DNA from: a virus | Length of the DNA: 64,000 nt | Reading direction: 5' to 3' (one strand) | IMG/VR virus record: IMGVR_UViG_3300036795_000143 | Coordinates: 1-64,000 of that record | Shown: positions 1-64,000 of the stretch, one piece after another | Layout: the number at the start of each line of letters is the position of its first letter | Numbering within the stretch: position 1 is the stretch's first letter | Made by a program: the position numbers and the translations under genes | Notes under the pieces: generated by a model | Databases searched by the model: none | What the model was told of the DNA's origin: nothing | Seen by the model: only the letters and a program-made list of their open reading frames with translations

Positions 1-25
1 CCTCTCGTTTTGTTTTGTTATCGGA

Positions 26-1198
26 TTAGTTCGTCATCATGCCTGTGCCTACAGTTGCCCATTCGTCCGGGACAGCTGTTGAGATCGTGGTCAGGGATCG
101 GTCAGCGCGGGTCGTGATCCAGATCAGTTCGGCTCCTCTGCCGAACCTCGAAATTACGGGGCCGCCTTTGACGACGGCTTTATGGTTCAGCACCCGTTCC
201 TTGTCGGTGAGGTCGCTAAAGTGAGAGTCCCATTGGCCAGTCAGATGAAGGTCAAGGAAATAGGGGACGGTCTCCTCTCCATTTATCAACGGGTAGCGTT
301 CGACTAGCTTCTTCGCCGGGGGGGTGATCTCGACTTTACCTGGGAGGAAAATCCACCTTTGGGGCTTGGCGGGCCGGAAGAAGTAGTGCAGCAACTTCTC
401 GGGTGGGTATTCCTCACCGTCGTAACCCCATGCCGAACTGTCGTAAGACCATGTCCCTTTTTGGTGATACTCACACGTAATGACGGGAATTATTGACGCC
501 AGCAGGACAATCGCAATTAGCACGTACAACATGACGCTAGGGAAGACGAAAAACGCACCTAGGATCAACGCCATGCCTACCGGGAGACCAACCACCAGCT
601 GGAGGGCCGCGCTCCTCCCGACCTCAGCGCCCTCACGCACACCAACAATCTCCGGAGAGTAAGCGGAATGGGCTGCCATATCAGATCGCTCCTTTTGTCC
701 CGGCAACGGGTCCGGCACCAGCCTGGCGCTACCGTCGTCGCGTGGGGGATTGCATATCGGGCACCAGGGCCACAACGTCAAATGCCGCAGCTTGGACCGG
801 ATGAGGACGATCCACATGGCCCAGTACATCGTCCCGCTAACTGCCACGCCTAGGCCCTTGGGTAATAACAATGCTGCCGCGACCGATCCGAAGATCACGG
901 ACGCAATCACTAGGTAGGCGTGGTGGTTCACCCACAGCGCCGAACCATGCTTGGCGACTGCCACCCACGGCTTAGCTGGTGTGTTTCGCTTGCACTGCTC
1001 GCAGCCCTTCGGGCTGTGCCCCACGGCTACGAGCAGCACAGCCAGGCCGCACAGGAACACGAGATCAGTTCCGAGGGCAGTCCACCATGGGCCCGTGATC
1101 TGGTCGGCGAACAAAATCCCGAGGAGCCACGGTGACCAGTGCGCGATCCACCGCTTCGCCCGGCGCACCAGCACCACCGACATGATGAAGTGGTTCAC
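26..1198 (-). CDS. Multi-pass membrane protein with paired cysteines
   Basis: A protein of 390 residues with hydrophobic stretches near residues 21-39, 41-60, 94-113, 117-134 and a long pair at 202-243, so it is probably an inner-membrane protein. Two CxxC pairs (GCEQC near 66 and CPIC near 146) lie in loops and could bind zinc. The C-terminal third is hydrophilic and ends in a region rich in Trp and charged residues. The GTG start was chosen because it overlaps the upstream stop as GTGA; an ATG lies five codons on. I recognise the general pattern from actinophage accessory genes but no function. Confidence 0.7.
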   Translation of the reverse strand: MNHFIMSVVLVRRAKRWIAHWSPWLLGILFADQITGPWWTALGTDLVFLCGLAVLLVAVGHSPKGCEQCKRNTPAKPWVAVAKHGSALWVNHHAYLVIASVIFGSVAAALLLPKGLGVAVSGTMYWAMWIVLIRSKLRHLTLWPWCPICNPPRDDGSARLVPDPLPGQKERSDMAAHSAYSPEIVGVREGAEVGRSAALQLVVGLPVGMALILGAFFVFPSVMLYVLIAIVLLASIIPVITCEYHQKGTWSYDSSAWGYDGEEYPPEKLLHYFFRPAKPQRWIFLPGKVEITPPAKKLVERYPLINGEETVPYFLDLHLTGQWDSHFSDLTDKERVLNHKAVVKGGPVISRFGRGAELIWITTRADRSLTTISTAVPDEWATVGTGMMTN

Positions 1199-1416
1199 AT
1201 GACACCTTCCGCGATCCACGCCGTGCGCTGGCCGTCGGTCGGTTCGCACCAGAAGCTGTTGCCGTGTGGGCATTCGGGGGAAAGCATGGCGTACGGGCCG
1301 ATCAGTTCCGGTGGCTGTTCGTGCACGATCACGTCAAGCCCTAGCTCAACGGAGAGGCGCCGCACTGCTTCGATGCAGCGGCAATCCGGGCTCAGCGTCA
1401 CCTCCAGATAGATCAC
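1195..1416 (-). CDS. Small protein of the CPHGxxxWxEPT type
   Basis: A 73-residue protein of unknown function. Residues 49-66 carry CPHG followed by W, EPT and Q, almost the same order as in the protein at 40570-40875, and both also share LDVIV and a double proline before it. They are therefore two members of one family at opposite ends of the window. It is followed by the membrane protein with a GTGA overlap, so the two are likely translated together. The Cys and His could bind a metal, but nothing here proves it. Confidence 0.7.
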   Translation of the reverse strand: MIYLEVTLSPDCRCIEAVRRLSVELGLDVIVHEQPPELIGPYAMLSPECPHGNSFWCEPTDGQRTAWIAEGVM

Positions 1417-1621
1417 TGGGCGCCTCGGTTCGTTGTTCTAGGAACCAGTTCGCGGCGGCGATGCACGCCGCAGCGAGCTTGTTGTAGTTCCTCTGACGGG
1501 ATGCTTGGTTGATCGCGAGGGCCAGCGCTGGTGCCCCGTCGCGTAACCAGGCCCAGCACGCTTTGCATGCGAAGTAGTCCTTTATCCGCGTGCAGCATCC
1601 TGGGCATTTGTGGTAGCTCAA
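1346..1621 (-). CDS. Small zinc-ribbon protein
   Basis: A 91-residue protein beginning with CPGC and then CKAC, a four-cysteine ribbon at residues 6-22, followed by an alanine-rich helix. The start appears to be TTG with a GGGGTGA-like ribosome site upstream. The last 70 bases overlap the next gene in another frame, which is long for a phage overlap, so the true end of one of the two may be less certain than its beginning. Function unknown; such ribbons in phages often bind nucleic acid or partner proteins. Confidence 0.55.
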   Translation of the reverse strand: MSYHKCPGCCTRIKDYFACKACWAWLRDGAPALALAINQASRQRNYNKLAAACIAAANWFLEQRTEAPSDLSGGDAEPGLPLHRSSAAPLR

Positions 1622-1680
1622 CGCCGATCACCCCGTTAACCCCGTTGTCCTGAAACGACCAGGCACAGTATGGGGGTGAG

Positions 1681-1938
1681 TCATCGTCGCCTAGCTAACG
1701 CGCGTTGCCTTGCCACGGTCCGTGCTTTCGCGATGATGCGTTCCCGCTGCTTCTTCAAGAGCGCTGTCCTCTTCGCCGCAGCCCTTTCCTTTACGTGAGC
1801 GGTAGCCGCAGCGTTGGCGCTGACCTCGTCGTCGTAGCCCCCGTACCGGATGGAGAACCACGTGCACGAACATTTCGGGTAGTGCCGGCCGTCGATGGTG
1901 AGCACCGTGGTTTGGTGCTTGGTTTGGTGTTGCGCCAC
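1681..1938 (-). CDS. Basic small protein, unknown function
   Basis: An 85-residue protein with a GTG start behind GGAGTGAA. The N-terminal half has a CxC and a His pair (residues 18-25), and the C-terminal half is a very basic alanine/arginine helix. Such a charge pattern would suit nucleic-acid binding, but this is inference. It is the next gene downstream of the 1963-2166 gene on the same strand. Confidence 0.6.
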   Translation of the reverse strand: MAQHQTKHQTTVLTIDGRHYPKCSCTWFSIRYGGYDDEVSANAAATAHVKERAAAKRTALLKKQRERIIAKARTVARQRALARRR

Positions 1939-1962
1939 TTCACTCCAATCGCGTGGACGACG

Positions 1963-2166
1963 TCAGCCGACGCTGCCGTGCAACCAAAAGTCGGGTTGTT
2001 TCCTCGGGGGAGGGACAAAAACGTAATTGTGCAAAACCTCCACCAGCTCCCAAAAGTTTTCGGAGCATGCAGCTTCGGGCTCTGGGAGTAAATGACCGTG
2101 ATAGCCGAATGTGTCTGCTTCGGCTAATCGTGCTGACTCGCTCGACTCGACTGTCTCACTACTCAT
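1963..2166 (-). CDS. Small acidic protein, unknown function
   Basis: A 67-residue protein. The ATG was chosen because GGAGGAGGAA lies just upstream and because it overlaps the stop of the previous gene as TAATG. The C-terminal region holds a hydrophobic helix (FWELVEVLHNYV) followed by PPP and a tryptophan. No family recognised. Confidence 0.65.
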   Translation of the reverse strand: MSSETVESSESARLAEADTFGYHGHLLPEPEAACSENFWELVEVLHNYVFVPPPRKQPDFWLHGSVG

Positions 2167-2438
2167 TAAATCTTCCTCCTCCGTTGGATGCAGACCTCGT
2201 ATCCGTGGGGATCGGAGATGAGCGGCACCCGGCATCCTTCGCACGCATTGCCCTGCGGGGGATACCCGCAGGCAACGGTCGGCGGTAGTAGATGTCCGCA
2301 GCGGGCGGCCAGCACACCGGGCACGCCCGAGGCCGCCAACAGATGCACGGCGCCGTCGATCGGCGAAAGCACCCATAGCCGTCCCCCACTGTTGCCAGTG
2401 TAGGGCGTAGGCGCCCGGCGGTCATCAGTTGCAGTCAC
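2166..2438 (-). CDS. Small cysteine-rich protein, leaderless start
   Basis: A 90-residue protein. A hydrophobic segment (LWVLSPIDGAVHLLAASGV, with LAARCGHLLPP after it) is followed by Cys residues near 60, 69, 78 and 81, in an order typical of small actinomycete zinc-binding proteins. The start is placed at GTG 2438 because a consensus promoter ends 8 bases upstream, leaving no room for a leader. Starts further upstream would lie inside the promoter. Function unknown. Confidence 0.65.
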   Translation of the reverse strand: MTATDDRRAPTPYTGNSGGRLWVLSPIDGAVHLLAASGVPGVLAARCGHLLPPTVACGYPPQGNACEGCRVPLISDPHGYEVCIQRRRKI

Positions 2439-2445
2439 GCGCGAT

Positions 2446-2474
2446 TTTCTATCGAAAATGAGCACATGTGTCAA
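2446..2474 (-). promoter_or_regulatory. Consensus sigma70-type promoter
   Basis: On the minus strand TTGACA (2474-2469) is followed by exactly 17 bases and then TAGAAA (2451-2446). The predicted start of transcription falls on or next to the GTG at 2438, so the message would be leaderless, which is common in actinobacteria. It would drive the genes running down to 1195 and on to 26. Confidence 0.7.
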
Positions 2475-2536
2475 CTTCAGACGCGCTCAAGTTACCCGAT
2501 GGTGACGTGATGGTGGCCCGTGGTGCTGTGTGGGAA

Positions 2537-2597
2537 CCGGTCGGGTCCGTGGCGGCGCACCGGGGGATGCGCGCTCAACTCACACGGACCCGACCGG
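2537..2597. terminator. 15-bp hairpin, probable transcription stop
   Basis: CCGGTCGGGTCCGTG (2537-2551) pairs perfectly with 2583-2597, and the loop carries an inner GCGCA/TGCGC stem. It lies between the end of the gene at 2601 and the promoter at 2474, which suits a terminator separating two minus-strand units. There is no T-run after it on either strand, so it may be a Rho-assisted stop or another structural element. Confidence 0.5.
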
Positions 2598-2600
2598 GAG

Positions 2601-2849
2601 TCATTGACGTTGCTCGGGAATCGGGGCAGGTGTGGCAGCAGCTTCCCGTAGCGCTTCTGCCAGCTCAGCAGCTTGACCGCAAGTGAGGACAGCTTCGGTG
2701 GCGGTGGTGGCGTCCAACGACAGCACGACCTGGCGCATCACCCGCTGATCCTCCATCCCCGTTTCCCGCCACGCGATGACGGTGCGGTTGCGGCCCTCGC
2801 GGTCCTTGCCGGTGGTTACGAACCGATGAGTCTTCTCAGGGTCGGTCAT
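2601..2849 (-). CDS. Small protein, unknown function
   Basis: An 82-residue protein. The ATG start overlaps the stop of the gene upstream (2846) as ATGA, which decides it over longer frames. The sequence is charged at the N-terminus, with a predicted beta region (RTVIAWRETG, RQVVLSLD) and a C-terminal alanine-rich helix ending in AAELAEALREA. No family recognised. Confidence 0.65.
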   Translation of the reverse strand: MTDPEKTHRFVTTGKDREGRNRTVIAWRETGMEDQRVMRQVVLSLDATTATEAVLTCGQAAELAEALREAAATPAPIPEQRQ

Positions 2850-3064
2850 GCGCGCCGTTGGGCCGGGATCATCAACGGGTTCCAGCCCGTTCGGCGGGCG
2901 GCGAGAGCAGGGCCACCTGGTCCCGGGCAGCGGCGGCCCGTCCAGGCGAGAGGGCCGGGCACGATCACCTCGTGGCAGCACTCCGTGTTGTACCGGCCGG
3001 CTCGGCGACCGGCGGCGCCCTCGTCGAACGTCACGGTATGCGCGATGTTCCTGTTGTCGACCAT
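2846..3064 (-). CDS. Small protein, unknown function
   Basis: A 72-residue protein, arginine- and glycine-rich in its second half, with a CC pair and His around residue 30. The ATG at 3064 has GAGAG upstream; an alternative ATG at 3115 would add 17 residues. It overlaps the next gene by four bases. No family recognised. Confidence 0.5.
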   Translation of the reverse strand: MVDNRNIAHTVTFDEGAAGRRAGRYNTECCHEVIVPGPLAWTGRRCPGPGGPALAARRTGWNPLMIPAQRRA

Positions 3065-3203
3065 CTCAAAACTCTCGCGTCGTGGCCGCGTTTCCCCTAG
3101 CCGGTGGTTCGCCATGGGGTGTTGCCCCGCTTTCCTGCTGGAGCCGATCGGGCGCTGGGATTGGTGGGTAGTACGAACGGTCGGGGGCTCGACGCGTACA
3201 CCC

Positions 3204-3365
3204 TCAGCCAGCGCCCGACCGGGGTCGGTGGTGTTTGCCGAACAACTTTGGGGGAGGTTGGTGACGTCTGCCGAACTGCGGTGGGGGCAGGCATCCATGC
3301 AGTTGGCATTCACGCAGGCGGGCGAGGATCCGTGCCACTAAGGCGCGGTCTGCGTCCACGGTCAC
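3204..3365 (-). CDS. Very small basic protein
   Basis: A 53-residue frame beginning at GTG with a strong GGAGGGGAG site five bases upstream. It starts with an amphipathic helix (ALVARILARLREC), then CQLHGC and a proline/arginine/histidine-rich tail. The strong ribosome site is the main reason for the call. It is the first minus-strand gene facing away from the XRE regulator. Confidence 0.5.
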   Translation of the reverse strand: MTVDADRALVARILARLRECQLHGCLPPPQFGRRHQPPPKLFGKHHRPRSGAG

Positions 3366-3420
3366 GACTCCCCTCCGTCGGTGGGGTCCTTCCGGCGCTC
3401 AGGGCTACCGCCTGGCGCTG

Positions 3421-3484
3421 TACGGTCCCTGGCGTACGGTACAGGTCGTACGGTCCAGAGGGACAGTCCCCTTTGGGGTATAAC
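3421..3484 (+). promoter_or_regulatory. Phased TACGGT repeats, palindrome and -10 upstream of the XRE gene
   Basis: TACGGT occurs three times, starting at 3421, 3435 and 3449, exactly 14 bases apart. A perfect odd palindrome GGGACAGTCCC follows at 3460-3470, and then TATAAC (3479-3484), a good -10. No -35 matches the consensus, so activation or repression by a protein bound to the repeats is plausible. The region lies 70-130 bases upstream of the XRE regulator and between divergent genes. Confidence 0.5.
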
Positions 3485-3555
3485 GCACCGTTGAGTGATC
3501 GCTACTGCCCGTCCGGTGGTAGGAGCGCATAGAAGGGACGGACTAAGGTTTGTAC

Positions 3556-4401
3556 GTGCCAGGCATCGGGGGACTGTTGTTCGGTCAGCGGCTCGCAGCT
3601 GTACGCGAGGCCGCAGGTGTCACGCGGCTAGAGGCCGCCCGCGAAGTTGGCGACAAAACCGACATCAGAATCCGCCACTGGGAAGCCGGGCGCAGACTGC
3701 CGAAGTTCGAGGTCGTAGCCCTGCTCGGTCGTCGCTACGGCCTCGACGAGGCTGCTATCAACGGGCTGCAAGTGATGCGCGAGGAAGCCAACACTCCCAG
3801 CCGGTGGGGCTCCTACGGCCTCCCGGAAAGCGCTGTTACCTACCTCGGGCTCGAAGACGATGCGGCCGAAATCTGCACCAACGACGGCATGATCGTCCCG
3901 GGGTTGTTGCAAGCAGAGGCATACATGCGGCGACTGTTCGCAGTCGCTGGCGTGGACGGCGGGGCCGTGAACAACCGGGTCGCGGCCCGACTACTACGCC
4001 AGGAGCACCTGACGGTAGTAGGCAAGGACGAGCCTCTGCGGCTCACCACAGTGATCTCCGAAGCGGTGCTGCGATGGGTCGCCCACGAACCAAAGGAGGT
4101 GGCCGTACAACAGCTAGAGCATCTCCTAGATCGAGCACAGTGGTCGAACGTGGAGATCCGGGTCCTACCCTTCGACGCGGGCTTACACCCCGGCATGGAT
4201 GGACCCTTTTCCCTACTGCGTTTTCCGAAGGGCCTGCTAAAAGATCTTGCCTACGTGGAAAGCGCCAGTGGGGGTCACCTCATTGATGAATGCCCGACCG
4301 TAACCCGGCTCGATACGTTATTCCACGACCTGCACAGCCAGGCACTCCCTCCCGAGGAGAGCCTGGCCATCATCGCGCAGGTTGCCGACGAAACAAGATA
4401 A
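3556..4401 (+). CDS. XRE-family regulator with DUF5753 domain
   Basis: A helix-turn-helix domain at residues about 6-60 (FGQRLAAVREAAGVTRLEAA and following) is joined to a DUF5753 domain: the pattern VPGLLQAEAYMRRL, then RLLRQEHL, VISEAVLRW and LPF near residue 205 is characteristic. This is the architecture of WhiJ-like regulators of streptomycetes and their relatives, which act with a small DUF397 partner. GTG 3556 is preferred since AAGG lies seven bases upstream; TTG 3550 would add two residues. The DUF397 gene follows after 13 bases, which supports one operon. Confidence 0.85.
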   Translation: MPGIGGLLFGQRLAAVREAAGVTRLEAAREVGDKTDIRIRHWEAGRRLPKFEVVALLGRRYGLDEAAINGLQVMREEANTPSRWGSYGLPESAVTYLGLEDDAAEICTNDGMIVPGLLQAEAYMRRLFAVAGVDGGAVNNRVAARLLRQEHLTVVGKDEPLRLTTVISEAVLRWVAHEPKEVAVQQLEHLLDRAQWSNVEIRVLPFDAGLHPGMDGPFSLLRFPKGLLKDLAYVESASGGHLIDECPTVTRLDTLFHDLHSQALPPEESLAIIAQVADETR

Positions 4402-4414
4402 GAGTGAACATACC

Positions 4415-4624
4415 ATGGAATTGCTTGACCTGACCTCCGCTAAGTGGAGGAAGTCCAAGCGCAGTCAGGCTCAGACCAACTGCGTTGAGGTCGCCAAGGT
4501 GGGTGGCGTGCGCGCCATCCAAGATAGTAAGAACCCGCACAAGTCGGGCGGGGCTGTCCTGGTCGTAAGTCCCGATGCGTTCAGCGCATTTACTGCCGGT
4601 GTATGCGCTGGAGAGTTCGACTAA
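4415..4624 (+). CDS. DUF397 (BldB/AbaA-like) small protein
   Basis: A 69-residue protein with the DUF397 signature: AKWRKSKRSQAQTNCVEVA, then VRAIQDSKNP and a C-terminal FTAGVCAGEFD. The family includes BldB and partners of WhiJ-type XRE regulators in actinomycetes. Its place directly after such a regulator fits the usual pair, in which the small protein is thought to modulate DNA binding by its partner. The gene ends ten bases before a strong terminator. Confidence 0.9.
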   Translation: MELLDLTSAKWRKSKRSQAQTNCVEVAKVGGVRAIQDSKNPHKSGGAVLVVSPDAFSAFTAGVCAGEFD

Positions 4625-4633
4625 CACCACACC

Positions 4634-4690
4634 GAACTAGGGCCTCCCGTCCGAAGAGGTAACGGACGGGAGGCCCTAGTTCTGTTTTTA
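4634..4690 (+). terminator. Rho-independent terminator
   Basis: A perfect 20-bp stem (4634-4653 with 4663-4682), nine-base loop and TGTTTTTA tail directly after the DUF397 gene. It also overlaps the end of the convergent gene at 4688 and can act as a barrier for it. Confidence 0.9.
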
Positions 4691-5530
4691 GTGCTGCGGC
4701 TGCGGCATCAGCACGGGCGAGGGATCCAGACAGACCTGGTAGTGAATCATTTTGGTGCCATCGGGGGTGAAAAGCGACAACGTCATGAAAGGTACAGTCA
4801 CTTCGCTGCCCTCGTGCCGGGTGAACGTCACCCGGCCAGTGGTCACCGTGCGGTCACCCTCCACCTGCCAATAATCGTCCACGTCATGCCTCACGGAGAC
4901 AATCAGAGAAAAGAAGCCCTCCGTGAATTCTGTTATCGCGAGGCGCCCGACTACGGGCTCGAAATTGCCCCATCGGAGTGTGCCATCTTTAGTGAAATAT
5001 GAGGCGAAAGCAGCGGCCCTCTTGGAATCAACCTCATCGAGTAGGTCATTGAAAAACCGTTCGCCCATGACTTTCGGTTCTTGTAGGAGTAGCCGAGCGG
5101 CCCTGGTGCCGGCTTTCCCCTCGTCCGGTACCCGAACCCGCATGGGGCGCTGCTCCTCGCGCGATATCCGCAGCGCCTCGGGAGTCCTGATCAACTCAGT
5201 CGGTGCCTCAGGGCGGGCAGGATGTGGCAGATCTAACAGGGCCCACATCGCTCCATCTGGTTCCCCTACCCAGGCCCACACGCAGTTGTCGTCGCCGGTG
5301 TCCGGCGGGTTCAGCGCGTCGGCGGGCTTGACTAGTCGCGCCGCTGCTGCCGGACCGTCCACGCGCAGCGTAAGCACGTCGAAGTGCTCTGACCACTCGT
5401 AGACGCAGATCACCGCCGTGGGGCGGTCCTTGGGTCCGCAGCAGTACGCGATGAATCCGTCGTTGACCAGAGCTTGGAACAGCGCATCGATCAGATCTTC
5501 TTGTTTCTGAGCAGCAGCGACCACGACCAT
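4688..5530 (-). CDS. Protein with C-terminal NTF2/SnoaL-like domain
   Basis: A 280-residue protein. The first half resembles a small alpha-beta domain (VNDGFIAYCCG, then VICVYEWSEHFDVLTLRVDG). The last 110 residues have the order of an NTF2/SnoaL-like fold: FFNDLLDEVDSKRAAAFASYF, TLRWGN, then alternating strands ending in MTLSLFTPDGTKMIHYQVCLDP. SnoaL-like domains are small-molecule binding or isomerase folds, but no catalytic residues can be assigned here. It is a single gene convergent with the regulator pair and may be a moron gene. Confidence 0.6.
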   Translation of the reverse strand: MVVVAAAQKQEDLIDALFQALVNDGFIAYCCGPKDRPTAVICVYEWSEHFDVLTLRVDGPAAAARLVKPADALNPPDTGDDNCVWAWVGEPDGAMWALLDLPHPARPEAPTELIRTPEALRISREEQRPMRVRVPDEGKAGTRAARLLLQEPKVMGERFFNDLLDEVDSKRAAAFASYFTKDGTLRWGNFEPVVGRLAITEFTEGFFSLIVSVRHDVDDYWQVEGDRTVTTGRVTFTRHEGSEVTVPFMTLSLFTPDGTKMIHYQVCLDPSPVLMPQPQH

Positions 5531-5801
5531 GTTCGTTCACCTCACGTTCTCACTGTCCGACACCACCTACCGCACAGCACCGTGGTCGGTGTACAAGCTA
5601 ATGTCAACTCGCTCAAAAGTCCCGTGAAGATGCTCGTGCAGCTGCGTGTTCACAGCGACTGTCCGTGACCGTCAGAGCCTCCGTCGTGCCTCATAGTTAC
5701 CCCCTGAGTGTCACCGAAGGTGCGTTATCGTGGGCGCGCGCGTCCTCGGGTTGCGGCAGGTCGCGTGGGTCAGCCCACCAGCACCCAAAGAAGGAGAGCG
5801 A
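5531..5801. other. Divergent intergenic region
   Basis: 270 bases between the minus-strand gene starting at 5530 and the plus-strand gene at 5802. A TTGACA on the minus strand (5607-5602) could be a -35, though no good -10 follows at 17-18 bases. CACCG-ACCA-CGGTG near 5580 forms a small hairpin. A clear AAGGAG site precedes 5802. I see no gene in it. Confidence 0.4.
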
Positions 5802-6029
5802 ATGAGTTCGCCTATCGAGGACTCGTCGTGGGCCGATAGCAGGTGGGGGCAGGCGTACCTAAAGATCCGAGCCTTCCAAGCGACCGGCGCAGCAGACGAG
5901 GAGGTCGATGTTTTCACGGCACTCCTAGAGAAGGAGTGCCCTCCACCTGAAACCTCAGAGGAACACGCGCAGTACGCGCTGGTCCAGGCCCAAGCAATAC
6001 GGGACGCACAGGAGGCGAAAGCAAGATGA
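5802..6029 (+). CDS. Small acidic protein, partner of a DUF397 gene
   Basis: A 75-residue acidic protein with strong GAAGGAG upstream. It is largely helical by composition (AYLKIRAFQATG, VDVFTALLEKEC, AQYALVQAQAIRDAQEAKAR). It overlaps the following DUF397 gene as ATGA, so it takes the place usually held by an XRE regulator, yet no helix-turn-helix is visible. Function unknown. Confidence 0.7.
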   Translation: MSSPIEDSSWADSRWGQAYLKIRAFQATGAADEEVDVFTALLEKECPPPETSEEHAQYALVQAQAIRDAQEAKAR

Positions 6030-6250
6030 CTGACGCGGAGCTGAAAGAACTGTACGCACGCGACGCCACCGGCTTGACTTATGTTAAGTCGCCCAAAAGC
6101 GAGGTAGATATGAGCGAAAGCGTCGAGGTCGGGGTGTTCCCGGACGGGGTGAGAGTTATGCGTAACTCGAATGGTGGCCCCGATACCCGGTACACGCCCG
6201 CTGAGTGGGCCGCGTTCATCGCAGGAGTAAAGGACGGCGAGTTCGACTAG
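6026..6250 (+). CDS. Second DUF397-type protein
   Basis: A 74-residue protein. Its C-terminus, YTPAEWAAFIAGVKDGEFD, is the classic DUF397 ending, and the middle (VEVGVFPDGVRVMRNSNGG) fits the family core. The usual N-terminal WRKSSYS segment is diverged. It is the second DUF397 gene in 2 kb and lacks a neighbouring XRE gene. Confidence 0.85.
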   Translation: MTDAELKELYARDATGLTYVKSPKSEVDMSESVEVGVFPDGVRVMRNSNGGPDTRYTPAEWAAFIAGVKDGEFD

Positions 6251-6271
6251 CCGCCCGAATAACAACAACTG

Positions 6272-6307
6272 CGGGGAGTAGCGCTTGGGGAAGGGCGCTA
6301 CTCCCCG
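6272..6307. terminator. GC-rich hairpin after the second DUF397 gene
   Basis: A 13-bp perfect stem built around GGGGAGTAGCGC (6273-6284) and 6295-6306 with a ten-base loop. It lies between two genes and may end or attenuate transcription; there is no T-run. Confidence 0.5.
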
Positions 6308-6330
6308 TGCCGCTGAATGAAAGGAGAACA

Positions 6331-7467
6331 ATGGTAAGTAGTGAGCCCACCAGCACCAGCACAATGTTCCATCCTGTGGGCAGTATGCCAGCAGGGATGA
6401 TCCCCAGAGATGCCCAAGAACTGGCGCTGAACGAGATAACGGAATGTCTAGCGTTCAGCTTCGGGTCCACTGAAACGGATCCCGACCAGATCGATTGGAT
6501 AGTCCCTGTTATTCGGGAGCTGAGGAACAACCCCAATTTGGAGGTGACCCTCGATGGTAACTGGGAGACCTTCAGCGACGTCCTCAATTTCAAGATCCGT
6601 CCTGGTCGCACATTCACGGAGAACGACCTCAACCTTCACCTCCTAGACGACTTCAGGAGGCACTGGACAACGGTCCGGCGGTTGCTGCGGGAGCACGGTC
6701 ACGACAAGCTCTCCTACCAGCTGAGGTGGCCGACTGATTTCAATTACGCGTACTTCTCGTTCGGGGTGCGTGGCGTTCTGCGACAGAGAAGGTATCTGCG
6801 GCCATTCACTAAAGCACTGGCCCGGGAAATGAGTGCCATCGTCAGCGAGGCGCGGCGTCCGCAGCCTGCGGCTGGGTCCAAGTCGTCGTTGCTGTGCCAG
6901 TTCGAGTTCCCCGCTGAACTTGTGTTGCTGACGACGCTGCTCAAGCAGCTCCCACGGTGGCTGCTTCCGCTGCCGGTGGCGTGGCTAGCACGGCAGGTGT
7001 TGCGGAACGTGCGGGCGGCCCCACTTGAAACGGAGTCCGGTGCGCATGCGTGCGACGGGAACCTTAACCGCGAAAGCGTGATCCCGCCCGAGTTCCTCGC
7101 AGGGGTCCTGTTGATCAACAGGATCGTGAAGAAGTGGCCCAAGAACCACAAACCGCCGCTGTACGTTCACTTCCCGTTGGCTGACTCTAAGTCGCCGCCG
7201 TCGCTGATCAAAGAGGACTACAGCGATCTAGCTCGGTTGCGTCTCCCACCGGGCTGCGCGTTCGTCGCGGGAATCCTCCACGAGGATCTGACACCAGATC
7301 AGGTTCGCATGATCGTGTCTTGGATCCAAGAATTCCTTCCCGGTGTGCCAGTGCACATATCTGGGTATTGCGGGTTCGGGCGGTGCACGGTGGACGCCAC
7401 TACAACGATGCTGCGTACCGCTGCGGCGGCGTGTCGGGCACCGGACAGCGAGAGCGAAACAGTTTAA
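6331..7467 (+). CDS. Conserved actinomycete-type protein, possibly a TIM-barrel fold
   Basis: A 378-residue protein preceded by AAAGGAG. The order of motifs (QFEFPAELVLL near residue 190, HACDGNLN, LYVHFPLADSKSPP, DYSDLARLRLPPGCAFVAGILHED, then GYCGFGR) recalls a family of actinomycete proteins distantly like MetE/UroD barrels, where an LCxGDLNH-like stretch and a CGLGRR-like stretch recur. This is pattern memory, not a search. No catalytic role is claimed. It looks like a metabolic-type gene carried as cargo. Confidence 0.55.
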   Translation: MVSSEPTSTSTMFHPVGSMPAGMIPRDAQELALNEITECLAFSFGSTETDPDQIDWIVPVIRELRNNPNLEVTLDGNWETFSDVLNFKIRPGRTFTENDLNLHLLDDFRRHWTTVRRLLREHGHDKLSYQLRWPTDFNYAYFSFGVRGVLRQRRYLRPFTKALAREMSAIVSEARRPQPAAGSKSSLLCQFEFPAELVLLTTLLKQLPRWLLPLPVAWLARQVLRNVRAAPLETESGAHACDGNLNRESVIPPEFLAGVLLINRIVKKWPKNHKPPLYVHFPLADSKSPPSLIKEDYSDLARLRLPPGCAFVAGILHEDLTPDQVRMIVSWIQEFLPGVPVHISGYCGFGRCTVDATTTMLRTAAAACRAPDSESETV

Positions 7468-7533
7468 GGATTCCCGTTCGCCACCGGACGGGATACTCGG
7501 GGGCAGTCAGGGCACAGCTGCAAACCCGAGGGC

Positions 7534-7590
7534 AACGGGGCAGGCACCTTCCATTCAAGGAAATGGGGCGGGCGCCTGCCCCGTTTGCTT
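7534..7590 (+). terminator. Terminator hairpin between convergent genes
   Basis: AACGGGGCAGGC (7534-7545) pairs perfectly with 7574-7585 and is followed by TTGCTTT. It sits between the plus gene ending at 7467 and the minus gene ending at 7590. Confidence 0.65.
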
Positions 7591-7859
7591 TATGGCGGTT
7601 TCGGTTTCGCGCAGTTCCCGCACCAGGTGCCGGGCTCGCCGTAATGCCAGCCTTGGCACCAGCGGTGTCGGCCGATGCGGCACAGGGTTTCAGCGGCGAG
7701 CTGCGGCGACCAGCGGTAGGTCCAGGCAAGGCTGAGGTGGTTGCGCCAGCCGCCGGGTAGGGATCCGCACCGGGGTCCAGCTGGCCAGTGATCTAGGGGA
7801 TGGAATTCGGAGAAGTCGAGGTGCCGGATCGTGGGTGGTCCGGTCGGGTCGGGGCTCAT
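7590..7859 (-). CDS. Small protein with C-terminal zinc-binding motif
   Basis: An 89-residue protein with AGGGGGGC directly before the ATG. Tryptophan- and proline-rich; the last third has CRIGRH, CQGWHYG and CGNC, giving Cys/His ligands for one metal ion. It is divergent from the ribbon-helix-helix gene across a 78-base region that holds an inverted repeat. Function unknown. Confidence 0.6.
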   Translation of the reverse strand: MSPDPTGPPTIRHLDFSEFHPLDHWPAGPRCGSLPGGWRNHLSLAWTYRWSPQLAAETLCRIGRHRWCQGWHYGEPGTWCGNCAKPKPP

Positions 7860-7910
7860 GCCCCCCTGGTGTTGTTGACCATGGGCTCACGGTAGCAAAA
7901 CGTCCCCACG

Positions 7911-7936
7911 ACGTCACCATGGTGCTACAGTGACGT
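7911..7936. promoter_or_regulatory. Inverted repeat overlapping the RHH gene start
   Basis: ACGTCAC (7911-7917) and GTGACGT (7930-7936) form perfect 7-bp arms around a 12-base centre that itself contains CACCATGGTG. It ends one base before the ATG of the ribbon-helix-helix protein, where such proteins commonly bind to control their own expression. Confidence 0.6.
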
Positions 7937-7937
7937 T

Positions 7938-8339
7938 ATGACGCCGCAGGAGGAAACAGAGAGGACCACCCTCTACCTCGACCCTGAGGTCAAGAGGCGA
8001 TTGCAGGAACGAGGACGCAGTCACCGACAGAGCATGTCCGGCGCGGCCAACATCCTGCTAACTGCCGCGCTGGACGAAGAAGACCGACAGGAACGAAGAT
8101 CACCAATCAGGCTGGAGCAGATAGGAAACCACGACTTCTACAACGTGTACGAGCGGGCGACAGGTCGGGAAATCGGGACAGTGACCAACCGTGGGTACCC
8201 GAAAACTCCATGGTGTGCGATCCGCCCGGAGTACGTGGCGCACAACCCGGACACAGCGCCCACCTACGGGATGGCTCGGACCAAGGAGGAAGCAGCGGAG
8301 TGCCTGCTGTCGTACCAGGTGCTCGACAACCCCACCTGA
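7938..8339 (+). CDS. Ribbon-helix-helix (CopG/Arc-type) protein
   Basis: A 133-residue protein. Residues 8-45 (ERTTLYLDPEVKRRLQERG, then SGAANILLTAALDE) have the strand-helix-helix order of ribbon-helix-helix DNA-binding domains. The C-terminal part (NHDFYNVYERATGREIGTV, then KTPWCAIRPEYVAHNPDTAPTYG) looks like a separate beta-rich domain with TKEEAAECLL at the end. The operator-like repeat over its start suggests autoregulation. It precedes the ligase gene and may regulate that cluster. Confidence 0.75.
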   Translation: MTPQEETERTTLYLDPEVKRRLQERGRSHRQSMSGAANILLTAALDEEDRQERRSPIRLEQIGNHDFYNVYERATGREIGTVTNRGYPKTPWCAIRPEYVAHNPDTAPTYGMARTKEEAAECLLSYQVLDNPT

Positions 8340-8413
8340 TTTGTTAGGCGGACCCGGCCAGTAGGCGGCAACCCTCTGGCCAGGCCCTTGACGGAAGAAA
8401 GGACCTTCCGCCC

Positions 8414-9037
8414 GTGAACACCGTAATGGATCCACCCATCTCACCGATGCTGGCGACCAACGGTCTGCCACCCACCGGTCCCGGTTGGGCATTCGAACCT
8501 AAGTGGGACGGCTACCGGGGCATCGTCACGACAAGCGGCGGCCGGGTCCGGTTGACCAGCCGCCAGACCAACAACTTCAGCGACCAGTACCCCGAGCTGA
8601 CCGAGGCACTCGCCGAGCTGTGCGGCGAACGGTCGGTTGTTCTTGACGGGGAAATCGTGGCCCTCGCTGATGACGGTCGCCCGAGTTTCCGGTTACTCCA
8701 GCGGCGCAACGGCCGACCTACCGAGATGCTGAGGAAACGCGTACCCGTCTCCTACTACGTGTTCGATGTGCTCGCCCTCGACGGTGAATCGGTGTGCGGT
8801 CTGCCTTACTCCCGCCGCAGGGAGCTGCTCAGCGGGCTCGGTCTGGTCGGCTCACCGCAGGTGCAGGTGTCGCCGTCGTACACCGCTGCGGACGACATGG
8901 ACGGCTGGAAGCTGCTCAACACGATCCGCATCCTGGGCCTGGAGGGCATCGTCTCTAAACGGTTGGACTCGACATACCAGCCGAACACACGCTCACGCCG
9001 CTGGATCAAAACCATCGCAGCTGAGGTGCCCGCGTGA
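8414..9037 (+). CDS. ATP-dependent DNA ligase, adenylation domain only
   Basis: Seals nicks in DNA by transferring AMP from a lysine. Motif I is EPKWDGYR with the catalytic K30; motif III is DGEIVAL, IIIa YYVFDVLALDG, IV EGIVSKR, and V is RSRRWIKTI. At 207 residues it holds the whole nucleotidyltransferase domain but ends before any OB-fold domain, which normal ligases need for nick closure. It may use a partner or act as a minimal enzyme like the compact ligases linked to LigC/LigD. GTG start; an ATG four codons in is possible. Confidence 0.9.
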   Translation: MNTVMDPPISPMLATNGLPPTGPGWAFEPKWDGYRGIVTTSGGRVRLTSRQTNNFSDQYPELTEALAELCGERSVVLDGEIVALADDGRPSFRLLQRRNGRPTEMLRKRVPVSYYVFDVLALDGESVCGLPYSRRRELLSGLGLVGSPQVQVSPSYTAADDMDGWKLLNTIRILGLEGIVSKRLDSTYQPNTRSRRWIKTIAAEVPA

Positions 9038-9492
9038 GCGACGACGTGATCATTATCTGTGCGGTGTGCCGGCGGGTGCTCCACAACTACATCGATGAGA
9101 CCGGCGCTGAGTACATCCACACCGAGCAAGACTCACCAGCCGACCACGAACCCCAACCGATCCGGGCACCTGAGGGCTACCGGGAGGGCCGGTGCGACTT
9201 CTGCAATCACGACTGGCCCGAGTTCGTGTTGCCGGTGCGGGACTTCGTGCCCCCGGGTCGACCTAACGAGATGAGCCTCGGTAGTTGGGCCGCGTGCCCC
9301 ACCTGCGGGAAGTTGATCGACAGCAACCGGTGGTCGGATCTCGTGGCCCGCGTTGTGGCCTTGAGGGAGCTGGAGGGCAACCCAGTGTCCGCAGACCAAC
9401 GTGCGCAGATCGGCGCGCTCTACCGGCGACTGCGGAAAAACATCTCGGGAAGCTTGCGCCCGATAGTAGAAGAGGAGCAGCCGAATGGCTGA
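9034..9492 (+). CDS. Zinc-binding protein with several CxxC pairs
   Basis: A 152-residue protein with CAVC (residues 9-12), CDFCNHDW (54-57) and CPTC (88-91), arranged as two or three zinc sites. GTGA overlap with the ligase gene indicates coupled translation. The C-terminal half is helical and contains LRELEGN and ALYRRLRKNI. It may serve the ligase or bind nucleic acid; both are inference from position. Confidence 0.7.
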   Translation: MSDDVIIICAVCRRVLHNYIDETGAEYIHTEQDSPADHEPQPIRAPEGYREGRCDFCNHDWPEFVLPVRDFVPPGRPNEMSLGSWAACPTCGKLIDSNRWSDLVARVVALRELEGNPVSADQRAQIGALYRRLRKNISGSLRPIVEEEQPNG

Positions 9493-9736
9493 ACACATCA
9501 TGGCGTACGGACCCTGTTTCTGCTGCGGGGTGCCGTTCTGGTTCGACCCCGACAGCGTTCCCAGCTTGTTCGTCGACCCCGTCACCGGCAAAGCACCCGA
9601 CATGGGCGGCAACCCGGAACGCGCCGTCAGGGAACCGGTCTGCATTCCCTGCCGGGAGTTGGCCAACCCGGTGCGCATTACGGCTGGGCTAGAGCCGTGG
9701 CCGTTTCCTGAAAGAGATCAAGGAGCTACCCCATGA
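9485..9736 (+). CDS. Small zinc-binding protein
   Basis: An 83-residue protein with CFCC at residues 11-14 and CIPC at 53-56, a four-cysteine ribbon flanking a DPVTGKAPDMGG loop. This layout (CxCCGxPFxFDPxxVPS, later PVCxxC) is common in actinophage zinc proteins. It overlaps both neighbours, in line with an operon. Confidence 0.75.
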   Translation: MAEHIMAYGPCFCCGVPFWFDPDSVPSLFVDPVTGKAPDMGGNPERAVREPVCIPCRELANPVRITAGLEPWPFPERDQGATP

Positions 9737-9909
9737 AGCTCGCCAGCGGGCATTTTCGTTGCCTGAAATGTGAGTCACGACTGAACCTGCGGGGACGTCA
9801 TGCGCAGGCGGTAGCGGACAGCGGCATATGCCCGATCTGCCAATGGAAAGGCGCGGTCACCCTGACCAGTTACAAGGTCGCTGTGGAGATCAGGGCCGGT
9901 CGGCGATGA
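9733..9909 (+). CDS. Very small zinc-ribbon protein
   Basis: A 58-residue protein with FRCLKC at residues 8-13 and CPIC at 33-36: one zinc ribbon and little else. ATGA overlaps on both sides place it in the middle of a translated chain of zinc proteins. Likely a structural or nucleic-acid binding module. Confidence 0.75.
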   Translation: MKLASGHFRCLKCESRLNLRGRHAQAVADSGICPICQWKGAVTLTSYKVAVEIRAGRR

Positions 9910-10292
9910 AGCTGTACCGGCCTGTGCGGGCCGACTACGACAAACCGCACCAGTGCCCGTGCTGCCCGAAGACGGGACACCGGGTCTTCGGGCTCTTCCG
10001 CACCGGCATCTACTCCTGCGCTGAATGCGCATACGTGTGGTGGCGCGGGCCTGGTCTGCGGGGGCCCGGTTTGCGCGGCAGACGCGTCACGTGCATTCAC
10101 CACCGCCTCATCGTGGATTTACTATTCCTCGCCTCAGCCGCCAGGGAAGAAGACGCTTATGAGATCTCTGAATGGTTGACGGATCGCATGCTCGCCGAGG
10201 AGCAAGCCGCCAAGTCGAGGACATCGAACAGGCCACCGCACGGCGGTTACTCCTGGAAGGAAATCACTAATGTCATTAGGGGATCGCAATAA
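9906..10292 (+). CDS. Zinc-ribbon protein with helical tail
   Basis: A 128-residue protein. CPCC (17-20) and CAEC (38-41) form a ribbon, followed by an arginine/glycine linker (GPGLRGPGLRGRR) and a helical C-terminus with DRMLAEEQAAKSR. The fourth zinc-ribbon gene in a row. The start is set by the ATGA overlap. Confidence 0.7.
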   Translation: MKLYRPVRADYDKPHQCPCCPKTGHRVFGLFRTGIYSCAECAYVWWRGPGLRGPGLRGRRVTCIHHRLIVDLLFLASAAREEDAYEISEWLTDRMLAEEQAAKSRTSNRPPHGGYSWKEITNVIRGSQ

Positions 10293-10743
10293 CGTCGAAG
10301 GCCGCCCTGGTTGGCGATTCGGTCTGGGAGTCACCCATGACGACGGGAAAGTGGACTACACGCTTCACCACAACCATTCCGTCATGTCACCGAGGAGAGT
10401 CAAATTCACGTGGGATGCGCAGTCCGGTCAAACGAGACTGGAGGCCGCACACGCAGCTATCGATAAGGCGACCATTATCGAGGTCGAACGATCGGCAGCC
10501 ACGCTCGCCAAACTGCGGGCAGCGTTGAAACCGCACATTCCTGTTGGTGCGCAAGTCACGCTCACTGATGCCGATGACGACTACCCGGTACCTCGCGGTG
10601 TCGTAGTGGAACCAACCGAGATCGATCTTGCCACCGGCAGGGAACGCCACGGCACAGACATAGAGGTCTGCGTACTCGTCGAGTGGCCCACCCAACGTAA
10701 CTGGGAATACCCGGAAGATCTGAAGGAGCTAAATCATGGGTGA
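10270..10743 (+). CDS. Protein of unknown function
   Basis: A 157-residue protein. The N-terminal part is beta-rich (WRFGLGVTHDDGKVDYTLHH), with a helix around residue 55, and the C-terminal part has PVGAQVTLTDADDDYPVPRGVVVE and CVLVEWPTQRNWEYPEDL, resembling a small beta-barrel. It overlaps both neighbours. No family recognised. Confidence 0.65.
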   Translation: MSLGDRNNVEGRPGWRFGLGVTHDDGKVDYTLHHNHSVMSPRRVKFTWDAQSGQTRLEAAHAAIDKATIIEVERSAATLAKLRAALKPHIPVGAQVTLTDADDDYPVPRGVVVEPTEIDLATGRERHGTDIEVCVLVEWPTQRNWEYPEDLKELNHG

Positions 10744-11347
10744 CAAACCGCGCCTACCGTTCGGCTACAACCAGGGACTACCAGAGTATGTCGAAGCGGC
10801 CTGGGGATGCCGCGCGATCGTCACCCAGGACGGTGACGTGGACGTGGTGCACGACCGCACCAGCACCTACGGCTCGGACGACGCGTTCAGGCGCCTGGCG
10901 GCGCACCTGGACACCATGGGGCGCGACGAGCGGTGGAAGGCACGGGCCAGCGCGCTGCTGACCTCCCGGGAAATGGACACCAGAGTCGCCGGTGAACACG
11001 TACTCGTCGATGACGGGACCGTGATCATCAAGGGGAACACCAACGGTTCCGGCGGGTACCTCTACGTCTGCGCGTACACGGCATACCAGCGGATACCCGA
11101 GCCTGAGATCCCCGAGGCGCTGCGACCGTTCCTGGCGCATTACCTGCGGTGGCTAGGGAACGACGACGGAACACACGGCGGAATGCACTGCCGCTGGGAC
11201 CGTAACGATCTCGCTGAGCGAGCCGACCGGATCCATCCGGGGCCCGTCGACTACCCCGTGCCGCCAAGCGCGGATGAAATGGACGGTCGGTGTGGGCATG
11301 GATTCCCTCTAGGTTTCCATTGCGAGGCAGCACAGGTACCTGAGTAG
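10736..11347 (+). CDS. Protein of unknown function
   Basis: A 203-residue protein overlapping the gene before it by eight bases. N-terminal helical region, a central segment VDDGTVIIKGNTNGSGGYLYV and a C-terminus with HCRWDRNDLAERADRIHP and CGHGFPLGFHC, whose Cys/His could hold a metal. The last three bases overlap the 3' end of a tRNA gene on the other strand. Confidence 0.65.
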   Translation: MGDKPRLPFGYNQGLPEYVEAAWGCRAIVTQDGDVDVVHDRTSTYGSDDAFRRLAAHLDTMGRDERWKARASALLTSREMDTRVAGEHVLVDDGTVIIKGNTNGSGGYLYVCAYTAYQRIPEPEIPEALRPFLAHYLRWLGNDDGTHGGMHCRWDRNDLAERADRIHPGPVDYPVPPSADEMDGRCGHGFPLGFHCEAAQVPE

Positions 11348-11418
11348 CGGGAGCGGGATTCGAACCCGCGACCTTTGGGTTATGAGCCCAACGAGCTTCC
11401 GGACTGCTCCACCCCGCC
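11345..11418 (-). tRNA. tRNA-Met(CAT), initiator type
   Basis: A full cloverleaf on the minus strand: acceptor arms 11412-11418 and 11346-11352, discriminator A, D stem GAGC/GCTC, anticodon stem TTGGG-CTCATAA-CCCAA and T arm GCGGG-TTCGAAT-CCCGC. Three consecutive G:C pairs at the foot of the anticodon stem and A11:U24 are initiator hallmarks. The first pair is G1:U72, weaker than a normal pair, where bacterial initiators have an open C1:A72. No CCA is encoded. Confidence 0.9.
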
Positions 11419-11456
11419 GGGCGACCCTAGCAGACCACCGACACGAAGGGCGAGAC

Positions 11457-11933
11457 GTGACTGTTCCTCAGACTCAACGCCGGTACAACTACCACAACAA
11501 AGACAACGGAATTTGGTGCCGCTGGTCGCAGTGTTCAGCTGCGACTAAAGCACCAGACGATGCCCGGTGCCCAGCAGGATGCCAAGCGTCCAGCATCGAA
11601 TATGCCCAAGAACCTGGGGAACCCAGGGAACACATCGAAGTCGTCGAATTAACTGATGCGGAGTGGATGGACCTCATCGACGGTGAGCGACCGCACGGTC
11701 TGCATAAGTGTTGCCCGAACATCTCAGCGTTGCGGGACCGGATCATTGCGCTGGCTCGCGATGGCGGTGTGCCTCACGTGTTCACCATTGGAGAGCTTCG
11801 ACGAGCGTTGGGATGGGTCATGGACAGCCACGACATCAGCGGGATCCCCGCGCTACACAAGCTGTTCGACCAATTGGGTATAGAGCACCAACCACCGCAC
11901 GAGCCGACACCACACCCGGAATCACTGATTTAG
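11457..11933 (+). CDS. Protein of unknown function
   Basis: A 158-residue protein with GTG start after AAGGGCGAGAC. N-terminal region has CRWSQCSAAT and CPAGC, which could bind a metal; the middle is acidic (EVVELTDAEWMDLIDGERP) and the C-terminus is helical (IGELRRALGWVMDSHDIS, IPALHKLFDQLGIEH). It is the last gene before the bidirectional terminator. Confidence 0.65.
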   Translation: MTVPQTQRRYNYHNKDNGIWCRWSQCSAATKAPDDARCPAGCQASSIEYAQEPGEPREHIEVVELTDAEWMDLIDGERPHGLHKCCPNISALRDRIIALARDGGVPHVFTIGELRRALGWVMDSHDISGIPALHKLFDQLGIEHQPPHEPTPHPESLI

Positions 11934-11940
11934 GGCACGA

Positions 11941-11992
11941 AAAAACGTCCCGTCCAACCCATTGCTGCTGGGTTGGACGGGACGTTTTTTTG
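11941..11992. terminator. Strong bidirectional terminator
   Basis: A 22-bp perfect hairpin, AAAAAACGTCCCGTCC and onward pairing with 11970-11991 around a seven-base loop, flanked by A-run and T-run so that it works on both strands. It divides the plus-strand left arm from the minus-strand virion operon. Confidence 0.95.
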
Positions 11993-12021
11993 GTGCTGGG
12001 TGCGCCCACCGCACCGCCTGC

Positions 12022-12408
12022 TCAGCCGCGCCGCTTCGCAGGTCTTGCCGAGCTTACTTCGTATCGTTGAGTGGGGATACCAGCGGCCTCCGCTAGGTCC
12101 GCTGTGTGGGTAGCGCCACGGGACTGATCGTGGATGAAAGCGAGGCACGTTTCGGCGCCGGCTTCGACCATTTCCGCGTTGCGTCTAAATCCAGCGGCTT
12201 TGCCGAAGATATCCCACGCCGCTGGATGACGTTCCACCGTGCCACCCCACGACTCCCAGATTTGTTCGCTGATCGCGTCACCGCCCTGGGGACAGGCACC
12301 GGACACGAGGATCGCGGTGCCGTCACCCCACTCCCTTTTCAGGGCCTCGTCGATGGTGGCCACGTGAGTCCAGGTGCGGGATGAGGTGATGAGGATCCGG
12401 CGGCCCAC
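12022..12408 (-). CDS. DUF2493/YspA-like SLOG-family protein
   Basis: A 128-residue protein. RILITSSRTW at the N-terminus, LVSGACPQGGDAISEQIW in the middle and GFRRNAEMVEAG, then CLAFIHDQSRGATHTADLAEAAGIP give the Rossmann-like order of DUF2493 proteins of the SLOG superfamily, which bind nucleotide-derived ligands. Such genes are frequent in phages; their role there is not settled. It is the last gene of the minus-strand transcript. Confidence 0.85.
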   Translation of the reverse strand: MGRRILITSSRTWTHVATIDEALKREWGDGTAILVSGACPQGGDAISEQIWESWGGTVERHPAAWDIFGKAAGFRRNAEMVEAGAETCLAFIHDQSRGATHTADLAEAAGIPTQRYEVSSARPAKRRG

Positions 12409-12410
12409 CT

Positions 12411-12566
12411 CTACGGCTTTTCCTTGAGGAGGTGAATGGCACTAGCGATGACCGTGACAGCGAAGAACGCGAGCGCGACGAACGCGAGCCACAGGAGCGC
12501 TTTGAACATGAACCCGATCACGGCCAGAACGATCCACAGGACCAGTAGGCCAGCGAGGAGCAGCAT
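12411..12566 (-). CDS. Very small two-helix membrane protein
   Basis: A 51-residue protein, nearly all hydrophobic, with two transmembrane segments (LLLAGLLVLWIVLAVIGFMF and ALLWLAFVALAFFAVTVIA) and a short charged tail HLLKEKP. GAAAGGAACC lies upstream of the ATG. Its position just after the holin candidate suggests a lysis accessory such as a second holin. Confidence 0.65.
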   Translation of the reverse strand: MLLLAGLLVLWIVLAVIGFMFKALLWLAFVALAFFAVTVIASAIHLLKEKP

Positions 12567-12577
12567 CGCGGTTCCTT

Positions 12578-12964
12578 TCAGGTCCCGAGCGGACCGAACA
12601 CGGCACTACCACTAGTGCCAGTGGTCGTGGACGGCGGGAAGTTCGTCGTTGTCGTGATGACCGGCTGCACGGGCATTGGCATTTCCGGTACGAGTCGCCG
12701 ACCTTGGTTGTTCTGCGGGTCGGATACCGGGGTGACCAAAGGCCCAGCGGATTTCGCGACGTGGCGGGCCGCGAGGATCGTCCCGGACGCGGCGAGGGCA
12801 CCGGGAATGAGACCGAACAGGGCAGTGATCAGGTTGCTGGCGCTGATACTGATCAGCCCAGCGGAAACCAGGGTGGTAGCGATACCCATCCACACGCCCG
12901 CCGTCGTAGCGACATCGTTAGCGACTGCCTGCAACGGTTGAGGCCGGCTCGGTGGTGTAGTCAT
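12578..12964 (-). CDS. Holin candidate
   Basis: A 128-residue protein starting with ATGA overlap on the endolysin stop. Two hydrophobic segments at residues about 17-40 and 44-66 are followed by a basic turn (AARHVAKSAG) and a long proline/threonine/serine tail. Two transmembrane helices directly after an endolysin are the usual plan of actinophage holins, which form pores that release the lysin. Confidence 0.65.
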   Translation of the reverse strand: MTTPPSRPQPLQAVANDVATTAGVWMGIATTLVSAGLISISASNLITALFGLIPGALAASGTILAARHVAKSAGPLVTPVSDPQNNQGRRLVPEMPMPVQPVITTTTNFPPSTTTGTSGSAVFGPLGT

Positions 12965-13869
12965 CGGGACTGCAATTCCAGGCACCAGCCAACAGAACCG
13001 GCGCTATTGGTGTGCACCGTCATTTGGTCTGTGCCGTCCGGTAGTTCCATCCACCAGCGTTGGTCCTTGATTAGGGTGATGTCGTTCATCGGACCGATAC
13101 CGCCTTTCGGGCCTTGGATCCACACTTGCGCGGTCCCGTTTTCGGAACTGGCCAGTGAGAGCCATCCTTTAGCGACTAGCGCGGAAACACTCGGTCCGAT
13201 GGGCATCACGAGCTTAGTGGTTTGGGGTCCGGACGCGATGACACCTGAGGGCATGTCGGGTACTCCTAGCGGAGATGAGTAAGGGTGTTGACCGAAGTCG
13301 ATTTGACGGGCTTCGTTAACGTCGCATTGGACACCGCCTACGGTGGCGAATCCGATTCGCTGGTAAATGTGGGCTCGCGGTTCGATCTGTCCCCCGGACC
13401 ATGCGGCGGTTTGCCAAGCCCACTGCGCTGTGCCGTTATCCAAACAGCGCTGCACCGCGTAGTAGGAGCCGTACACACCGACCCTGCGGGCACCGATTAC
13501 TGATGCGGCGCCGGTGAGGTACGCGTCGATGGCGGCCTGGTCGACGGGCGCGGCATCCCAGTCGGCGCTGAAGTAGATAGGCCGGTCGCTGGGGACACCT
13601 AGGAATGTGGCTGTGGTGTCCGCTGATTCGGCGTCGGCGATCCCGGCGTCGTGGCCGGCTCTCATTCGGTCGGCGGTGGTTTCCCAGTTGACGACGACGG
13701 CGATACCGGCGGCTTGGAGGGCGGTGAATTCACCGGGGGTGAGTAGTTTCCCTGGGAGCCCTGGGCCGCCTGAGGTGAGATAGCGGCAGACGAAGCCGTA
13801 ACCGGCGTCGGTGATGGCTGTTGGGTGCGGGACACCGCCCGCGTAGTCGAGTCCCAATAAGGTCGCCAA
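12961..13869 (-). CDS. Endolysin with DUF1906 glycoside-hydrolase-like domain
   Basis: A 302-residue protein. Residues 1-210 match the DUF1906 (Rv2525c-like) TIM-barrel: GLDYAG with D8, VCRYLT, VVVNWETT with E63, YFSADWD, GVYGSYYAV, WQTAAW and CDVNEA. These domains are thought to cleave peptidoglycan sugars. The last 85 residues are beta-rich and may bind the cell wall. The start is TTG with GGGGGA upstream. It precedes the holin candidate, so this is the lysis cassette. Confidence 0.85.
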   Translation of the reverse strand: MATLLGLDYAGGVPHPTAITDAGYGFVCRYLTSGGPGLPGKLLTPGEFTALQAAGIAVVVNWETTADRMRAGHDAGIADAESADTTATFLGVPSDRPIYFSADWDAAPVDQAAIDAYLTGAASVIGARRVGVYGSYYAVQRCLDNGTAQWAWQTAAWSGGQIEPRAHIYQRIGFATVGGVQCDVNEARQIDFGQHPYSSPLGVPDMPSGVIASGPQTTKLVMPIGPSVSALVAKGWLSLASSENGTAQVWIQGPKGGIGPMNDITLIKDQRWWMELPDGTDQMTVHTNSAGSVGWCLELQSR

Positions 13870-13889
13870 AGCGTCCCCCGTAAATAGGA

Positions 13890-13937
13890 GCGAGGCCAGT
13901 GCCCCCCCCCCGAACTGCTGGGGAGCACTGGCCTCGC
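13890..13937. terminator. 13-bp hairpin before the endolysin gene
   Basis: GCGAGGCCAGTGC (13890-13902) pairs perfectly with 13925-13937 around a 22-base loop that starts with a run of ten C. It stands 21 bases upstream of the endolysin start, between late tail genes and lysis genes. No T-run follows on the minus strand, so it may slow rather than stop transcription. Confidence 0.5.
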
Positions 13938-13949
13938 GTTTGCGGTTAT

Positions 13950-14273
13950 TTATGCGGTGGGAGTAGAGGCGCCGGTGCCGTCACCGGCTCCAGTGCCATC
14001 ACCGGCGGCCGGGGTGCCGGTGCCGTCGGTGGTCCCAGTGCCATCACCGGCGGCCGGGGTACCGCTGCCGTCAGTGGGTGCCGGCGCGTTATCCACAGCT
14101 GCTACCGCAGCGAGGACCGCATCGTGCTCGGCATTGAGCTGACCGATCACATTGCGCACATCCGCGCCGGACAGGGAACCAGCGTCAGCCTTACTGGCCA
14201 AATCGTTTAGCGCGACGGTGATCGCGTCCTTGAGGCTCGCGACTGCGGTGTTGACGTCATCGATGGCTGCCAT
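13950..14273 (-). CDS. Small helical protein with repetitive Gly/Asp/Thr tail
   Basis: A 107-residue protein with AAGGAG before the ATG. Residues 1-60 are helical; the tail repeats GTPAAGDGTG and DGTGA units, encoded by near-identical DNA blocks. An upstream ATG at 14420 would add 49 residues including WWGAPYWAAYLTDLSEQIL, which looks protein-like and cannot be excluded. Probably a virion or lysis-region protein of unknown role. Confidence 0.6.
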   Translation of the reverse strand: MAAIDDVNTAVASLKDAITVALNDLASKADAGSLSGADVRNVIGQLNAEHDAVLAAVAAVDNAPAPTDGSGTPAAGDGTGTTDGTGTPAAGDGTGAGDGTGASTPTA

Positions 14274-14364
14274 TTGGGCTCCTTGATTGTTGAGGATCTG
14301 TTCGGATAGATCAGTGAGGTAAGCAGCCCAGTAAGGGGCACCCCACCAGGATGGTTTTCTGTGG

Positions 14365-14706
14365 CTAGCCGAGTTTTCGATCAGGCGCCCCTTTCTCGGC
14401 TGTGTTGACTCGGGCGGCATCTTGGTTCGTTCGCAATTCGGCGATCATCGCGTATGCGACGTTGAGTTGATTGGTGTAGTTGATGCGTTCAGTGGCGAGG
14501 TTGCTTTCCAACGTCGCCACCTTTTTGGTAAGGAACTCAACCTGGCCTTGCAAGGTGGTGGCCAGTTCCGTAGCGGAGGTGACCATCGCGGCATCGGTAT
14601 TGATTTTCAGCTGCCGCAGCGCGGGGCCTCTGGACAGTAGGTAGACGACCAGCGGGACAACCGCACCGCAGAACACCAGAACTAATGTCTGGAGATCGAT
14701 AGTCAT
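14365..14706 (-). CDS. Membrane-anchored coiled-coil protein
   Basis: A 113-residue protein. One transmembrane segment at residues 7-25 (LVLVFCGAVVPLVVYLLS) is followed by a coiled coil (LQGQVEFLTKKVATLESNLATERINYTNQL). This is a common plan for small holin-like or spanin-like phage proteins near the lysin. ATGA overlap with the previous gene. Confidence 0.7.
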   Translation of the reverse strand: MTIDLQTLVLVFCGAVVPLVVYLLSRGPALRQLKINTDAAMVTSATELATTLQGQVEFLTKKVATLESNLATERINYTNQLNVAYAMIAELRTNQDAARVNTAEKGAPDRKLG

Positions 14707-15158
14707 TCGACACTGACACCTACTATTCGCAGCTGCTGGTCTTTCCGTGTCGCTTGGACGAGGAAGTAGATGCGGCCCAGCAGTGTGAGGGTGATCCCGG
14801 TGTATCCGATACCCGAAACGAGCCCTTGAGAGTGGAGGCCGAGGATTACGCCCCCACCGTAAATCGCGGCGCCGAGCGCGGCGAACGCGAGCCCGAGAAC
14901 TTCCCGCGCGAAATTGTTTTTCAGGATACTGGAAATGATCAGGACCCCCCCGACGATCATAAACACCCCCATTAACCTGATGAGGGCACCACCGCCGAGG
15001 TTGTCGAACGCTTTGGACGCACCGTCACCGAGGACGAGGGAAACGATGCCTACACAAATGAGGGAGATAGGCAAGATGACGGGTGTTTGCGTTTTCTGCC
15101 ACGCCGAGTAAAGGCGCATAATCCAGCTTTTGAGCACGCGAGTTGACCCCCTTATCAT
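14703..15158 (-). CDS. Membrane protein with about four transmembrane helices
   Basis: A 151-residue protein with hydrophobic segments near 26-44, 58-77, 86-108 and 114-133. It overlaps both neighbours as ATGA. Lies in the lysis region between a coiled-coil membrane protein on each side, which suggests a shared role in envelope disruption; this is inference. Confidence 0.7.
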   Translation of the reverse strand: MIRGSTRVLKSWIMRLYSAWQKTQTPVILPISLICVGIVSLVLGDGASKAFDNLGGGALIRLMGVFMIVGGVLIISSILKNNFAREVLGLAFAALGAAIYGGGVILGLHSQGLVSGIGYTGITLTLLGRIYFLVQATRKDQQLRIVGVSVE

Positions 15159-15679
15159 CCCCGGATCGCGAAGTAGGCGGCCACGAATGTGGCTACGACA
15201 CCGAATAGTGTGGCGATGTATCCCCAGCCGGCGGCGAGGCCAGTTCCTCTGCCTTCACTGCGAGTGACACGTTCCGCTAGTAGGTCAAGGCGTTCGGAGA
15301 GCCCTCTGTGTGCGGCGATCACCTCCGCTTTGGTGGCGATGTCTTGCAACCGCGTCGCGACCTCTTGGACGCGTTCGGTGTTCCGCCTGATGGAAGCTTC
15401 CGCCTCCATGCGGGTAATAAAATTCGCGGCCTGATCCGACAGGGCGGCACGGAACTCGTTTACCGAGTCGAATCGTTTCGATGCGGCTTCCTCCGCTTTG
15501 TTCGTGGCTTTATCCGCTGCGACTAGCGCCGCTTCGACGGCGGTGCGCTGCGCGGTCAGAGCAGCTTCGATCGCTTTGGTTTGCGCGTCGAACCGTTGCT
15601 GGTGCCGCAAATCCATTTCGACGAGCCGGCCAGTGAAATGCTCGAATAAGGTTTGGATCCGCCAGGGGCACCGGCTCAT
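15155..15679 (-). CDS. Coiled-coil protein with C-terminal membrane anchor
   Basis: A 174-residue protein: long heptad-rich region from about residue 20 to 135 (QRFDAQTKAIEAALTAQRTA and onward) and one transmembrane helix at 150-171 (WGYIATLFGVVATFVAAYFAI). Such proteins recur next to endolysins of actinophages. ATGA overlap with the NlpC/P60-like gene. Confidence 0.75.
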   Translation of the reverse strand: MSRCPWRIQTLFEHFTGRLVEMDLRHQQRFDAQTKAIEAALTAQRTAVEAALVAADKATNKAEEAASKRFDSVNEFRAALSDQAANFITRMEAEASIRRNTERVQEVATRLQDIATKAEVIAAHRGLSERLDLLAERVTRSEGRGTGLAAGWGYIATLFGVVATFVAAYFAIRG

Positions 15680-16215
15680 CGTTGCGCGATCCGGTCGTAC
15701 AGGTCAGCGGGACTAACGAGGTTAATATCGACACCGGGGTCGATGACGATTCCGGCTTGGGCGTAGCAATCAGCGACCAGCGCGGAACACACCCGCCACT
15801 GATCCTGCTTGAAAGTGGCGTCGAGTTGCGCACCCGAACGGATCTTGAGGATTTCCAGGGCGAACCCAACATAAGCGGGCCAGTCGTAATGCGTCCCGAC
15901 CAGAGCGTGAGCGCGGGCGATAATAGTCAACCGCTGGTCGGTGGTGAGTGTCTCCCGGGAGTTCCACACCGCGTCGGGGTGGCTATCCGCCTGGGAAACA
16001 CGCGCTATCGGTGGTGCCGCTTCCACAATGAGACCGTTGCCGATGTAAACGAAAGCGTGCCCAGCCCATGATGCGGTGGCGTGGCGGATCAGTTCACCAG
16101 CCAGGCCGCTGCCGTGACTGACGCCGTAGCTACCGGCGTAAATGATGTCACCGTTGCGGGCTTTATACGGGGTCAATTCCGGTAATGAAACTGCTTCGGG
16201 CACGGCGGTAGTCAC
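15676..16215 (-). CDS. Permuted NlpC/P60-like (YiiX-type) hydrolase
   Basis: A 179-residue protein. NGDIIYAGSYG, then WAGHAFVYIGNGLIVEA with likely catalytic H53, VGTHYDWPAYVGFAL, and VCSALVADCYAQAG with likely nucleophile C143 give the circularly permuted papain-like order. Members cut peptidoglycan peptides or related amide and thioester bonds. Lying between tail genes and lysis genes, it may be a tail-associated wall hydrolase used at entry or a helper of lysis. GTG start. Confidence 0.8.
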   Translation of the reverse strand: MTTAVPEAVSLPELTPYKARNGDIIYAGSYGVSHGSGLAGELIRHATASWAGHAFVYIGNGLIVEAAPPIARVSQADSHPDAVWNSRETLTTDQRLTIIARAHALVGTHYDWPAYVGFALEILKIRSGAQLDATFKQDQWRVCSALVADCYAQAGIVIDPGVDINLVSPADLYDRIAQR

Positions 16216-16229
16216 TGGGAACCTTTCGA

Positions 16230-18149
16230 TTACGTGATGTCGACGGTCGTTTTCGCGTCGCCGGTGAGTGACGCCGATCCGATCGTGTTGCGGGTTAGCG
16301 ACGCCGATCCCGTGGCCCCAACGGTGACCAGCGCCTGGCCTTGGGTGGCGACGGTGACTGTCACCACCGCTTCGGCTACACCGGTGATCACGACGAACCC
16401 GGCTTCGGGGAGCCAGCTCAGGACGTCGGCGTGGGTACCGGCCAGCGCCAGCACGCAGAGGCCGCCGGTACCTGTTCGCTTACTCGGTGAGGCCGCGCCG
16501 ACGATCAGGGCGACGTAGCCACTGCCGGTTAGTCGGGCGAGCCGGTGGCCGGTGCCGGTGCTGGACAGCCCGAGGGTGCACACGGCGCTGGCCGCCGCGT
16601 GTTTGCGCATCAGGCCGCTGGAGACCAGACCCACACACGCCGTACCGATGCCGCCCGCGAGCTTCGTGACGCTGCCCGCGCCGCTCAGTCCGAGGTAGAT
16701 AGCAGCGGCGGGGAGTGCTCTCTTTATTGCGGTTCCGGTGGCGGCCATGCCGAGGGCCTGGCGCCCGGTGGTGATGGCGAGCCGAATATCAACGCCGGTA
16801 CCGGTGAGCCCAACCGCGCAGCTGCCCGTGGTCCCGGTGACCTTGCGGCCGGTGCCGGTGGTGGTGAGCCCTGCCGGGCAGCTGCCCGCCGATCCGATCA
16901 CCTTGCGTGCGACCGCGCCCGACGTGAGCCCGACGTTGGCCGTGGCGTGCTGCCCGGTGATCACCTTCCCGGCGGTACTGGTCGCGGTGAAGCCAAGCTG
17001 GGCACTAGCGAGCTGGCCCGTGATGACTTTGCGCCCGGTGCTGGTCGCCGACAAACCCAGCGAGCAGGACCCCGTTACAACGGCGATCTTCGAGCTGCTC
17101 GCCGTGGCGGTGAGACCGATGAACGCGGCCGGTGCGGGAGTGGGTTCTTTTTCGACGGCGGCCAGGCCCAGCGCGGCGACACCGCCAGCGGGCGCGACTT
17201 TGCTCCCCGTGCCGGCGGTCGCCAACCCCAGCGCGGTGGTGCCGTCCTGGGGGGCGGCTTTGCTGCCGGTGCTGGTGCCGGCGAGTCCCGCCGTGCTCGT
17301 GCCTGCTTCGACTGCGACCTTGCGCGCGGTCGAAGTGCCGGCGATACCAACGGTCCCGACACCTGTGTGTGGTGCGGCCTTCCGTCCGGTGCCGGTGGCA
17401 GTGAGCCCGAGTGCGGTCCGGCCGGTGTCGGGTGCGGTTTTGCCTTGGGTGCCCGAGCTGGCCAGCCCGAGCGTCGTCGAGCCGCCCTGTGCGGCGGTGC
17501 GGTGTTGCGCACCGGTCGACGTGAGACCGATCGCGCTGGTGCCCTTATGCGCTGCGGTCCGGTGCTCGATACCGGTACCGGTGAGCCCAGCTGAACCGGT
17601 GCCGCGCTGCGGTGCTGCCTTGCGGCCCACGCCCGTGCTGGTGGCGCCCACGGCGCTCGTACCGGCCTGCGGGGTCAGCTTGTGCCCGATGCCTGTGCTA
17701 CTGAGGCCGGTGGCGCTGGTGCCCGCCTGGGCGGCCGTACGGTGCTGTACGCCCGTGCTGGTGGAACCGATCGCGCTGGTGCCGCGCTGTGCTGCGGTGC
17801 GGTGCTCAACGGACGTCGCGGTGACGCCCAGCGCGCTAGTACCGCCCTGCGGTGCCGTCTTCGGCCTGGTGCCGGTGCCCGCCAGCCCGAGTGCTCCGGT
17901 ACCGGCTTCCGAAGCGGACTTCTTATCGACGCCTACCGCCGCGAGTCCTGTTGCGCTGGCGCCCTGTTGCGGCGCTGCCTTGCGGGCAGTACCGGTGCTG
18001 GCAAGCCCCAGTGCGGTACTGCCCCCCTGGGCTGCGACCTTGCGTCCGGTACCAGTGGCCGTCAGGCCCACCGCACTGGTGCCACCTTCAGGGACGGCGG
18101 CTACAGCCGTGGGGGTGTAGAGAACGAAATGCCGAATAGTCAGCGACAC
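16230..18149 (-). CDS. Tail protein made of 20-residue repeats
   Basis: A 639-residue protein. From residue about 20 to 340 there are some 16 in-phase units of 20 residues with the core GTSALGLTxTGxxRKxAPQ, then about 10 diverged units, and a beta-rich valine/threonine end. The repeats are also visible in DNA as 60-bp units. Position among minor tail genes suggests a fibre or appendage touching the host surface. The same unit occ urs in the protein at 20000-21541. Repeat number may vary by recombination. Confidence 0.75.
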   Translation of the reverse strand: MSLTIRHFVLYTPTAVAAVPEGGTSAVGLTATGTGRKVAAQGGSTALGLASTGTARKAAPQQGASATGLAAVGVDKKSASEAGTGALGLAGTGTRPKTAPQGGTSALGVTATSVEHRTAAQRGTSAIGSTSTGVQHRTAAQAGTSATGLSSTGIGHKLTPQAGTSAVGATSTGVGRKAAPQRGTGSAGLTGTGIEHRTAAHKGTSAIGLTSTGAQHRTAAQGGSTTLGLASSGTQGKTAPDTGRTALGLTATGTGRKAAPHTGVGTVGIAGTSTARKVAVEAGTSTAGLAGTSTGSKAAPQDGTTALGLATAGTGSKVAPAGGVAALGLAAVEKEPTPAPAAFIGLTATASSSKIAVVTGSCSLGLSATSTGRKVITGQLASAQLGFTATSTAGKVITGQHATANVGLTSGAVARKVIGSAGSCPAGLTTTGTGRKVTGTTGSCAVGLTGTGVDIRLAITTGRQALGMAATGTAIKRALPAAAIYLGLSGAGSVTKLAGGIGTACVGLVSSGLMRKHAAASAVCTLGLSSTGTGHRLARLTGSGYVALIVGAASPSKRTGTGGLCVLALAGTHADVLSWLPEAGFVVITGVAEAVVTVTVATQGQALVTVGATGSASLTRNTIGSASLTGDAKTTVDIT

Positions 18150-18153
18150 GGCA

Positions 18154-18495
18154 TTACGCCCCTGACGATAGAATCACCCAAGGAAACGCGCGACCAGTAC
18201 CAGCGGTTTGTTTCAACGTCGCTTTGAAATCACCCGTCGCCATGATCGGCACCGAGTCCACCAGTTTCTGATCGGGTGGGATGGGCCCGAACTCAGCGGG
18301 CCCGTGGATCAAGCGTTCCGTGTCGGTGGCATTGCGGGCTTTCGTGTAGACCCGCAGCTCCAGCAGGTCACTGACCGCGAGGTTCGCGATGTCCACCCGG
18401 AGCACATAAATCCCTGCGGTGACGACCGTGGCCAGTGTGTGCTCTGTCCCGATGACCGCTGTTTGGGAACCGCTCGTGTTTTCGGTGACGGCCAC
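18154..18495 (-). CDS. Small tail-region protein
   Basis: A 113-residue protein, beta-rich (GIYVLRVDIANLAVSDLLELRVYTKARNA), with GTG start. A typical one-domain structural protein placed between two tail appendage genes. No specific family recognised. Confidence 0.65.
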   Translation of the reverse strand: MAVTENTSGSQTAVIGTEHTLATVVTAGIYVLRVDIANLAVSDLLELRVYTKARNATDTERLIHGPAEFGPIPPDQKLVDSVPIMATGDFKATLKQTAGTGRAFPWVILSSGA

Positions 18496-18504
18496 GGCAA
18501 CCTC

Positions 18505-19317
18505 CTAAGTGATGCCGTAGAGGACAAAATCAAACAACCTGGCTGGTGACGTAGCGATGCTGCATTGCGCACGAACAGCCAGCCGTGACCCACTCGGAAT
18601 GCTGACCGGGAACACCGGTGAGTAGCCGGGAGCTAAAGTGTTACCCGTTGATTGGACCAAGCGATAGTTCGGGATTAGTACAACCTCGGATCCGGAGGCT
18701 CCCACCCCAACGTCGACCACCCAGCTCGCGACGGTCGCTGAGGTGTTTCCCTGATTACCGCAGCAGAGAAGCAAGCCCCGGGTGACTGCCGTCGTAGACG
18801 CGGTGAGCTGCGCCCAAGCGCCTTTCGTGTTGGCGGTCGCGCCGGGGTCGATAGGCGTTCCCCTGGAGTTCGTAGTCACCGCGCCGTAAGCAGTAACCAA
18901 TGATCTAGCTGCCGGTAAATCAAACGCGCCGCCAATGATGTACGCGGTGCAGGTGCCCGCAACGGACGCCGAGCTAGCCTGAATACGAACGGATAACCGA
19001 GACGCCGCTGGAATGCTTATCGGAACGTAGATCGCCACAGGGAGATTCGTCACCGACGCTGGCGGGACGGCGTGCAAATTAGGTACCAGCACGACTTCGG
19101 AACCCGACGCGCCGATACCAACATCCATCAGGCTGGGCACCGATGCCGGATTGTAGATAACCAACAACGCGCTCGCGGTGAAGGATGTGGATGCGATCAA
19201 CTGAGCCCAGGCGCCTTTAACGTTAACCGTTGCCGAGGAGGTAACCGCCGTCCCGCTAGACCCGCTCACACCTGCGTCAACAACCCGGCAACTACCTTCG
19301 GGAGGCCAATCAGCCAT
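18505..19317 (-). CDS. Tail protein with duplicated beta-sandwich
   Basis: A 270-residue protein. Two similar halves share KGAWAQLxAST, then VGxGASGSEVVLxPN and VSIPxxSRLxVRxQ, starting near residues 34 and 165, so the gene arose by internal duplication. Beta-sandwich or jelly-roll domains of this sort are used in tail tips and fibres. ATG overlaps the previous stop as TAATG. Confidence 0.7.
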   Translation of the reverse strand: MADWPPEGSCRVVDAGVSGSSGTAVTSSATVNVKGAWAQLIASTSFTASALLVIYNPASVPSLMDVGIGASGSEVVLVPNLHAVPPASVTNLPVAIYVPISIPAASRLSVRIQASSASVAGTCTAYIIGGAFDLPAARSLVTAYGAVTTNSRGTPIDPGATANTKGAWAQLTASTTAVTRGLLLCCGNQGNTSATVASWVVDVGVGASGSEVVLIPNYRLVQSTGNTLAPGYSPVFPVSIPSGSRLAVRAQCSIATSPARLFDFVLYGIT

Positions 19318-19991
19318 TACATGGTGGTGGCGTCGAGGATCAGCGCACCAGCAGCGACGGTGATCTGACCTTGGGAGGCGAATACTTCCGGCACAACGCG
19401 TTGCCAAAAGAACCCACCGGAAGCCAAAACGGTTAAGGTGATCGCTGCGCCACCGGAAGTCGCGGACAGCTGGAATGTGTTCGTGGCACTACCGACAATG
19501 AAGTAAATAGTGCCCTCGGTGATACCAGTCGACAGAGTCGTATTGAACTCGTTGTAAAGGATGACGCGGTCACCGTTGGACAGGCCGTGGGCGACGGAGA
19601 AGAAGTCCGCGTTGGCTAGGGTCGTGTCGACCGAGGCGAAACCCTTGAGTGGAGTGGTCCCACCGAAAGGAATGTAGCCAAGATACTGGGTGCCGCTGTT
19701 ACCGGTGAGAGCGTTCCACAAACCGAAATACGCGTAGGTGCCAGCGGCGACATCGAACGTGAAAGTGCTTGTATTGGTTTTCTGGCCAGAGGCAGCGGCG
19801 CTCCAAACAGCAGCTTTCCGAGCGTAGGCCGGTGAACCACCGGTCGCCTCGGTACCACCAGCGGTCAGGGTAGTGCCGGGGTCACCGCTGGACTGGTGGA
19901 TACCGACGAACCCGATCCCACTGGACGGCGCGGCGGGGGTCTCATCGAGAGCATCCAGTGCTTGGTTCCATGCTGTGGCGTTAAAGGGCAT
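19317..19991 (-). CDS. Tail protein, unknown role
   Basis: A 224-residue protein rich in Gly, Thr and Ser with regular beta strands (TFTFDVAAGTYAYFGLWN, GDRVILYNEFNTTLSTGITEGTIYFIV). The last part resembles phage appendage proteins that carry a viral Ig- or beta-propeller-like segment (NGDRVxxxN, GTxYFIVGSATNTFQLS). Part of the minor-tail cluster. Confidence 0.7.
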   Translation of the reverse strand: MPFNATAWNQALDALDETPAAPSSGIGFVGIHQSSGDPGTTLTAGGTEATGGSPAYARKAAVWSAAASGQKTNTSTFTFDVAAGTYAYFGLWNALTGNSGTQYLGYIPFGGTTPLKGFASVDTTLANADFFSVAHGLSNGDRVILYNEFNTTLSTGITEGTIYFIVGSATNTFQLSATSGGAAITLTVLASGGFFWQRVVPEVFASQGQITVAAGALILDATTM

Positions 19992-19999
19992 TAGTGCTC

Positions 20000-21541
20000 C
20001 TAAATGAGATTCACGGTCGCTATGGTGTTATTAGTAAGTTCGGTGTCCGCGAGGTCGCTATGGGTGAGGACCACTGAAAGGGCCCTCGGTGGCCACGGCC
20101 GGGCGGGTGGGAAGAACTTGACTTCGGTCCCGGTGCCAGTAATGGCCAGCGCGACCAGCGCGCTAGTAGCGACGGTTTTACGTGCAGTGCCGGCGTTCGA
20201 CAGTCCGAGGGTGCACACCGCGCTGGTTATCGCGACCTTGCGGACGGGACCAGCGAGGCCGACCAAACCGAAATAGCTAGTGGATTTGTTTTCCTGACCA
20301 GCGTGCGTGGCGGATAAGCCGATAGCGCACAAACCGGCGACAACAGCGGCTTTGCGGTCGACTGCGGTAGCGGCAGCGCCGAACGCGGCGGCGCCACGCT
20401 GCGGTGCGGTCTTGCGTTCCGTCGCGGTGGTGGCCAACCCGAGTGCGGCGGCACCAGCAGTGGCCGCAAGCTTTCGGTCGATGGCCGAGCTGGTGAGACC
20501 GAGGGCCGCGCGGCCGGTTTCCGCAGTGGTTTTCGCTGCGGTGCCCGAGCTGGCCAACCCGAGCGCGGCGCGGCCGGTGATCGGGGCTGTCTTGTGCGGT
20601 GTCCCGGTGCCCGCCAGGCCCAGCGAGCTGGCGCCGGCCTGCGCGGCGGTGCGGTGCTCAACACTGGTCGACGTCGCACCCAGGGCGCCCGTACCGGCTT
20701 GCACCGCTCGTTTGGTGTCGACAGCACTGGTCGCGAGCCCCACCGCGCCACGACCAACTTGCGGGGCGGCTTTGCGGTCGATACCGGTACCGGCGAGGCC
20801 GAGTGCGCAACTGCCGCCGGTGGGAGCAACTTTCGCCCCGATGCCGGTCGCCGCTAAACCGATCGGGGTTTGACCGCTTTCGGCGACCGCTGTCTGCGGA
20901 AGGATTTCCAGCGCTGCGCTAACGGACGTCGTTGAGGACCCGAACGTGCCACCGAATGTGGTAGCACCGGGAGTGCCCGTCGCTGACGTCGATTTCCAGC
21001 TGACCGCATAAGCGTTGTTCGTGGTATCAGTGAACGCCGGGGTGATCAGCGTTGTGGCCGCGTTCGGGGTGAGCGCACTGCTGTTGTTCCAGTTATCCGC
21101 GATGCCGTAAACAACCGAGCCGGTTTGGGTGGTTGTTACCGAAAATGTGCCAACAGTCGATGACGACCCGGTGTTACGGCTCCCGCTGCCCGCGCCGGAT
21201 TGCGAGGTCGCCGCACCGGTGAGGACCCGGACCGCAATGTATTCGTCACCAGCGTTATTGGTGAACGCGGCGGTGACCGTGATAGAACCGGGTGCGGTGG
21301 TCAACTGGCACAGGTAAATACCGACCGTGCCGTGACCAACAACCGGTGTGATCCCAGCGGTCCAGGTATGGCTACCGGAGTCGGAGACGCTGATGGTTTC
21401 GTTGCTGCCCGAACTGAAACCACCGGAGACGATAGCGACCAGCAGTGAGTTAGCCGGCGGGCTAAATGAGGCTGTAACGACCGAGCCGACAGCAGTCTTA
21501 GAGACTACTGCCGGTGTGGAACCGTCCTCTGTGATAGCCAT
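20000..21541 (-). CDS. Second tail protein with 20-residue repeats
   Basis: A 513-residue protein. Residues 1-215 form a beta-sandwich like those found in phage minor tail proteins (SLLVAIVSGGFSSG, HTWTAGITPVVGHG, TVTAAFTNNAGDEYIAVRVLTGA). Residues about 220-420 hold nine to ten 20-residue units of the same type as the 16230-18149 protein, then diverged copies. The two proteins probably form related appendages; shared DNA units invite gene conversion. Confidence 0.75.
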   Translation of the reverse strand: MAITEDGSTPAVVSKTAVGSVVTASFSPPANSLLVAIVSGGFSSGSNETISVSDSGSHTWTAGITPVVGHGTVGIYLCQLTTAPGSITVTAAFTNNAGDEYIAVRVLTGAATSQSGAGSGSRNTGSSSTVGTFSVTTTQTGSVVYGIADNWNNSSALTPNAATTLITPAFTDTTNNAYAVSWKSTSATGTPGATTFGGTFGSSTTSVSAALEILPQTAVAESGQTPIGLAATGIGAKVAPTGGSCALGLAGTGIDRKAAPQVGRGAVGLATSAVDTKRAVQAGTGALGATSTSVEHRTAAQAGASSLGLAGTGTPHKTAPITGRAALGLASSGTAAKTTAETGRAALGLTSSAIDRKLAATAGAAALGLATTATERKTAPQRGAAAFGAAATAVDRKAAVVAGLCAIGLSATHAGQENKSTSYFGLVGLAGPVRKVAITSAVCTLGLSNAGTARKTVATSALVALAITGTGTEVKFFPPARPWPPRALSVVLTHSDLADTELTNNTIATVNLI

Positions 21542-21556
21542 CAGCCACCCCCAGAG

Positions 21557-21982
21557 TTAGTGGTCAATAGCCTCGAAAGAAACCTCATAAACCTCATCGA
21601 TAATGCGTTCCACATAGCCGGTGATCGGGTCGGTTAGCTCCGCTTGGATGACAACCAGGGGGCAACGCCAGTTCAGGGTTTGTGTGGGTGTGACGTGCAG
21701 CTGGACCTGGTCGGGCACAGCGCCGCCGGCTACCGCTGTGCCTTGGGTACCGGTGGGAGTGGTGTCCCACTCCGCGACGATCGGGTTGTACATGCGGAAC
21801 CGGTAAGGCACTGATTGCCTACCGAGGACAACGCGTTCGTAACGGGCCCTGGCCACGGCGTGCACACTGCATCCGGTGACGTCCATGGAAAGACCGGTAC
21901 GAACATTGATAATGCTGTTTGCTTCGATCCAACAATCGACACCTTGGCGAATAACACCACCAGCGCCGGTGTGCGGGGCCAT
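21557..21982 (-). CDS. Tail-region protein, unknown role
   Basis: A 141-residue beta-rich protein (VDCWIEANSIINVRTGLSMDV, VQLHVTPTQTLNWRCPLVVIQAELTDP). It overlaps the next upstream gene by one base (TGATG-like join). Its size and place fit a small structural tail protein. Confidence 0.65.
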   Translation of the reverse strand: MAPHTGAGGVIRQGVDCWIEANSIINVRTGLSMDVTGCSVHAVARARYERVVLGRQSVPYRFRMYNPIVAEWDTTPTGTQGTAVAGGAVPDQVQLHVTPTQTLNWRCPLVVIQAELTDPITGYVERIIDEVYEVSFEAIDH

Positions 21983-22491
21983 TAGAAGTCACCGATAATG
22001 GTCGACGGACCGAGGTTGGTAACAGTGATCGCGGTGGCGACAGCCGCGTTAATGTTTCCCGTGCCAGCCTGGCGAACCATGGTGCCGGCGAAATAATCCA
22101 ATTCGGCGGTAGTGGTCTTGTAAAGAACCGACAAATGCCCGTGGTTGATGCCCGGCGACACGTACACACCGAACGCGATGTCCTCGGCGACGATGGTGCC
22201 GGACACACTGGTCAACCGGATTTTCATATCAACATCTGTCGCCGCCACGCTCACCGTAAAACACGCGAAAAAGTCAATAAGGAAAACGCTGTTCGCGGCC
22301 ATCGACAGGGTTTGTGTATCGACCACGATCGTTTCGATGGTGACGATGTTGGAGCTGGGTCCGGTGCGCCGTTTGCCACCGAGAATGCCCAGGCCGTCGA
22401 TCGCCTGGGCGAGGTTGCCGACCGCCAACGGGCCGCTCGGGAGATCCGCCAACGCGGGGTACGGCAAGCCGAGTTTAGACGTGTTCGGCAT
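21982..22491 (-). CDS. Tail-region protein with collar-like N-terminus
   Basis: A 169-residue protein. The N-terminus KLGLPYPALADLPSGPLAVGNLAQAID is a pattern often seen at the start of actinophage minor tail proteins, here followed by a beta-rich domain with RLTSVSGTIVAEDIAFGVYVSPG. Likely a tail-tip or fibre component. Confidence 0.7.
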   Translation of the reverse strand: MPNTSKLGLPYPALADLPSGPLAVGNLAQAIDGLGILGGKRRTGPSSNIVTIETIVVDTQTLSMAANSVFLIDFFACFTVSVAATDVDMKIRLTSVSGTIVAEDIAFGVYVSPGINHGHLSVLYKTTTAELDYFAGTMVRQAGTGNINAAVATAITVTNLGPSTIIGDF

Positions 22492-22499
22492 GCGCTACC

Positions 22500-23741
22500 T
22501 CATATCGAATAGGTGACTTGAATGTAAGGCCGGGTTGCAGCGCCGAAACCGAACCCTCGGAAACCGGTAGCCGAGTCCGAGAAGTTGTACGAGCCACCGA
22601 GCACGCTGTTCGCGTTATTCGACAAGATGTTGACCATTTGCGAGGAAATGTCGAAGCCCGCCCAGCCGGGAATGTTCCACAGGTTCTTAATGTCCTGGCC
22701 GCCGAACCCGTTGTTGGGGAACGTCGCGGCGATGCTCGACGTGGTGCTCCATTGGTAAGTCAGGTCCGCTGGACTAGACGATGCGGCGAACGCATTCAGG
22801 AACATTTCGGCGGAAAGGATCGTCGCGCCAGCAAGATCGGATCGCATTGTCGAAGCGGGGAAAGTCCACATATGCGCTTCGTTACCGAATGAACGGCCCG
22901 ACAGTGACCAGGTGTACATATTGTTGTCCTGGTCGGTGCCACCGATAGGGTTCCCGTTGTGGTCGTAGGAACGGGAACCGGTAGCCGTGTAGATCTTAAT
23001 AAAGGTGTTAGCGCCACCGAAGGTGCCCAGCTCGGAAATGCGCAGCCACGATCCTTGTCCGAGGGTGGCTGCGGTAGATCCACTGTCGAGCCCGACGCGG
23101 AGTTGCAAGAGGCCGGGGGTGTCCGTGGTCGCGAACCATCCCCACATACCACCCACCTGGAGGCCGCTGGTGCCGCCATACGACAGAGTCGCGGTGTCCC
23201 CGTAGGCGTTGAGAGCGACGACGTTGACACCATTGACAACGGTGCCGGTGGTGAGGCCGTACATTCCCCACTTCGCGGCCATATTCGCCGGACCGTTGAA
23301 AGCGAACTTGATGTCTGACGATGAGTTTGCGGTGACGAAGATGGCGCCGTCGATACTGTATTGCGTGTTCTCGTTGACGAGGAAGTTGAGGATCCCGGCG
23401 TCGATCAGCGTGGTGGTGGGGACGGCGAGGTCACCGACCAGCGATCGGTAACGAATGGGGTCAATGAGGGTGACCGCCGAGGCGCTACCCAGCATTCCCA
23501 TCACAATGTAACCGGCTGGACCTTTGGCCAATAAAACGGTGCCCACGGTCAGGCCATTAGGTGAGACGACGGGCAGATTCCGGTAGGTGACCGGCCCTAC
23601 GATGACGGTGTTGGAAAAGGAAACGGCGTCCCATTGGGTCATCACGCCACCGACCCAGTTCTGTGCCAACGTTGGATCCGGCGGCACAGAAGATGGGGTG
23701 ATGAATAGGCGCGTCAGGCTAAACGCATCAGGCACGGTCAC
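22500..23741 (-). CDS. Minor tail protein
   Basis: A 413-residue protein. N-terminal region with VSFSNTVIVGPVTYRNLPVVSPNGLTVGTVLLAKGP, which reads like a short beta-barrel module of phage tail proteins, then a long Gly/Ser/Thr/Asn-rich region ending in a beta-sandwich with RPYIQVTYSI, similar in style to carbohydrate-binding or head-fibre domains. Probably a host-contact protein. Confidence 0.7.
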   Translation of the reverse strand: MTVPDAFSLTRLFITPSSVPPDPTLAQNWVGGVMTQWDAVSFSNTVIVGPVTYRNLPVVSPNGLTVGTVLLAKGPAGYIVMGMLGSASAVTLIDPIRYRSLVGDLAVPTTTLIDAGILNFLVNENTQYSIDGAIFVTANSSSDIKFAFNGPANMAAKWGMYGLTTGTVVNGVNVVALNAYGDTATLSYGGTSGLQVGGMWGWFATTDTPGLLQLRVGLDSGSTAATLGQGSWLRISELGTFGGANTFIKIYTATGSRSYDHNGNPIGGTDQDNNMYTWSLSGRSFGNEAHMWTFPASTMRSDLAGATILSAEMFLNAFAASSSPADLTYQWSTTSSIAATFPNNGFGGQDIKNLWNIPGWAGFDISSQMVNILSNNANSVLGGSYNFSDSATGFRGFGFGAATRPYIQVTYSI

Positions 23742-23755
23742 GTCGTGAGCCTCAT

Positions 23756-24127
23756 TCAGCTGGCCGCTAGGACTAGTACCGCGACGCGGTAGGTAATGGT
23801 GGGGCTCCCGGTCCCGGTGACCGTCGAGGTGACACGCATATCACCACCGGCGTTGAGTGCAGCGTTAACAGCTGCACTTCCAGGGCCGGACAACACCGTC
23901 GTTTCGGTCCCGGGAACGGTAGTCCAGCTTGTACCGCCATCAGTCGAGATCTCAAAAGAACATACTAACGACGGCGAGCCGCTGGATTCGCTTGCGTATA
24001 CGAGCAGTTCGGTTGCCTCGAAATTGAGGTCGGTATTGTTGATTAAATCGGATGTGTAGATGCCAGGGCCACGGGCGCCGGACGCGATGGCGAGAGCACC
24101 GGTCATACCTCTATAGGTAACAGTCAT
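23756..24127 (-). CDS. Small Ig-like beta protein
   Basis: A 123-residue beta-sandwich-type protein. Its second half (SPSLVCSFEISTDGGTSWTTV, then DMRVTSTVTGTGSPTITYRVAVLVLA) aligns by eye with the protein at 31961-32317, so the two are paralogues in different parts of the virion operon. Such domains decorate capsids and tails. Confidence 0.7.
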   Translation of the reverse strand: MTVTYRGMTGALAIASGARGPGIYTSDLINNTDLNFEATELLVYASESSGSPSLVCSFEISTDGGTSWTTVPGTETTVLSGPGSAAVNAALNAGGDMRVTSTVTGTGSPTITYRVAVLVLAAS

Positions 24128-24139
24128 AATTGTTCCTCT

Positions 24140-25339
24140 TCACAAGATCCCGAGGCCCAGCGAAAGGCCCTCAGTGGCGGTCGGGATTCGGGTGGTGATC
24201 GTCCCCGGCACGTTCGCTTTGAGTGGGATCACAATGGTGTCGAGCATGCAGCGGAACGGTTTGAAATCCGGCCGCAGGATGACGTCTAGGGGGTCGTTGC
24301 ATTCCAGCGCGGGGTTGGGCACCACCTGCATTGTGAACGTCAGGGGCAGGGCGATGTACCGACGTAGGAGCACCTCACCGGCGAGTTCCACATCTCCATC
24401 GGTTTGGAGCAGCGGGGATGAGTAGTACGTCGGACTGGGGCCGAATTGCGGGTACGTGATTTTGTTCCACGCTAACGGCGAGTTGCTGTCAGCGTTGAAA
24501 GTCGCTATGAAGTCGGTGATGCTAGACGGATCCGATCCGTAAGCAGTCACGATATTGTGGACGTCGGTTCTTTTCACTGATCGCTTCGTGCTGATAATCG
24601 CGCCATCAGCACCACCGTGTAATGTCGCGACAGCGTGGGAAAAATCGAACTTGAGACTGTAGACAAGCATTTCGCCGTTCGTGGTGAAACGGATCCCCGC
24701 GTAATAGAATTTGATCAGCTGGGCGAGGTAGGCGTAAGCGTCGTCCTCCACGATCTGGTCCCCGATGATCAGAGTCGCATCAGGGTCATAACCGGTCCAG
24801 CTGATCGGCATCCGCGCGTAGAGGTACATCCCGTAACCATCGGGGCTCAATCCCGGATAAGTGGCCTGCTGCGGGATGGCAATACCATTGACGAGCCTTT
24901 GGAAAACGTTGCGGTGGGAGTCCCCGTTATTCAACGGCAGCGGGAAGACTAACTTATTTTGTTGTAGCTGGGCGGTGCGGTCCAAGCAAGTCAGGGTGAT
25001 CGGGCCAAATGGCGCGGAGTCCTGGGATGCCTGTTCGATGCGGTGGTATCCGAGGCCCACATACTCGACGTCACCGGGACCGAATTCGATGCCCCGTTCG
25101 ATGAAAATTTCCTGGCCGAACGGTTGCACGTCATCCCAGAATTCAGCGGGCACGGTAATCGTTAACGTGCTCTTAATATCTGACAGGGATTGGATCGTTA
25201 CATTGCCGTCAACGACCGGTAGGTCGGTTCCCGTCGGGCTCAAACCGAACTGCGGCACCGGGTTGCACAACGTCGCCCGGACAGCCATCTTGTGCGGTCC
25301 CTGCAACGCCGCCAGGAACCGACCCGAAACCGAGTGCAT
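24140..25339 (-). CDS. Minor tail protein, DUF5047-like
   Basis: A 399-residue protein. The opening VSGRFLAALQGPHKMAVRATLCNP, followed by LPVVDGNVTIQSLSDIKSTLTITVP, is typical of actinophage minor tail proteins with a DUF5047-type N-terminus, in which an early domain resembles baseplate-hub proteins. The start is placed at ATG 25339, joined to the preceding stop as TGATG; a start 15 codons earlier is open but has less support. Confidence 0.75.
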   Translation of the reverse strand: MHSVSGRFLAALQGPHKMAVRATLCNPVPQFGLSPTGTDLPVVDGNVTIQSLSDIKSTLTITVPAEFWDDVQPFGQEIFIERGIEFGPGDVEYVGLGYHRIEQASQDSAPFGPITLTCLDRTAQLQQNKLVFPLPLNNGDSHRNVFQRLVNGIAIPQQATYPGLSPDGYGMYLYARMPISWTGYDPDATLIIGDQIVEDDAYAYLAQLIKFYYAGIRFTTNGEMLVYSLKFDFSHAVATLHGGADGAIISTKRSVKRTDVHNIVTAYGSDPSSITDFIATFNADSNSPLAWNKITYPQFGPSPTYYSSPLLQTDGDVELAGEVLLRRYIALPLTFTMQVVPNPALECNDPLDVILRPDFKPFRCMLDTIVIPLKANVPGTITTRIPTATEGLSLGLGIL

Positions 25340-25602
25340 CAGGGGGCCTTCGTACGCGTCTTGACTCCGTTGCCGTCGAGCCATTCGATTCGCGTGCCGT
25401 ACTCGGGATGGCCGTGCACCTCATAGAAGTCTTCCCAGTTACGCCACACCGAATGGGACCGGTATTTCCCAGTCCAACGGCACACGACGGTGCCGTCAGT
25501 GAAAACGATCCCCTCGTAGTCGGGCGCCTCGCCTGATTGGGTGAGGTCCTTCGCTACGTACTCAGCTGGGGGTGTCGCCCGGAAACCCTGAAAACGCCAC
25601 AT
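25339..25602 (-). CDS. Small tail-region protein
   Basis: An 87-residue protein with AGAGGGG before the ATG. It has many aromatic residues (YEGIVFTDGTVVCRWTGKYRSHSVWRNWEDFYEVHG). Short tryptophan-rich proteins of this type occur between tail genes in actinophages. Role unknown. Confidence 0.65.
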   Translation of the reverse strand: MWRFQGFRATPPAEYVAKDLTQSGEAPDYEGIVFTDGTVVCRWTGKYRSHSVWRNWEDFYEVHGHPEYGTRIEWLDGNGVKTRTKAP

Positions 25603-25630
25603 GACGAACCCCTCTAGTGTGCGAAAGGAA

Positions 25631-27040
25631 TCAGATACCGACCAGCGCATCAGCCGGCGTGCCACTTAGGGCCAGCACCGAAGTCCACGTGGCGTTAGCG
25701 TTAATGACGTCTTGCCAAGTGCTGTAGTCGGTGATTAGCGTGGCCCACGTGACGGTGTTACCGACGACTGTCAAGCTGGGTTGACTCACTTCGGTCAATG
25801 GAATGGTGAACGTTGCCCGGTGGCTAATGTGCGAGGGCCGCACATACTGGTAGGTCCCGATACCCGCATACATGGTTTTCAAGGCGACATTCGGTGGGAT
25901 ATGGAGCAACAAAACCATGCCCAGTGACAACACCAGGTCCACGGCGGCCAGCTCGTTGTCGTCTTGGACGAACAACTCAATGGTCACAGTCCGGGGCACG
26001 TGCGTGTCGGTCGCAGCGATAGCAGTGTGCTTCGCGGTGACGGTGTAGAAGCCCACGCGGGTGGTGCGTTCGAACTCATGCCAGTCAATCAATAACACTG
26101 ACCGATTCAGGTACGGGGCCGAAACGAACTTCAACCACACCTGCGACATGTTCGGGATGATCGTGTTCACGGTGCGGGTGACATACGGTGCCGGGCGTAA
26201 CGCCACGGCGGCGCCGTAGCTGATAGCCGCTGCACCACCGGTCACGACGAACGCACCGGAGCTGACCCCGACCGGGGTCGCCATCAGCTGGTAATCCCAC
26301 ACCTCACCCGCGTCGTTGCCTGCGGTCGCAGCGGGCTCGCCGATCTCAACCGGCCCCCCGGTGATGGTCGCCACCGAGGTCCAGTCGTCCTGTTTCCACC
26401 CGAGGATCAGCGCGGCGACCCAGTTGGATTCGATCGCGCTCAACGCGGGGTAGGTGATGTTCTGTGCGCTCGGGTTCAGTTGCCACGCCGTAGCGGCCGG
26501 GACAATGTCAAGGTTGCGGAAACATGCCATCTGCGCGATCACGTCGGCATTGGCGACACCGCCAGTGATGGTCACTACGGGGGCGGATTCCGAGCTGGTG
26601 GCCCGTCGACCGAGCAACGCGATGTTGTCGGTTTGGAACATCGCGGTCCACCCGGCGGGGACCACGATCGAACCGGCACCGGAGTTGCGGATACTTGCCC
26701 AGATGGTGAGCAGGTCACCCTCAGCCCAGCCCGCCGGCAATGTCGGTGTTACCGATGTGTTGACTCCGGTCACAGCCGTCGAGCTGGCCACGAAGGTGGG
26801 TGCGCCGGTGTCGACTGCGCTGATCCGGTAGAAGTTGGTCACGCCGGGTGCGAATTCGTAGTCGTACACGCTGGCGCTGTTACTGGCGATGGTGACGGCA
26901 CTGCCACCACGGACGGTCGTCCAATGGATTTGGTCGGTGGACACTTCGAATAGCGCAACGTCCGCTGTTGCCGGCAGCGAGGTTGCGGTGCACAACACTC
27001 GGCTGAGAATGTCGTCATAGGTGAGGGTGAGTGCAGCCAT
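25631..27040 (-). CDS. Distal tail protein candidate
   Basis: A 469-residue protein directly after the tape measure, the usual position of the distal tail protein. N-terminal fibronectin/Ig-like part (VALFEVSTDQIHWTTVRGGS), central beta domain, and a C-terminus with VGFYTVTAKHTAIAATDTHVPRTVTIELF and TWATLITDYSTWQDVINANATW, a form common in actinophage tail-tip proteins. It would join the tail tube to the tip complex. Confidence 0.7.
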   Translation of the reverse strand: MAALTLTYDDILSRVLCTATSLPATADVALFEVSTDQIHWTTVRGGSAVTIASNSASVYDYEFAPGVTNFYRISAVDTGAPTFVASSTAVTGVNTSVTPTLPAGWAEGDLLTIWASIRNSGAGSIVVPAGWTAMFQTDNIALLGRRATSSESAPVVTITGGVANADVIAQMACFRNLDIVPAATAWQLNPSAQNITYPALSAIESNWVAALILGWKQDDWTSVATITGGPVEIGEPAATAGNDAGEVWDYQLMATPVGVSSGAFVVTGGAAAISYGAAVALRPAPYVTRTVNTIIPNMSQVWLKFVSAPYLNRSVLLIDWHEFERTTRVGFYTVTAKHTAIAATDTHVPRTVTIELFVQDDNELAAVDLVLSLGMVLLLHIPPNVALKTMYAGIGTYQYVRPSHISHRATFTIPLTEVSQPSLTVVGNTVTWATLITDYSTWQDVINANATWTSVLALSGTPADALVGI

Positions 27041-28273
27041 TTAGACGATCGACCCCCGGCCCATCCGCGCGGCGACGGCGATGCCTTGGCTCATGGCGCC
27101 GAGTTCGCTACTGACGATTTGCCGCAACTCGGTTTCCCCGATTTTGACGTTGACGTATGTGTGGCCACTGCCGCCGCTCATCGCCGAGTTGGGTTGGACG
27201 AATCCGTTACCACCCATGTGGAGGATCTCCGGTCCGCGTTCCCCCACTAGATAGGATTTGCCGCCCAGCACTGAACCGCCGCTGGCTTTCCCACCACCGA
27301 ATAGGCTGGAAAAGAACCCGCCGATACCGCTGATGATCCCGGAGAAGAACCCACCGATACCACCACCTGACGAGGTTCCACCGCTGCTGGAGCCACCAGA
27401 TCCGGCGACGCCTCCGATCGCACCGGCACCGCTGGTAATCGACCCGAGGCCCGCGAGGATCGGGGCGATGAAGTTCATGATGTTGGCGAGCCAACCAGCG
27501 AGTACCGATACCAGGGGAAGCAGTTCGATGAGGATGTTCGCGAACGCCGTGAACATCGTCAACATCGTGGGCATCATGTTTTCGATGATCGGCAGGATCT
27601 TGTCGCCCATACCAGCAAATGCACTCATCCAGTTCTGGATCGCCGCGATAACCTGCGGCTGCAACAGGAACTGAACTAGCTTTTCCCGCAGGTCCCCCAG
27701 TGATGTGGCGATACCACCGAGGCCCGTTCCGAGGATCGGAAAATACACCTGCGCGAGTTGGGTGACGTCACCGGAGAACCCAGCCCAAAAGCCTTGCTGA
27801 ATAATTCCATAAAGGTTTTTCAGTTGCGGCTCTAGGAGCCGGATTGACATGACCGCGTCTTTCATCGCGGGCGCCATATTTCGGGTAGCCGCAACAAAAT
27901 CAGCGGGACTAGCCGCGCTGATGGCGGCCGAGAAATTCGCCATCGCCATATGCGCGACGTTCATCGGATTGACCAGCGCTAACAGGAACCCGGGCATGAG
28001 AAGAAAGAGGCTGGCCAGCTTGCCGAACGCGGTGAAAATACCGTTCACTAACGGTTTGACGTTGCCCGTGAGAAGCGAGGTGAACATCTTGCCGATGCTC
28101 GCGACGCCCTGCCCGAGCTTACCGATCCCGACCGCAGCGGATTTCGTGGAACTCAGCAGGTTCGATACTGAGCCCTTGAAATTGATCATAATGTTGCGTT
28201 GGGTGGGCATGCCGCCGCTGGACGACGATCCGGACCCGCCGTAATTAGACAGCCCAGGTGAAGACATGACCAC
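27041..28273 (-). CDS. Tape measure protein, short
   Basis: A 410-residue protein. Hydrophobic helices (LASLFLLMPGFLLALVNP, LIELLPLVSVLAGWLANIMNFIAPILAGL), Gly/Ser-rich linkers and the ending GGKSYLVGERGPEILHMGGNG are the hallmark of siphovirus tape measures. The ruler relation of about 1.5 angstrom per residue predicts a tail near 60 nm, short for the group. The chaperone genes lie upstream, with one large glycine-rich gene between. Confidence 0.85.
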   Translation of the reverse strand: MVMSSPGLSNYGGSGSSSSGGMPTQRNIMINFKGSVSNLLSSTKSAAVGIGKLGQGVASIGKMFTSLLTGNVKPLVNGIFTAFGKLASLFLLMPGFLLALVNPMNVAHMAMANFSAAISAASPADFVAATRNMAPAMKDAVMSIRLLEPQLKNLYGIIQQGFWAGFSGDVTQLAQVYFPILGTGLGGIATSLGDLREKLVQFLLQPQVIAAIQNWMSAFAGMGDKILPIIENMMPTMLTMFTAFANILIELLPLVSVLAGWLANIMNFIAPILAGLGSITSGAGAIGGVAGSGGSSSGGTSSGGGIGGFFSGIISGIGGFFSSLFGGGKASGGSVLGGKSYLVGERGPEILHMGGNGFVQPNSAMSGGSGHTYVNVKIGETELRQIVSSELGAMSQGIAVAARMGRGSIV

Positions 28274-28306
28274 CTCCCCGCTATTGAGTTATGCGCTTTA
28301 CCGCTT

Positions 28307-29506
28307 TTACCCCGAGTAGAACTTGGCCATGAGTGATGGGTGGTCGCTGTACAGGTCGCCGTCCTGGATCAGATTCGACCCGACCACTGGGTCATAACCC
28401 CGGGATTCGAAACCCGTCTTTGGCATATACGCGGTGTTGCCCGCCCAACTGCCACCCTCGGAACCGCCCAGCGAGTTGAAACCAGGGCCCGGTGTATTCG
28501 CACCGCTAGCGTCGTCTTGGGCGACGGTGGTAATCCCGCCGAGGTTGCTCCAAGCGCCATCGGTGTTACCTGCGGCTTCGTCCTGGCCCACAGTGCTGAC
28601 CCCGTCAATACCGGACCACACGGAATCATTGAAACCGTTGCCGTAGTTCGCTTCAGCTTGGGTTGGGAAATCGGAAGTGGAAGTAAGGGCATCTCCGGTG
28701 TCGCTGCCACCACCACCACCGGCGCCCCATCCGGACAGGGATTTATTCATGGCCTGGCTGACGGCCTGTTGACCGGCCGCGCCAGCTGGATCGTTCGGAT
28801 CCCACGGAGGCGCTCCGCTCATCGACATCGACGTGGTTTGTGTCCACGGGTTGATAGGCGCCCCGAACAGTGACCACCTGGCTGGGCCTGAGGCGTTACC
28901 AGTGGCGTCGTAGGAACCATAGGAACCACCGCTGGAGGAACCACCGTCGGAGGAAGAACCACCACCACCACCACCACCGCCGCCACCACCACCACCGAAA
29001 AAACCACCGCCGCCACCGTAAAAACCGAAAAGACCACCGCCGGAACTACCGGAACCGTTGCCGTAGGAGCCACCTTTGTAGGCGCCATCACCGTAGGTGG
29101 CACCGCTGTAGGAACCGCCGCCGTAGCCGGCACCGGAGAACCAGCTGGGTGGCTGCGCAGCCACCGGCGGGAGCGGCTCGGGGCCTTGCGTGGCCGTACT
29201 CTGGCTGGCGGATCCGATAGCGGTACGGGCATTGGTGAGGAGCCCTGGACCCAACGCGTCGTTGGACTTGGTTAATTGGGACAGGTTGCTTGGGTCCATT
29301 TCGGTGGTGAACGCGTCACCGTTGAGGACCGCACCGGGAACCGGGTCATCGAAAGGCTTAACGGTGGTACCGGCTACACCCTGGTTGAGGGTGACACCAG
29401 CAGGGAGGGCCGGCGAGTCGAACGTGTAAGCCTGGTTCGCTGCCGCGAGACCCGAGTCACCTTCCCACGCGTCCGCTTCGTACTGATCACTAAACGGACT
29501 GCTCAC
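28307..29506 (-). CDS. Glycine-rich protein next to the tape measure
   Basis: A 399-residue protein with a run of 13 glycines near residue 180 and many GGxY, GGS and SYG units; the ends are less biased. It lies between the tail chaperones and the tape measure, where siphoviruses normally have nothing or the tape measure itself. It could be part of a split tape measure, an internal tail protein or a linker. The composition gives no fold. GTG start. Confidence 0.65.
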   Translation of the reverse strand: MSSPFSDQYEADAWEGDSGLAAANQAYTFDSPALPAGVTLNQGVAGTTVKPFDDPVPGAVLNGDAFTTEMDPSNLSQLTKSNDALGPGLLTNARTAIGSASQSTATQGPEPLPPVAAQPPSWFSGAGYGGGSYSGATYGDGAYKGGSYGNGSGSSGGGLFGFYGGGGGFFGGGGGGGGGGGGGSSSDGGSSSGGSYGSYDATGNASGPARWSLFGAPINPWTQTTSMSMSGAPPWDPNDPAGAAGQQAVSQAMNKSLSGWGAGGGGGSDTGDALTSTSDFPTQAEANYGNGFNDSVWSGIDGVSTVGQDEAAGNTDGAWSNLGGITTVAQDDASGANTPGPGFNSLGGSEGGSWAGNTAYMPKTGFESRGYDPVVGSNLIQDGDLYSDHPSLMAKFYSG

Positions 29507-29509
29507 AAC

Positions 29510-29653
29510 TCACCCCGACATCTGACGGTCATCTTTATCGGTCTTTTTGCTCAGCAATTCCGATGCGGTGACGATGGTGCGCCAGTCCTGATCAGCCCAC
29601 ACATCAGGTGCGATACCGGTGGCCACTGCCAACGCAATGGTCAGCCGAGTCAA
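29510..29653 (-). CDS. Tail assembly chaperone, second part
   Basis: A 47-residue frame: LTIALAVATGIAPDVWADQDWRTIVTASELL is the pattern of the C-terminal part of actinophage tail chaperones. It is in the -1 frame relative to the gene upstream and begins at the stop of that gene, either through a TTG that overlaps the TGA or by ribosomal frameshifting near CCGGGTCTTTGA. No textbook slippery heptamer is present, so independent initiation is at least as likely. Confidence 0.6.
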   Translation of the reverse strand: MTRLTIALAVATGIAPDVWADQDWRTIVTASELLSKKTDKDDRQMSG

Positions 29654-29931
29654 AGACCCGGCTGGGTAGGGTCCGCTGGCTCTGCCACCGGCTGAGTCGT
29701 CGGCTCTTCGAGGTCGACGCTGGTTTCCCATTCGGCTAGCGTCCCCGAGAAGAACCCTTGGCGTTTCGCTGCGACGTGCGTCACCGAATAAATGTCAGTG
29801 ATCCGGGGCTCATGTTCCAGCCTCGTAACAGTGTGGGTCCTATCGATTTTCTCCCAGAACACAATGTCGCGGCTTTTCACCGTGAGATCATACGGTTCAC
29901 CACTGTCTGGGGTTACCCGGAACGTGAACAT
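29650..29931 (-). CDS. Tail assembly chaperone, first part
   Basis: A 93-residue protein in the position of the G-type chaperone, before the tape measure. Sequence TFRVTPDSGEPYDLTVKSRDIVFWEKIDRTHTV has the pattern seen in actinophage chaperones (beta strands, then an ExTD-like helix with W). Chaperones coat the tape measure during tail assembly. The proline-rich end runs into the second frame. Confidence 0.7.
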   Translation of the reverse strand: MFTFRVTPDSGEPYDLTVKSRDIVFWEKIDRTHTVTRLEHEPRITDIYSVTHVAAKRQGFFSGTLAEWETSVDLEEPTTQPVAEPADPTQPGL

Positions 29932-30461
29932 CAGGTCGACGTGCCGATCACGACAACGGAATACCCCACCGACGTGCCCGAGCTGGAGTTAGCGACCTGG
30001 AGGAGATCTCCGGTGCCGGCGGTCACGGTGTAACCGATGGCGTCAGCGGTGCCCGCGAGCCACACCAGCGTCGCCCCCGGTCGCACAATCCCAGTGTGGG
30101 TGGTGGCACCGAATAGACCGGCGACGGCATTGGATGCCGCGCCACCAACAACAACGTTGTTCGTGTTCGTAGAGTCCGCTGAAATGAGCAGCAGCTTGAG
30201 CCGGGCCATGGTGATGGTCCCACCGAAGGGGTCCAGCAGCGACCCAGCGAGGTCGAGGGTTTCCGACGTCGAAGCGGCCAAGGTCCGGTGATCCCACCAC
30301 GACTTATCGGCTTGACCGGCGGCTGTGCCGCTCGCGAGGGCCACACCGTAATTGCTGGAAAGGTTCGCCGCTGACGCACCAGCATTAAGTGTGTTAGCGA
30401 GGTTGACCGCGACGGATAGCTGCACCACGGTACTCAGCGCGATTGCTGTGCTAGTAGCCAT
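29931..30461 (-). CDS. Tail protein, possible decoration or tube component
   Basis: A 176-residue Ala/Gly/Thr/Ser-rich beta protein (TLDLAGSLLDPFGGTITMARLKLLLISADSTNTNNVVVGG, then GDLLQVANSSSGTSVGYSVVVIGTS). This order is often seen in phage structural proteins of the beta-sandwich type, near the tail tube gene. One of this and the next gene is likely the major tail protein. Confidence 0.65.
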   Translation of the reverse strand: MATSTAIALSTVVQLSVAVNLANTLNAGASAANLSSNYGVALASGTAAGQADKSWWDHRTLAASTSETLDLAGSLLDPFGGTITMARLKLLLISADSTNTNNVVVGGAASNAVAGLFGATTHTGIVRPGATLVWLAGTADAIGYTVTAGTGDLLQVANSSSGTSVGYSVVVIGTST

Positions 30462-30467
30462 GGCGGG

Positions 30468-30932
30468 TCACCCGACCCGGGTGAACAGGGGAAGGCCGAG
30501 GACGAGCAGGGTCACGCTGGTCTCCTCTAGGGTTCTGATGTCGCCACCGACGGTGGGTGCTTTCAGTACGCACGTACCGTTCCAGCGAATGTGCTCACCG
30601 ACGATGTCGGGCATGTGGTCCAATTGGAACGTGGCGACCGCCCGACTGTTGTTCCACAACAGGTCGGAAATGCCACCGAAACGCCAGTCGGCGTAGAACT
30701 TCAACTGAAGCGCATAGTCATTATCTGTTTCAGTCCGGAACTCCGACGGGTTACCACAATATGTATATGTCTTTACTCCATCAACCGTGTTGTTCATCAT
30801 GTTCCAGTTGTTTAGCTGGCACGAGTAATCGACACTGTTTAGGGTAAAAGTTACAATTTTCAGACGCCGCGTGTGGACGCCCAAACCCGTCGGCGAAAAG
30901 GGAGAGCCCCCCGTGTTCACTGGTGCGGTCAT
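30468..30932 (-). CDS. Tail tube-like protein
   Basis: A 154-residue protein joined to the gene before by ATGA. Features YSCQLNNWNMMNN, TETDNDYALQLKFYADWRFGGISDLLWNN, then VATFQLDHMP and WNGTCVLKAPTVGGDIRTL resemble the core of phage tail tube proteins, which pack a beta-barrel around the lumen. Position after the tail terminator candidate fits the usual order. Confidence 0.65.
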   Translation of the reverse strand: MTAPVNTGGSPFSPTGLGVHTRRLKIVTFTLNSVDYSCQLNNWNMMNNTVDGVKTYTYCGNPSEFRTETDNDYALQLKFYADWRFGGISDLLWNNSRAVATFQLDHMPDIVGEHIRWNGTCVLKAPTVGGDIRTLEETSVTLLVLGLPLFTRVG

Positions 30933-31321
30933 ACCATTCCCACCTCCATTTGGACCAGAATCGTGTAGGCCGGGAGTGGCCCGCTTGGACTTGGATAAAC
31001 ACCGGGACCGGACCCCATGACCACGCCCGGCGTTAACCGTTCAATCGCCAACGTGATCGAGCCGATCGTTGACAGCATCGCGTCGACCGCGTATTGATTC
31101 ATGCCGACGACGAAATAAACGCTCCATTGCGCGGTGACGGGGCCACCGCTGAAATTGTTTTGGTTGTATCCCAGCCACATCAGCCGTGGCGGCCCCACCA
31201 CCACCGCTGGCGGTGAGATGGGGGCTGCCACGGCTAGGAGGACCCGCAGATCCGGCACCGTCGCGATGGCGTCCGCGAGGGTTTGATGCGCCTTCGCGAC
31301 TGGGGTTAACGGGGCGGTCAC
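30929..31321 (-). CDS. Tail terminator / head-tail joining candidate
   Basis: A 130-residue protein with GTGA overlap on the upstream gene. LADAIATVPDLRVL at the N-terminus and QWSVYFVVGMNQYAVDAMLSTIGSITLAIERL, then YTILVQMEVG at the end match the general order of small tail terminator proteins. It lies between the connector and the tube gene, as expected. Confidence 0.65.
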   Translation of the reverse strand: MTAPLTPVAKAHQTLADAIATVPDLRVLLAVAAPISPPAVVVGPPRLMWLGYNQNNFSGGPVTAQWSVYFVVGMNQYAVDAMLSTIGSITLAIERLTPGVVMGSGPGVYPSPSGPLPAYTILVQMEVGMV

Positions 31322-31650
31322 GCGAGGCCACCGAGGATCCCGAGCTGCATCCAAATATCGGGATCGGTTCGCATGACCATTCCGCTGCTCATGTCACCGA
31401 GCTGGACCATGCCGTTGGGGCTGACCCGACGGACGAACCATCGCGCGGCCAACCGGATGGTGCCCAACCTGACTTCGGCGGGCACCGTCCAGTTGCCGTG
31501 GTAATCGAGGTCCGGCCGGTGGTCCATCACCCAGGACATTGCGGCGTCGAGGGTTCGCTGGAGGGCCTCGTCGTCGCGGGCGGTGAGCTGGCCGTCAAGC
31601 GTTTGGTCGTTTTTCAGCTCTTCCAAAAGGACCCACGACGGATTAGCCAT
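31318..31650 (-). CDS. Head-tail connector candidate
   Basis: A 110-residue, mainly helical protein (DDEALQRTLDAAMSWVMDHRPD, then RLGTIRLAARWFVRR). Short helical proteins with this pattern after the capsid gene are gp6-like adaptors that bind the portal. TGATG-like join to the next gene. Confidence 0.65.
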   Translation of the reverse strand: MANPSWVLLEELKNDQTLDGQLTARDDEALQRTLDAAMSWVMDHRPDLDYHGNWTVPAEVRLGTIRLAARWFVRRVSPNGMVQLGDMSSGMVMRTDPDIWMQLGILGGLA

Positions 31651-31964
31651 CAGGTCGCCGTGACGCCTTTAGGCGGCGTGGTGTTATCCACCACGGGCGC
31701 GGTGACATCGGGTTTACCGGAGCTGCGTCCGACCGGTGTCTTGCCGGCAGGATCAACCACCGAAGTGGTGGGCCCCTTGTACCCCAATCCCTTTAGTTCC
31801 CGGTAGATGCCTTGGACCCGGTCAGTTTTGCCGTAGGCGATCACATTCGGGAGTTCCGCGAGTAGCCGGCGCACGCTACCGGCAACCCGGTGATCCACAC
31901 CGAGGACGGTGTCAATCGCCGGGTTATTCGTCAGATCCAATACTTCGTCACCGCTGGTGGTCAT
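31650..31964 (-). CDS. Head-tail region protein, unknown role
   Basis: A 104-residue protein: a helical first half with LGVDHRVAGSVRRLLAELPNVIAYGKTDRVQGIYRELKGLGYKG and a proline/lysine-rich tail. It lies between an Ig-like protein and the connector. Possibly a structural head protein. Confidence 0.6.
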   Translation of the reverse strand: MTTSGDEVLDLTNNPAIDTVLGVDHRVAGSVRRLLAELPNVIAYGKTDRVQGIYRELKGLGYKGPTTSVVDPAGKTPVGRSSGKPDVTAPVVDNTTPPKGVTAT

Positions 31965-32317
31965 TCCGGGATCACCACCGCTGCGACGGCGTAGGTGACG
32001 GTCGTGGAGCTACCGCCCACGGTCGAAGACACCCGCACGTACTCACTGTTGACAAAAGCGGAAACGCGGGCGTTCCCGGCCGCAGTGAGCTGTGTGGCGG
32101 TCGCGCCGGTAATCGCGGTCCAGGTGGTGTTGTCCGGTGAGGATTCCAGCTTGACGTCGAGCGTCGGGCTGCCGCCGGTCACAGCGGAAACGTGCACCGA
32201 GGCGTCAACCCACATGGCATAGCCGGGGTTAGCGATCGGTCCGCTTACAAACGTTCCCGGGGCCTGGGTGGCCGACGCGAGCGCCATTTCCGCCAATACT
32301 GTTCTTAGTGCTGCCAT
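31961..32317 (-). CDS. Ig-like decoration protein candidate
   Basis: A 118-residue beta-sandwich protein (PTLDVKLESSPDNTTWTAITG, then EYVRVSSTVGGSSTTVTYAVAAVVI) closely like the 23756-24127 protein. Near the capsid gene, it may decorate the head surface. ATGA overlap with the next gene. Confidence 0.7.
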   Translation of the reverse strand: MAALRTVLAEMALASATQAPGTFVSGPIANPGYAMWVDASVHVSAVTGGSPTLDVKLESSPDNTTWTAITGATATQLTAAGNARVSAFVNSEYVRVSSTVGGSSTTVTYAVAAVVIPE

Positions 32318-32332
32318 AAGCTTTCCCCTTAT

Positions 32333-32536
32333 TTATAGGGCGGTTGGGGTGATCAGAGCGTCTACACCGGCCACCGCTGCTGCGAGGTCGACCCCGTAGC
32401 TCTTGGAAAAGAACTCCTCACCGTCGTAGTAGAACCTGGCGGTGCCATCCGATTGTGGGGTGATCCGGTACACGGAGTTCATGTTGAAATACGAACTGGC
32501 GTCCGGAACCTTGATGAACTGCACCGCCAGGGCCAT
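32333..32536 (-). CDS. Small head-region protein
   Basis: A 67-residue protein with CAGGAG before its ATG. Sequence IKVPDASSYFNMNSVYRITPQSDGTARFYYDGEEFFSKSYGVDLAAAVAGVDALI reads as a small beta-barrel with a C-terminal helix. Located directly after the capsid gene; could be a minor capsid or stabilising protein. Confidence 0.7.
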   Translation of the reverse strand: MALAVQFIKVPDASSYFNMNSVYRITPQSDGTARFYYDGEEFFSKSYGVDLAAAVAGVDALITPTAL

Positions 32537-32640
32537 CGGGAGATCTCCTGTTCAGACGAAGTAGCCGTAACGCTTCCAAGATCCACAACAATCACCAGAA
32601 TAAGCGCAACCATGCGATTACTTTGAGTGATACCCGCAGG

Positions 32641-34065
32641 TCAGAAGACCGGCGCGACGAATCCGGTGCCCCCGATAGACGAGTTAGCGTTGGGGTAGCG
32701 ACGGAAGGAGTAAGCGAAGTATCCATACAGGACTAGGAGCACACCGAGGGCTGCGGCAGCGGGCTGCTCGCAGCGTAGGTATACGGGCGCTGCGGGATCT
32801 TCCCATAGGTGGCATTCCTGTGTGGCGACCACAAACATTTGATCCTGATTGGTACCACCACCGAGGTTCGTTGCAATGTTGTTATCGGCGATAGCGACCA
32901 TTCCGTTAGGCAGCACACCGCGTGCACCATGGCCATAAACGGCCGCGATGTTCTCACCAGCTGCGGTGCCACCAATGCCCGGCTGGCCGAACATCGGCCA
33001 CTGCGACGTGAGCTGAGCACTCAACCAGTACCAGCGCCGGCTGTGCATGATCACAGCGTTCGGCTGAGCGAAGCCCAACAGGGCCGACTCCGATGCCGAA
33101 GCACCTTGCAGCAATTTCGGCCACATCGCTTCACCCGAAGGACTGGAATCGGTGTAAACGATGGGGTTAGCAATTGCGGAAAGACCAGTAGTGGCCTGGT
33201 TGATAAGGGTAAAATCGATGTCCGTCGCGTAACGCCGGAACAAGTCGTCCATCACAACTTCTTCGATTCCGGTACCACGCTCAATCGCCTGGCGGGAAAC
33301 GGTTTGCTGACCAGCTGCGACCTGCACGTTTTCGGTCAACAGGGTATCGGCCATGTCCTGCCCGGTCACCGCTGTGTTCTCAGCTGACTGCAAACCAACA
33401 GCAGCGGGAGTGGTGATCCGAGAAATGTTGATGGTCATACCGTCGGACGGCAGATCGTGGTGATTACAAGCGTCAGCGAAAGGACGCATAGCGGCCACAG
33501 CCGGTGCGTACATGTCGGTCAAATACTGCGGAACCGTCAAACCTGTGAATTGCGGAGTACCGACACCGACGTTAGTCCGGGTCAAATACTGGCCGCGCTC
33601 AACTACTTCCTCGGACATGTGCCGAGCAAGCCGGTCTCTGGCGTCCGGGTCACCCAGGTACTGCTTCACCGCGTCGCGCATGAACTGGGCGCCCTTGCGG
33701 TCATTACCGGGGTGGTACTGGCGTTCTTCAGCGCCCACTCGGGTGACCTCGTCGTAAGCGGGCTTACGGACACCGGTGGACTTCACCTCACGGCTCAGCC
33801 GCTGGCTTTCGACCTCTTCGGCCTTCACCCGCTGGGCATCGCCGAGCCGGGCCTCAATGGACTTCATTTTTGCCCGAGCATCCTTGCGGATACCAACCAG
33901 AGTGCGAACGTGCTTGTCCTCGTCAGCGGTGAGATTGACCCGACCGGCAATCTCAGCCATTTCCGTGATCGCCTCGATCCCGGCCGTGGCGTCGTCCCGG
34001 CTCTTACGTTGGATAGAGAGATCAGCCTCGATCCCGTTGATCATTTCGTCGATAGTCGCCGGCAT
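32641..34065 (-). CDS. HK97-type major capsid protein
   Basis: A 474-residue protein. Residues 1-110 are a charged coiled coil, the delta domain that acts as an internal scaffold and is removed by the protease. After it come YLTRTNVGVGTPQFTGLTVPQYL and typical HK97 capsid strands and helices (MTINISRITTPAAVGLQSAENTAVT, AIERGTGIEEVVMDDLFRRYATDIDFTLI, SRRWYWLSAQL, CHLWEDPAAPVYLRCEQPAAAALGVLLVLYGYFAYSFRRYP). ATG 34065 follows AAAGGAAG; an earlier in-frame ATG would precede no ribosome site. Confidence 0.9.
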   Translation of the reverse strand: MPATIDEMINGIEADLSIQRKSRDDATAGIEAITEMAEIAGRVNLTADEDKHVRTLVGIRKDARAKMKSIEARLGDAQRVKAEEVESQRLSREVKSTGVRKPAYDEVTRVGAEERQYHPGNDRKGAQFMRDAVKQYLGDPDARDRLARHMSEEVVERGQYLTRTNVGVGTPQFTGLTVPQYLTDMYAPAVAAMRPFADACNHHDLPSDGMTINISRITTPAAVGLQSAENTAVTGQDMADTLLTENVQVAAGQQTVSRQAIERGTGIEEVVMDDLFRRYATDIDFTLINQATTGLSAIANPIVYTDSSPSGEAMWPKLLQGASASESALLGFAQPNAVIMHSRRWYWLSAQLTSQWPMFGQPGIGGTAAGENIAAVYGHGARGVLPNGMVAIADNNIATNLGGGTNQDQMFVVATQECHLWEDPAAPVYLRCEQPAAAALGVLLVLYGYFAYSFRRYPNANSSIGGTGFVAPVF

Positions 34066-34159
34066 GGCGGACTTCCTTTCATTTTCCTGTGAAGTGACCG
34101 CCGTGCGACCGAGGCAATCCGGTCCGCATTGAGGGCCTTTAGATGTGGGTTGACCGTCC

Positions 34160-34175
34160 CTTTGCGAAAGCAAAG
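34160..34175. other. GNRA tetraloop hairpin between protease and capsid genes
   Basis: CTTTGC-GAAA-GCAAAG on the plus strand (CTTTGC-TTTC-GCAAAG on the transcribed minus strand) is a stable 6-bp hairpin in the 128-base gap before the capsid gene. It may act as a processing or mRNA-stability site that raises capsid expression over that of the protease. Confidence 0.4.
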
Positions 34176-34193
34176 AGCGAAAGGTAAAATTTT

Positions 34194-35048
34194 TTACTCG
34201 TCGTCGGCGAGGACGATGGTCCGCACCAGATTGATAGAGCGACCCATGGGAATTGCAACGGGAGGCGTTTCCTCAACCACGGGCGCTTGAGCTGCCCGCT
34301 GTTGCGTGTTCCCACCGTTGCCACCGCTGGAATCGAGCCGAACCTGCAAATGACGCATCGCGGCACGGGCCGCACCGATCGGCAACCGGTCTACTTCATC
34401 CATCACCCGACGAGCCCTCGCGGAAATGCTGGTAGTCGGGTTCGCGCCATAGTTCACGGCCGACACGTCACCGCACTGCAAATCCAGCTGGAGCATCGTG
34501 AACTGGGTGAAGTCCTCGTTCCACTCGCCTTCTTCCAACATCGCAGCGAACGACATTTGATCAACGCTGCGGTCGTTGATGGCGATGGCGAGGTCACTGA
34601 CGTCAGTGCGTGCCGGGTTAAGCCACGCGTCAGTGACAAGACCCTCCGGGCCCGCCGATAGGGTCAGAGTCCCATTCGTGGTCCGGGCCATTGTCAGGCC
34701 AGTGTGATTGACCAAGAATGCCACGTCCGGTTGCCGGGCCAGCGAATTATTAAACGCCGTCGCGGAGACCTTCTCCGTATACGGACCAAACATATCCCAC
34801 ATTTCATAAGGTGTTTCCGTGGTCGATGCGACCCCGGAAAGGTGATGCCATTCCTTGGCGTCGTCCGGGCTACCTGCGCGCTTTTCCATGGTGGCGCGGA
34901 GCACCGCTGGGAACGTCATGCGGCGGACCAGCCCGACGTCTAAGGGCGGTGCGCAGCGTGACCGGCGAATGCCCTCGGGACTGGTGTCCTCGACCGCTTC
35001 GCGGCGCGCCCGCGACGCCTGCTCCCGAGCCACTTCAATGTCGATCAT
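34194..35048 (-). CDS. HK97-type prohead protease (S78 family)
   Basis: A 284-residue protein. The domain spans residues about 45-240: HLSGVASTTETPYEMWDMFGPYTEKVS, FLVNHTG with the catalytic His and DQMSFAA with the catalytic Ser, ending with LQCGDVSAVNYGANPTTS. It cleaves the capsid delta domain during head maturation. AGGAGC lies upstream of ATG. A 40-residue tail follows the domain. Confidence 0.9.
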   Translation of the reverse strand: MIDIEVAREQASRARREAVEDTSPEGIRRSRCAPPLDVGLVRRMTFPAVLRATMEKRAGSPDDAKEWHHLSGVASTTETPYEMWDMFGPYTEKVSATAFNNSLARQPDVAFLVNHTGLTMARTTNGTLTLSAGPEGLVTDAWLNPARTDVSDLAIAINDRSVDQMSFAAMLEEGEWNEDFTQFTMLQLDLQCGDVSAVNYGANPTTSISARARRVMDEVDRLPIGAARAAMRHLQVRLDSSGGNGGNTQQRAAQAPVVEETPPVAIPMGRSINLVRTIVLADDE

Positions 35049-35077
35049 TCATACGCTCCTAAAGCGGTTATCGGGAC

Positions 35078-35473
35078 TCAGAACCCACTCGGGGTCTTCG
35101 GCGCACCGGTGCTGTTATTAGCCGGGGTAGTTGCGTCGGCGTTGGCATCGAAACCGTTTTCGTTGCCGCCCATCGGCTTGAAATCGCCACCGTCACCAGC
35201 GGCCTTCTCAACCTCAATCTCGTTCTTGGCCTTTTCTTCCTTCTCGAAGAACGACTCTTCGTCCTTGGCCTTGGTGACGTCCTTCGGGTCCTTGTCGTCC
35301 GGGTTCTTGGTCTTACTGGCGGCGTCGGGCAGGTTGTCGGCGCGCTTCAGCGGCCGGAACGACCCGGAAAGCGCCTGCGCCCGAGTAGCGGTCACCACCG
35401 GGGCTGCGCCACGGGCCTCGCCGCCTTGCGCAGCAGTACGGAAAGCGGCGGTCCGTCGTGCGTTGTCACTCAT
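35078..35473 (-). CDS. Low-complexity charged protein between portal and protease
   Basis: A 131-residue protein, rich in Lys, Asp, Glu, Ala and Asn, with no hydrophobic core, so largely unfolded. AAAGGAG precedes the ATG. The place between portal and protease is often held by scaffold or head accessory proteins; here no fold supports either, so the role is unknown. Confidence 0.65.
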   Translation of the reverse strand: MSDNARRTAAFRTAAQGGEARGAAPVVTATRAQALSGSFRPLKRADNLPDAASKTKNPDDKDPKDVTKAKDEESFFEKEEKAKNEIEVEKAAGDGGDFKPMGGNENGFDANADATTPANNSTGAPKTPSGF

Positions 35474-35580
35474 ATTTATTTGCTCCTTTGGGCAATAGGT
35501 CGCCCCAGGAAGGGACTACCTGATTGAAGTGCTGCTAAGCTGCGTAGCGTGTGCTTCCGACAGCAATCCCGGTGAGTAAT

Positions 35581-35651
35581 TCCACCGTGGGGTAATGGCA
35601 GCCCACCGGCCTCTGATGCCGGTTATCCAAGTTCGAATCTTGGCGGTGGAG
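35581..35651 (+). tRNA. tRNA-Gln(CTG)
   Basis: A complete cloverleaf: acceptor TCCACCG/CGGTGGA, anticodon stem CCGGC-CTCTGAT-GCCGG with anticodon CTG, T arm CCAAG-TTCGAAT-CTTGG, discriminator G, no encoded CCA. It is on the plus strand within the minus-strand virion operon, between the portal and the low-complexity protein, so it must use its own promoter. Confidence 0.93.
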
Positions 35652-35656
35652 CGCGG

Positions 35657-36871
35657 CTACACGCCCGGAGTAAGGGGCTGCGCTGTAGGTGACCTCGACG
35701 GCGGTTTCGGAGGCCAGAACCGGTCGAATTCGTCTTTCTGCGCGTCGGTAAGCGGCGGCAGATCATCAATCAACCGGGCTTCGGACAACCCGAGGACACG
35801 GCCAGCTACCCGAAGGTTGATGGCCTCGGCGCGGGTCATGGGGTCCATCCGCAGCAGCGCGTCAGGGTTCAATTTCACGAACTGCTGCGCCGGCAACAGT
35901 TTGTTAAGGGAGTTTTCGCGCCGGATCATCGCCGGGCCCAGCGACATGGTCAAAAATTGCAGGTTTCTTTGCGTGACGTTTGCGTAGGTCACTGCTGATC
36001 CGGATATCGCTGAGTCGATGAGGTCTGCGGGGCAGTCGAGGAATCGTGAAATGTCCGTGGGCCCGAGCTTGCGGGCCTCGATCCATTCCATTCCAGTTTG
36101 CTCGGCCTGGATCATCGAATAGTCCCAGTCCTTACCGGTGACTAATGCGTCACCGCTGTGGACGGACTCTTTGAGCCGGGACTTGATCGCCTGGGCTTGC
36201 GTGTCAGAGATCGTGGCTTGCATATTGTTCTGAAGGTGACTGCGCGGGATTCCACCGCTGGTGAACCACGAAATCGCAAAATCTTGAATGCTCAAGTGCT
36301 CGCTAACGCACCACGCCGCGTACATAATCGGCGACAAACCCAAGTGGAAACCGGCGACTGTGTACTGTTTTTCGTGCCAGATCTGCGACGGCGGGTACGG
36401 CTTACCACGGATGTAGTATTCGATCAGCTTGTTGTCGATGATGTTGACACTGACCCACGCCAGGGGCACCAACTCGATGCACGCAGGCAATCCCCACCCG
36501 TTGATCGCGGTGATAATCCCAATGGAATTACCAGCACGATCCAGGTCAAATTGGGTGCTGTACATCCATTCCATGTAATCGCATTCGGTACCGCCGGGCG
36601 AGACAATGATCGGTGGCTTCGCGATCTCAATATGCGGCATGCCGTACTGTGGTTTGCGGAACACGTCGATAGGGAACGTGGAGATCAGGTTCGCCCGCAG
36701 CCGTAAACACGCCCACACCGCTGAGTGGCGCAACGCCGACTCATTGTTAATCATGTGACCGGGCTGCAATTGCATATTCATTCGGTGCGGGATCACGTCA
36801 GCCGCGAGACCACCGGGGAATTCGCCCCAGTACGGTCCCATGATATTAGCTGTACGGAATAGGAGGCTCAC
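35657..36871 (-). CDS. Portal protein, HK97 family
   Basis: A 404-residue protein. Signature stretches are SALRHSAVWACLRLRANLISTFPIDVFRK, GNSIGIITAINGWGLPACIELVPL, GLSPIMYAAWCVSEHLSIQDFAISWFTSGGIPRSHL and ISRFLDCPADLIDSAISGSAVTYANVTQRNLQFLTMSLGPAMIRRENSLNKLL. The ring of portal subunits is the channel through which terminase pumps DNA into the head. Confidence 0.9.
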   Translation of the reverse strand: MSLLFRTANIMGPYWGEFPGGLAADVIPHRMNMQLQPGHMINNESALRHSAVWACLRLRANLISTFPIDVFRKPQYGMPHIEIAKPPIIVSPGGTECDYMEWMYSTQFDLDRAGNSIGIITAINGWGLPACIELVPLAWVSVNIIDNKLIEYYIRGKPYPPSQIWHEKQYTVAGFHLGLSPIMYAAWCVSEHLSIQDFAISWFTSGGIPRSHLQNNMQATISDTQAQAIKSRLKESVHSGDALVTGKDWDYSMIQAEQTGMEWIEARKLGPTDISRFLDCPADLIDSAISGSAVTYANVTQRNLQFLTMSLGPAMIRRENSLNKLLPAQQFVKLNPDALLRMDPMTRAEAINLRVAGRVLGLSEARLIDDLPPLTDAQKDEFDRFWPPKPPSRSPTAQPLTPGV

Positions 36872-36886
36872 TGCTTAACCTCCAGG

Positions 36887-37078
36887 TCAGGGTTGTTTGG
36901 GTGGTGTGCTCATGGCCCGCTGGCGGGCAGCTGCGAGGGTCGCGAAACCCAGGACGCACACACCCGAAATTGTTGTTAGCCCGGCCATGCCGAACCACCA
37001 TGCCGCGACTAACCCGAGACCGAACGAGACGAGCAGCATCCCCAAGGTTTCCAGCGCCACGATTAGAAGCTCCTGCAT
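36887..37078 (-). CDS. Small membrane protein, two helices
   Basis: A 63-residue protein with hydrophobic segments IVALETLGMLLVSFGLGLVAAWWF and TTISGVCVLGFATLAA and a basic tail. ATG 37078 has GAGG just upstream; an in-frame TTG three codons earlier is possible. Small membrane proteins between terminase and portal are found in several actinophages; function unknown. Confidence 0.6.
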   Translation of the reverse strand: MQELLIVALETLGMLLVSFGLGLVAAWWFGMAGLTTISGVCVLGFATLAAARQRAMSTPPKQP

Positions 37079-37102
37079 GAACCTCAACTGATTGCCATCG
37101 CT

Positions 37103-37306
37103 TTACTCCTCATCGGGGCGATAAACGACCACCTGGGCGAGCTGGTCTAAGACGATCACAACGACACCAGGTAATAGCTCCGCGAATCGCTCTCGGACGC
37201 GTTGCGCTTCAGCGATGTTGAGGTGGCCGGTGAAACCCAGGATCAGCGTGTCGCCGGGCCGGACCGGACCAGTCCACGCCTGCACAACAACGTTCTTGTC
37301 GTTCAC
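37103..37306 (-). CDS. Small protein, unknown function
   Basis: A 67-residue alpha-beta protein: VVVQAWTGPVRPGDTLILGFTGHLNIAEAQRVRERFAELLPGVVVIVLDQLAQVVVY. GTGA overlap with the terminase gene. It is a conserved-looking single domain of a type common in actinophages beside terminase, role unknown. Confidence 0.7.
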   Translation of the reverse strand: MNDKNVVVQAWTGPVRPGDTLILGFTGHLNIAEAQRVRERFAELLPGVVVIVLDQLAQVVVYRPDEE

Positions 37307-38775
37307 CTAATCGAATCCAGCACGTTGTAGTCTTCTCCTCCGTAAACCGCGAGGCCGTGCAACGCGAGCGTCCCGGCCATCATCGGTGAAATATCAAGCT
37401 CGGACATGCGCCGACCGAAAGCCCACGCACCATCCCCGACGTCCCTTTTTTTCGCTGCCCGGACCGCTTCGTCGAGGTTGATTTGCCCGACGTGCCGTAA
37501 CCCGTCACGGTCCGGTGCTTGCGCTGCTTTCAACATCGACCCGCACGCCTGGCACAATTCCCGCGCTTGAATTAATTTCAGTTTCGGTTCGAAACCGGCC
37601 TCGATGAGGTCGGTGAGTAGCGCACCAGCGGGACCTGACGCGTCGATGATCCACGCGATCGGTCCCCACTGCGCTTCCAACTCGATGATGCGGGGAAGCA
37701 TCCAATCGACGCCGGGCCGGTGGTCGAGGACGTCATCACGGCTGGTGATTTCGATGTGGGGGATTCGGTCTTCGCGGTAGCCGGCGACGGCAATGGCACC
37801 CGATTCCAAACCGGGGCTGACGTCGAGGGCGAACACCATCGGCGAGCCTTGGATTTGGGAGTTCGGGTCGAGTAGGTGTCCCCAGGTGGTGGGGTCAATC
37901 AGTGGCGCGCCACGGGGGTCATCCCAGATCCCCAATACTTCTCTGGCGTATTCGACTTCATCCATGGAGCGTTGCGCCAGGATCAGGGTGTCCCGGGAGA
38001 TGCGGATACCCAACGCGGGCATCGCCTGGGCGAGCACGTGAGGATCGGTGGCGGCGACGTCGGGGTTGGCCCGGTAGTGCTCCTCATCCGCTGACCACTC
38101 GTAATAGGCCAGTCCGGGGTCACGTTCCATACCGCGTTGCCGGACCCGACGTAACGCGTGGGAACCGGGCTTGCCGGCAGAGCTGAGGTACCACAACTGC
38201 CAATTCGGTCTAGCGAAAAGGATCGGCATCAGGGCGCCCACGTGGTCCGTGGCCAACGCAAACGCTTCATCGAAAAACACCATGTCACCGGACCAGCCAC
38301 GGGCGCTGGAACCAGTCCGGGCCACGAAGTCAATACGGGCCCGTGACTTCAGCTCGATCGACTGTTCCTCGTTGCTGATCCGGACTTGTTTCACTTCTCG
38401 GTCAAGGTCAGGGTGGGATTCGATGAGCATTTGGATCCGCTCGCGCATTTTCCTGCTCGTGGCCATGAGGTGCGCGGTGTAAACGGTTTGCAAACCGAAA
38501 AGGTAAATGCCGGACAGCGCGGCGACTTCAGCGATGACGCTTTTCCCGCATTGTCTGGGTACAACCAAGCCCACTTCGGGTGCGGACCATCGCCCGCTGG
38601 CGCGTTGCCCGAGGGCACCGCTCAGGACCCGGCATTGCCAAGGGTCCAGCGGCATGCCGACCATGGCGGCCAGCTCGATCGCGGCGTCACCCTTGCTGAT
38701 TGACCACGGCGGGACCGATTCGATCCGTGGGACTTGGGATCCGAGAACTTCCGGTTCGGCGCGCTCTGAGGTCAT
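37303..38775 (-). CDS. terL: Terminase large subunit
   Basis: A 490-residue motor protein that cuts and packages DNA. Walker A is VPRQCGKS at residues 72-79, Walker B is MVFFDE at 165-170. The nuclease half holds VFALDVSPGLESGAI, WIIDASGPAGALLTDLIEAGF and a C-terminal DGAWAF, with Asp residues for the RNase H-like site. It begins the virion operon after a small overlapping gene. GAGGAGC precedes the ATG. Confidence 0.92.
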   Translation of the reverse strand: MTSERAEPEVLGSQVPRIESVPPWSISKGDAAIELAAMVGMPLDPWQCRVLSGALGQRASGRWSAPEVGLVVPRQCGKSVIAEVAALSGIYLFGLQTVYTAHLMATSRKMRERIQMLIESHPDLDREVKQVRISNEEQSIELKSRARIDFVARTGSSARGWSGDMVFFDEAFALATDHVGALMPILFARPNWQLWYLSSAGKPGSHALRRVRQRGMERDPGLAYYEWSADEEHYRANPDVAATDPHVLAQAMPALGIRISRDTLILAQRSMDEVEYAREVLGIWDDPRGAPLIDPTTWGHLLDPNSQIQGSPMVFALDVSPGLESGAIAVAGYREDRIPHIEITSRDDVLDHRPGVDWMLPRIIELEAQWGPIAWIIDASGPAGALLTDLIEAGFEPKLKLIQARELCQACGSMLKAAQAPDRDGLRHVGQINLDEAVRAAKKRDVGDGAWAFGRRMSELDISPMMAGTLALHGLAVYGGEDYNVLDSIR

Positions 38776-39013
38776 CCAGCTCGCTCCTCACCGGGGTTAC
38801 CGGCGGGGCCGGGGTTGCTTTTGCTTGGCGGACCGCGAGGCGGCGTAGCTCGGCGAGGACTCGTTGGACACCACCACCGGACGCGGAGTGGCCGCCGTCA
38901 AAGGCCCTGGCGTGCATGCGGCCGACCTCGATCAGGCCGCACTCGCGTTCCTGGAGGTCGGTCGGTAACTGTCTGATTTGTTTGTTGAAAGCCAGCAGCG
39001 CGGCACGGGCCAC
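38687..39013 (-). CDS. Terminase small subunit candidate
   Basis: A 108-residue protein just upstream of terL. RAALLAFNKQIRQLPTDLQERECGLIEVGRMHARAFDGG and VLAELRRLAVRQA form a helical, charged body. Position and size suit a small terminase, which recognises the packaging site. It overlaps terL by about 89 bases in another frame. GTG 39013 is preferred because GGAAGG is nine bases upstream. Confidence 0.55.
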   Translation of the reverse strand: MARAALLAFNKQIRQLPTDLQERECGLIEVGRMHARAFDGGHSASGGGVQRVLAELRRLAVRQAKATPAPPVTPVRSELDDLRARRTGSSRIPSPTDRIGPAVVNQQG

Positions 39014-39103
39014 GGCGACCACCCTTCCGTGGTTTGACGACGTCGTTTATTCGGTCGTAGGGTGTGCGGCATCGCCCTACGCGCCTAGGGAGGCACACCC
39101 GCG

Positions 39104-39760
39104 ATGAGCCGTATCAAGATCCAAACCGATGATGGCCTGGGCTGGTTCGATTCCACCCGCGCCGAGATCTACTCCGAAGTAACCAGCTGGGATGGCGACA
39201 ACCAGGTCAGCGTTGCCACCGGCAACTACGCCGAACACGAAGCCCTCTACCACACCGCCGGTGGACGCTGGGTCCTCCACCACTGGTCGGCATGGCACGG
39301 CAAACCTGAAACCTATGAATTCATCGACGACGACCGTGCCCGCGAGTGGCTGATCCTCAACGAACACGACGACGCGGTTGCAAAGCATTTCGGTGAAATC
39401 GAAGAGGAACGCGGGCCAGGGCGACCCATGATCGGCGGGAAGGTGACAATCCGCCTCGGCGACCTGCTAGCCGACGTGGAGATGTACCAAGCCGGTCACG
39501 GGCTCACCCAAGCCGCAGCGCTCCGACAGATCGTGGAACTCGGTCTCCTCCGTGCGGGTTTGATCACCCCACCCGACGGTGTTGATGTCGATGAGCTGTA
39601 CCAGCTCGGGGAGCACCTTCCGGGTAGTCGCGAGCTAGCCCAGCAAATCAACCGGCGAGACGCCCTAGCCCGAGAAGCGGCCGGGCTCGACGACCCCGCC
39701 GTAGGCGTACACCGCAAGGCAGCAGCGGCGACGCTGGCACGGCAGGCTGGTAATGAGTAG
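39104..39760 (+). CDS. Protein with C-terminal RHH-like domain
   Basis: A 218-residue protein after AGGGAGG. Residues 1-90 form an alpha-beta module with EALYHTAGGRWVLHHWS and AREWLILNEHDD. Residues 108-152 (GRPMIGGKVTIRLGDLLADVEMYQ, then TQAAALRQIVELGLLRAGL) look like a ribbon-helix-helix DNA-binding domain, known from plasmid and phage regulators of actinobacteria. First plus-strand gene of the accessory arm; likely a regulator. Confidence 0.7.
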   Translation: MSRIKIQTDDGLGWFDSTRAEIYSEVTSWDGDNQVSVATGNYAEHEALYHTAGGRWVLHHWSAWHGKPETYEFIDDDRAREWLILNEHDDAVAKHFGEIEEERGPGRPMIGGKVTIRLGDLLADVEMYQAGHGLTQAAALRQIVELGLLRAGLITPPDGVDVDELYQLGEHLPGSRELAQQINRRDALAREAAGLDDPAVGVHRKAAAATLARQAGNE

Positions 39761-40397
39761 GCCCGGGTACTTGATCACTGTGGTGGCCACCGACGTGGCC
39801 CCAGCCCAGCCGCAAGAAGAGCACCGGTTCACCGATTTCAAAGAAGCCCGGGAATGGCTCCTCGACCGACTCGACGACCACGGCATCATCGGGGCAATCC
39901 ACAACGCCCAGATGCGCCAGGAAGCGGAGAACGGCCAGCGGTTAATGGACCTGTGGCACGGTGAACCACTGAAGCTGTGCGGGCACGTGACCCGGTACGA
40001 CATCGATCCCGTGGGCATCGCCCACCTGGCGAGTGCACGTTGGGTCGACCTACGTGCAACCGAAGCTCGGCACAAAGCAGCGCACTACGCCGAACAGCAG
40101 CTCGCCAAGCACGTGCCGGCGCTACCCAACGGGGGCCCCGGCTCGACCTACGACCACGCCGCGCGATGGATCACCGACGACGGGTACCAACACTGGCTGG
40201 ATAGCGAGCGGGCGATCATGCTCGGTCGCTGCTGGGACCTGGCCGCCGAACTCATCGACCGGGGGCTACTCCCCACCGCGTACACGCGCGAATCGTGGGC
40301 GCTTATCACCGCGCAACGCGCCATCGCTAATCACGAGCAGTTCGACACGGTCCGCGCCGAGCTGCTCACCGAGATCCAGCAGCGGAGGCCGCAATGA
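39753..40397 (+). CDS. Protein of unknown function
   Basis: A 214-residue protein overlapping the previous gene by eight bases. Its start (HRFTDFKEAREWLLDRLDDHG) resembles the AREWL segment of the neighbouring RHH-like protein, so both may carry one shared domain. The rest is helical with several His and Trp. No family recognised. Confidence 0.65.
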   Translation: MSRPGYLITVVATDVAPAQPQEEHRFTDFKEAREWLLDRLDDHGIIGAIHNAQMRQEAENGQRLMDLWHGEPLKLCGHVTRYDIDPVGIAHLASARWVDLRATEARHKAAHYAEQQLAKHVPALPNGGPGSTYDHAARWITDDGYQHWLDSERAIMLGRCWDLAAELIDRGLLPTAYTRESWALITAQRAIANHEQFDTVRAELLTEIQQRRPQ

Positions 40398-40573
40398 CCC
40401 ACAGGCTGGTATTCCCCGAGAAAATGTTCCTTTCAGCCTTCGATCCCAGCGCGACGCGGCCCACGGTGATATTGGTCGACTGCTGCGAGATCTGCTGCTC
40501 GATAGTCCCTAAAGAATTGTCACTGGAGCACAAACGGTGGCACTTGCGCCAGGAAGAGGGGTCTGCGCGATGA
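40394..40573 (+). CDS. Very small cysteine-containing protein
   Basis: A 59-residue protein with ATGA overlaps at both ends. VDCCEICCSIVP at residues 29-40 holds four Cys (CC-x2-CC), suited to a metal site. Missed by simple length filters, but the tight overlaps on both sides support it. Confidence 0.65.
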   Translation: MTHRLVFPEKMFLSAFDPSATRPTVILVDCCEICCSIVPKELSLEHKRWHLRQEEGSAR

Positions 40574-40875
40574 ACCGCAACCAGGGACGCATCACCAACG
40601 AGGAATGGAATTACGTCCTTAACGAACTGGGTGTGCTAGGCGACGACGGTGAACCTCAGCGACGGCTCACCCACGATGACTGCGTGCCCGCGATGCTGAT
40701 CTCGGCCCGGTACCGGGGACTCGACGTCATTGTCACCGCCGTGCCGCCGCTGGTACACGGCCCGTTCACGTTGCCATCAATGACGTGCCCCCATGGTGTC
40801 CAACACTGGACCGAACCCACCGGGGAGCAAATCGCCAAATGGGCTCACGTCAGCCGCGAGGGCGGTGCCGGGTGA
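40570..40875 (+). CDS. CPHGxxxWxEPT family protein
   Basis: A 101-residue protein. LDVIVTAVPPLVHGP and CPHGVQHWTEPTGEQIAKWA are the family signature shared with the gene at 1195-1416. ATG 40570 gives the ATGA overlap; a start 11 codons earlier lacks a ribosome site. Function unknown. Confidence 0.75.
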   Translation: MNRNQGRITNEEWNYVLNELGVLGDDGEPQRRLTHDDCVPAMLISARYRGLDVIVTAVPPLVHGPFTLPSMTCPHGVQHWTEPTGEQIAKWAHVSREGGAG

Positions 40876-41195
40876 CCGACAGCGGCGACGTGATGGAGTT
40901 AACGTGCCCGCACCCGCAGTGCGGTGCGACCCATTGCTACCTCCGTCAGCGGCAGCCCGAGCTGCGGTCGGTGGCGATCTGCTTCACGTGTGAAGAACCA
41001 TCGATTCTCGATATCGACAGCGGGTGCCTTCGCCTGCCCACACCAGCCGAACACGCCATGATCGAAACCTCGACGTCCACCATCAGGTCCCGGGAGCGGA
41101 CGCAGGAGATAAAGCAGCGGATTGAGATGGCTGACTGGATGCTCGAAACGGAAGAGCGAGTGCTTAAAGGCGAGGACGTAGGAGGCCCAGCGTGA
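40872..41195 (+). CDS. Small zinc-ribbon protein with coiled-coil tail
   Basis: A 107-residue protein with GTG start in a GTGA overlap. CPHPQC (residues 12-17) and CFTC (37-40) form a ribbon; the C-terminus is a charged helix (RSRERTQEIKQRIEMADWMLETEERVL). Function unknown. Confidence 0.7.
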   Translation: MTDSGDVMELTCPHPQCGATHCYLRQRQPELRSVAICFTCEEPSILDIDSGCLRLPTPAEHAMIETSTSTIRSRERTQEIKQRIEMADWMLETEERVLKGEDVGGPA

Positions 41196-41377
41196 TGCCC
41201 TACAGCTGGGCGCTCGCCCTGGGAACAACCCCACGAGTGCACAACGCCGTGGTCGCCCACCAGCAATTGCAGCAAGCCAAGCAGCTCGTGAAACAACACA
41301 AAGGGGTGCTCAACACCCAACTCGCGGCACTCACCGAAGCGGAACGCGCCGAATTTGACAAGTGGGTCCAACGATGA
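41192..41377 (+). CDS. Small helical protein
   Basis: A 61-residue protein, mostly one amphipathic helix (VAHQQLQQAKQLVKQHKGVLNTQLAAL). GTG 41192 overlaps the previous stop, and its own stop overlaps the next ATG. Unknown role. Confidence 0.6.
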   Translation: MMPYSWALALGTTPRVHNAVVAHQQLQQAKQLVKQHKGVLNTQLAALTEAERAEFDKWVQR

Positions 41378-41781
41378 AGAAAAGCGAACCTCACATGACC
41401 AACGAACCGAAGCAAATCGAACCCGTCTACAGAGACCCGGCAGCATTCATCGGTGGCTACCTCTGGCGCGCACTCTATGAAGCTGGCCTGAAAGTCGTGC
41501 CCATTGAGACCAACACGCTGGTCGTCAGTTGGTGGAACGGCGACGACTACCAGCTCACCGTCCAACGAGCCGGGGAGACCGAATCCGATGACGCTCGCGC
41601 ACGGCCCTTGCTGGCCGCCGCCGTGTCGGAGGTCACGCGGACGGACACGGTCAACATGCGGTCGCGTCTCTGGCGCGCACTTCAAGAGGCCCACCTCAAG
41701 GTCGTGCCCATCGGGGCTAACAAGTGGATCATCAGTTTTTGGGAAGTCGACTACAAGCTCACTATCAAGCAAGTGGACTGA
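41374..41781 (+). CDS. Protein with two tandem copies of a small domain
   Basis: A 135-residue protein. LWRALYEAGLKVVPIETNTLVVSWWNGDDYQLTVQ (near residues 30-65) and LWRALQEAHLKVVPIGANKWIISFWEVDYKLTIK (near 99-132) are two copies of one helix-then-beta domain. Related single domains occur in the genes at 42339 and 42895. Function unknown; see findings. Confidence 0.75.
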   Translation: MKKSEPHMTNEPKQIEPVYRDPAAFIGGYLWRALYEAGLKVVPIETNTLVVSWWNGDDYQLTVQRAGETESDDARARPLLAAAVSEVTRTDTVNMRSRLWRALQEAHLKVVPIGANKWIISFWEVDYKLTIKQVD

Positions 41782-41782
41782 A

Positions 41783-41941
41783 TCACCAGTAGTGCCGGCG
41801 GCCGGCGACGGGACGCCCGAGCGCGCCGAGGACCTCCAGGAAAGCACCGATAATGATGAGCACGATCCCCAGCTGCGTCACCAGGGCCGTAGTGGGAATC
41901 AACCAGCCGATGACCAACAAAATAAGTCCTAACACGATCAC
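41783..41941 (-). CDS. DUF6131-like small membrane protein
   Basis: A 52-residue protein. VLGLILLVIGWLIPTT, then VTQLGIVLIIIGAFLEVLGALGRPVAGRRHYW matches the layout of DUF6131 actinobacterial membrane proteins: two transmembrane helices and the basic GRxVxGRRHY ending. GTG start in a GTGA overlap with the gene upstream. A single small gene, opposed to its plus-strand neighbours. Confidence 0.75.
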   Translation of the reverse strand: MIVLGLILLVIGWLIPTTALVTQLGIVLIIIGAFLEVLGALGRPVAGRRHYW

Positions 41942-42144
41942 GGCATCAGCTCCCTAACCCGGTTCAAAAAAACTGTCTCACCCGACTCACCACCGAACGA
42001 AAACGTCTCCGAACCATCCCCAATCAGCAAAAATTGCTGGTTACCTTCCTCAAAACCGAGGGCATAACCACGCGGATGAAACACCACCCGATTGATTAAC
42101 CACAAAAGACCATCGGTCCGCAAATCAACCTCACGCACGCGCAT
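41938..42144 (-). CDS. Small protein, unknown function
   Basis: A 68-residue protein. The ATG at 42144 has GGGGGGGA just before it; longer forms are open up to 42246. Beta-rich sequence (LWLINRVVFHPRGYALGFEEGNQQFLLIGDGSETFSFGGESGETVFL). Makes a two-gene minus-strand unit with the DUF6131-like gene. Confidence 0.6.
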   Translation of the reverse strand: MRVREVDLRTDGLLWLINRVVFHPRGYALGFEEGNQQFLLIGDGSETFSFGGESGETVFLNRVRELMP

Positions 42145-42338
42145 GTCCCCCCCGATAGCCGTGTCGGGCCCCTTAGAGGAGCAGCAGGGTAGCGGCAACA
42201 AAAACGACCAGCGACGCTGCTTCGGCATGAACACATCGTGCCGCACGAATCTCGCCGCTCGCTCGCACCGTGCTAGCAGCCAACTTCCAGCCCACCGCTA
42301 CGCTGCGGGAGTTAAATCCCGCGCCGGATTGGAGACCC

Positions 42339-42581
42339 ATGACTAACAACTACCTGCGCCAGCTCGACGACGAGCTGCACCGCTCCGAACGTGCCTTCGT
42401 GACCGGTGTCGTGTGGCAAGTCCTTCGCAGCGCCGGACTCGACGCCTCGGAACCCAACGCTCCGGGGTGCACCTTCACCGTGGCCATGTTCGGCACCAGA
42501 CACCAGGTAACTATCACCGAACCCGAGGAGGCCCACGAGGACAGCGCCCCGCAGGGCCCGCAGCAAGCCGGGGACCTCTGA
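42339..42581 (+). CDS. Small protein of the repeated-domain family
   Basis: An 80-residue protein behind GGATTGGAG. Residues 25-58 (VWQVLRSAGLDASEPNAPGCTFTVAMFGTRHQVTIT) have the order of the domain found twice at 41374-41781. The tail AHEDSAPQGPQQAGDL is repeated nearly unchanged at the end of the next gene. Confidence 0.7.
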   Translation: MTNNYLRQLDDELHRSERAFVTGVVWQVLRSAGLDASEPNAPGCTFTVAMFGTRHQVTITEPEEAHEDSAPQGPQQAGDL

Positions 42582-42895
42582 TGACGAACCCTCGGAGCAA
42601 GTCCGTGATCAAGTCCGCACTAACAGCCCTCGCGCTTATCCACTACGCCATCAAAACGACCCTGGCTGACAAGATCGGTTGGATGGTGCTCATCGCGATG
42701 GCCGTCGCAGCAATCGCGTTCGCCATCGTGGACATCAGTGGTTGGGACTGGTTCGCCGCCAGTCAAATTATCCTGCTTGGGGCGTTCAGCATCGCCGGGA
42801 CCAGTCTTGTCTACATTGCTGGTGGTGGGCGACACGAGAAGGCCCACGAGGACGGCCCACCGCAGGGCCCCCAGCAGCACGCCGGGGACCTCTGA
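42581..42895 (+). CDS. Membrane protein, two to three helices
   Basis: A 104-residue protein with TGATG join. Hydrophobic segments at about 9-23, 34-53 and 59-78 give two or three membrane spans. Its last 18 residues copy the tail of the preceding protein although the bodies are unrelated, showing that the junction DNA was duplicated. Confidence 0.7.
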   Translation: MTNPRSKSVIKSALTALALIHYAIKTTLADKIGWMVLIAMAVAAIAFAIVDISGWDWFAASQIILLGAFSIAGTSLVYIAGGGRHEKAHEDGPPQGPQQHAGDL

Positions 42896-43185
42896 TGACG
42901 AACCCCAGTGCTACTGACTCCCAGAACCTGCGTGCTGCTGACTTCATGATGCGGCAGAACCTGCTCACGGTCCTCGCTCACTGCGGGTTCGAACCAGAAG
43001 CCGTGGACGACAACACCATCATCGCGACCTTGTACGAAGGCGCCACCTACGAACTGACCTTCAAACGCCGCACTGCCACCTCGGGTGACGTCGAGCTGAC
43101 CGACGAGGTCATGGACGGCCTGGCCGAGGAAGCCGAGGAAGGTTACGACGTCAAGCGACTCCGTCCCCGCGAGCGCAGCAGCTGA
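42895..43185 (+). CDS. Small protein of the repeated-domain family
   Basis: A 96-residue protein with TGATG join. LLTVLAHCGFEPEAVDDNTIIATLYEGATYELTFKR (residues 23-58) is a third relative of the domain at 41374-41781. An acidic C-terminal tail (DEVMDGLAEEAEEG) follows. Unknown function. Confidence 0.7.
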   Translation: MTNPSATDSQNLRAADFMMRQNLLTVLAHCGFEPEAVDDNTIIATLYEGATYELTFKRRTATSGDVELTDEVMDGLAEEAEEGYDVKRLRPRERSS

Positions 43186-43511
43186 TGGCTGGTCGACGAC
43201 CGCAGGTCATGTCCCGCCGGTGCGATACCTGCATCTTTCATCCCGACAACCGAATGAACCTCGACCCCGGGCAGCTCGCCGTGATCGTCGCCGCCAACCT
43301 CGAACGCGGAACGGCCCTGATCTGCCACACCACGCTGCGCTACGGAGACCATCCTGAGCTGGGCCCAACAGTGTGCCGTGGCTACTACGACAGCTACGGA
43401 CCCCAGGTCCGGGTCATTCAAATCGCTGAACAGCTCGGCGGGTTCGAAGAGATCGACCCACCCATGAACCACTCCGACGCTCAGCGACGCTCATCGAAGA
43501 GGACCAGGTGA
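43185..43511 (+). CDS. Four-cysteine protein of a common actinophage type
   Basis: A 108-residue protein. C13-x2-C16, then LDPGQLAVIVAANLERGTALICH with C47 and VCRGYYD with C64 place four Cys that could bind zinc or an iron-sulphur cluster. This RCDTCIFHPDNRMNL...GTALICH pattern recurs in actinophages and their hosts; function unknown. Confidence 0.75.
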   Translation: MAGRRPQVMSRRCDTCIFHPDNRMNLDPGQLAVIVAANLERGTALICHTTLRYGDHPELGPTVCRGYYDSYGPQVRVIQIAEQLGGFEEIDPPMNHSDAQRRSSKRTR

Positions 43512-43651
43512 GCACGCCACGCACCAACAGCTCGTTAATCTGCGTCGCCACCTGCTCGATACTGCTAGCGGTATCCACGGACCTGTTCGTAAGCGTTGTT
43601 GCTATTTGTTGGTTGGTGTTGGGCATCGCCTTTTACCGTCTGGGCCGGTGA
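43508..43651 (+). CDS. Very small membrane protein
   Basis: A 47-residue protein with GTGA overlaps at both ends. Two hydrophobic segments (SLICVATCSILLAVS and LFVSVVAICWLVLGIAFY) leave room for two short membrane helices. The overlaps with both neighbours are the main support. Confidence 0.6.
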   Translation: MSTPRTNSSLICVATCSILLAVSTDLFVSVVAICWLVLGIAFYRLGR

Positions 43652-43863
43652 CTAGTCCTCAGTGGTGGGTGACCTTAGAGTCAAAGGTGCACCTACTGAA
43701 AACCGCTGAGGGTTCCCGGACGCACTGCGGGCTCCTCACGCTGGGAACCATGATGTTCGATCAGCCACCCGCCGGTGGCGAACTATGCGAGCTGTGCCGT
43801 AACAGCTTCGCCGTGGACTGCGCCGAACACTCGGTGAGGATCCAGCGCCAGGGCCTCAACTGA
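43648..43863 (+). CDS. Small Cys/His protein
   Basis: A 71-residue protein with GTG start. THCGLL near residue 26 and CELC with a later CAEH near 53 provide a possible metal site. It ends the plus-strand run and meets a convergent minus-strand gene. Confidence 0.65.
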   Translation: MTSPQWWVTLESKVHLLKTAEGSRTHCGLLTLGTMMFDQPPAGGELCELCRNSFAVDCAEHSVRIQRQGLN

Positions 43864-43865
43864 CG

Positions 43866-44063
43866 TCAGCTAGCTAGCCGGCTCTCGCGGGTCACGGTCA
43901 CCGTCACCACGGCGGCGGCCAGGCCCGCGAGCGCACCGGCCGCGAGCAACCAGTGCCGGCGTCTCAGCTTCGGTGCGACGGGCATGATGCCCAACCCCAC
44001 CAACAGCCGCTGTAGCTCCCCGCGCAAGGCCCGGTCAGCGGCGTCGTCGGTCACGTTCCCCAC
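43866..44063 (-). CDS. Small membrane-anchored protein
   Basis: A 65-residue protein: charged helix, a KLRRRHW basic turn and one transmembrane helix at about 38-58 (WLLAAGALAGLAAAVVTVTV). Follows the DUF1003 gene. Unknown function. Confidence 0.6.
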   Translation of the reverse strand: MGNVTDDAADRALRGELQRLLVGLGIMPVAPKLRRRHWLLAAGALAGLAAAVVTVTVTRESRLAS

Positions 44064-44074
44064 GGTTACCTCTT

Positions 44075-44476
44075 TCAGCTCGCCCTGGACGATCCTGCGG
44101 CGTCGGCCAGCTCGCGCAACAGCGCACCATGCTCGTCGTATATCAACCTAATCAGATTCAAAGTCTCGTCGTTCACCGCGTAATCGTGCTCCGCAGCGAC
44201 CCGGTCATGCTCAGCTGTCCTGTTCTGCGACAACAAAATCAACGGCGCCGCGTACGCCGCCTGCGTCGAAAACGCCAAATTCAACAAAATAAACGGGTAC
44301 GGATCCCACTCCCGGACGTAAGCGATCACATTCAGTGCAATCCAGATAGTTACGAACACTGTCTGCACGATGATGAACGACCACGAACCAAACCCAGCCG
44401 TCACCCTGTCAGCGGCCCGCTGCCCGAAATCCCGCCGATCATGCCGGACGATGTTCGCCGGATGCCGATGCCTCAC
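44075..44476 (-). CDS. DUF1003 membrane protein
   Basis: A 133-residue protein. RVTAGFGSWSFIIVQTVFVTIWIALNVI, then WDPYPFILLNLAFSTQAAYAAPLILLSQNRTAEHDRVAAEHDYAVN is the classic DUF1003 sequence with two transmembrane helices and a charged cytoplasmic part. Function unknown; the family is widespread in bacteria. GTG start in GTGA overlap. Confidence 0.92.
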   Translation of the reverse strand: MRHRHPANIVRHDRRDFGQRAADRVTAGFGSWSFIIVQTVFVTIWIALNVIAYVREWDPYPFILLNLAFSTQAAYAAPLILLSQNRTAEHDRVAAEHDYAVNDETLNLIRLIYDEHGALLRELADAAGSSRAS

Positions 44477-44727
44477 GACGACTTCGGCTCGGGCTTCGCC
44501 TTCGCCGCCCACGACTTGCTCAAACCAGCCAGGGCCTCGCTCAGCGCCGTCAACGCTTCGAACCAGTCCTTAGTCACGGCTGCGGCACTGTGGCACCAGC
44601 ACACACACCTCGCCTCACAAAACTTGCACCGCGCTGGCTGCTTCTCACCAGACCGCCCCGTCGTCGACTGGCAATACTTGTGATCACCGTGGTAACACCC
44701 CGTCGACAAATACCTATGCAAAGTCAT
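44473..44727 (-). CDS. Cysteine-rich small protein
   Basis: An 84-residue protein. Eight Cys or His between residues 10 and 46 (CYHGDHKYC, ARCKFCEARCVCWCH) form a dense metal-binding cluster, then a helical tail. The phrase GCYHGDHxYC with CKFCxAxCxCxCH is a known pattern in actinophage small proteins. ATG 44727 chosen; a TTG five codons earlier is possible. Confidence 0.75.
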   Translation of the reverse strand: MTLHRYLSTGCYHGDHKYCQSTTGRSGEKQPARCKFCEARCVCWCHSAAAVTKDWFEALTALSEALAGLSKSWAAKAKPEPKSS

Positions 44728-44762
44728 TCCCCCCGAATTCAAGCGCTACGCTCACCAGCGAG

Positions 44763-44835
44763 ATCCCCATCATCTAGCGGCCTAGGATCCCGCTCTTTCA
44801 CAGCGGCAGCGCGGGTTCGAATCCCGCTGGGGATA
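44763..44835 (+). tRNA. tRNA-Glu(TTC)
   Basis: A full cloverleaf: acceptor ATCCCCA/TGGGGAT, anticodon stem CCGCT-CTTTCAC-AGCGG with anticodon TTC, T arm GCGGG-TTCGAAT-CCCGC, discriminator A and no CCA. It lies two bases before the next plus-strand gene and faces away from the minus-strand genes to its left. Confidence 0.93.
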
Positions 44836-44836
44836 C

Positions 44837-45040
44837 GTGGATGCCAAGTTGCTCCTCGCCCATCCCCCCGCGCTATGCCGTCGATGCGGGCTCACCGCCT
44901 ACACCGACTGCGTTACCTGCCGGAAACCTATCTGCCACCGAGGGTGCATCGACGACCACCACTGCGGTACCCGGAGCGAAACCCGGGCCCGTAACGAAAT
45001 CGGGGGGCCGCAAGCGGAGACGCCGGATCTTTTCCACTGA
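44837..45040 (+). CDS. Small double zinc-finger protein
   Basis: A 67-residue protein starting with GTG directly after the tRNA. CRRCGLTAYTDCVTCRKPICHRGCIDDHHC holds seven Cys and three His in residues 14-43, as in B-box-like or cross-brace zinc fingers. The 3' part overlaps a minus-strand gene. No clear ribosome site, so the start is uncertain. Confidence 0.55.
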   Translation: MDAKLLLAHPPALCRRCGLTAYTDCVTCRKPICHRGCIDDHHCGTRSETRARNEIGGPQAETPDLFH

Positions 45041-45157
45041 CTCGTCGTCCACCCCCTGCGGGGAACCCTCACAGCAATTCGCCTTCTGCCTACAAACCGG
45101 ACACAACCAGCGAGTTGAGATCGGGTCGAACACCTCACCGCAATAGTCACAATCCAC
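44873..45157 (-). CDS. Zinc-finger protein, antisense to the preceding gene
   Basis: A 94-residue protein. CDYCGEVFDPISTRWLCPVCRQKANCC at the N-terminus is a convincing zinc ribbon. The C-terminal half overlaps the plus-strand zinc-finger gene and has lower complexity, so the natural end may be where that gene begins only in part. Both coding halves with motifs lie outside the shared stretch. Confidence 0.55.
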   Translation of the reverse strand: MDCDYCGEVFDPISTRWLCPVCRQKANCCEGSPQGVDDESVEKIRRLRLRPPDFVTGPGFAPGTAVVVVDAPSVADRFPAGNAVGVGGEPASTA

Positions 45158-45220
45158 CGAGTTGCCTCCTAGCCCGAGTTGCCCACCGTGGACAACTCGC
45201 CGGATTAGGCAACTAGCGGG

Positions 45221-45448
45221 TCAATCCTGCCGCGTGCCGACGTAGACGTAAGCGAACGCGTCGCCAGCCTGGCCCCGACAACGCTCATACACAGCCACCA
45301 GCGGCGGTTCCATCGGATCAACGTCGCGGTGATCCAGCGACAGCGCTACAGCCACCGGGAACCGCAACACCAGCGGCGGTGGCGAATCAGGCCAACGAAG
45401 GAACTCCCCCCGCTTCGGGCCACTAAAGAACTCCAGGTCACAAGTCAC
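45221..45448 (-). CDS. Small protein, unknown function
   Basis: A 75-residue beta-rich protein (CDLEFFSGPKRGEFLRWP, LVLRFPVAVALSL, LVAVYERCRG, DAFAYVYVG), with GTG start. It reads like a compact five-strand domain. No family recognised. Confidence 0.65.
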   Translation of the reverse strand: MTCDLEFFSGPKRGEFLRWPDSPPPLVLRFPVAVALSLDHRDVDPMEPPLVAVYERCRGQAGDAFAYVYVGTRQD

Positions 45449-45451
45449 TGC

Positions 45452-45649
45452 TCAACCCAACCGCCGAGGCCGGCGGGACGCAGACGACGCCGGGGCAGCT
45501 GGAGCAGCACCACCATCATCAGCATCGCCATCAGGCCCGTCATCGTCGTTGTCGACCAAGCCAGTGCCGTTGCACGTCTGGCACACCCCGAACCCCAAGC
45601 GACCCGAGCCCTTACACGTCGGGCACTTCTTCTTCCGGCGCAACCGCAT
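45452..45649 (-). CDS. DnaJ-type zinc finger protein
   Basis: A 65-residue protein. CPTCKGSGRLGFGVCQTCNGTG has two CxxCxGxG repeats, the zinc module of DnaJ, here on its own with an acidic, then alanine/serine/arginine tail. ATG 45649 preferred with AAGGGC upstream. Such single modules are common in phages and may act as a chaperone-like or RNA-binding adaptor. Confidence 0.75.
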   Translation of the reverse strand: MRLRRKKKCPTCKGSGRLGFGVCQTCNGTGLVDNDDDGPDGDADDGGAAPAAPASSASRRPRRLG

Positions 45650-45705
45650 ACCCACCAGCCCTTCCAGGTCGAAGCCGCACCACCACCATAAAAAACAATC
45701 ACAAA

Positions 45706-45759
45706 GCTAACCAAACTCCATCAATAACCATCACAACCCAGCATTGCTAACCGCTAACC
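45706..45759. promoter_or_regulatory. Three GCTAACC repeats in a divergent region
   Basis: GCTAACC occurs at 45706-45712 and twice in tandem at 45746-45752 and 45753-45759. They lie between the minus-strand DnaJ-like gene and the plus-strand HNH gene in an AT-richer stretch, a good place for an operator. Confidence 0.4.
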
Positions 45760-45810
45760 ACCAAAAACAACACACGTTCATACAGCAAGTCGAACGCGTT
45801 AGTTTCCGGC

Positions 45811-46767
45811 GTGGCCAGACGCCCCGACGAATCATGGACCCCGTGTTCCATCTGCGGGAAGCTCCTCGAACCGTATCCCGACAGTCCCGCCGTACGAACC
45901 TGCCAACCATGCCGCTCAGCACGCTCAAAACTCGTACCACGAGGACGCCTCAAAACACTCATACCACCACGACCATGCGAAGAATGCGGCACCGAATACC
46001 AGCCGCAACGCGCAAACCAGCGATGCTGCGACGACACCTGCACCAAAGCCGGGATCGCGCGCCGGGCCGCAACCACCACGACACGCCCCCCGAAAACCTG
46101 CGAATACTGCGGCACGGCCTACAGCCCACACATGCGAACCCAACGCTTCTGCAGCAACCAATGCTCGGCAACTAGCCGGCTCGCGGGAACACCTAAACAT
46201 CACCGAATCTGTGTGGTGTGCGACGCACCATTCATCGGACGAGCTGCCCCCCTACCCGTCACATGCAGCCGCGCCTGCGGATACAAATACCAATCCCGGT
46301 ATCAAAAAGTCTGCGATCTATGCGGAACCGAGTACACCGGCTCAAGCAAACAAAAATACTGCTCAAGGGGCTGCACCGCCCTAGCGAGCCGCTCACCCGA
46401 GAGAAGCAACACGGCCAGCTACAAACGCCGCGCTTCGCTAGCGCAAGTCGCAACAGAGTTCATCGACTTCGAATACGTATGCCGTCGCGACAAATGGATA
46501 TGCCAACTCTGCAACACACCCGTCGAACAAGGACTGAACCGCCGTGACCCCTACGGCGCCAGCCTGGACCACATCCTCCCAATCGTCAGAGGAGGCCCGC
46601 ACATTTACGCCAACGTCCAGCTAGCGCATTTACGCTGCAACATGAAAAAGAACGACAGCGTCATCAACGACTCGTTCGCTGATACCTTCCTCGACGCCCT
46701 CGCAGCCGCCCACACACGCCAACAACCCGAACAAACACCAACCCAACTCACCAGCGCAAACGCCTAA
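45811..46767 (+). CDS. HNH endonuclease with five zinc ribbons
   Basis: A 318-residue protein. Five Cys4 modules follow one another (CSIC..CQPC, CEEC..CDDTC, CEYC..CSNQC, CVVC..CSRAC, CDLC..CSRGC) over residues 12-195. The HNH core comes after them: CQLCNTPV, then LDHILPIVRGGPHIYANVQLAHLRCNMKK. The ribbons are probably DNA-binding and the HNH part cleaves, which is the plan of a free-standing homing endonuclease. GTG start. Codon use is AT-richer than its neighbours in places, which fits mobility. Confidence 0.85.
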   Translation: MARRPDESWTPCSICGKLLEPYPDSPAVRTCQPCRSARSKLVPRGRLKTLIPPRPCEECGTEYQPQRANQRCCDDTCTKAGIARRAATTTTRPPKTCEYCGTAYSPHMRTQRFCSNQCSATSRLAGTPKHHRICVVCDAPFIGRAAPLPVTCSRACGYKYQSRYQKVCDLCGTEYTGSSKQKYCSRGCTALASRSPERSNTASYKRRASLAQVATEFIDFEYVCRRDKWICQLCNTPVEQGLNRRDPYGASLDHILPIVRGGPHIYANVQLAHLRCNMKKNDSVINDSFADTFLDALAAAHTRQQPEQTPTQLTSANA

Positions 46768-46806
46768 CCCGGCTGCTCGCTTTTTTTCTCAGAGAGGGAA
46801 ATGCAC

Positions 46807-46834
46807 CGGCGAGAAGCTCGCCGATGTTTTTTTT
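46807..46834 (+). terminator. Rho-independent terminator
   Basis: CGGCGAG-AAG-CTCGCCG stem, three bases, then eight T. It closes the HNH transcript and separates it from the GT-rich region. Confidence 0.92.
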
Positions 46835-46839
46835 GTGCT

Positions 46840-47219
46840 AAAAATCACGAATGTCTTTTGTGTCCGTTGTGACTGTGTGTGTTGATCAAATGACTGTGTG
46901 TGTTGTTGCTGTGTGTGTTGTTGATGTTACTTTGGGTTGGTAATTTAGCGTGACTGATCCACTACTGACAATTACCACCATTTGGCCTAATCATTTGCGT
47001 GAGTGTGTGTGGCTGTGTGTGATTGTTGATGTTCGTTTGCTGTGGCTGTGTGTGTGCGTGTGATTACTGTGTGTTGGTAATTGTCTGTGACTATTCCATT
47101 ACTGCATGTGTTGTTACTGTGCGTGTGGTGGGCAATTAGATCATCTTATGTTCACTCGTATGCGAGCGTATTGCCAGGTCACAAGCCTGTATGCGTGGAA
47201 TGTTTGGGGTACTGTGGGT
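46840..47219. repeat. GT-rich region with 31-bp direct repeats
   Basis: About 380 bases without a gene. The plus strand is strongly GT-biased with many TGTGTGTG tracts. Two imperfect direct repeats of 31 bases, 24 identical (46937-46967 and 47074-47104), both begin TTGGTAATT and contain GTGACT and TACTG. GGTAATT at 46939-46945 is mirrored by AATTACC at 46970-46976. It is the AT-richest and most skewed stretch of the window and might hold an origin or a major promoter region. Confidence 0.6.
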
Positions 47220-47220
47220 A

Positions 47221-47240
47221 CTAGTTATCCGATCAACTAG
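47221..47240. promoter_or_regulatory. Inverted repeat before the plus-strand operon
   Basis: CTAGTT and AACTAG form 6-bp arms around eight bases, 17 bases upstream of the next ATG. A possible operator for the gene series starting at 47258. Confidence 0.4.
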
Positions 47241-47257
47241 CCCACACGGAGATCATC

Positions 47258-47428
47258 ATGGCCACCAAGACCCGTACCCGCGTTACCTACCAGCGTATGC
47301 CGAGTGGTGCTTACCTACGCGAGGTTGCTCACCTTATCTGGCTGGGCGTGATTGTTGGCTTCTGTGCCTTCCCCACTCTGTGTGGCGTGGTCTTCCTGCT
47401 GTGGAGCTACCTCACCACTGCGCACTGA
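47258..47428 (+). CDS. Very small membrane protein
   Basis: A 56-residue protein with GGAG upstream of ATG. A basic N-terminus (TKTRTRVTYQR) and one or two hydrophobic segments (HLIWLGVIVGFCAFPTLCGVVFLLWSYL). It is the first gene of the rightward operon. Function unknown. Confidence 0.6.
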   Translation: MATKTRTRVTYQRMPSGAYLREVAHLIWLGVIVGFCAFPTLCGVVFLLWSYLTTAH

Positions 47429-47513
47429 ACCTAGGTCCCGTACCGCGCGACGCCGTTGGATCAAATCCAGCCGGGACTACTTCACTCGATCTCGATCTAG
47501 CTAAGGAAAGGTC

Positions 47514-47831
47514 ATGTCCGACTATCCGATTGGTTACATCTATTGCGCGGACAAATACTGTCCGTCGTGCATCGTCGAGGTGGCGAACCTGTACGCGTCC
47601 GTAGGTGGCCTCGATCCAGCCGATACGGAAACGCGGCTGGATTTCTGTGCGTCGCAGCTCGGTCTTGACCGCAGCGGGCCGTTTGATTCTGGCGACTTCC
47701 CTGCCCCGTTCGTTGGCACGCCGCATGACGGGTGCAGCCTGGCTAACGGGTATGAGCCGGGGCAGTGTGGCGACCAGTGCGCAACGTGTCATATCCACCT
47801 CGGTCACCCGTGCCCGAACGCGTGGCCGTAG
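47514..47831 (+). CDS. Cysteine-rich small protein
   Basis: A 105-residue protein after AAGGAAAGG. CADKYCPSC (11-19) at the N-terminus and CGDQCATCHIH (85-95) at the end supply two metal sites. Between them lies an acidic linker. Proteins with this order (IYCADxYCxxC...) are common in actinobacterial plasmids and phages; role unknown. Confidence 0.7.
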   Translation: MSDYPIGYIYCADKYCPSCIVEVANLYASVGGLDPADTETRLDFCASQLGLDRSGPFDSGDFPAPFVGTPHDGCSLANGYEPGQCGDQCATCHIHLGHPCPNAWP

Positions 47832-48220
47832 ATGTTGACTTCGAAGCGTTGGGTAAGGCTATCCAGGCGTTGGACTTCGACACGGTTTTCACGATCCAGG
47901 GTAGCGACGTCGTCCGCGTAGATCACATCTACGCACCGTCCGTGACGCACGATCCGGATGCGGATATTTGGATCGATGGCGCGGAGTGGGAGTGCTTGAC
48001 GGGGATGACTGGCCAGTACGGCTATCACGGCGCGGTTATGCACGCGTCGGAAGTCATCGGCAGCGGTATCGCGGAGCTGCTTACCGAGTACGACCCTGGC
48101 ACCTTATTTGCAATTGTAATCGTGGATGTGCTGTCTGATGATTGCGAGGATCACGAAGATCACGGTGATGGCAATTGTGAGCCCGCCGGATGGGCGATTG
48201 CGTACCGCGACTCTGTTTGA
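47822..48220 (+). CDS. Protein of unknown function
   Basis: A 132-residue acidic alpha-beta protein. GTG 47822 overlaps the previous gene by ten bases; an earlier GTG at 47810 is open. Features DFEALGKAIQALDFDTVFTIQGSDVVRVDHIYAP and ADIWIDGAEWECLTGMTGQYGYHG, a pattern I have seen in actinophage proteins of unknown function. Confidence 0.65.
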   Translation: MAVDVDFEALGKAIQALDFDTVFTIQGSDVVRVDHIYAPSVTHDPDADIWIDGAEWECLTGMTGQYGYHGAVMHASEVIGSGIAELLTEYDPGTLFAIVIVDVLSDDCEDHEDHGDGNCEPAGWAIAYRDSV

Positions 48221-48280
48221 TCTTGCGCCGAACGGTCATGTGTGTTTGTGAAAAATTATCAGCGTGGGAAGGGGGTTGTG

Positions 48281-49222
48281 ATGGGCGACTACAGTCCGGC
48301 AGGGTGGATCGATTTTGTGGGTCAGCCCGACGCGGTCGGGATGATCCGACGATTGCTCAAAGCTGCCGCTCGACGCGGCGATCAGGCTGGTCACGTGTTG
48401 ATTAAGGGTCCGGGTGGTCTCGGGAAATCGGAGCTACTCCACCTGATCGCTAAGTCGATTGGTGGCACGTTGCACGATCACGATGCAACAGCGTTCGAGA
48501 CGGTAGGTGATCTGATCGATGCTCTGGACGTGTTGCAGTCAGGCGACGTGTTCGGCATTGATGAGGTTCACGGGCTGAAAGGTAAGAAGCTGCTTTGCCT
48601 GTACCGGGCACTGGCTAAGGGTGAGATTAGCGCGGGTAGTCAGGTGATCAAATTGCCACCGTTTACGTGTGTCGCTGCGACCACCAACCCTGAGCTACTG
48701 ACTCCGTCGTTTCGTACGCGTTTCGCGATAGAACCTAGCGTGACGTTCTACTCGGTCCCAGAGCTAGCGGACGTGGTGACCCGCGCTGGGAAGCTTTCGA
48801 TGCTCCTGGACGTCGAGCCCGACGCCGCACGGATCATCGCTGAACGGTCCCGTGGCATCCCGCGTACGGCACTGCGACTGTTAGACCGTGTCCGCGATGC
48901 TGTGCCCGTAGGTGAGCAGGTAGCCACCACGGTGCACGTGTTGGACGCGATGAACACGGAAGGCATCGATGATCTAGGGCTAACGCGGTTGGATCGTCAG
49001 GTACTTACTGCGGTCGCAGTGAAATGGGCTCACCGTCCGGTAGGGCTAGCTCCGATCCTGCGATACATCCCGGATCCGGACGCGCGTACCTCCGTGGCGT
49101 TCCTAGAGCGGTATGACCTGATCGAGGCCACGGACGTAGGCCGTGAGGTGACCCTGGCTGGCTTACAGCACTTGTACGGGCCGGATGCGCGGCTACCGTT
49201 GACACGGCGCAGGAGGAGGTGA
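48281..49222 (+). CDS. RuvB-like AAA+ ATPase
   Basis: A 313-residue ATPase similar to the branch-migration motor RuvB. Walker A GPGGLGKS (43-50), Walker B VFGIDEVH (90-97), sensor 1 AATTNPE (132-138), arginine-finger segment SFRTRFAIE and sensor 2 RGIPRTALRLLDRV, then a winged-helix C-terminus (LDRQVLTAVAVKW to AFLERYDLI). No RuvA or RuvC is seen nearby, so it may work with the host RuvA, or as a replication or recombination motor of the element. Confidence 0.85.
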   Translation: MGDYSPAGWIDFVGQPDAVGMIRRLLKAAARRGDQAGHVLIKGPGGLGKSELLHLIAKSIGGTLHDHDATAFETVGDLIDALDVLQSGDVFGIDEVHGLKGKKLLCLYRALAKGEISAGSQVIKLPPFTCVAATTNPELLTPSFRTRFAIEPSVTFYSVPELADVVTRAGKLSMLLDVEPDAARIIAERSRGIPRTALRLLDRVRDAVPVGEQVATTVHVLDAMNTEGIDDLGLTRLDRQVLTAVAVKWAHRPVGLAPILRYIPDPDARTSVAFLERYDLIEATDVGREVTLAGLQHLYGPDARLPLTRRRRR

Positions 49223-49226
49223 CCGG

Positions 49227-49394
49227 GTGGCCACGGTGCGACGGTGCGAGGTTTGCGGGAAGCCGTTACCGGTGAGGTCGCGGGCGGATGCCCGGTACTG
49301 TCCGCCGGTACCGGGTAGTAAGTCGAGGATTTCTCCGTGTCGTGATCGTGCTGCGTATCTGCGAAAGCTAGGCAAGTCATCCCGCGAGGTCTAA
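49227..49394 (+). CDS. Small zinc-ribbon protein
   Basis: A 55-residue protein with AGGAGGAGG upstream of GTG. RRCEVCGKPLPVRSRADARYCPP and CRDRAAYLRK have the order of short Cys4 ribbons with a basic helix, as used for nucleic-acid binding. Four bases after the RuvB-like gene, so it is likely its partner in one operon. A terminator follows. Confidence 0.7.
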   Translation: MATVRRCEVCGKPLPVRSRADARYCPPVPGSKSRISPCRDRAAYLRKLGKSSREV

Positions 49395-49416
49395 TCGAAT
49401 AACTTTGTGCGACTAG

Positions 49417-49445
49417 CCGTCACCGTTTGTTGGTGGCGGTTTTTT
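49417..49445 (+). terminator. Rho-independent terminator
   Basis: CCGTCACC (49417-49424), seven-base loop, GGTGGCGG (49432-49439) and six T. It ends the RuvB-like operon. Confidence 0.9.
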
Positions 49446-49644
49446 GTTGTGTCCGTTTCACCCCTTATGGCTAGGCCAAACGGGTCGATCTGTGACATCT
49501 ACCTGGATAAACAGCTAGAACGGCTTGCATCCGTGACATCTGCGAGTAGTGTTTGTCTTGCAGGCGAAAAACAAAAAAACAATCGGAGAACCTGATCTTG
49601 ACGGTGAGGGATCTTCTGATTCTGATCTTACTCAACTACATAAG
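49446..49644. other. Intergenic leader region with possible promoter
   Basis: About 200 bases without a gene. TTGCAT and TAGTGT spaced by 16 bases near 49528-49555 could form a promoter for the structured region and genes to the right. GTGACATCT occurs twice here, about 43 bases apart. CCGTTT and AAACGG near 49450-49480 form a weak stem. Confidence 0.35.
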
Positions 49645-50127
49645 CCACCTAGGCGGTACGAAGCCTAGGGACGTCCAGGCAGCTAACCCGCGAGGGAACC
49701 ACCTAGGACGCCGCCCTGATGATCGCAACTGGGCAAAACCGATTCTTCCGGATCGGGTGTCTCGAACTTGACCCCGTTCTAGGTGGCCCTGGCAGTAGAT
49801 CATTTACTGAGGTGCGGGGTTACGGAGGTGATCCGTTTGTCGGACCCTTCCCAGCTAATGGAGGCGACCGCGTGAGCGGCCTAATTGCCCTCTATGCCAC
49901 CAGACACCCTATCCGGGTATTTCCTTAGGTAAACCGAGTGCGGTAAGCCGCGCCGTGGCTGCGATGTTTGGATGATCTTACCCACATTGCCCCGGTGCGC
50001 GGCCTCGGTTCACCACATCGCAGATGTTGCCAGACCGACTAGGTCCGCTGGTGAGCCGTAATGGCGCCGCAGGTGGCAATCCCGGGCTATGCCCGTGCGA
50101 GCGGTTCGATTCCGTCGTTTGCGGCCA
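49645..50127 (+). ncRNA. Candidate structured RNA with tRNA-like 3' end
   Basis: About 480 bases without a credible gene but with many helices: 49648-49654/49663-49669 (7 bp), 49699-49710/49775-49786 (12 bp, one G-U), CCGC-GTGA-GCGG at 49868-49879, 49932-49938/50004-50010 plus 49947-49953/49997-50003, crossed by 49959-49967/50015-50023 (pseudoknot), 50006-50015/50049-50058, and 50066-50074/50117-50125. The last helix encloses a T-arm-like loop TTCGATT and ends with GCCA at 50124-50127. The region ends 32 bases before the next start codon. Confidence 0.55.
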
Positions 50128-50159
50128 CTCGAAACAAACAAATCCAGGAGGTTCGACCC

Positions 50160-50396
50160 ATGCCTAATACTGTTATTGCTGAACATATAGTGCCGGGAAC
50201 TGACGTAACGATTACCGTTTCGCGTAAGCAAAGTGCAATAGACGGTAAGGTTTATTACCTGACAACGCGGGTTCCTGGCACTAGTGATTTTGTCAACTAC
50301 TTGCAGTGTGGTCGGCATACTGAAAGCGTCGCACGTGAGCAAGCCAATTTTCTGTGGGATGACACGGTTAAGCGCCGTGATGCTGCCCGGTTCTAA
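50160..50396 (+). CDS. Small beta-rich protein
   Basis: A 78-residue protein with CCAGGAGG before the ATG. VIAEHIVPGTDVTITVSRKQSAIDGKVYYLTTRVPGTSDFVNYLQCG and a charged helix. It is the first gene after the structured region. Unknown function. Confidence 0.65.
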   Translation: MPNTVIAEHIVPGTDVTITVSRKQSAIDGKVYYLTTRVPGTSDFVNYLQCGRHTESVAREQANFLWDDTVKRRDAARF

Positions 50397-50416
50397 CAAC
50401 CGTTTAGGAGCCCACC

Positions 50417-50602
50417 GTGTGCGAGATCAAACGGAATGCCGCTGTCACCGGTACGTATTGCCTAGCGTGCGACATTGTGCACGTGGCATATGGCGCGACG
50501 TTAGCGGAATGGTCGGCAGTGTGTAGGGACGCGGAACGCATTAAGCGCGTCGCGGTACTCGATCTAGTTCTCGCTGCCGCTGCCGCTGCGTTAACGCGCT
50601 AG
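50417..50602 (+). CDS. Small Cys/His protein
   Basis: A 61-residue protein with TTAGGAG before the GTG. CEIKRN, CLACDIVH and a second Cys at residue 36 could form a metal site; the rest is an alanine-rich helix. Its TAG stop is the start of the first two-hairpin element. Confidence 0.6.
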   Translation: MCEIKRNAAVTGTYCLACDIVHVAYGATLAEWSAVCRDAERIKRVAVLDLVLAAAAAALTR

Positions 50603-50660
50603 CGCGTTTCCTGACTGTCCAGCTCGCACGGCTGGACAGTTTGGGATGCCCGCTAGGGCA
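50598..50660 (+). promoter_or_regulatory. Two-hairpin start-associated element, copy A
   Basis: CTAGCGCGTTTCCTG, then hairpin 1 with ACTGTCCAG/CTGGACAGT around a short loop, then GGGA and hairpin 2 TGCCC-GCTA-GGGCA. CTAGCG near the start can also pair with CGCTAG inside hairpin 2. It ends 27 bases before the ATG at 50688, and its CTAG holds the stop codon of the gene before. Confidence 0.85.
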
Positions 50661-50687
50661 GAGTCACGAATCTGAGGATGGCGCGTC

Positions 50688-50891
50688 ATGCGTTCGACTA
50701 TCACTCTCGAATCCCCTACTACTGTCACCCTGACTCATTCGGCCAGCTGTGCGGCTGCGCTTATCGCGTCCGATGCGCTGCGGTTGGCATTGCGGACCGA
50801 AACGAACCACACGGTTATACGGCAGATGAATACCACGCTGGCCGCCGTGTCCGCTCTGCGCAACGTGACCCATAAGCACTGCCAGCACTAG
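50688..50891 (+). CDS. Small helical protein
   Basis: A 67-residue protein. TITLESPTTVTLTHSASCAAALIASDALRLALRTETNHTVIRQMNTTLAAVSAL is a strand followed by helices. First gene behind the two-hairpin element. Unknown function. Confidence 0.6.
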   Translation: MRSTITLESPTTVTLTHSASCAAALIASDALRLALRTETNHTVIRQMNTTLAAVSALRNVTHKHCQH

Positions 50892-50937
50892 CCCACGTTT
50901 CGCCCACCGCAACGCGCCGCACGATTAAGGGTTAACC

Positions 50938-51075
50938 ATGTTCACAGTGTTTCGGATCTTTGTTTACGCGGTGAGGACGTACCCGGAAGTGCGCGCGCTG
51001 GTACTCGTTATCGGTTCGTGCCTTCTGGTTTGCTGCCTTATCTCCTGGTATCGCATGGTGGTGCCACTCCGATGA
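50938..51075 (+). CDS. Very small membrane protein
   Basis: A 45-residue protein with AAGGGTTAACC upstream of ATG. One transmembrane helix (ALVLVIGSCLLVCCLISWY) with basic residues on both sides. ATGA overlap with the next gene. Confidence 0.6.
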   Translation: MFTVFRIFVYAVRTYPEVRALVLVIGSCLLVCCLISWYRMVVPLR

Positions 51076-51323
51076 TTGATACCGCAATCGATCGTGAGGC
51101 CAGTCCGGCGCAGAATACCCGCTGGCTTCGACGGATGACTACTGCCCCGGCTATCAAGGGTCACAAGCTACAGCGCGGAACCGCTACCGCGTGGTGTGAG
51201 TGTGGATATTACTGCGGCACGACTACGTCACACGTAGTGCAGCACGGTGGCGCAGATCATATCGAGCCACCTGACGACGTTAATACGCGCCACGATTTGC
51301 ACCGCGTCATTATCGGCCGCTAG
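51072..51323 (+). CDS. Small Cys/His protein
   Basis: An 83-residue protein. Residues 39-57 (WCECGYYCGTTTSHVVQHG) combine three Cys and two His, resembling the ExxCxCG...H patterns of small actinophage zinc proteins. Its TAG stop lies in copy B of the two-hairpin element. Confidence 0.65.
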   Translation: MIDTAIDREASPAQNTRWLRRMTTAPAIKGHKLQRGTATAWCECGYYCGTTTSHVVQHGGADHIEPPDDVNTRHDLHRVIIGR

Positions 51324-51375
51324 CGCGTTTCCTGGCCGTCCAGTCGCTGGACGGTTTGGGATGCCCGCTAGGGCA
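51319..51375 (+). promoter_or_regulatory. Two-hairpin start-associated element, copy B
   Basis: Same layout as copy A. Hairpin 1 here is GCCGTCCAG-TCG-CTGGACGGT: the third pair is C-G where copy A has T-A, a compensatory change. Hairpin 2 is identical. It ends 40 bases before ATG 51416. Confidence 0.85.
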
Positions 51376-51415
51376 TCAATCGCCCACCGCATTACCGAAT
51401 ATAGGAGAATTTGTC

Positions 51416-52468
51416 ATGTCGAAGCAGACTATCGAATGGTTGAACACAAACGTGCTGGTCGGAATGACCGACGCACGCGGCAACGCGTGGCACTACCGGC
51501 AGAGCGCACAAGGTACGGAGTCGAATCACTACGCGGGTGCTATTCCGATCGAAGACGTCCGGCGTCGGTTGTTCTCCTGGGATGCGGTACCAGCGCGCGT
51601 GGCCGTCGAGGTCGCCGCGACAATGGAGAATGCAACCCACCTATCCGATGACGGGGTGCCGCTGCGGTGGGCAGTCCAGGAGGATCGCAAGGCAATCACC
51701 GCGTCCGACGACGGCACCGTGTTTGAAATGTTCAAATCCGGCTACACATCGCACCAATACAGCGAATGGCTACTGTCGAACGTGGGAACCATCCTCGATG
51801 GTGATCTCGGCATTAGTTCGGCTGGATTGCTCAGCAATCGTGGCGTGGCGTGGGTCGAGGTGGGAGTGCCGGAAACGATTAAGGGTCCGGCCGGTGTCGA
51901 TTTCCGCCCCAATTTGGTGGCGTGCACGTCGCACGATGGCACGCTATCGACGACGTACAAACGAACCGTTACCGCGACAGTGTGCGATAACACGCTAGCC
52001 GCTGCCCTAGGTGAGAAAGGGCAGACGGTGAAAGTCAAGCATTCGAAGTATTCCGGGCTGCGGATCACCGATGCGCGGGTAGCGCTGGCCATGGTCACCG
52101 AAACAGCGGACGCGTTCGCCGATCAGGTCCGACGTTTGACTGATTGGAAAGTCGGACCGTTACAGCTGAAGACGGTCATTAACGCGTTGGTGCCCGTGCC
52201 TGATGAGACGGGTAGGGCTAAGACAATCGCAGAGAAGAAGCAAGGCGAGATTCTGGCGCTTCTGGCTAATGATCTGCGTGTCCAGCCGTGGGCTGGTACC
52301 GCGTTCGGTGTTGTCCAGGCGTTCAACACTTGGACCCATCACATTAAGGGCACCCGTGGCAACGATGGCGGAGGCCGGGCAGAGCGAAACATGCTTTCCG
52401 CTCTGGACGGCAGCACCGATAAGTCAGACGCCATGGTCCTTAGCGTGCTGGCCGCCACGAACGTCTAG
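51416..52468 (+). CDS. DUF932 phage/plasmid-like protein
   Basis: A 350-residue protein of the DUF932 family, typical of phages and plasmids. Features: AIPIEDVRRRLFSWDAVPARV near the start, VFEMFKSGYTSHQYSEWLLSNV, VAWVEVGVPETIKGPAGVDFRPNLVACTSHDGTLSTTYKRTVTATVCDNTLAAAL, VKVKHSKYSGLRITDARVAL and RAERNMLSALDGSTDKSDAMVLSVL at the end. The exact function is not known; the middle part resembles proteins produced early in infection. Preceded by copy B. Confidence 0.85.
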   Translation: MSKQTIEWLNTNVLVGMTDARGNAWHYRQSAQGTESNHYAGAIPIEDVRRRLFSWDAVPARVAVEVAATMENATHLSDDGVPLRWAVQEDRKAITASDDGTVFEMFKSGYTSHQYSEWLLSNVGTILDGDLGISSAGLLSNRGVAWVEVGVPETIKGPAGVDFRPNLVACTSHDGTLSTTYKRTVTATVCDNTLAAALGEKGQTVKVKHSKYSGLRITDARVALAMVTETADAFADQVRRLTDWKVGPLQLKTVINALVPVPDETGRAKTIAEKKQGEILALLANDLRVQPWAGTAFGVVQAFNTWTHHIKGTRGNDGGGRAERNMLSALDGSTDKSDAMVLSVLAATNV

Positions 52469-52482
52469 GCCGTGTCGCATCA

Positions 52483-52541
52483 CCTAGCGCGTTTCCTGCC
52501 GTCCAGCTCACCGCTGGGCGGCTGGGATGCCCGCTAGGGCA
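52483..52541 (+). promoter_or_regulatory. Two-hairpin start-associated element, copy C
   Basis: CCTAGCGCGTTTCCTG, hairpin 1 CCGTCCAGC/GCTGGGCGG (one T-G wobble), hairpin 2 TGCCC-GCTA-GGGCA. It ends 33 bases before ATG 52575. Here the stop codon of the gene upstream lies about 15 bases earlier, so the motif does not need to contain it. Confidence 0.85.
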
Positions 52542-52574
52542 CAGACCACCAAATCCAGCGGGAAGGACAGAATC

Positions 52575-53090
52575 ATGCCAGAAACCACCGTTAACGTAGA
52601 CACCGAGATCACCCGTGACGATATCCGCGCCATGCGTATGGCCGATTCCGTCCACTTCCATACTTATCAAGGGCGTTCGTGGATCGTTGCCGAACTGCGG
52701 AATTACGGCCTAGGCCGTATCTACACTGCGACCGAGCAACGGTTATTCTCCGAGGTCCGTAAGTACGGCGCCGATCGTTGCCGTGAGATCGCGGTAGCTA
52801 CTCAACGGCTAGAGGACTACTCCGGCCGTACTGGCGAGTATCAAGCGTTTGCCTCATTCTGCCCTAAGGAAGTGTGGCTGACTATCGTGGCAGCATTACG
52901 GCCGGGCGATATTCTCGGTTTCCATTGGGTCAGGTCGAACAATTCCGAGAGTATGCGGACGATTGGTTACCATCACGATCAGCTACGGCTGATTGCCAGC
53001 ACTCCAGAGCACAAGAATAACCGTCACTGGATTGTCCAAGACCAGTTTGGTCCGGATAATTCCGCGCGGATGGTGCTACGGAATGTTTAG
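52575..53090 (+). CDS. Protein of unknown function
   Basis: A 171-residue protein with GGAAGGAC upstream. FHTYQGRSWIVAELRNYGLGRIYTATEQRLFSEVRKYG and AALRPGDILGFHWVRSNNSESMRTIGYHHDQLRLIA, then WIVQDQFGPDNSARMVLR form an alpha-beta protein of a type I associate with actinobacterial plasmids. Function unknown. Confidence 0.65.
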   Translation: MPETTVNVDTEITRDDIRAMRMADSVHFHTYQGRSWIVAELRNYGLGRIYTATEQRLFSEVRKYGADRCREIAVATQRLEDYSGRTGEYQAFASFCPKEVWLTIVAALRPGDILGFHWVRSNNSESMRTIGYHHDQLRLIASTPEHKNNRHWIVQDQFGPDNSARMVLRNV

Positions 53091-53177
53091 CTCGCCTGGA
53101 TATGTTCCGCGCTGCTCACTTCGGGGGTGAGCGGTCGCGGTGGATAGTCCAGTCTCCAGCCGAAAGGATCCACTGCA

Positions 53178-53789
53178 ATGAGTAGCGACGTTGTCGAAGT
53201 CGACATGAACACCCTCACCATTCCGCGTGTGACCGTGCTTACCGGTCACACTTCCCCCGATACCGCGTACCTAGTAGAAGATTACCCCTATGGGCGCCGT
53301 TTGCGTTGCAAGATCCGCTATTGGATTGAGACAGCGGCTAAGGGCACGGCGAGGGGTCAACAGCGTTTCATGGCGCAGACCACTAACCCTAGGTCGCCTG
53401 AGCCGCACGACGTGTGGAATAGGCCGAAGGCCAGCACGTATTCGCAGATTATGGTTATGTACTTGGACGATATCGACCACGTGCATGCCTGGCACATTCC
53501 GTTGTGGATTGAGGGTACGTTCGACGCTCGCACTCGCGCGATGGGTATTTATGCCGGTTTGTCAAGTTACCAGCGGCAGCTATATGACGATATGCTCGCA
53601 TTCTCTCACAAGCATAACTCGATTAGGTGGGAGGATTACCACGATCGGGTGTCGACGCTAGCCGAATGGATCGCCACTATTGGAATGGCGCCGACGCTGC
53701 GGAACAACGTCTGGTCAAACGGCAATCGCCAGTTCTACCTCAGCGATCCCGCTGCGTACGTAACCGCAGCACGCGCGGCAATCGCCTAA
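53178..53789 (+). CDS. Conserved phage/plasmid protein, unknown function
   Basis: A 203-residue protein. Core pattern YGRRLRCKIRYWIETAAKG, QQRFMAQTTNPRSPEPHDVWNRPKASTYSQIMVMYLDDIDHVHAW is widespread among mycobacterial and other actinobacterial phages and plasmids. The rest is helical. No enzyme motif visible. CGAAAGGATC precedes the ATG, and an imperfect hairpin (GCTCAC/GTGAGC) takes the place of the two-hairpin element upstream. Confidence 0.7.
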   Translation: MSSDVVEVDMNTLTIPRVTVLTGHTSPDTAYLVEDYPYGRRLRCKIRYWIETAAKGTARGQQRFMAQTTNPRSPEPHDVWNRPKASTYSQIMVMYLDDIDHVHAWHIPLWIEGTFDARTRAMGIYAGLSSYQRQLYDDMLAFSHKHNSIRWEDYHDRVSTLAEWIATIGMAPTLRNNVWSNGNRQFYLSDPAAYVTAARAAIA

Positions 53790-53799
53790 GGCGAATGGT

Positions 53800-53819
53800 G
53801 CGGGATGCCCGCTAGGGCA
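53800..53819 (+). promoter_or_regulatory. Two-hairpin element, copy D (truncated)
   Basis: Only GCGGGATGCCCGCTAGGGCA remains: hairpin 2 with the GGGA before it. Hairpin 1 and the CTAGCG start are missing; a small CGCC-TAA-GGCG stem over the stop codon takes their place. Ends 37 bases before 53857. Confidence 0.8.
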
Positions 53820-53856
53820 ACATCCGGAAATTCCGACGTGATGGAAGTGAGTAGCC

Positions 53857-54195
53857 GTGGACGGTTATTTGATGATCACTTTGGTGGTCAAAGCAGGCGA
53901 TGATCCTGCCCGTGCGAGGTCGAACGCAATCGGACGGCTTAACGAGTGGGTGACTGATCGGACGCTAGGCGGTTTCAATGGTGAGCCAAATCGTCCGGGT
54001 GCGCTTCTGCATTACTCAGTGCACGATGACACGGAAACGGCAGACGTCGCGGCGCAAGCGGCTGTAGTGGTTTCCGATGGTATGCACGCGGCAGCGTGTA
54101 AAGCGTTCGATGACACGCTCGCATGGCTAGGGCCACAGTGTGACCGGTCCGCACTCCGTGCGGCTGTTAAGGCAGCTCTCAATTACAGCGCCTAG
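53857..54195 (+). CDS. Protein of unknown function
   Basis: A 112-residue protein. LMITLVVKAGDDPARARSNAIGRLNEWVTDRTLGGFNGEPNRPGALLHYSVHDD, then two helices. GTG 53857 is a possible start, with ATG 53872 five codons later; neither has a strong ribosome site. Stop codon inside copy E. Confidence 0.6.
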   Translation: MDGYLMITLVVKAGDDPARARSNAIGRLNEWVTDRTLGGFNGEPNRPGALLHYSVHDDTETADVAAQAAVVVSDGMHAAACKAFDDTLAWLGPQCDRSALRAAVKAALNYSA

Positions 54196-54250
54196 CGCGT
54201 TTCCTGCCGTCCAGCTGCCACGGCTGGATAGCGGGATGCCCGCTAGGGCA
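54191..54250 (+). promoter_or_regulatory. Two-hairpin start-associated element, copy E
   Basis: CCTAGCGCGTTTCCTG, hairpin 1 CGTCCAGC/GCTGGATAG (one mismatch or wobble), hairpin 2 identical to the others. Ends 29 bases before ATG 54280; its TAG is the stop of the gene before. Confidence 0.85.
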
Positions 54251-54279
54251 ATCTATCTAGCCCTAAGGATGGCCACATC

Positions 54280-55122
54280 ATGAGCGATTACAGCGCCGAA
54301 ACGAGCGCACCAATCAGGAATAAAGCGGGTACGTTCCGTGTCCGTGTCGAATACGATCAGGATGGTACTGGTAACCCGCGTGACAATGATTGCAACACGG
54401 GCACCATGGTCCTATCTCACCGTGGCTATAACTTGCCGAGTGAAGGGGACGTCTCGTTCATCGATCAAATCGATAGGGCTATGGAGCGTGGCGGGCCGCT
54501 CCTAGCGGCACGGTATTTGCGGTATTTGACTTTGACCACAGCGGCTAACGCGGTAGTCCTCACCGTCTACGGGTACGACCACGGGCAACTGAGGCTTAAG
54601 GCAGGCGAGCGTACAGGCAGCTTTGCCGATAAGTGGGATTCTGGTATCGCGGGTGTGATCTACGCGCTACGCGACGATATCGCTAAGGCTCACGAGGGCT
54701 ATCCGATGCCTAGCGATGACGATATCGCCACCTGGCTTAAGAGTGAGGTCCAGGAGTACGACACGTGGGCTAACGGTGAAATGACCGGCTTTATCGTCGA
54801 GGTGCAGTGCGGTAAGTGCCAGGCATGGCGACACGTCGATTCATGTTGGGGCTTCTATAGCGTGAGCGACGCAATGGAGCAAGGCACCGACCAAATACCG
54901 GCTGATCTTAATGGTGTCGAACGCTGCGAGTGTGAGTGGAAGCTGCCGCACCCGTTGAGCGATGCGGCTAGGGCAGTCATCGCGGCAATGTTTGGGGACG
55001 TTAATAGGTCCGGCGTTTCCGCACCGGATGCCGTATGGACCGAGATTCAGCAGGCTTTCCCGTTCGAGCTATTCGAGAATAGGCCGGACGCAGTGACTTA
55101 CGATCCAGAAGCGGGATGGTAA
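54280..55122 (+). CDS. Widespread phage protein, unknown function
   Basis: A 280-residue protein. NPRDNDCNTGTMVLSHRGYNL, VVLTVYGYDHGQLRLKAGERTGSFADKWDSGIAGVIYALRDDI, a helical EVQEYDTWANGEMTGFIVEV and DSCWGFYSVSDAM are the ordered motifs of a protein found in many phages of Gram-positive and Gram-negative hosts. Function is not established. This copy carries an inserted CGKCQAW and a CEC pair, so it may bind zinc. Confidence 0.8.
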   Translation: MSDYSAETSAPIRNKAGTFRVRVEYDQDGTGNPRDNDCNTGTMVLSHRGYNLPSEGDVSFIDQIDRAMERGGPLLAARYLRYLTLTTAANAVVLTVYGYDHGQLRLKAGERTGSFADKWDSGIAGVIYALRDDIAKAHEGYPMPSDDDIATWLKSEVQEYDTWANGEMTGFIVEVQCGKCQAWRHVDSCWGFYSVSDAMEQGTDQIPADLNGVERCECEWKLPHPLSDAARAVIAAMFGDVNRSGVSAPDAVWTEIQQAFPFELFENRPDAVTYDPEAGW

Positions 55123-55126
55123 ACCA

Positions 55127-55528
55127 ATGATCACGATGGCGATAGACCTTAGTATGGGCGGTCCGGACGTCGATACCGTGCCGAGTGAGCTAGCTACGAT
55201 CCTCCGTGAACTGGCTACGCGCGTGGAGCGTGGCGAGGCCAGCGGACCTATCCGCGACGTTAACCGGAAACGGATAGGAGCGTTTAGCGTTACCGCGCCG
55301 TTAGTGCCGTGCGTCTACTGCGGTAAGCCGGTCGACTATGACCCGCTTGATCCGACGGACGGAGACGTGACCGATAAGGATGGTTTACCGGATTGTTGGG
55401 ATGCGCCTAGGCGCGAGTGCCAGGAATGCGGTAGCAATGGCGAGGATGACCCCGGATGCGGTGAGTGTAGCGATACCGGAAACTCATGGATGGGTCTTCA
55501 CGCGGTAAGAGCACAAGATGAGTCGTAA
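55127..55528 (+). CDS. Protein with DnaJ-like zinc motifs
   Basis: A 133-residue protein. CVYCGKPVDYDP near residue 64, then CQECGSNGEDDPGCGECSDTGN holds CxxCxxxG repeats as in DnaJ zinc domains. The N-terminal half is helical (VPSELATILRELATRVERGEASG). Probably a nucleic-acid- or protein-binding adaptor. Confidence 0.7.
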   Translation: MITMAIDLSMGGPDVDTVPSELATILRELATRVERGEASGPIRDVNRKRIGAFSVTAPLVPCVYCGKPVDYDPLDPTDGDVTDKDGLPDCWDAPRRECQECGSNGEDDPGCGECSDTGNSWMGLHAVRAQDES

Positions 55529-55533
55529 GTGCG

Positions 55534-55596
55534 TTGTCCAGGCGCCCGACCACCCGACTAGGGGGGGCCGGGCGTTTGGCCTGCCCGCTTAGGGCA
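55534..55596 (+). promoter_or_regulatory. Two-hairpin element, copy F (diverged)
   Basis: Hairpin 1 is changed to CGCCCG/CGGGCG with a long loop; hairpin 2 is TGCCC-GCTTA-GGGCA with one extra base in the loop. It ends 41 bases before ATG 55638. The overall layout is kept while the sequence of hairpin 1 is not. Confidence 0.7.
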
Positions 55597-55637
55597 ACTA
55601 CCGCAGCACCGAACCCTAGCTAGGAAGGCTGGACACA

Positions 55638-55892
55638 ATGACCGGAAACGATGGCAATACCGAACGGGTGGAAGCTGCGCACGTCGCGCTTAGGGCGTTC
55701 GCTGGACACTGCGGGCCGGATGAATACGGCACCAATCTAGGCGACCCTGATGAGTTTCTCACCATTGCGGGTGACCTGATCGCTAACCTCTTGCACGCTG
55801 CGGACGCGGTAGACGTTGACGCGGACACATTGCTAGGCCGCGCAATCTTGCACTACTCAGCGGAAAGCACCACGCCGTACGACTTGCCCTAA
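55638..55892 (+). CDS. Small acidic protein
   Basis: An 84-residue helical protein (VEAAHVALRAFAGHCGPDEYGTNLGDPDEFLTIAGDLIANLLHAADAV). TAGGAAGG upstream. Its last 20 residues (LLGRAILHYSAES) are repeated in a short frame downstream at 55933-55995. Unknown function. Confidence 0.65.
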   Translation: MTGNDGNTERVEAAHVALRAFAGHCGPDEYGTNLGDPDEFLTIAGDLIANLLHAADAVDVDADTLLGRAILHYSAESTTPYDLP

Positions 55893-55932
55893 CCGCACCA
55901 CCCGAACCACGGGAAATCTCGCGAGCGTTGAT

Positions 55933-55995
55933 ATGGACCAATTGCTAAGCCGCGCCATCCTTCACTATTCAGCGGAAAGCAACGACGTTCCCTAG
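55933..55995 (+). pseudogene. Duplicated 3' end of the preceding gene
   Basis: A 20-residue open frame beginning MDQLLSRAILHYSAES, closely matching the C-terminus of the 55638-55892 protein. About 60 bases are shared at DNA level with scattered changes. It has no clear ribosome site and is best seen as a remnant of a tandem duplication; a functional micro-peptide is not excluded. Its stop codon falls in copy G. Confidence 0.65.
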
Positions 55996-56050
55996 GCGTT
56001 TCCTGACTGTCCAGCCGTGAGCTGGACAGTGCGGGATGCCCGCTAGGGCA
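55991..56050 (+). promoter_or_regulatory. Two-hairpin start-associated element, copy G
   Basis: CCTAGGCGTTTCCTG, hairpin 1 ACTGTCCAGC/GCTGGACAGT (10 bp perfect, T-A at the variable pair as in copy A), hairpin 2 identical. Ends 32 bases before ATG 56083. Confidence 0.85.
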
Positions 56051-56082
56051 GCGACTACCAACAGCCCTAGGGAGGGCACACC

Positions 56083-56583
56083 ATGGCAAGGCAGGCCACG
56101 CGCCGTAGGCGCCGTGATAAGGGTGCGACCGCTGATGATATCCAGGTGGGCGACCTGATCGAACCGAACAACAACGGGTACCGCGCCACGGTTTATTGGC
56201 GTGGCACGTCAAAGAATTGCACCGAGCCTCACGTAGTGCTGCGTTGGACGTATCCGGATGATTTCAGCGTGAACGCGGCGCACCGGGGGCAGTCCAGCGG
56301 CCGAATTTGTCGGCCGGGTGATCCGGTCACGCGTTGGCTGGCACCAAACGAAACAACTAGCAAGGACGGCACGGTGAGCGGTCCGGCGGCTACCCGTGAG
56401 CAGGTACGTGAGCTGGCCGGGGCTATCGCGGCGCAGGCGCAGGCCATCGCGGACGGGACGCACACGGCCTCCGTGTTCGCCGCTGTCTGCCGCGTGTGGT
56501 CCAACGCTGAACTGTTGAAAGCTTGGACGCGTGACGATAGGCAGGATGGGCCTGCCGATCGGCGCGGCTTGCATGCGGTATAG
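56083..56583 (+). CDS. Protein of unknown function
   Basis: A 166-residue protein with AGGGAGGG upstream. Basic N-terminus (ARQATRRRRRDKGATADDIQVGD), a beta region with KNCTEPHVVLRWTYPDDF and a helical C-terminal part. Could bind nucleic acid through the first 12 residues. The last of the genes behind the two-hairpin elements. Confidence 0.65.
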   Translation: MARQATRRRRRDKGATADDIQVGDLIEPNNNGYRATVYWRGTSKNCTEPHVVLRWTYPDDFSVNAAHRGQSSGRICRPGDPVTRWLAPNETTSKDGTVSGPAATREQVRELAGAIAAQAQAIADGTHTASVFAAVCRVWSNAELLKAWTRDDRQDGPADRRGLHAV

Positions 56584-56696
56584 GCCGCTTGAGCTGCCCG
56601 GTGAGGCGACCGTGCCCGAGTTATCCCCGCAGCGCGCGCCGTGCCGCCGGTGCTGCGGGATTTGCCGCTATCGTGGGCCGTGCCTCCGTTCAGAAC

Positions 56697-56741
56697 CGCC
56701 CCGTACTGCCCCGCCACGCGTGGGCAGCGCGGGGCGTTTTT
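56697..56741 (+). terminator. Rho-independent terminator
   Basis: CGCCCCG-TA-CTGCCC pairs with GGGCAG-CG-CGGGGCG, followed by five T. It ends the rightward operon that runs from 50.2 kb. Confidence 0.92.
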
Positions 56742-56750
56742 GTCGTTTGT

Positions 56751-56811
56751 GGGTACCGCCGAACGGGTCGCGCCAGGCGGGTGGGCTGGGTTTGGGTACC
56801 GCCGAACGGGT
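56751..56811. promoter_or_regulatory. 18-bp direct repeat upstream of 56978
   Basis: GGGTACCGCCGAACGGGT occurs twice without a mismatch, at 56751-56768 and 56794-56811. It follows the terminator and precedes a 395-base region (56584-56977) otherwise without a gene, in which GTCCGTTT is also repeated and ATGTCCG is mirrored by CGGACAT. The layout suggests control of the gene at 56978 by a DNA-binding protein. Confidence 0.6.
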
Positions 56812-56977
56812 GGTGCCTGTCCGTGCCTGCCTGGTCGCGGTGGGTCATGTCCGTTTCCGGAGGTTCGTCCGTTTGCATGTGCGAATCGGACATCGGGGAC
56901 GGACAGCGCAGAGGGGACGGAACGGCCAGCAGGGACGTAAGCGGCATACCGGTCAAACGGGACGAAGGGGGCAAAAG

Positions 56978-57334
56978 GTGCAAAAAGGATTCGATCTTGT
57001 TCGCGTCGGTGATCAAATCGGTTTGCCGGCAGAGCCGATGATCGGCACCGTACTAGTCGTTCGCGGTGGTCCGCACAACGGGACCGCTGTGCGCCGCTGG
57101 GACGAACAGGGCTGGACTGTCGAGGACGGCACTGGGCGGCTGGTGTGGTTCGAAGTGTTCCGGCTGGCGTTGACCGCGCCGGACGTGGTGCTGGAGGTCA
57201 CGCGAGTGCGGAAGCAGTGCGGGTGGCCGCTGTGCAGGAAGGGTGGCTGGCTGCCGGTTGACCCACCACCGGATCAGGTTTACTGCTCGGACGCGTGCAG
57301 GCAGGCCGCGTCTAGGGACCACCGGAAAAGCTAA
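56978..57334 (+). CDS. Zinc-binding protein with SH3-like part
   Basis: A 118-residue protein with GAAGGGGG before the GTG. LVRVGDQIGLPAEPMIGTVLVVRGGPHNGTAVRRWDEQGWTVEDGTGRLVW reads like a small barrel. The end has CGWPLCRKGGWL, then YCSDACRQAASRDHR, a four-Cys ribbon like that of CGNR or FCS zinc proteins. The TAA stop overlaps the first AAAGCATGCTT palindrome. Confidence 0.65.
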   Translation: MQKGFDLVRVGDQIGLPAEPMIGTVLVVRGGPHNGTAVRRWDEQGWTVEDGTGRLVWFEVFRLALTAPDVVLEVTRVRKQCGWPLCRKGGWLPVDPPPDQVYCSDACRQAASRDHRKS

Positions 57335-57419
57335 AGCATGCTTATTTGTTCTGGCAACAAAGCATGCTTATTTGTTTAGGCAGAAAAGCATGCTTGTGAG
57401 CCAGACCAAAGCATGCTTT
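57333..57419. repeat. AAAGCATGCTT palindromes, copies 1-4
   Basis: Four copies of the palindrome in 87 bases: 57333-57343, 57359-57369, 57385-57395 and 57408-57419, with start-to-start steps of 26, 26 and 23 bases. They lie in the gap between the genes ending at 57334 and starting at 57459, as one would expect of an operator or partition/replication repeat array. Confidence 0.9.
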
Positions 57420-57458
57420 TATTGTTTGCCCACCGCACAGGAAAGACTGGAGTCTGAT

Positions 57459-57650
57459 ATGCCTAACAGGAAAGTAGTAGTCGAATGGTCTGTGACGGAC
57501 GTCACGGACTACCGGAGCACCGTTGAGATCGTCGGTGACGCGGCGCCCGAGGTCGCGGTGATCCCCCTGGTGCCCGACCTCGAAACGGAGGACAACGAGG
57601 TCACGGTCACCTGCACAAACCGCGTGATCACAGCGGTCACGGTGGCGTAG
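57459..57650 (+). CDS. Small beta protein
   Basis: A 63-residue protein behind GGAAAGACTGGAG. KVVVEWSVTDVTDYRSTVEIVGDAAPEVAVIPLVPDLETEDNEVTVTCTNRVITAVTV is nearly all beta. Directly preceded by the four-palindrome array and followed by another copy, so likely under its control. Confidence 0.65.
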   Translation: MPNRKVVVEWSVTDVTDYRSTVEIVGDAAPEVAVIPLVPDLETEDNEVTVTCTNRVITAVTVA

Positions 57651-57855
57651 ACCAAAGCATGCTTTCCACTGGTACGGCGATGGTGCGCCAGTAAGCCAAA
57701 CGCTTACGTAGGATCGGCGCGCACATAGTGATCTTGCCGTGCTCGACGACGAACCCAGCGCACAGGTAGCGGGTTGTCACCCGGTACAGGCCGTCGGCTA
57801 GGGTTCCGCCGGTGGTGGTCACCTCACGCTGATCGGGGCGCGGGGGGCAGCGCAT
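57637..57855 (-). CDS. Conserved actinophage small protein
   Basis: A 72-residue protein. LADGLYRVTTRYLCAGFVVEHGKITMCAPILRKRLAYWRTIA is a pattern found in many actinophages; it probably forms a small barrel with one cysteine pair. Function unknown. Convergent with the previous gene; palindrome copy 5 lies within its 3' end. Confidence 0.75.
   Translation of the reverse strand: MRCPPRPDQREVTTTGGTLADGLYRVTTRYLCAGFVVEHGKITMCAPILRKRLAYWRTIAVPVESMLWSTPP
57654..57665. repeat. AAAGCATGCTTT palindrome, copy 5
   Basis: A perfect 12-bp palindrome just after the stop of the plus gene and within the 3' end of the minus gene, thus between convergent genes. Confidence 0.9.
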
Positions 57856-57956
57856 CCGGGTTGTTGAGGTATCGGGTGCGGGCAGAAGATGTCTCCATGG
57901 TCCAGGCTTCGATGTACAGTCCACCGGCTGTCCTCCCGGCCACCACCACGACGAAG

Positions 57957-58029
57957 TGCGGCGTAGCTCAGTGCAGAGCGCCGGTCAGCGGACCGGAGGA
58001 CGCAGGTTCAACTCCTGCCGCCGCAGCCA
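57957..58029 (+). tRNA. tRNA-like gene with 6-base anticodon loop
   Basis: Acceptor TGCGGCG/CGCCGCA, D stem GCTC/GAGC with a loop of only six bases and no GG, anticodon stem CCGGT/ACCGG with loop CAGCGG, five-base variable region, T arm GCAGG-TTCAACT-CCTGC, discriminator G and an encoded CCA. The overall form is clear, but the six-base anticodon loop and missing GG are abnormal. If the loop opens to eight, no standard T33 position results. Amino acid cannot be assigned with confidence. Confidence 0.7.
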
Positions 58030-58030
58030 C

Positions 58031-58366
58031 CTACCAGCGCCGTGAGGCCACCAGCGGTCGTGCCGCTGGGCCAGCGATGAGACCCAGAGCGATTAGCGCG
58101 CGGATCCGGTTGGATTCCCTGGTGTTGCAGCCCCGGTGCGCCGGCACCAGGTTGGCGGGGTCATAGGGGTCGCCGCCTTGGGCCAGGCCGTGAATGTGGT
58201 GTGCGGTGCCAGCGAGCCGGTGGTTGTGCCGGGCTTGGGTGAACGCGTAGTCAATTGGTTTACCGCACAGGTAGCAGGGGGTGCGGTTGTATGCGCCGTC
58301 TGCCATGCACTGGGCTTGGGCTCGCCGCCAGCGTGATCCTTGTCGTCCTGGGCCTTTGCTGACCAC
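58031..58366 (-). CDS. HNH endonuclease
   Basis: A 111-residue protein. CYLCGKPIDY, then AHHIHGLAQGGDPYDPANLVPAHRGCNTRES is a full HNH core: first His pair, the middle N and a closing CNxRE with a CxxC zinc site. Small HNH proteins often cooperate with phage terminase; this one is far from terL, so it may be a homing or nicking enzyme. GTG start. Confidence 0.85.
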   Translation of the reverse strand: MVSKGPGRQGSRWRRAQAQCMADGAYNRTPCYLCGKPIDYAFTQARHNHRLAGTAHHIHGLAQGGDPYDPANLVPAHRGCNTRESNRIRALIALGLIAGPAARPLVASRRW

Positions 58367-58382
58367 GGCCTACCGCCTCGTC

Positions 58383-58394
58383 AAAGCATGCTTT
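58383..58394. repeat. AAAGCATGCTTT palindrome, copy 6
   Basis: A perfect 12-bp copy between the small zinc gene (its TAA overlaps the T end) and the HNH gene start 17 bases away. Confidence 0.9.
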
Positions 58395-58497
58395 ATGTTC
58401 GCGGTGGTTTGTGTTGGCAATCGCACCACGTGTAACCCCGGCAGAGGTCGTGGGTGTCGGATTCACACGCGTCGCAGACGAAGTTCAGGAAAAGCAT
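58393..58497 (-). CDS. Very small zinc-ribbon protein
   Basis: A 34-residue protein. CDACESDTHDLCRGYTWCDCQH has five Cys and two His in a pattern known from actinophage micro-proteins. AGGAGAG lies ten bases upstream, and the ATG is the centre of a palindrome copy, which marks the start and links its translation or transcription to whatever binds the palindrome. Confidence 0.7.
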   Translation of the reverse strand: MLFLNFVCDACESDTHDLCRGYTWCDCQHKPPRT

Positions 58498-58502
58498 GCT
58501 TT
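58491..58502. repeat. AAAGCATGCTTT palindrome, copy 7
   Basis: Overlaps the start codon of the 34-residue zinc protein on the minus strand: GCATGC contains its ATG. Confidence 0.9.
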
Positions 58503-58522
58503 GTTTACTCTCCTGTAATAGG

Positions 58523-58570
58523 CGGCAGTGCCGTAGGCCAGTGGCTTACGGCACTGCCGAAAGCATGCTT
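58523..58570. terminator. Long hairpin joined to palindrome copy 8
   Basis: CGGCAGTGCCGTA (58523-58535) pairs perfectly with 58547-58559; the loop can pair further as GCC-AGT-GGC. AAAGCATGCTT (58560-58570) adjoins it. It lies between the secreted-protein gene and the small zinc gene on the minus strand and may end or attenuate transcription. Confidence 0.6.
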
Positions 58571-58571
58571 A

Positions 58572-58775
58572 TTAGAAGATGGGGCCGAGGGTGCCGAGGT
58601 GTCCGAGCTGGAGCACGGTGGCGCAGTTAGCGACGTTCACCGAGTGAGGCTGCGAACATGACCCGTAGTTGGGGTCGTTGTTGTGGTCGTCATCGGCCAG
58701 TGCGATACCGCCACCAGCGAGGGCCAATCCGGCAGTGACGGCCAGGACAGCGAGTGAAGCTGCAAGCTTACTCAT
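58572..58775 (-). CDS. Small secreted protein with signal peptide
   Basis: A 67-residue protein. SKLAASLAVLAVTAGLALAGGGIALADDDHNN is a classic Sec signal peptide with cleavage likely after ALA (about residue 27). The mature part is about 40 residues with two Cys (CSQPHSVNVANC) and a hydrophobic glycine/leucine end. The plan recalls short secreted surface proteins of actinomycetes but matches none I can name. Exported morons may modify the host surface or superinfection. Confidence 0.75.
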   Translation of the reverse strand: MSKLAASLAVLAVTAGLALAGGGIALADDDHNNDPNYGSCSQPHSVNVANCATVLQLGHLGTLGPIF

Positions 58776-58788
58776 GCGGTTAGGTCTC

Positions 58789-59016
58789 TCAATCGTGTCG
58801 GTAGTAGGACGAACGTCGCCGTAACGAGATGGTGCCTGGGTCAATCGGCGACGGCGGTACTAGGAGGTCGTCTTGACCGTCCTGCGCGGGCCACAGCCCG
58901 AGTACGTCGAGCAGGTAACGCAGGTCGTCAGCGTCTTGCGCGTAACGACTTATAGTGCGTCGGGCCCGGACTCGGTGTTGTTCTGTTAGCGGCGCGGCAC
59001 GACTCCCCTTCTTCAG
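58789..59016 (-). CDS. Small helical protein, start unusual
   Basis: A frame of 75 residues. TEQHRVRARRTISRYAQDADDLRYLLDVLGLW is a convincing helical domain of a kind frequent in actinophages. No ATG, GTG or TTG lies near its beginning; the best candidate is CTG at 59016, which overlaps the upstream stop as CTGA. The start must be treated as unresolved. Confidence 0.5.
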   Translation of the reverse strand: MKKGSRAAPLTEQHRVRARRTISRYAQDADDLRYLLDVLGLWPAQDGQDDLLVPPSPIDPGTISLRRRSSYYRHD

Positions 59017-59138
59017 TGGAACAGCAGGAACGCGAGTCCCGCGAGGAATCCGGTGAGGATGGTGAGTACCAGGACGGCCACTAGGGCGACCCCGAACACC
59101 AGGGCAATCATCCGAGTCACGCATTCGTAGGGACTCAC
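59013..59138 (-). CDS. Very small membrane protein
   Basis: A 41-residue protein: a short head, then one long hydrophobic helix (MIALVFGVALVAVLVLTILTG, FLAGLAFLLF). GTG 59138 overlaps an upstream TGA as GTGA; an inner ATG at 59111 is also possible. Confidence 0.6.
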   Translation of the reverse strand: MSPYECVTRMIALVFGVALVAVLVLTILTGFLAGLAFLLFH

Positions 59139-59215
59139 TGAACGGTGAACGACTGGCCCTCGACTGCGGTGTGTGGGGCGTCGTGGGGCTGGTCGAGTTC
59201 GTGGTTGCTGGACAG
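59135..59215 (-). CDS. Possible small or frameshifted gene
   Basis: A 26-residue frame (SSNHELDQPHDAPHTAVEGQ) ending in the TGA that overlaps the next gene. It reads like real protein but has only CTG as a start. The frame upstream, DYNELRHEKPNATFLQADK, also looks natural and joins it by a -1 shift at an A5 run, so this may be a frameshifted gene or a sequence error. Confidence 0.3.
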   Translation of the reverse strand: MSSNHELDQPHDAPHTAVEGQSFTVQ

Positions 59216-59274
59216 TTTTTGTCAGCTTGCAGGAAGGTAGCGTTCGGTTTTTCGTGGCGCAACTCGTTGTAGTC

Positions 59275-59286
59275 AAAGCATGCTTT
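59275..59286. repeat. AAAGCATGCTTT palindrome, copy 9
   Basis: A perfect copy at the upstream end of the minus-strand small-gene cluster. The rest of 59139-59417 holds AGTGATTG/CAATCACT (59328-59335 and 59362-59369), an 8-bp inverted repeat, and no clear gene, so this is likely the control region of that cluster. Confidence 0.9.
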
Positions 59287-59417
59287 CGCTAGTCGTGGTG
59301 ATTGTTGCGTGGTGGTGGCTGGTTGACAGTGATTGACGGCGGCCGGTGAGTGGTGATGAATCAATCACTGGTTTTGTGCTTGACGGGGGCTGAGAATTAA
59401 CTTCACAACCGGGCGGT

Positions 59418-60185
59418 TCAGGACGCTTTCCGGTGCCGGTAGCGGTCTTCGAGCGCGGTCAGAACGTCGCGGATGCGGTACAGCGGGGGATGTTGGTCGG
59501 GTGCTGGAGTCAGCCGACCTCGGATTGCGTATCCACGGATCATGCTAGAGGTACAGCGGACGCCGACGATTCGCAAGAATCCGCTGATCTCGACGGCGGT
59601 TCCGAGGTGGTCACGGGCGACGTCGTTCATCCACGCTTGGCGCGCGGCGATGTCATGGCGGGCACCGCAGGCCGGGCAGATCGCGTATCGGTTCCACGGC
59701 AGGCCGTAGACCTCTTCGACGCAAACGCCGGTGGCGCACTGGCCGAGGAAGCACCGGCGGTCGTCGGGTCGATCGATCGCTCTACGGGCTTGGTGGATCG
59801 CGCTGGTGACCTCGTCGACGAGCTGGCCGGCGTCGGGGTGCATCCGGGCTGCCGCGATGTTGCGGACCAGCCAGCGGGCCAGCTGGGCGGTCGTGGGGGG
59901 CTTGTTGGCGTGGTCGGCCGAACCGCTCAGGGTGGTTGCCCACGCGTTGAGGGTGTGGTGCAGCACCCACGCGGTTTCCGCGATGTGGGTTTTGAACGGC
60001 AGCGGGCTTTCGTCACCGCTGGGGCCGTTCCCGTAGGGGCTGGTGAGCTGATCTTGCCGGGAGCGGGTGACGTCTAAGTCGTCTAGGAGGCTGGGGACGT
60101 CAGTGAGTTCGATGCGCAGCGCGACCGCGCAGGTACCGCAGAGCATCACGTCGGTGGCCGCGCCGCATTTGCAGCACGGGGTCAT
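59418..60185 (-). CDS. Zinc-ribbon protein with C-terminal helix-turn-helix
   Basis: A 255-residue protein of a type common in actinophages. Two zinc sites: CCKCGAATDVMLCGTC at the start and CATGVCVEEVYGLPWNRYAICPACGARHD near residue 165. The last 70 residues (FLRIVGVRCTSSMIRGYAIRGRLTPAPDQHPPLYRIRDVLTAL) look like a MerR-type winged helix that reads DNA. ATGA overlap with the upstream gene sets the start. Probably a phage regulator. Confidence 0.75.
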   Translation of the reverse strand: MTPCCKCGAATDVMLCGTCAVALRIELTDVPSLLDDLDVTRSRQDQLTSPYGNGPSGDESPLPFKTHIAETAWVLHHTLNAWATTLSGSADHANKPPTTAQLARWLVRNIAAARMHPDAGQLVDEVTSAIHQARRAIDRPDDRRCFLGQCATGVCVEEVYGLPWNRYAICPACGARHDIAARQAWMNDVARDHLGTAVEISGFLRIVGVRCTSSMIRGYAIRGRLTPAPDQHPPLYRIRDVLTALEDRYRHRKAS

Positions 60186-60460
60186 GTTCGCCGCCACTGC
60201 GGGCTCAGCGGCGGCGCCGGTAGGCGCGGGCTCCGCGAGATGGGCAGCGTTTCGAGATCAGCGCCAGCGGAGTACCAACGCAGAATGGCCCATGCTGATT
60301 CGGCTGCGCGTTTCGCGTCAGGGTGCTGGTCTTGGGTGTCTTGCCAACACAGGACAACCCCACCGGGCGCTATGCAATCTGTTGGGGGGTCGTCGATAAC
60401 GCACCAGTCGGTGTCGGCGGTCGGTCCGCTGGCTACACGGTATTGGGGGCTGATGCTCAC
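60182..60460 (-). CDS. Small protein, unknown function
   Basis: A 92-residue protein. CVIDDPPTDCIAPGGVVLCW and KRAAESAWAILRWYSAGADLETLP give three Cys and a helical end. Upstream partner of the HTH gene. No family recognised. Confidence 0.6.
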   Translation of the reverse strand: MSISPQYRVASGPTADTDWCVIDDPPTDCIAPGGVVLCWQDTQDQHPDAKRAAESAWAILRWYSAGADLETLPISRSPRLPAPPLSPQWRRT

Positions 60461-60505
60461 TCTGGTGTGCGCATACCGCCAGAGTAGGGCCTAGGTCGTG
60501 AATAA

Positions 60506-60550
60506 CCTTCGACCCGCACCCCAGAATTAACGCGGGATGCGGGTCGAAGG
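60506..60550. terminator. 13-bp hairpin after the Lsr2 gene
   Basis: CCTTCGACCCGCA (60506-60518) pairs perfectly with 60538-60550. It lies between the end of the Lsr2-like gene and the next minus-strand gene, probably ending or limiting transcription. No T-run. Confidence 0.6.
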
Positions 60551-60602
60551 GTGTTGCGGGTGCCTTCGCAGGCGGGGTGGTGACCAAGCAGCTTAATCCA
60601 AC

Positions 60603-61067
60603 TCAGCCACTGAACGCCGGCACGGGTACAGCAGCTTCCCAATCCGATTCGACGATTTCGGCTTCGACAACCACGTCCGGTGCCGGCGACGCGGCATCTT
60701 CGACCGCCGTCATGGCCTTGTCGTATGCCTTTTCCACGGCGTCTGGGATGCGGCCACGGCCACTGACCTCAATGTCGGGCTGGTTTTTGGCCCAGTCCCT
60801 GATCGCTTGGATACGTTCCTTCCGGGCGAGGGCCTTGGCCTTGTCGTCCTTGGTGTTGCTGCCCGAGCTGTTCGCGCTGGAGGTGGCGGCCTTCTTACGG
60901 GCTACCCTGATGAACCCGGCCAGCGAGTCACGGAGCTTGTCGGCGTTGTGGCCGGACAAGTCGATTTCGTAGTCGACACCGTCGACCGAGAACTCGATAG
61001 GTTCCACGTCTTCGCTGTGATTTCCGGTCAGGTCATCGATCCGGTGGATGATTACCTTCTCTGCCAT
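60603..61067 (-). CDS. lsr2: Lsr2-like nucleoid-associated protein
   Basis: A 154-residue protein. The N-terminal dimerisation domain (KVIIHRIDDLTG, then VEPIEFSVDGVDYEIDLSGHNADKLRDSLAGFIRVARK) and C-terminal DNA-binding domain (IQAIRDWAKNQPDIEVSGRGRIPDAVEKAY with the minor-groove RGR at 104-106) are those of Lsr2, the actinobacterial H-NS analogue that silences AT-rich DNA. The acidic 30-residue tail after the domain is not usual. Phage copies may shield phage genes or compete with the host protein. Confidence 0.93.
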   Translation of the reverse strand: MAEKVIIHRIDDLTGNHSEDVEPIEFSVDGVDYEIDLSGHNADKLRDSLAGFIRVARKKAATSSANSSGSNTKDDKAKALARKERIQAIRDWAKNQPDIEVSGRGRIPDAVEKAYDKAMTAVEDAASPAPDVVVEAEIVESDWEAAVPVPAFSG

Positions 61068-61142
61068 GCTGCGCCCCCCTCTGGGGAAAGTTTTTGGAAT
61101 ACGTAGTAAAGCGGGTGCTGTATCCCGCTAGTTGGTCCCCCC

Positions 61143-61217
61143 CTAGCGAAACAGGGCGATGACGCCGAGCATGAACACGGCGATGATCAAATCGTCGACA
61201 ACGCTTGGCCAACTCAC
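61143..61217 (-). CDS. Micro membrane peptide
   Basis: A 24-residue frame: SWPSVVDDLIIAVFMLGVIALFR, one transmembrane helix. GTG start in GTGA overlap with the gene upstream, the join used throughout this genome. Supported by overlap and hydrophobicity only. Confidence 0.45.
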   Translation of the reverse strand: MSWPSVVDDLIIAVFMLGVIALFR

Positions 61218-61993
61218 GACGCTGCGGGATTCGGGGTGGGGTCGGTCATCGTGGTCCAGTGCTGGGGAACAACACGTCGCCGTTCGACCCACGCACCGGG
61301 TATGTGTTGCGCTAAAGCCAGCGCCTCAGGGAAGACCTTCACGTCGTTGACCAGGCAGGTAGGGCCGTCGTCGGGGTCGGTGGTGGTGAACACCGCGTAT
61401 TCGAACCATTCGTCGGCGCCCATCGTGACGTCGACTGTGCACGCCGGGCCGGCGTCACACAGGTCCGTGTTCGTGTTCGTTTCGTTCGTTGTTTCGGTGG
61501 TCTCGGTCCAGGGTTCGTTGTGGGTTCCACGGAGCACGGTGATGTCGTCGTATCTGGCTAGTTCCTTTACCGCTTCCTCAGCGAGGTCGCAGGCGGCTTC
61601 GGTGGTCATCCACAGGGGGCACTGATTAGCGATGATGTCGGCGAGGAGGTCACCGTCGATGCGGTGTGCGCGTTCCGCCGCGTCGAGGCGCTCACCGAGG
61701 CCGTCACGGTGTCGGCGGGCGGTCAGGGTGGCGTCGCGCCAGTAGTTCCGTTCGCTGCGGAGTTCGTCAACCTCGCGGCGTAGCTGTTCGAGCTGCTCGT
61801 CTAGCGCTCGCCTGGCTTCGATCCGGGCTGGCCACCCACCCGAGATTTTGAACAGTTCCTGGGTCAGTCGGTCGCGTTCGTCGCGCAGCTGGTTGCGTTC
61901 CTTTCGGTAACGCCTCGCGGTTTTCGCCAGCGCCTTGGCCTGGCCCCGCCAGTGGTCCAGCTCGTCTGAGGTGTCGGTGTCCCAGCCGCTCAT
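61214..61993 (-). CDS. Coiled-coil protein
   Basis: A 259-residue protein. Residues 10-110 form a long charged coiled coil (KALAKTARRYRKERNQLRDERDRLTQEL and onward); residues 175-250 hold CDAGPACTVDVTMGADEWFEYAVFTTTDPDDGPTCLVNDVKVFPEALALAQHIPGAWVERRRV, an alpha-beta domain. ATGA overlap with the next gene. The function is unknown; the plan is frequent in actinophage accessory regions. Confidence 0.7.
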   Translation of the reverse strand: MSGWDTDTSDELDHWRGQAKALAKTARRYRKERNQLRDERDRLTQELFKISGGWPARIEARRALDEQLEQLRREVDELRSERNYWRDATLTARRHRDGLGERLDAAERAHRIDGDLLADIIANQCPLWMTTEAACDLAEEAVKELARYDDITVLRGTHNEPWTETTETTNETNTNTDLCDAGPACTVDVTMGADEWFEYAVFTTTDPDDGPTCLVNDVKVFPEALALAQHIPGAWVERRRVVPQHWTTMTDPTPNPAAS

Positions 61994-62241
61994 TTTGTGT
62001 CCCGTTCACGTGCGTGCAGGCTGACCAGGGTGACGATCAGCGCGATGAGCCAACCAACGGGCCACGCCAGAAGCGCCCACTGACGGTGATCGCCGTCGGG
62101 TGCGATCATCGCGAGGATCCACGCGATCAGGGGCGCGCCGGGCAGCAGGAAGACCACCAACCAGCTTTCCGGTGGTGACTTACTCGGTTTCGGTTTGGCC
62201 GGTAGGTCATCGGGTGGCCATTCGCGACCGTTGACTCTCAC
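61990..62241 (-). CDS. Small membrane protein, two helices
   Basis: An 83-residue protein with GTG in GTGA overlap. A basic/proline-rich head and two transmembrane segments (WLVVFLLPGAPLIAWILAMIA and WALLAWPVGWLIALIVTLVSL). Unknown function. Confidence 0.65.
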   Translation of the reverse strand: MRVNGREWPPDDLPAKPKPSKSPPESWLVVFLLPGAPLIAWILAMIAPDGDHRQWALLAWPVGWLIALIVTLVSLHARERDTK

Positions 62242-62468
62242 TTTTTGCCCTCCGCGTGGATCACGGCGAGCATCACAGCGCGGTTCTTCGCATCCCACAG
62301 CAGGTTCAGTGCGGTAGTCAGCAGCTGGTCATCGGGCAGCATCCCCACCAAGATTTCGGCCTGTGCGGCGAACAGCGAGGACACTGCCTGTAGGTGCTCG
62401 GGCAGGTGGTCGTAGCGGAACAAACGCATCGCGGCGATGGTGGCGGGGTGGCGTCCTGTCAGGTCCAT
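62238..62468 (-). CDS. Conserved actinophage small helical protein
   Basis: A 76-residue protein with AAGGAGCG before ATG. RLFRYDHLPEHLQAVSSLFAAQAEILVGMLPDDQLLTTALNLLWDAKNRAV is an all-helical pattern known from many phages of mycobacteria and relatives. Function unknown. Palindrome copy 10 lies 17 bases upstream. Confidence 0.75.
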   Translation of the reverse strand: MDLTGRHPATIAAMRLFRYDHLPEHLQAVSSLFAAQAEILVGMLPDDQLLTTALNLLWDAKNRAVMLAVIHAEGKK

Positions 62469-62484
62469 TTCGCTCCTTGATTGC

Positions 62485-62495
62485 AAAGCATGCTT
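62485..62495. repeat. AAAGCATGCTT palindrome, copy 10
   Basis: The rightmost copy, between the XRE-type regulator, whose TAA stop it touches, and the next gene start. Confidence 0.9.
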
Positions 62496-62985
62496 ATTGT
62501 GGGTTTCGGCCGATGAGTGCCCGGCGGTCTTCGACGGTGCGGTTAAGGATCGCTAGGATTGTGTTCGGTTTCCACCCGAGGGCTTTTTCGAGCCGGGCCA
62601 GTGTGCGTGGTTCGTACGTGCAGCGTTGGCAGCCCTCGATTCGTCGCATGGTCTGCTCGGCTGGCCCACCGGCTTTCATCACGTCGAATTGGCTCATGCC
62701 GAGCCAATTGCGGCGCCCGAGGACGCAATCGGCTACGCCTTGCCAGTCGAGGGTTTCCCCACGGGTCCTGGGCAAATCCAGCGGCTCTTCGTCGTCGGTG
62801 GTGTCGGTGGTGTCGGGTGCGTAGCTGGCGAGGACAACCCGCAGTGTCCCCTCGGCGACTCCCATCGCGGCGATGGTGTGCCCACGGTGGTGTTGTTGTT
62901 TCGTTTCGGCGTTGATCGCGTCGTGTAGCAGCTGGGCGGCGTAGTTGACCGCGCTTTTCATTTCGTCATTACTGATGCGGTTCAT
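62494..62985 (-). CDS. XRE-type regulator with helical N-terminus
   Basis: A 163-residue protein. The C-terminal 75 residues (ADCVLGRRNWLGMSQFDVMKAGGPAEQTMRRIEGCQRCTYEPRTLARLEKALGW) form a lambda-repressor-like helix-turn-helix domain. The N-terminal half is helical and may dimerise or sense a signal. A candidate for the protein that binds the nearby AAAGCATGCTT palindromes. Confidence 0.75.
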   Translation of the reverse strand: MNRISNDEMKSAVNYAAQLLHDAINAETKQQHHRGHTIAAMGVAEGTLRVVLASYAPDTTDTTDDEEPLDLPRTRGETLDWQGVADCVLGRRNWLGMSQFDVMKAGGPAEQTMRRIEGCQRCTYEPRTLARLEKALGWKPNTILAILNRTVEDRRALIGRNPQ

Positions 62986-62994
62986 GGGCGCGGG

Positions 62995-63390
62995 TCAATT
63001 AACGGAGCAGTTGTCGTCGGGGTGCCGGATCATCCGGATACCGGGGTGCTGGATCACTGGGTGGGGATTGCGTTCCACCCGCTGTTTCGTTTTCACCATT
63101 CGCGGTGGCCGGCACGAGATCAACGCGGCCTCAGTCAACGAGAACCCGATCGGTGAGACCTTCTCGCCCGCGTCCCACCGTCTGATGAAACCAACTGCGG
63201 TCGGTGGGGTGCGGAATTTGAATCGCAGCTGACGGTTCACGTCGAGGTAGGAGATGGTGTCTTTGGTGACTTTGATGTATCGCGCGTCGGGGACTTGCCG
63301 CATGATCGCTGCGGCGATAGCACACCGGGTGGTGATGCCGCGCTGCGCTATGGAGATCTCCTCGTCGGCGACTACTATGTCTTTCCTCAT
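62995..63390 (-). CDS. Conserved actinophage protein, unknown function
   Basis: A 131-residue protein with ACGGAGGAATC before ATG. DIVVADEEISIAQRGITTRCAIAAAIMRQVPDARYIKVTKDTISYLDVNRQLRFKFRTPPTAVGFIRRWDAGEKVSPIGFSL has the order of a family found throughout actinophages near the right end of genomes. No known activity. Confidence 0.75.
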   Translation of the reverse strand: MRKDIVVADEEISIAQRGITTRCAIAAAIMRQVPDARYIKVTKDTISYLDVNRQLRFKFRTPPTAVGFIRRWDAGEKVSPIGFSLTEAALISCRPPRMVKTKQRVERNPHPVIQHPGIRMIRHPDDNCSVN

Positions 63391-63400
63391 GATTCCTCCG

Positions 63401-63772
63401 TTATAGGTCAGTTGCGCGCACTGACATAGGCCAGTTGCGCGCACTGACCCGTAGCTGATTGTTTGCGTCGGCATGTACTCCAGCGTCGAATTGCGCTTGG
63501 AATATCGCTTCCATGTCGTTCGCGGGGACCTCGGTGGGGTGGTCGGAGCGGTGCAGGATCCGCTGGTGGCGCAGTCCCCACCGCGCCACCAGCTGGATCC
63601 CGACCTCGGCCTTGCCCCCGCCTATGTCCTCGATGTAGGACTCCCAGCGGGCTTCCCGAACTGCGCGCGCTTCGCGCCAGCCCTGGACCAGTGCGGTGAA
63701 AGCCCACACACCGGTCCCTAGTGGTATGAGCGCGAAGAGCGCGAGCATCGGGTAAAGCAAGACCCGTCCCAT
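63401..63772 (-). CDS. Membrane-anchored protein
   Basis: A 123-residue protein: one N-terminal transmembrane helix (YPMLALFALIPLGTGVWAFTALV) and a charged cytoplasmic part. Its last 15 residues (VSARNWPMSVRATDL) are coded by a 23-bp tandem repeat. Follows the SPFH-like gene directly; the two may form one membrane unit. Confidence 0.65.
   Translation of the reverse strand: MGRVLLYPMLALFALIPLGTGVWAFTALVQGWREARAVREARWESYIEDIGGGKAEVGIQLVARWGLRHQRILHRSDHPTEVPANDMEAIFQAQFDAGVHADANNQLRVSARNWPMSVRATDL
63403..63448. repeat. 23-bp tandem repeat
   Basis: Two copies of a 23-base unit (63403-63425, 63426-63448) that differ in one base; the core CAGTTGCGCGCACTGAC is identical. They form the 3' end of the membrane-protein gene. 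Confidence 0.85.
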
Positions 63773-63774
63773 GG

Positions 63775-64000
63775 TCAGCTACCCGAAACAATCACGGGTG
63801 AGCCCTGCGGGATGGGAATGACTCGAACCTTGCCGTCCTTGATGGCCTGGTTCACGGCCAGCTTCTGCTGGTAATCCAGGTAGCCCTGGATTCCACCGGG
63901 GAACCGCTCAGCGGCAGTGCGGTCGGTGTCAGCGGTGGCGCTACGCAAACCAGCGGCCTGGTTGTTCTCGATCTCACCGTTCAGCACGTCCGGCAGGGTC
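63775..64000 (-). CDS. C-terminal part of an SPFH/band-7-like protein (cut by window edge)
   Basis: At least 75 codons, open to the window edge. The ending ERFPGGIQGYLDYQQKLAVNQAIKDGKVRVIPIPQGSPVIVSGS matches, from memory, the C-terminus of phage-borne SPFH (band-7) proteins, which form oligomers at the membrane. An inner GTG at 63987 should not be taken as the start. The true N-terminus is outside the window. Confidence 0.6.
   Translation of the reverse strand, partial: TLPDVLNGEIENNQAAGLRSATADTDRTAAERFPGGIQGYLDYQQKLAVNQAIKDGKVRVIPIPQGSPVIVSGS

Follow-up and report, generated by a model that had tools for sequence, protein, structure and literature searches.

Sequence comparison and computational folding showed that an element repeated at the cistron junctions of a phage genome can adopt two mutually exclusive RNA folds, a long rod whose 5' arm is a short lead sequence, and a small hairpin (hairpin 2) that precedes the next start codon. 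The window, 64,000 nucleotides of a 79-kb actinophage-like record, carries seven copies (A to G, Table 1), all on one strand and in the sense of transcription, with hairpin 2 in the form TGCCC[GCTA or GCTTA]GGGCA. An earlier note on this DNA had placed seven copies before start codons, and both the copies and their distances proved exact. TGCCCGCTAGGGCA gave six exact matches, all on the + strand between 50647 and 56050, where 0.68 would be expected at ≤2 mismatches; copy F has the variant TGCCCGCTTAGGGCA. A covariance model of the element matched six copies (E values of 1e-13 to 3e-19) and no seventh across the 79-kb record. The earlier note had also described five copies with CTAGCG and a common following sequence; CTAGCGCGTTTCCTG is exact in copies A, B, C and E, and copy G is one base short. 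Copy D, as the note had stated, lacks the first hairpin and consists of hairpin 2 only; that it has no rod counts against a bistable reading.

Table 1. Positions of the element copies and of two neighboring junction elements in the window.
Feature	Span	Strand	Lead	Upstream stop	Rod	Hairpin 2	Next start (distance)	Remarks
Copy A	50599-50660	+	CTAGCG, 50599-50604	TAG, 50600-50602	50599-50656	50647-50660	50688 (27 nt)	
Copy B	51320-51375	+	51320-51325	TAG, 51321-51323	to 51371	51362-51375	51416 (40 nt)	start of DUF932 protein gene
Copy C	52484-52541	+	52484-52489	52466-52468	to 52537	52528-52541	52575 (33 nt)	stop earlier than lead
Copy D	53806-53819	+				53806-53819	53857, GTG (37 nt)	hairpin 2 only, GGGA before; no rod
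Copy E	54192-54250	+	54192-54197	TAG, 54193-54195	to 54246	54237-54250	54280 (29 nt)	
Copy F	55526-55596	+	TAAGTG, 55526-55531	TAA, 55526-55528	to 55591	TGCCC[GCTTA]GGGCA, 55582-55596	55638 (41 nt)	stem 1 replaced
Copy G	55990-56050	+	CCCTAG(GCG), 55990-55998		to about 56048	56037-56050	56083 (32 nt)	
Second-family junction element	53100-53165	+					53178	TTCCGCGCTGCTCAC..GTGAGCGGTCGCGG
tRNA-like junction element	50062-50140	+					50160	T-arm-like GGTTCGATTCC

The rod, present in six of the seven copies (all but D), is 23-28 bp long, and in it the lead (CTAGCG, or TAAGTG in copy F) pairs with the hairpin 2 loop and part of its stem; hairpin 2 itself has a 5-bp stem and a loop of 4-5 nt and lies about 30-40 nt upstream of the next start. 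Because the lead arm pairs into both loop and stem, only one of the two structures can form at a time. When the six full copies were folded in context, the free minimum-energy structure was a single long rod, with the two-hairpin form as the alternative; thus the competition between two folds proposed in the earlier note was borne out, but its two-hairpin picture describes one possible state and not the lowest-energy state in context. In a longer context the lead of copy G pairs instead with a downstream CCTAGGG, and the bare elements of copies F and G, without flanks, prefer two hairpins. An H-type pseudoknot, in which the lead would pair with the loop while hairpin 2 persists, could also draw on the lead-loop complementarity, which was found in every full window copy and in most of the others examined. 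However, the complementarity takes in all 4-5 nt of the loop and continues into the 3' strand of hairpin 2, so that nothing remains to span the helix, and the rod takes the 5' strand as well. We regard the rod and hairpin 2 as alternatives because they share nucleotides and no linker is available for a pseudoknot, which is scarcely credible and was dropped on geometry.

The lead includes the stop codon of the upstream gene in copies A, B, E and F, an overlap that had been overlooked previously. In the window alone this overlap is weak evidence, since by chance the TAG of the lead would close one reading frame in three. The lead of copy G carries the in-frame stop of a duplicated remnant from the 3' end of the preceding gene. 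In copy C about 17 nt separate the upstream stop from the lead, a distance close to or past the reach of a ribosome, which likewise counts against the bistable reading. A strict reading of the lead partner as an anti-stop codon or anticodon mimic was dropped, since the stop position ranges from inside the lead to several nucleotides beside it.

Pairing in the rod is strongly conserved among the six copies, with 97.5% of cells paired and seven pairs changed on both sides; none of 500 shuffles reached an equally high value, and slid controls were 33-43% paired. In copy F the lead-loop pairing survives two double changes (C-G to U-A and U-A to A-U), and stem 1 has a new sequence in which pairing is kept. 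The claim that the first hairpin retains its pairing despite base changes held, paired changes and wobbles being preserved, and it extends to copy F, for which the note had recorded replaced sequence but had missed that both arms changed in a compensating way. Covariation within the window depends mainly on copy F. The arms of hairpin 2 are invariant in all seven copies, the rod-less copy D included, so that support for hairpin 2 in the window comes from conservation only. A functionless mobile repeat that spread recently, with inherited pairing, would fit the close similarity of copies A-C, E and G to each other and the confinement of the sequence to this record; we consider this the least probable explanation, given the changes in both arms of copy F, the shuffle result and the same architecture elsewhere in unrelated sequence.

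The sequence of the element itself was not found elsewhere. Exact and degenerate patterns gave only chance matches in IMG/VR and in GTDB genomes, and the covariance model found no further copies, a match in the related contig L088 at 6240 (E of 0.02) and two weaker ones being judged chance. BLAST of the region against phage records returned the DUF932 gene only. At the Rfam gathering score only tRNAs were detected in the window, nothing relevant appeared at E≤1 in 50.5-56.1 kb, and no Rfam match was found at the junctions of contigs L067, L066 and L010.

In contrast to the sequence, the same architecture, built from unrelated sequence, occurs in IMG/VR contigs G001 and G003 and in Gordonia phages of Ronaldovirus and Orchidvirus, some of the G001, G003 and Orchid copies having been picked through their lead-loop match. 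In Ronaldovirus, a hairpin 2 picked without reference to the lead still matched its own lead, with a cognate score of 6.0 versus 4.1 among 15 nonredundant copies (0 of 20000 permutations). Twelve Ronaldovirus copies, with rows registered by hand, had a lead-loop helix that was 97% paired with 12 double-change cells and a hairpin 2 that was 100% paired with 9 double-change cells (each 0 of 500 shuffles), so both of the mutually exclusive helices covary. Mycobacteriophage Rey (cluster M) also has junctions with a rod and hairpin 2, weaker ones (866 of 20000 permutations), and we class it as a weak member because only three of its seven junctions passed the switch test. Descriptor scans of whole sequences were too unspecific except in Guey18, which gave 14 matches compared with 1-6 after permutation; Guey18, Keelan and Fryberger are phages of a laboratory Gordonia strain. 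No excess was seen in the Rhodococcus phages Trogglehumper, REQ1, Shagrat and Madraxi, in Jayden or in contigs L089-L099, and no clear excess in Marvin.

That the element acts at the RNA level is well supported by the sequences, as paired changes and wobbles are kept, the copies lie at junctions in the transcription sense, and two covarying helices recur elsewhere; the earlier note had made this claim while leaving control, processing and protein binding unseparated. A DNA-level element, either a repressor or replication site or a short joint homology that aids exchange of gene cassettes, is very unlikely, although the copies are inverted repeats, scored by the covariance model on the opposite strand too. 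Such a reading gains from the block shared with L088 (52602-53785, 83% identity), whose end falls between copies C and D and whose L088 counterpart lacks copy C ahead of it, and from the 17-bp repeats of cluster O, which are DNA-like and one pair of which flanks an inserted gene (PMC4351075). It does not account for the retained wobbles and double changes, for the position directly upstream of starts in the transcription sense, or for the two overlapping helices that covary in Ronaldovirus. Two other junction elements of the window (Table 1) have relatives in L088: the second-family element is conserved there in two copies, and the counterpart of the tRNA-like element precedes its first small gene.

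Recognition of hairpin 2 by an RNA-binding protein, of phage or host origin, marking a regulon, with the rod controlling access, would explain why six of the seven copies share the same 18 nt (GGGATGCCCGCTAGGGCA), beyond what pairing needs, and why copy D retains hairpin 2 alone. We judge it improbable, as the stems and loops of hairpin 2 vary freely in the other phages, even inside one genome, arguing that no fixed sequence is read there, and recent copying within one genome can likewise yield identity.

Masking of the stop codon and 9 nt in silico converted the rod to hairpin 2 in all six full window copies, and the lead-loop switch was predicted in 35 of 44 copies, compared with 23% for shuffled leads, 16% for leads from other phages, 20% for whole shuffles and 1 of 18 tRNA-like gaps. 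No intrinsic terminator (a GC-rich hairpin followed by a U run) was predicted at any copy. We favor, at a little less than even confidence, a translation-gated bistable RNA at the cistron junctions of phage operons, with operon punctuation as its output. When no ribosome occupies the upstream stop, the lead would pair into hairpin 2, loop included, to form the rod; a terminating ribosome would cover the lead, block the rod and allow hairpin 2 to form. Such ribosome-driven switching in the cell, and what follows from it, is our inference. The rods, which were 21-29 bp long (median 26), fit the irregular intercistronic duplex, roughly two helical turns long, that is expected of an RNase III site. 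A double-strand-specific endonuclease might cut such a rod, and RNase III is our guess for the reader from rod length; the freed 3' part could then refold as hairpin 2 and shield the 5' end left on the downstream mRNA, and a ribosome on the stop codon would delay the cut.

Alternatively, the element may insulate translation or control coupling, setting re-initiation on the next gene without cleavage; the rod or the hairpins just past the stop would stop scanning and make expression of the genes independent. Its position between stop and start, with the stop in or near the lead, is consistent with this, as are the start codon and SD, which are unsequestered in the predicted folds of most copies. 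A review citing a screen reports that predicted structure just 3' of the upstream stop correlated negatively with coupling efficiency (PMC12548453). A plain hairpin would do for this purpose, however, which leaves the match of the lead to the hairpin 2 loop unexplained, and relatives carry tRNA-like elements at the same junctions, pointing to processing. The insulator is the main rival, and we hold it to be rather unlikely. tRNA-like elements are natural processing substrates.

To our knowledge, the gene-start repeats of actinophages (SAS/ESAS and CR repeats) have been in the literature for more than ten years without a known function. The present analysis offers a common anatomy for several sequence-unrelated examples, from which a predicted mechanism and the mutations to test it follow. 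The stop-codon-linked, two-fold element of several actinophages suggests an unrecognised way to punctuate or gate genes in a shared mRNA; if punctuation by the bistable RNA is true, phages divide polycistronic mRNA through modules responsive to ribosomes on the stop codon of the gene before. With slightly lower probability, these form an unrecognised class of RNA switch, conserved in architecture and not in sequence, that punctuates operons of many actinobacterial phages: the stop-codon region would pair with the loop of the next hairpin, termination would decide the fold of the next cistron and thereby its processing or expression, and some relatives would have tRNA-like modules there.

The element resembles the SAS of cluster K mycobacteriophages (GGGATAGGAGCCC, 13 bp, 3-7 bp from the start; PMC3203893) in that many copies, all oriented alike, precede the starts of small non-structural genes; about half of the SAS have an upstream inverted repeat with a variable spacer (ESAS). 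The likeness drawn in the earlier note is thus one of layout only: the window element lies 27-41 nt from the start, shows RNA-level pairing and shares bases with the upstream stop codon, whereas the authors of the ESAS study saw no support for RNA pairing in the inverted repeats and favored DNA-binding proteins (PMC3203893). GGGATAGGAGCCC has one match in the window, with two mismatches and inside a tRNA gene, where 1.5 were expected. In cluster M, to which Rey belongs, PMC7953290 describes conserved repeats CR1-CR4 among many genes at the right end of the genome and, citing a 2014 cluster M paper, already reported stem-loops upstream of CR3 and CR4; the rod and hairpin 2 junctions of Rey are unrelated in sequence to those of the window. 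No earlier description of the lead-loop switch was found in the literature compared, which for cluster M was PMC7953290. We know of no competing second hairpin or stop-codon lead at the RNase III sites of phage T7, which the window element, whose cleavage is only proposed, resembles in its long irregular stems between genes. Five such intercistronic sites, irregular long stems among the early genes, split one polycistronic T7 mRNA (PMC4858673). Attenuators and translational coupling by RNA unfolding (PMC12548453) resemble the proposed mechanism, since in them a ribosome at a set codon covers one strand and thereby changes the fold; the window element differs in having no terminator and no sequestered start site, in the stop-codon location of the strand that would be masked, and in its repetition at many junctions.

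The window spans positions 1-64000 of a virus record of 79,278 bases, whose terminase is similar to the terminases found in phages of Rhodococcus, Arthrobacter and Mycobacterium. Small plus-strand genes, mostly of unknown function, lie in series at 50.4-56.6 kb of the window, and one of them encodes a DUF932 protein. As described in the earlier note, hairpin 2, TGCCC[GCTA]GGGCA (GCTTA loop in copy F), is present at seven gene junctions (copies A to G), 27 to 41 nt upstream of the next start; no further copy was found in the remaining 15 kb of the record. Copy D consists of hairpin 2 only. In the six full copies, the lead, a 5' arm at or near the upstream stop codon, can pair with the loop of hairpin 2 and the stem bases on its flanks: CTAGCG with CGCTAG in copies A, B, C, E and G, and TAAGTG with CGCTTA in copy F. 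Beyond this the helix extends as far as stem 1, passing in turn a C.C mismatch, GU:GC, a U.U mismatch and UCC:GGA, which makes a rod of 23-28 bp. Because the rod takes up the loop and both flanks of hairpin 2, the two folds are mutually exclusive, in agreement with the earlier suggestion that they compete.

The rod was the predicted fold in context for 6/6 full copies; in a longer context, the lead of copy G paired instead with CCTAGGG close to the SD, and two hairpins were favoured in the bare elements of copies F and G. Across the six copies, 97.5% of the rod cells were paired and two-sided changes occurred at 7 rod pairs, values reached in 0/500 shuffles each. Copy F, described in the earlier note as having replaced its sequence, contributes most of these changes. 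When bases to 9 nt beyond the stop codon were held unpaired in silico, mimicking a terminating ribosome, the rod was replaced by hairpin 2 in 6/6 full copies; for copy C, where the upstream gene's stop lies ~17 nt before the lead, the TAG inside the lead was used. In copies A, B, E and F, the upstream gene terminates within the lead, whereas the stop inside the copy G lead belongs to a remnant that duplicates the 3' end of the gene before it.

Pattern and covariance-model searches did not detect the element's own sequence outside this record, and phages carrying the same design were reached by following the DUF932 gene. The IMG/VR contig G001 (L010) has three copies pairing lead GTGAGT with CGGGT[NCTC]ACCCG and two pairing CCGGTC with CGGCY[GACC]GGCCG. 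A second contig, G003, has one CCGGTC copy and five with lead GTGAGC/GTGAGT, in two of which hairpin 2 changes from CGGGT..ACCCG to GGGGT..ACCCC. Gordonia phage Orchid has three copies; support is weaker in phage Rey. In the Gordonia Ronaldovirus phages Guey18, Fryberger and Keelan, the rod and hairpin 2 (loops of 5-6 nt) occur at most junctions of a small-gene series, with leads and matches such as CTGTGT/ACACAG, CTGAAT/ATTCAG, CTGAGT/ACTCAG, CCTAGT/ACTAGG and CTGATT/AATCAG. With hairpin 2 chosen blind to the lead, the true lead assignment was equalled by 0/20,000 permutations among copies. In 12 Ronaldovirus copies, registered by hand, the lead-loop helix showed 12 two-sided change cells and hairpin 2 showed 9 (0/500 shuffles each), the two helices overlapping at one invariant G.

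A switch, defined as loop-lead pairing in the free RNA that gives way to hairpin 2 once the stop region is masked, was predicted in 35/44 copies, those of G001, G003 and Orchid having been selected partly by lead-loop match; the Guey18, Keelan and Rey copies, selected solely by gap length, gave 15/24. The control values were 51/220 with shuffled leads, 36/220 with leads from another phage, 44/220 in whole-sequence shuffles, 36/193 at other ORF stops of the same record and 1/18 at tRNA-like junctions.

A relative, L088, has genes 52575 and 53178 of the window at 83% identity, and the common block terminates between copies C and D. The L088 counterpart of gene 52575 starts a few nt past the preceding stop and lacks any junction element, and therefore junction elements are gained or lost with their neighbours. 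A second junction-element family, TTCCGCGCTGCTCAC..GTGAGCGGTCGCGG, is conserved in L088, and its outer stem covaries (CTGGA/TCCAG, CTGG/CCAG, GGTTG/CAACC). In Mycobacterium phages MrMiyagi, Nilo and Konstantine, the equivalent junction positions are occupied by tRNA-like elements, each with a hairpin after it. These elements (~95 nt) begin with an acceptor-like stem and the T-arm GGTTCGANTCC, after which come CACGA or a related sequence and the hairpin, of 7 bp; ARAGORN made no tRNA call on them, and they may serve in processing (tRNA punctuation).

Positions of further junction features and side observations
Genome	Positions	Feature	Remarks
MrMiyagi (L083)	10344-17519	tRNA-like elements	before many small genes
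Nilo (L084)	8914-14562	tRNA-like elements	before many small genes
Konstantine (L085)	10217-13100	tRNA-like elements	before many small genes
Window	50062-50140	one similar tRNA-like element	before first small gene (start 50160); conserved in L088 1605-1715
Window	53100-53165	second junction-element family	two copies in L088 (2623-2707, 3327-3410)
Window	55814-55981	duplicated 3' end of gene 55638-55892	56-nt remnant, 82% identical, ending in copy G stop codon
L088	4580-5990	palindromic repeat GGGGAACCTGCCCCGCGGGGCAGGTTCCCC	several occurrences
Trogglehumper (L011, Rhodococcus)	3555-9585	start-associated repeat CACTCACCGAATC..GGGAGACA	few nt upstream of many start codons
Orchid (L066)	9561-9634	Pistol ribozyme match	36.9 vs Rfam gathering score 34.5 bits, narrowly above

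Sequence comparison and fold prediction show two exclusive folds, paired changes, recurrence and in-silico gating for the element, and we infer that ribosomes gate the fold inside cells. In the main rival explanation of its output, the element would insulate translation between adjacent genes, which is supported by reports that structure directly 3' of a stop codon reduces coupling (PMC12548453). We prefer processing, in which the rod would be the processing site and hairpin 2 would cap the new 5' end, because the rods are about two helical turns long, T7 early mRNA is punctuated by RNase III sites (PMC4858673), and relatives place tRNA-like processing substrates at the same junctions.

No Rfam family matched the junction element. 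No published description of lead-loop competition or of stop-codon anchoring was found in the literature consulted, where cluster M was covered through PMC7953290. Start-associated repeats with inverted-repeat extensions (PMC3203893) and junction stem-loops 5' of the conserved repeats CR3/CR4 of cluster M mycobacteriophages (PMC7953290) have both been reported already, without function.
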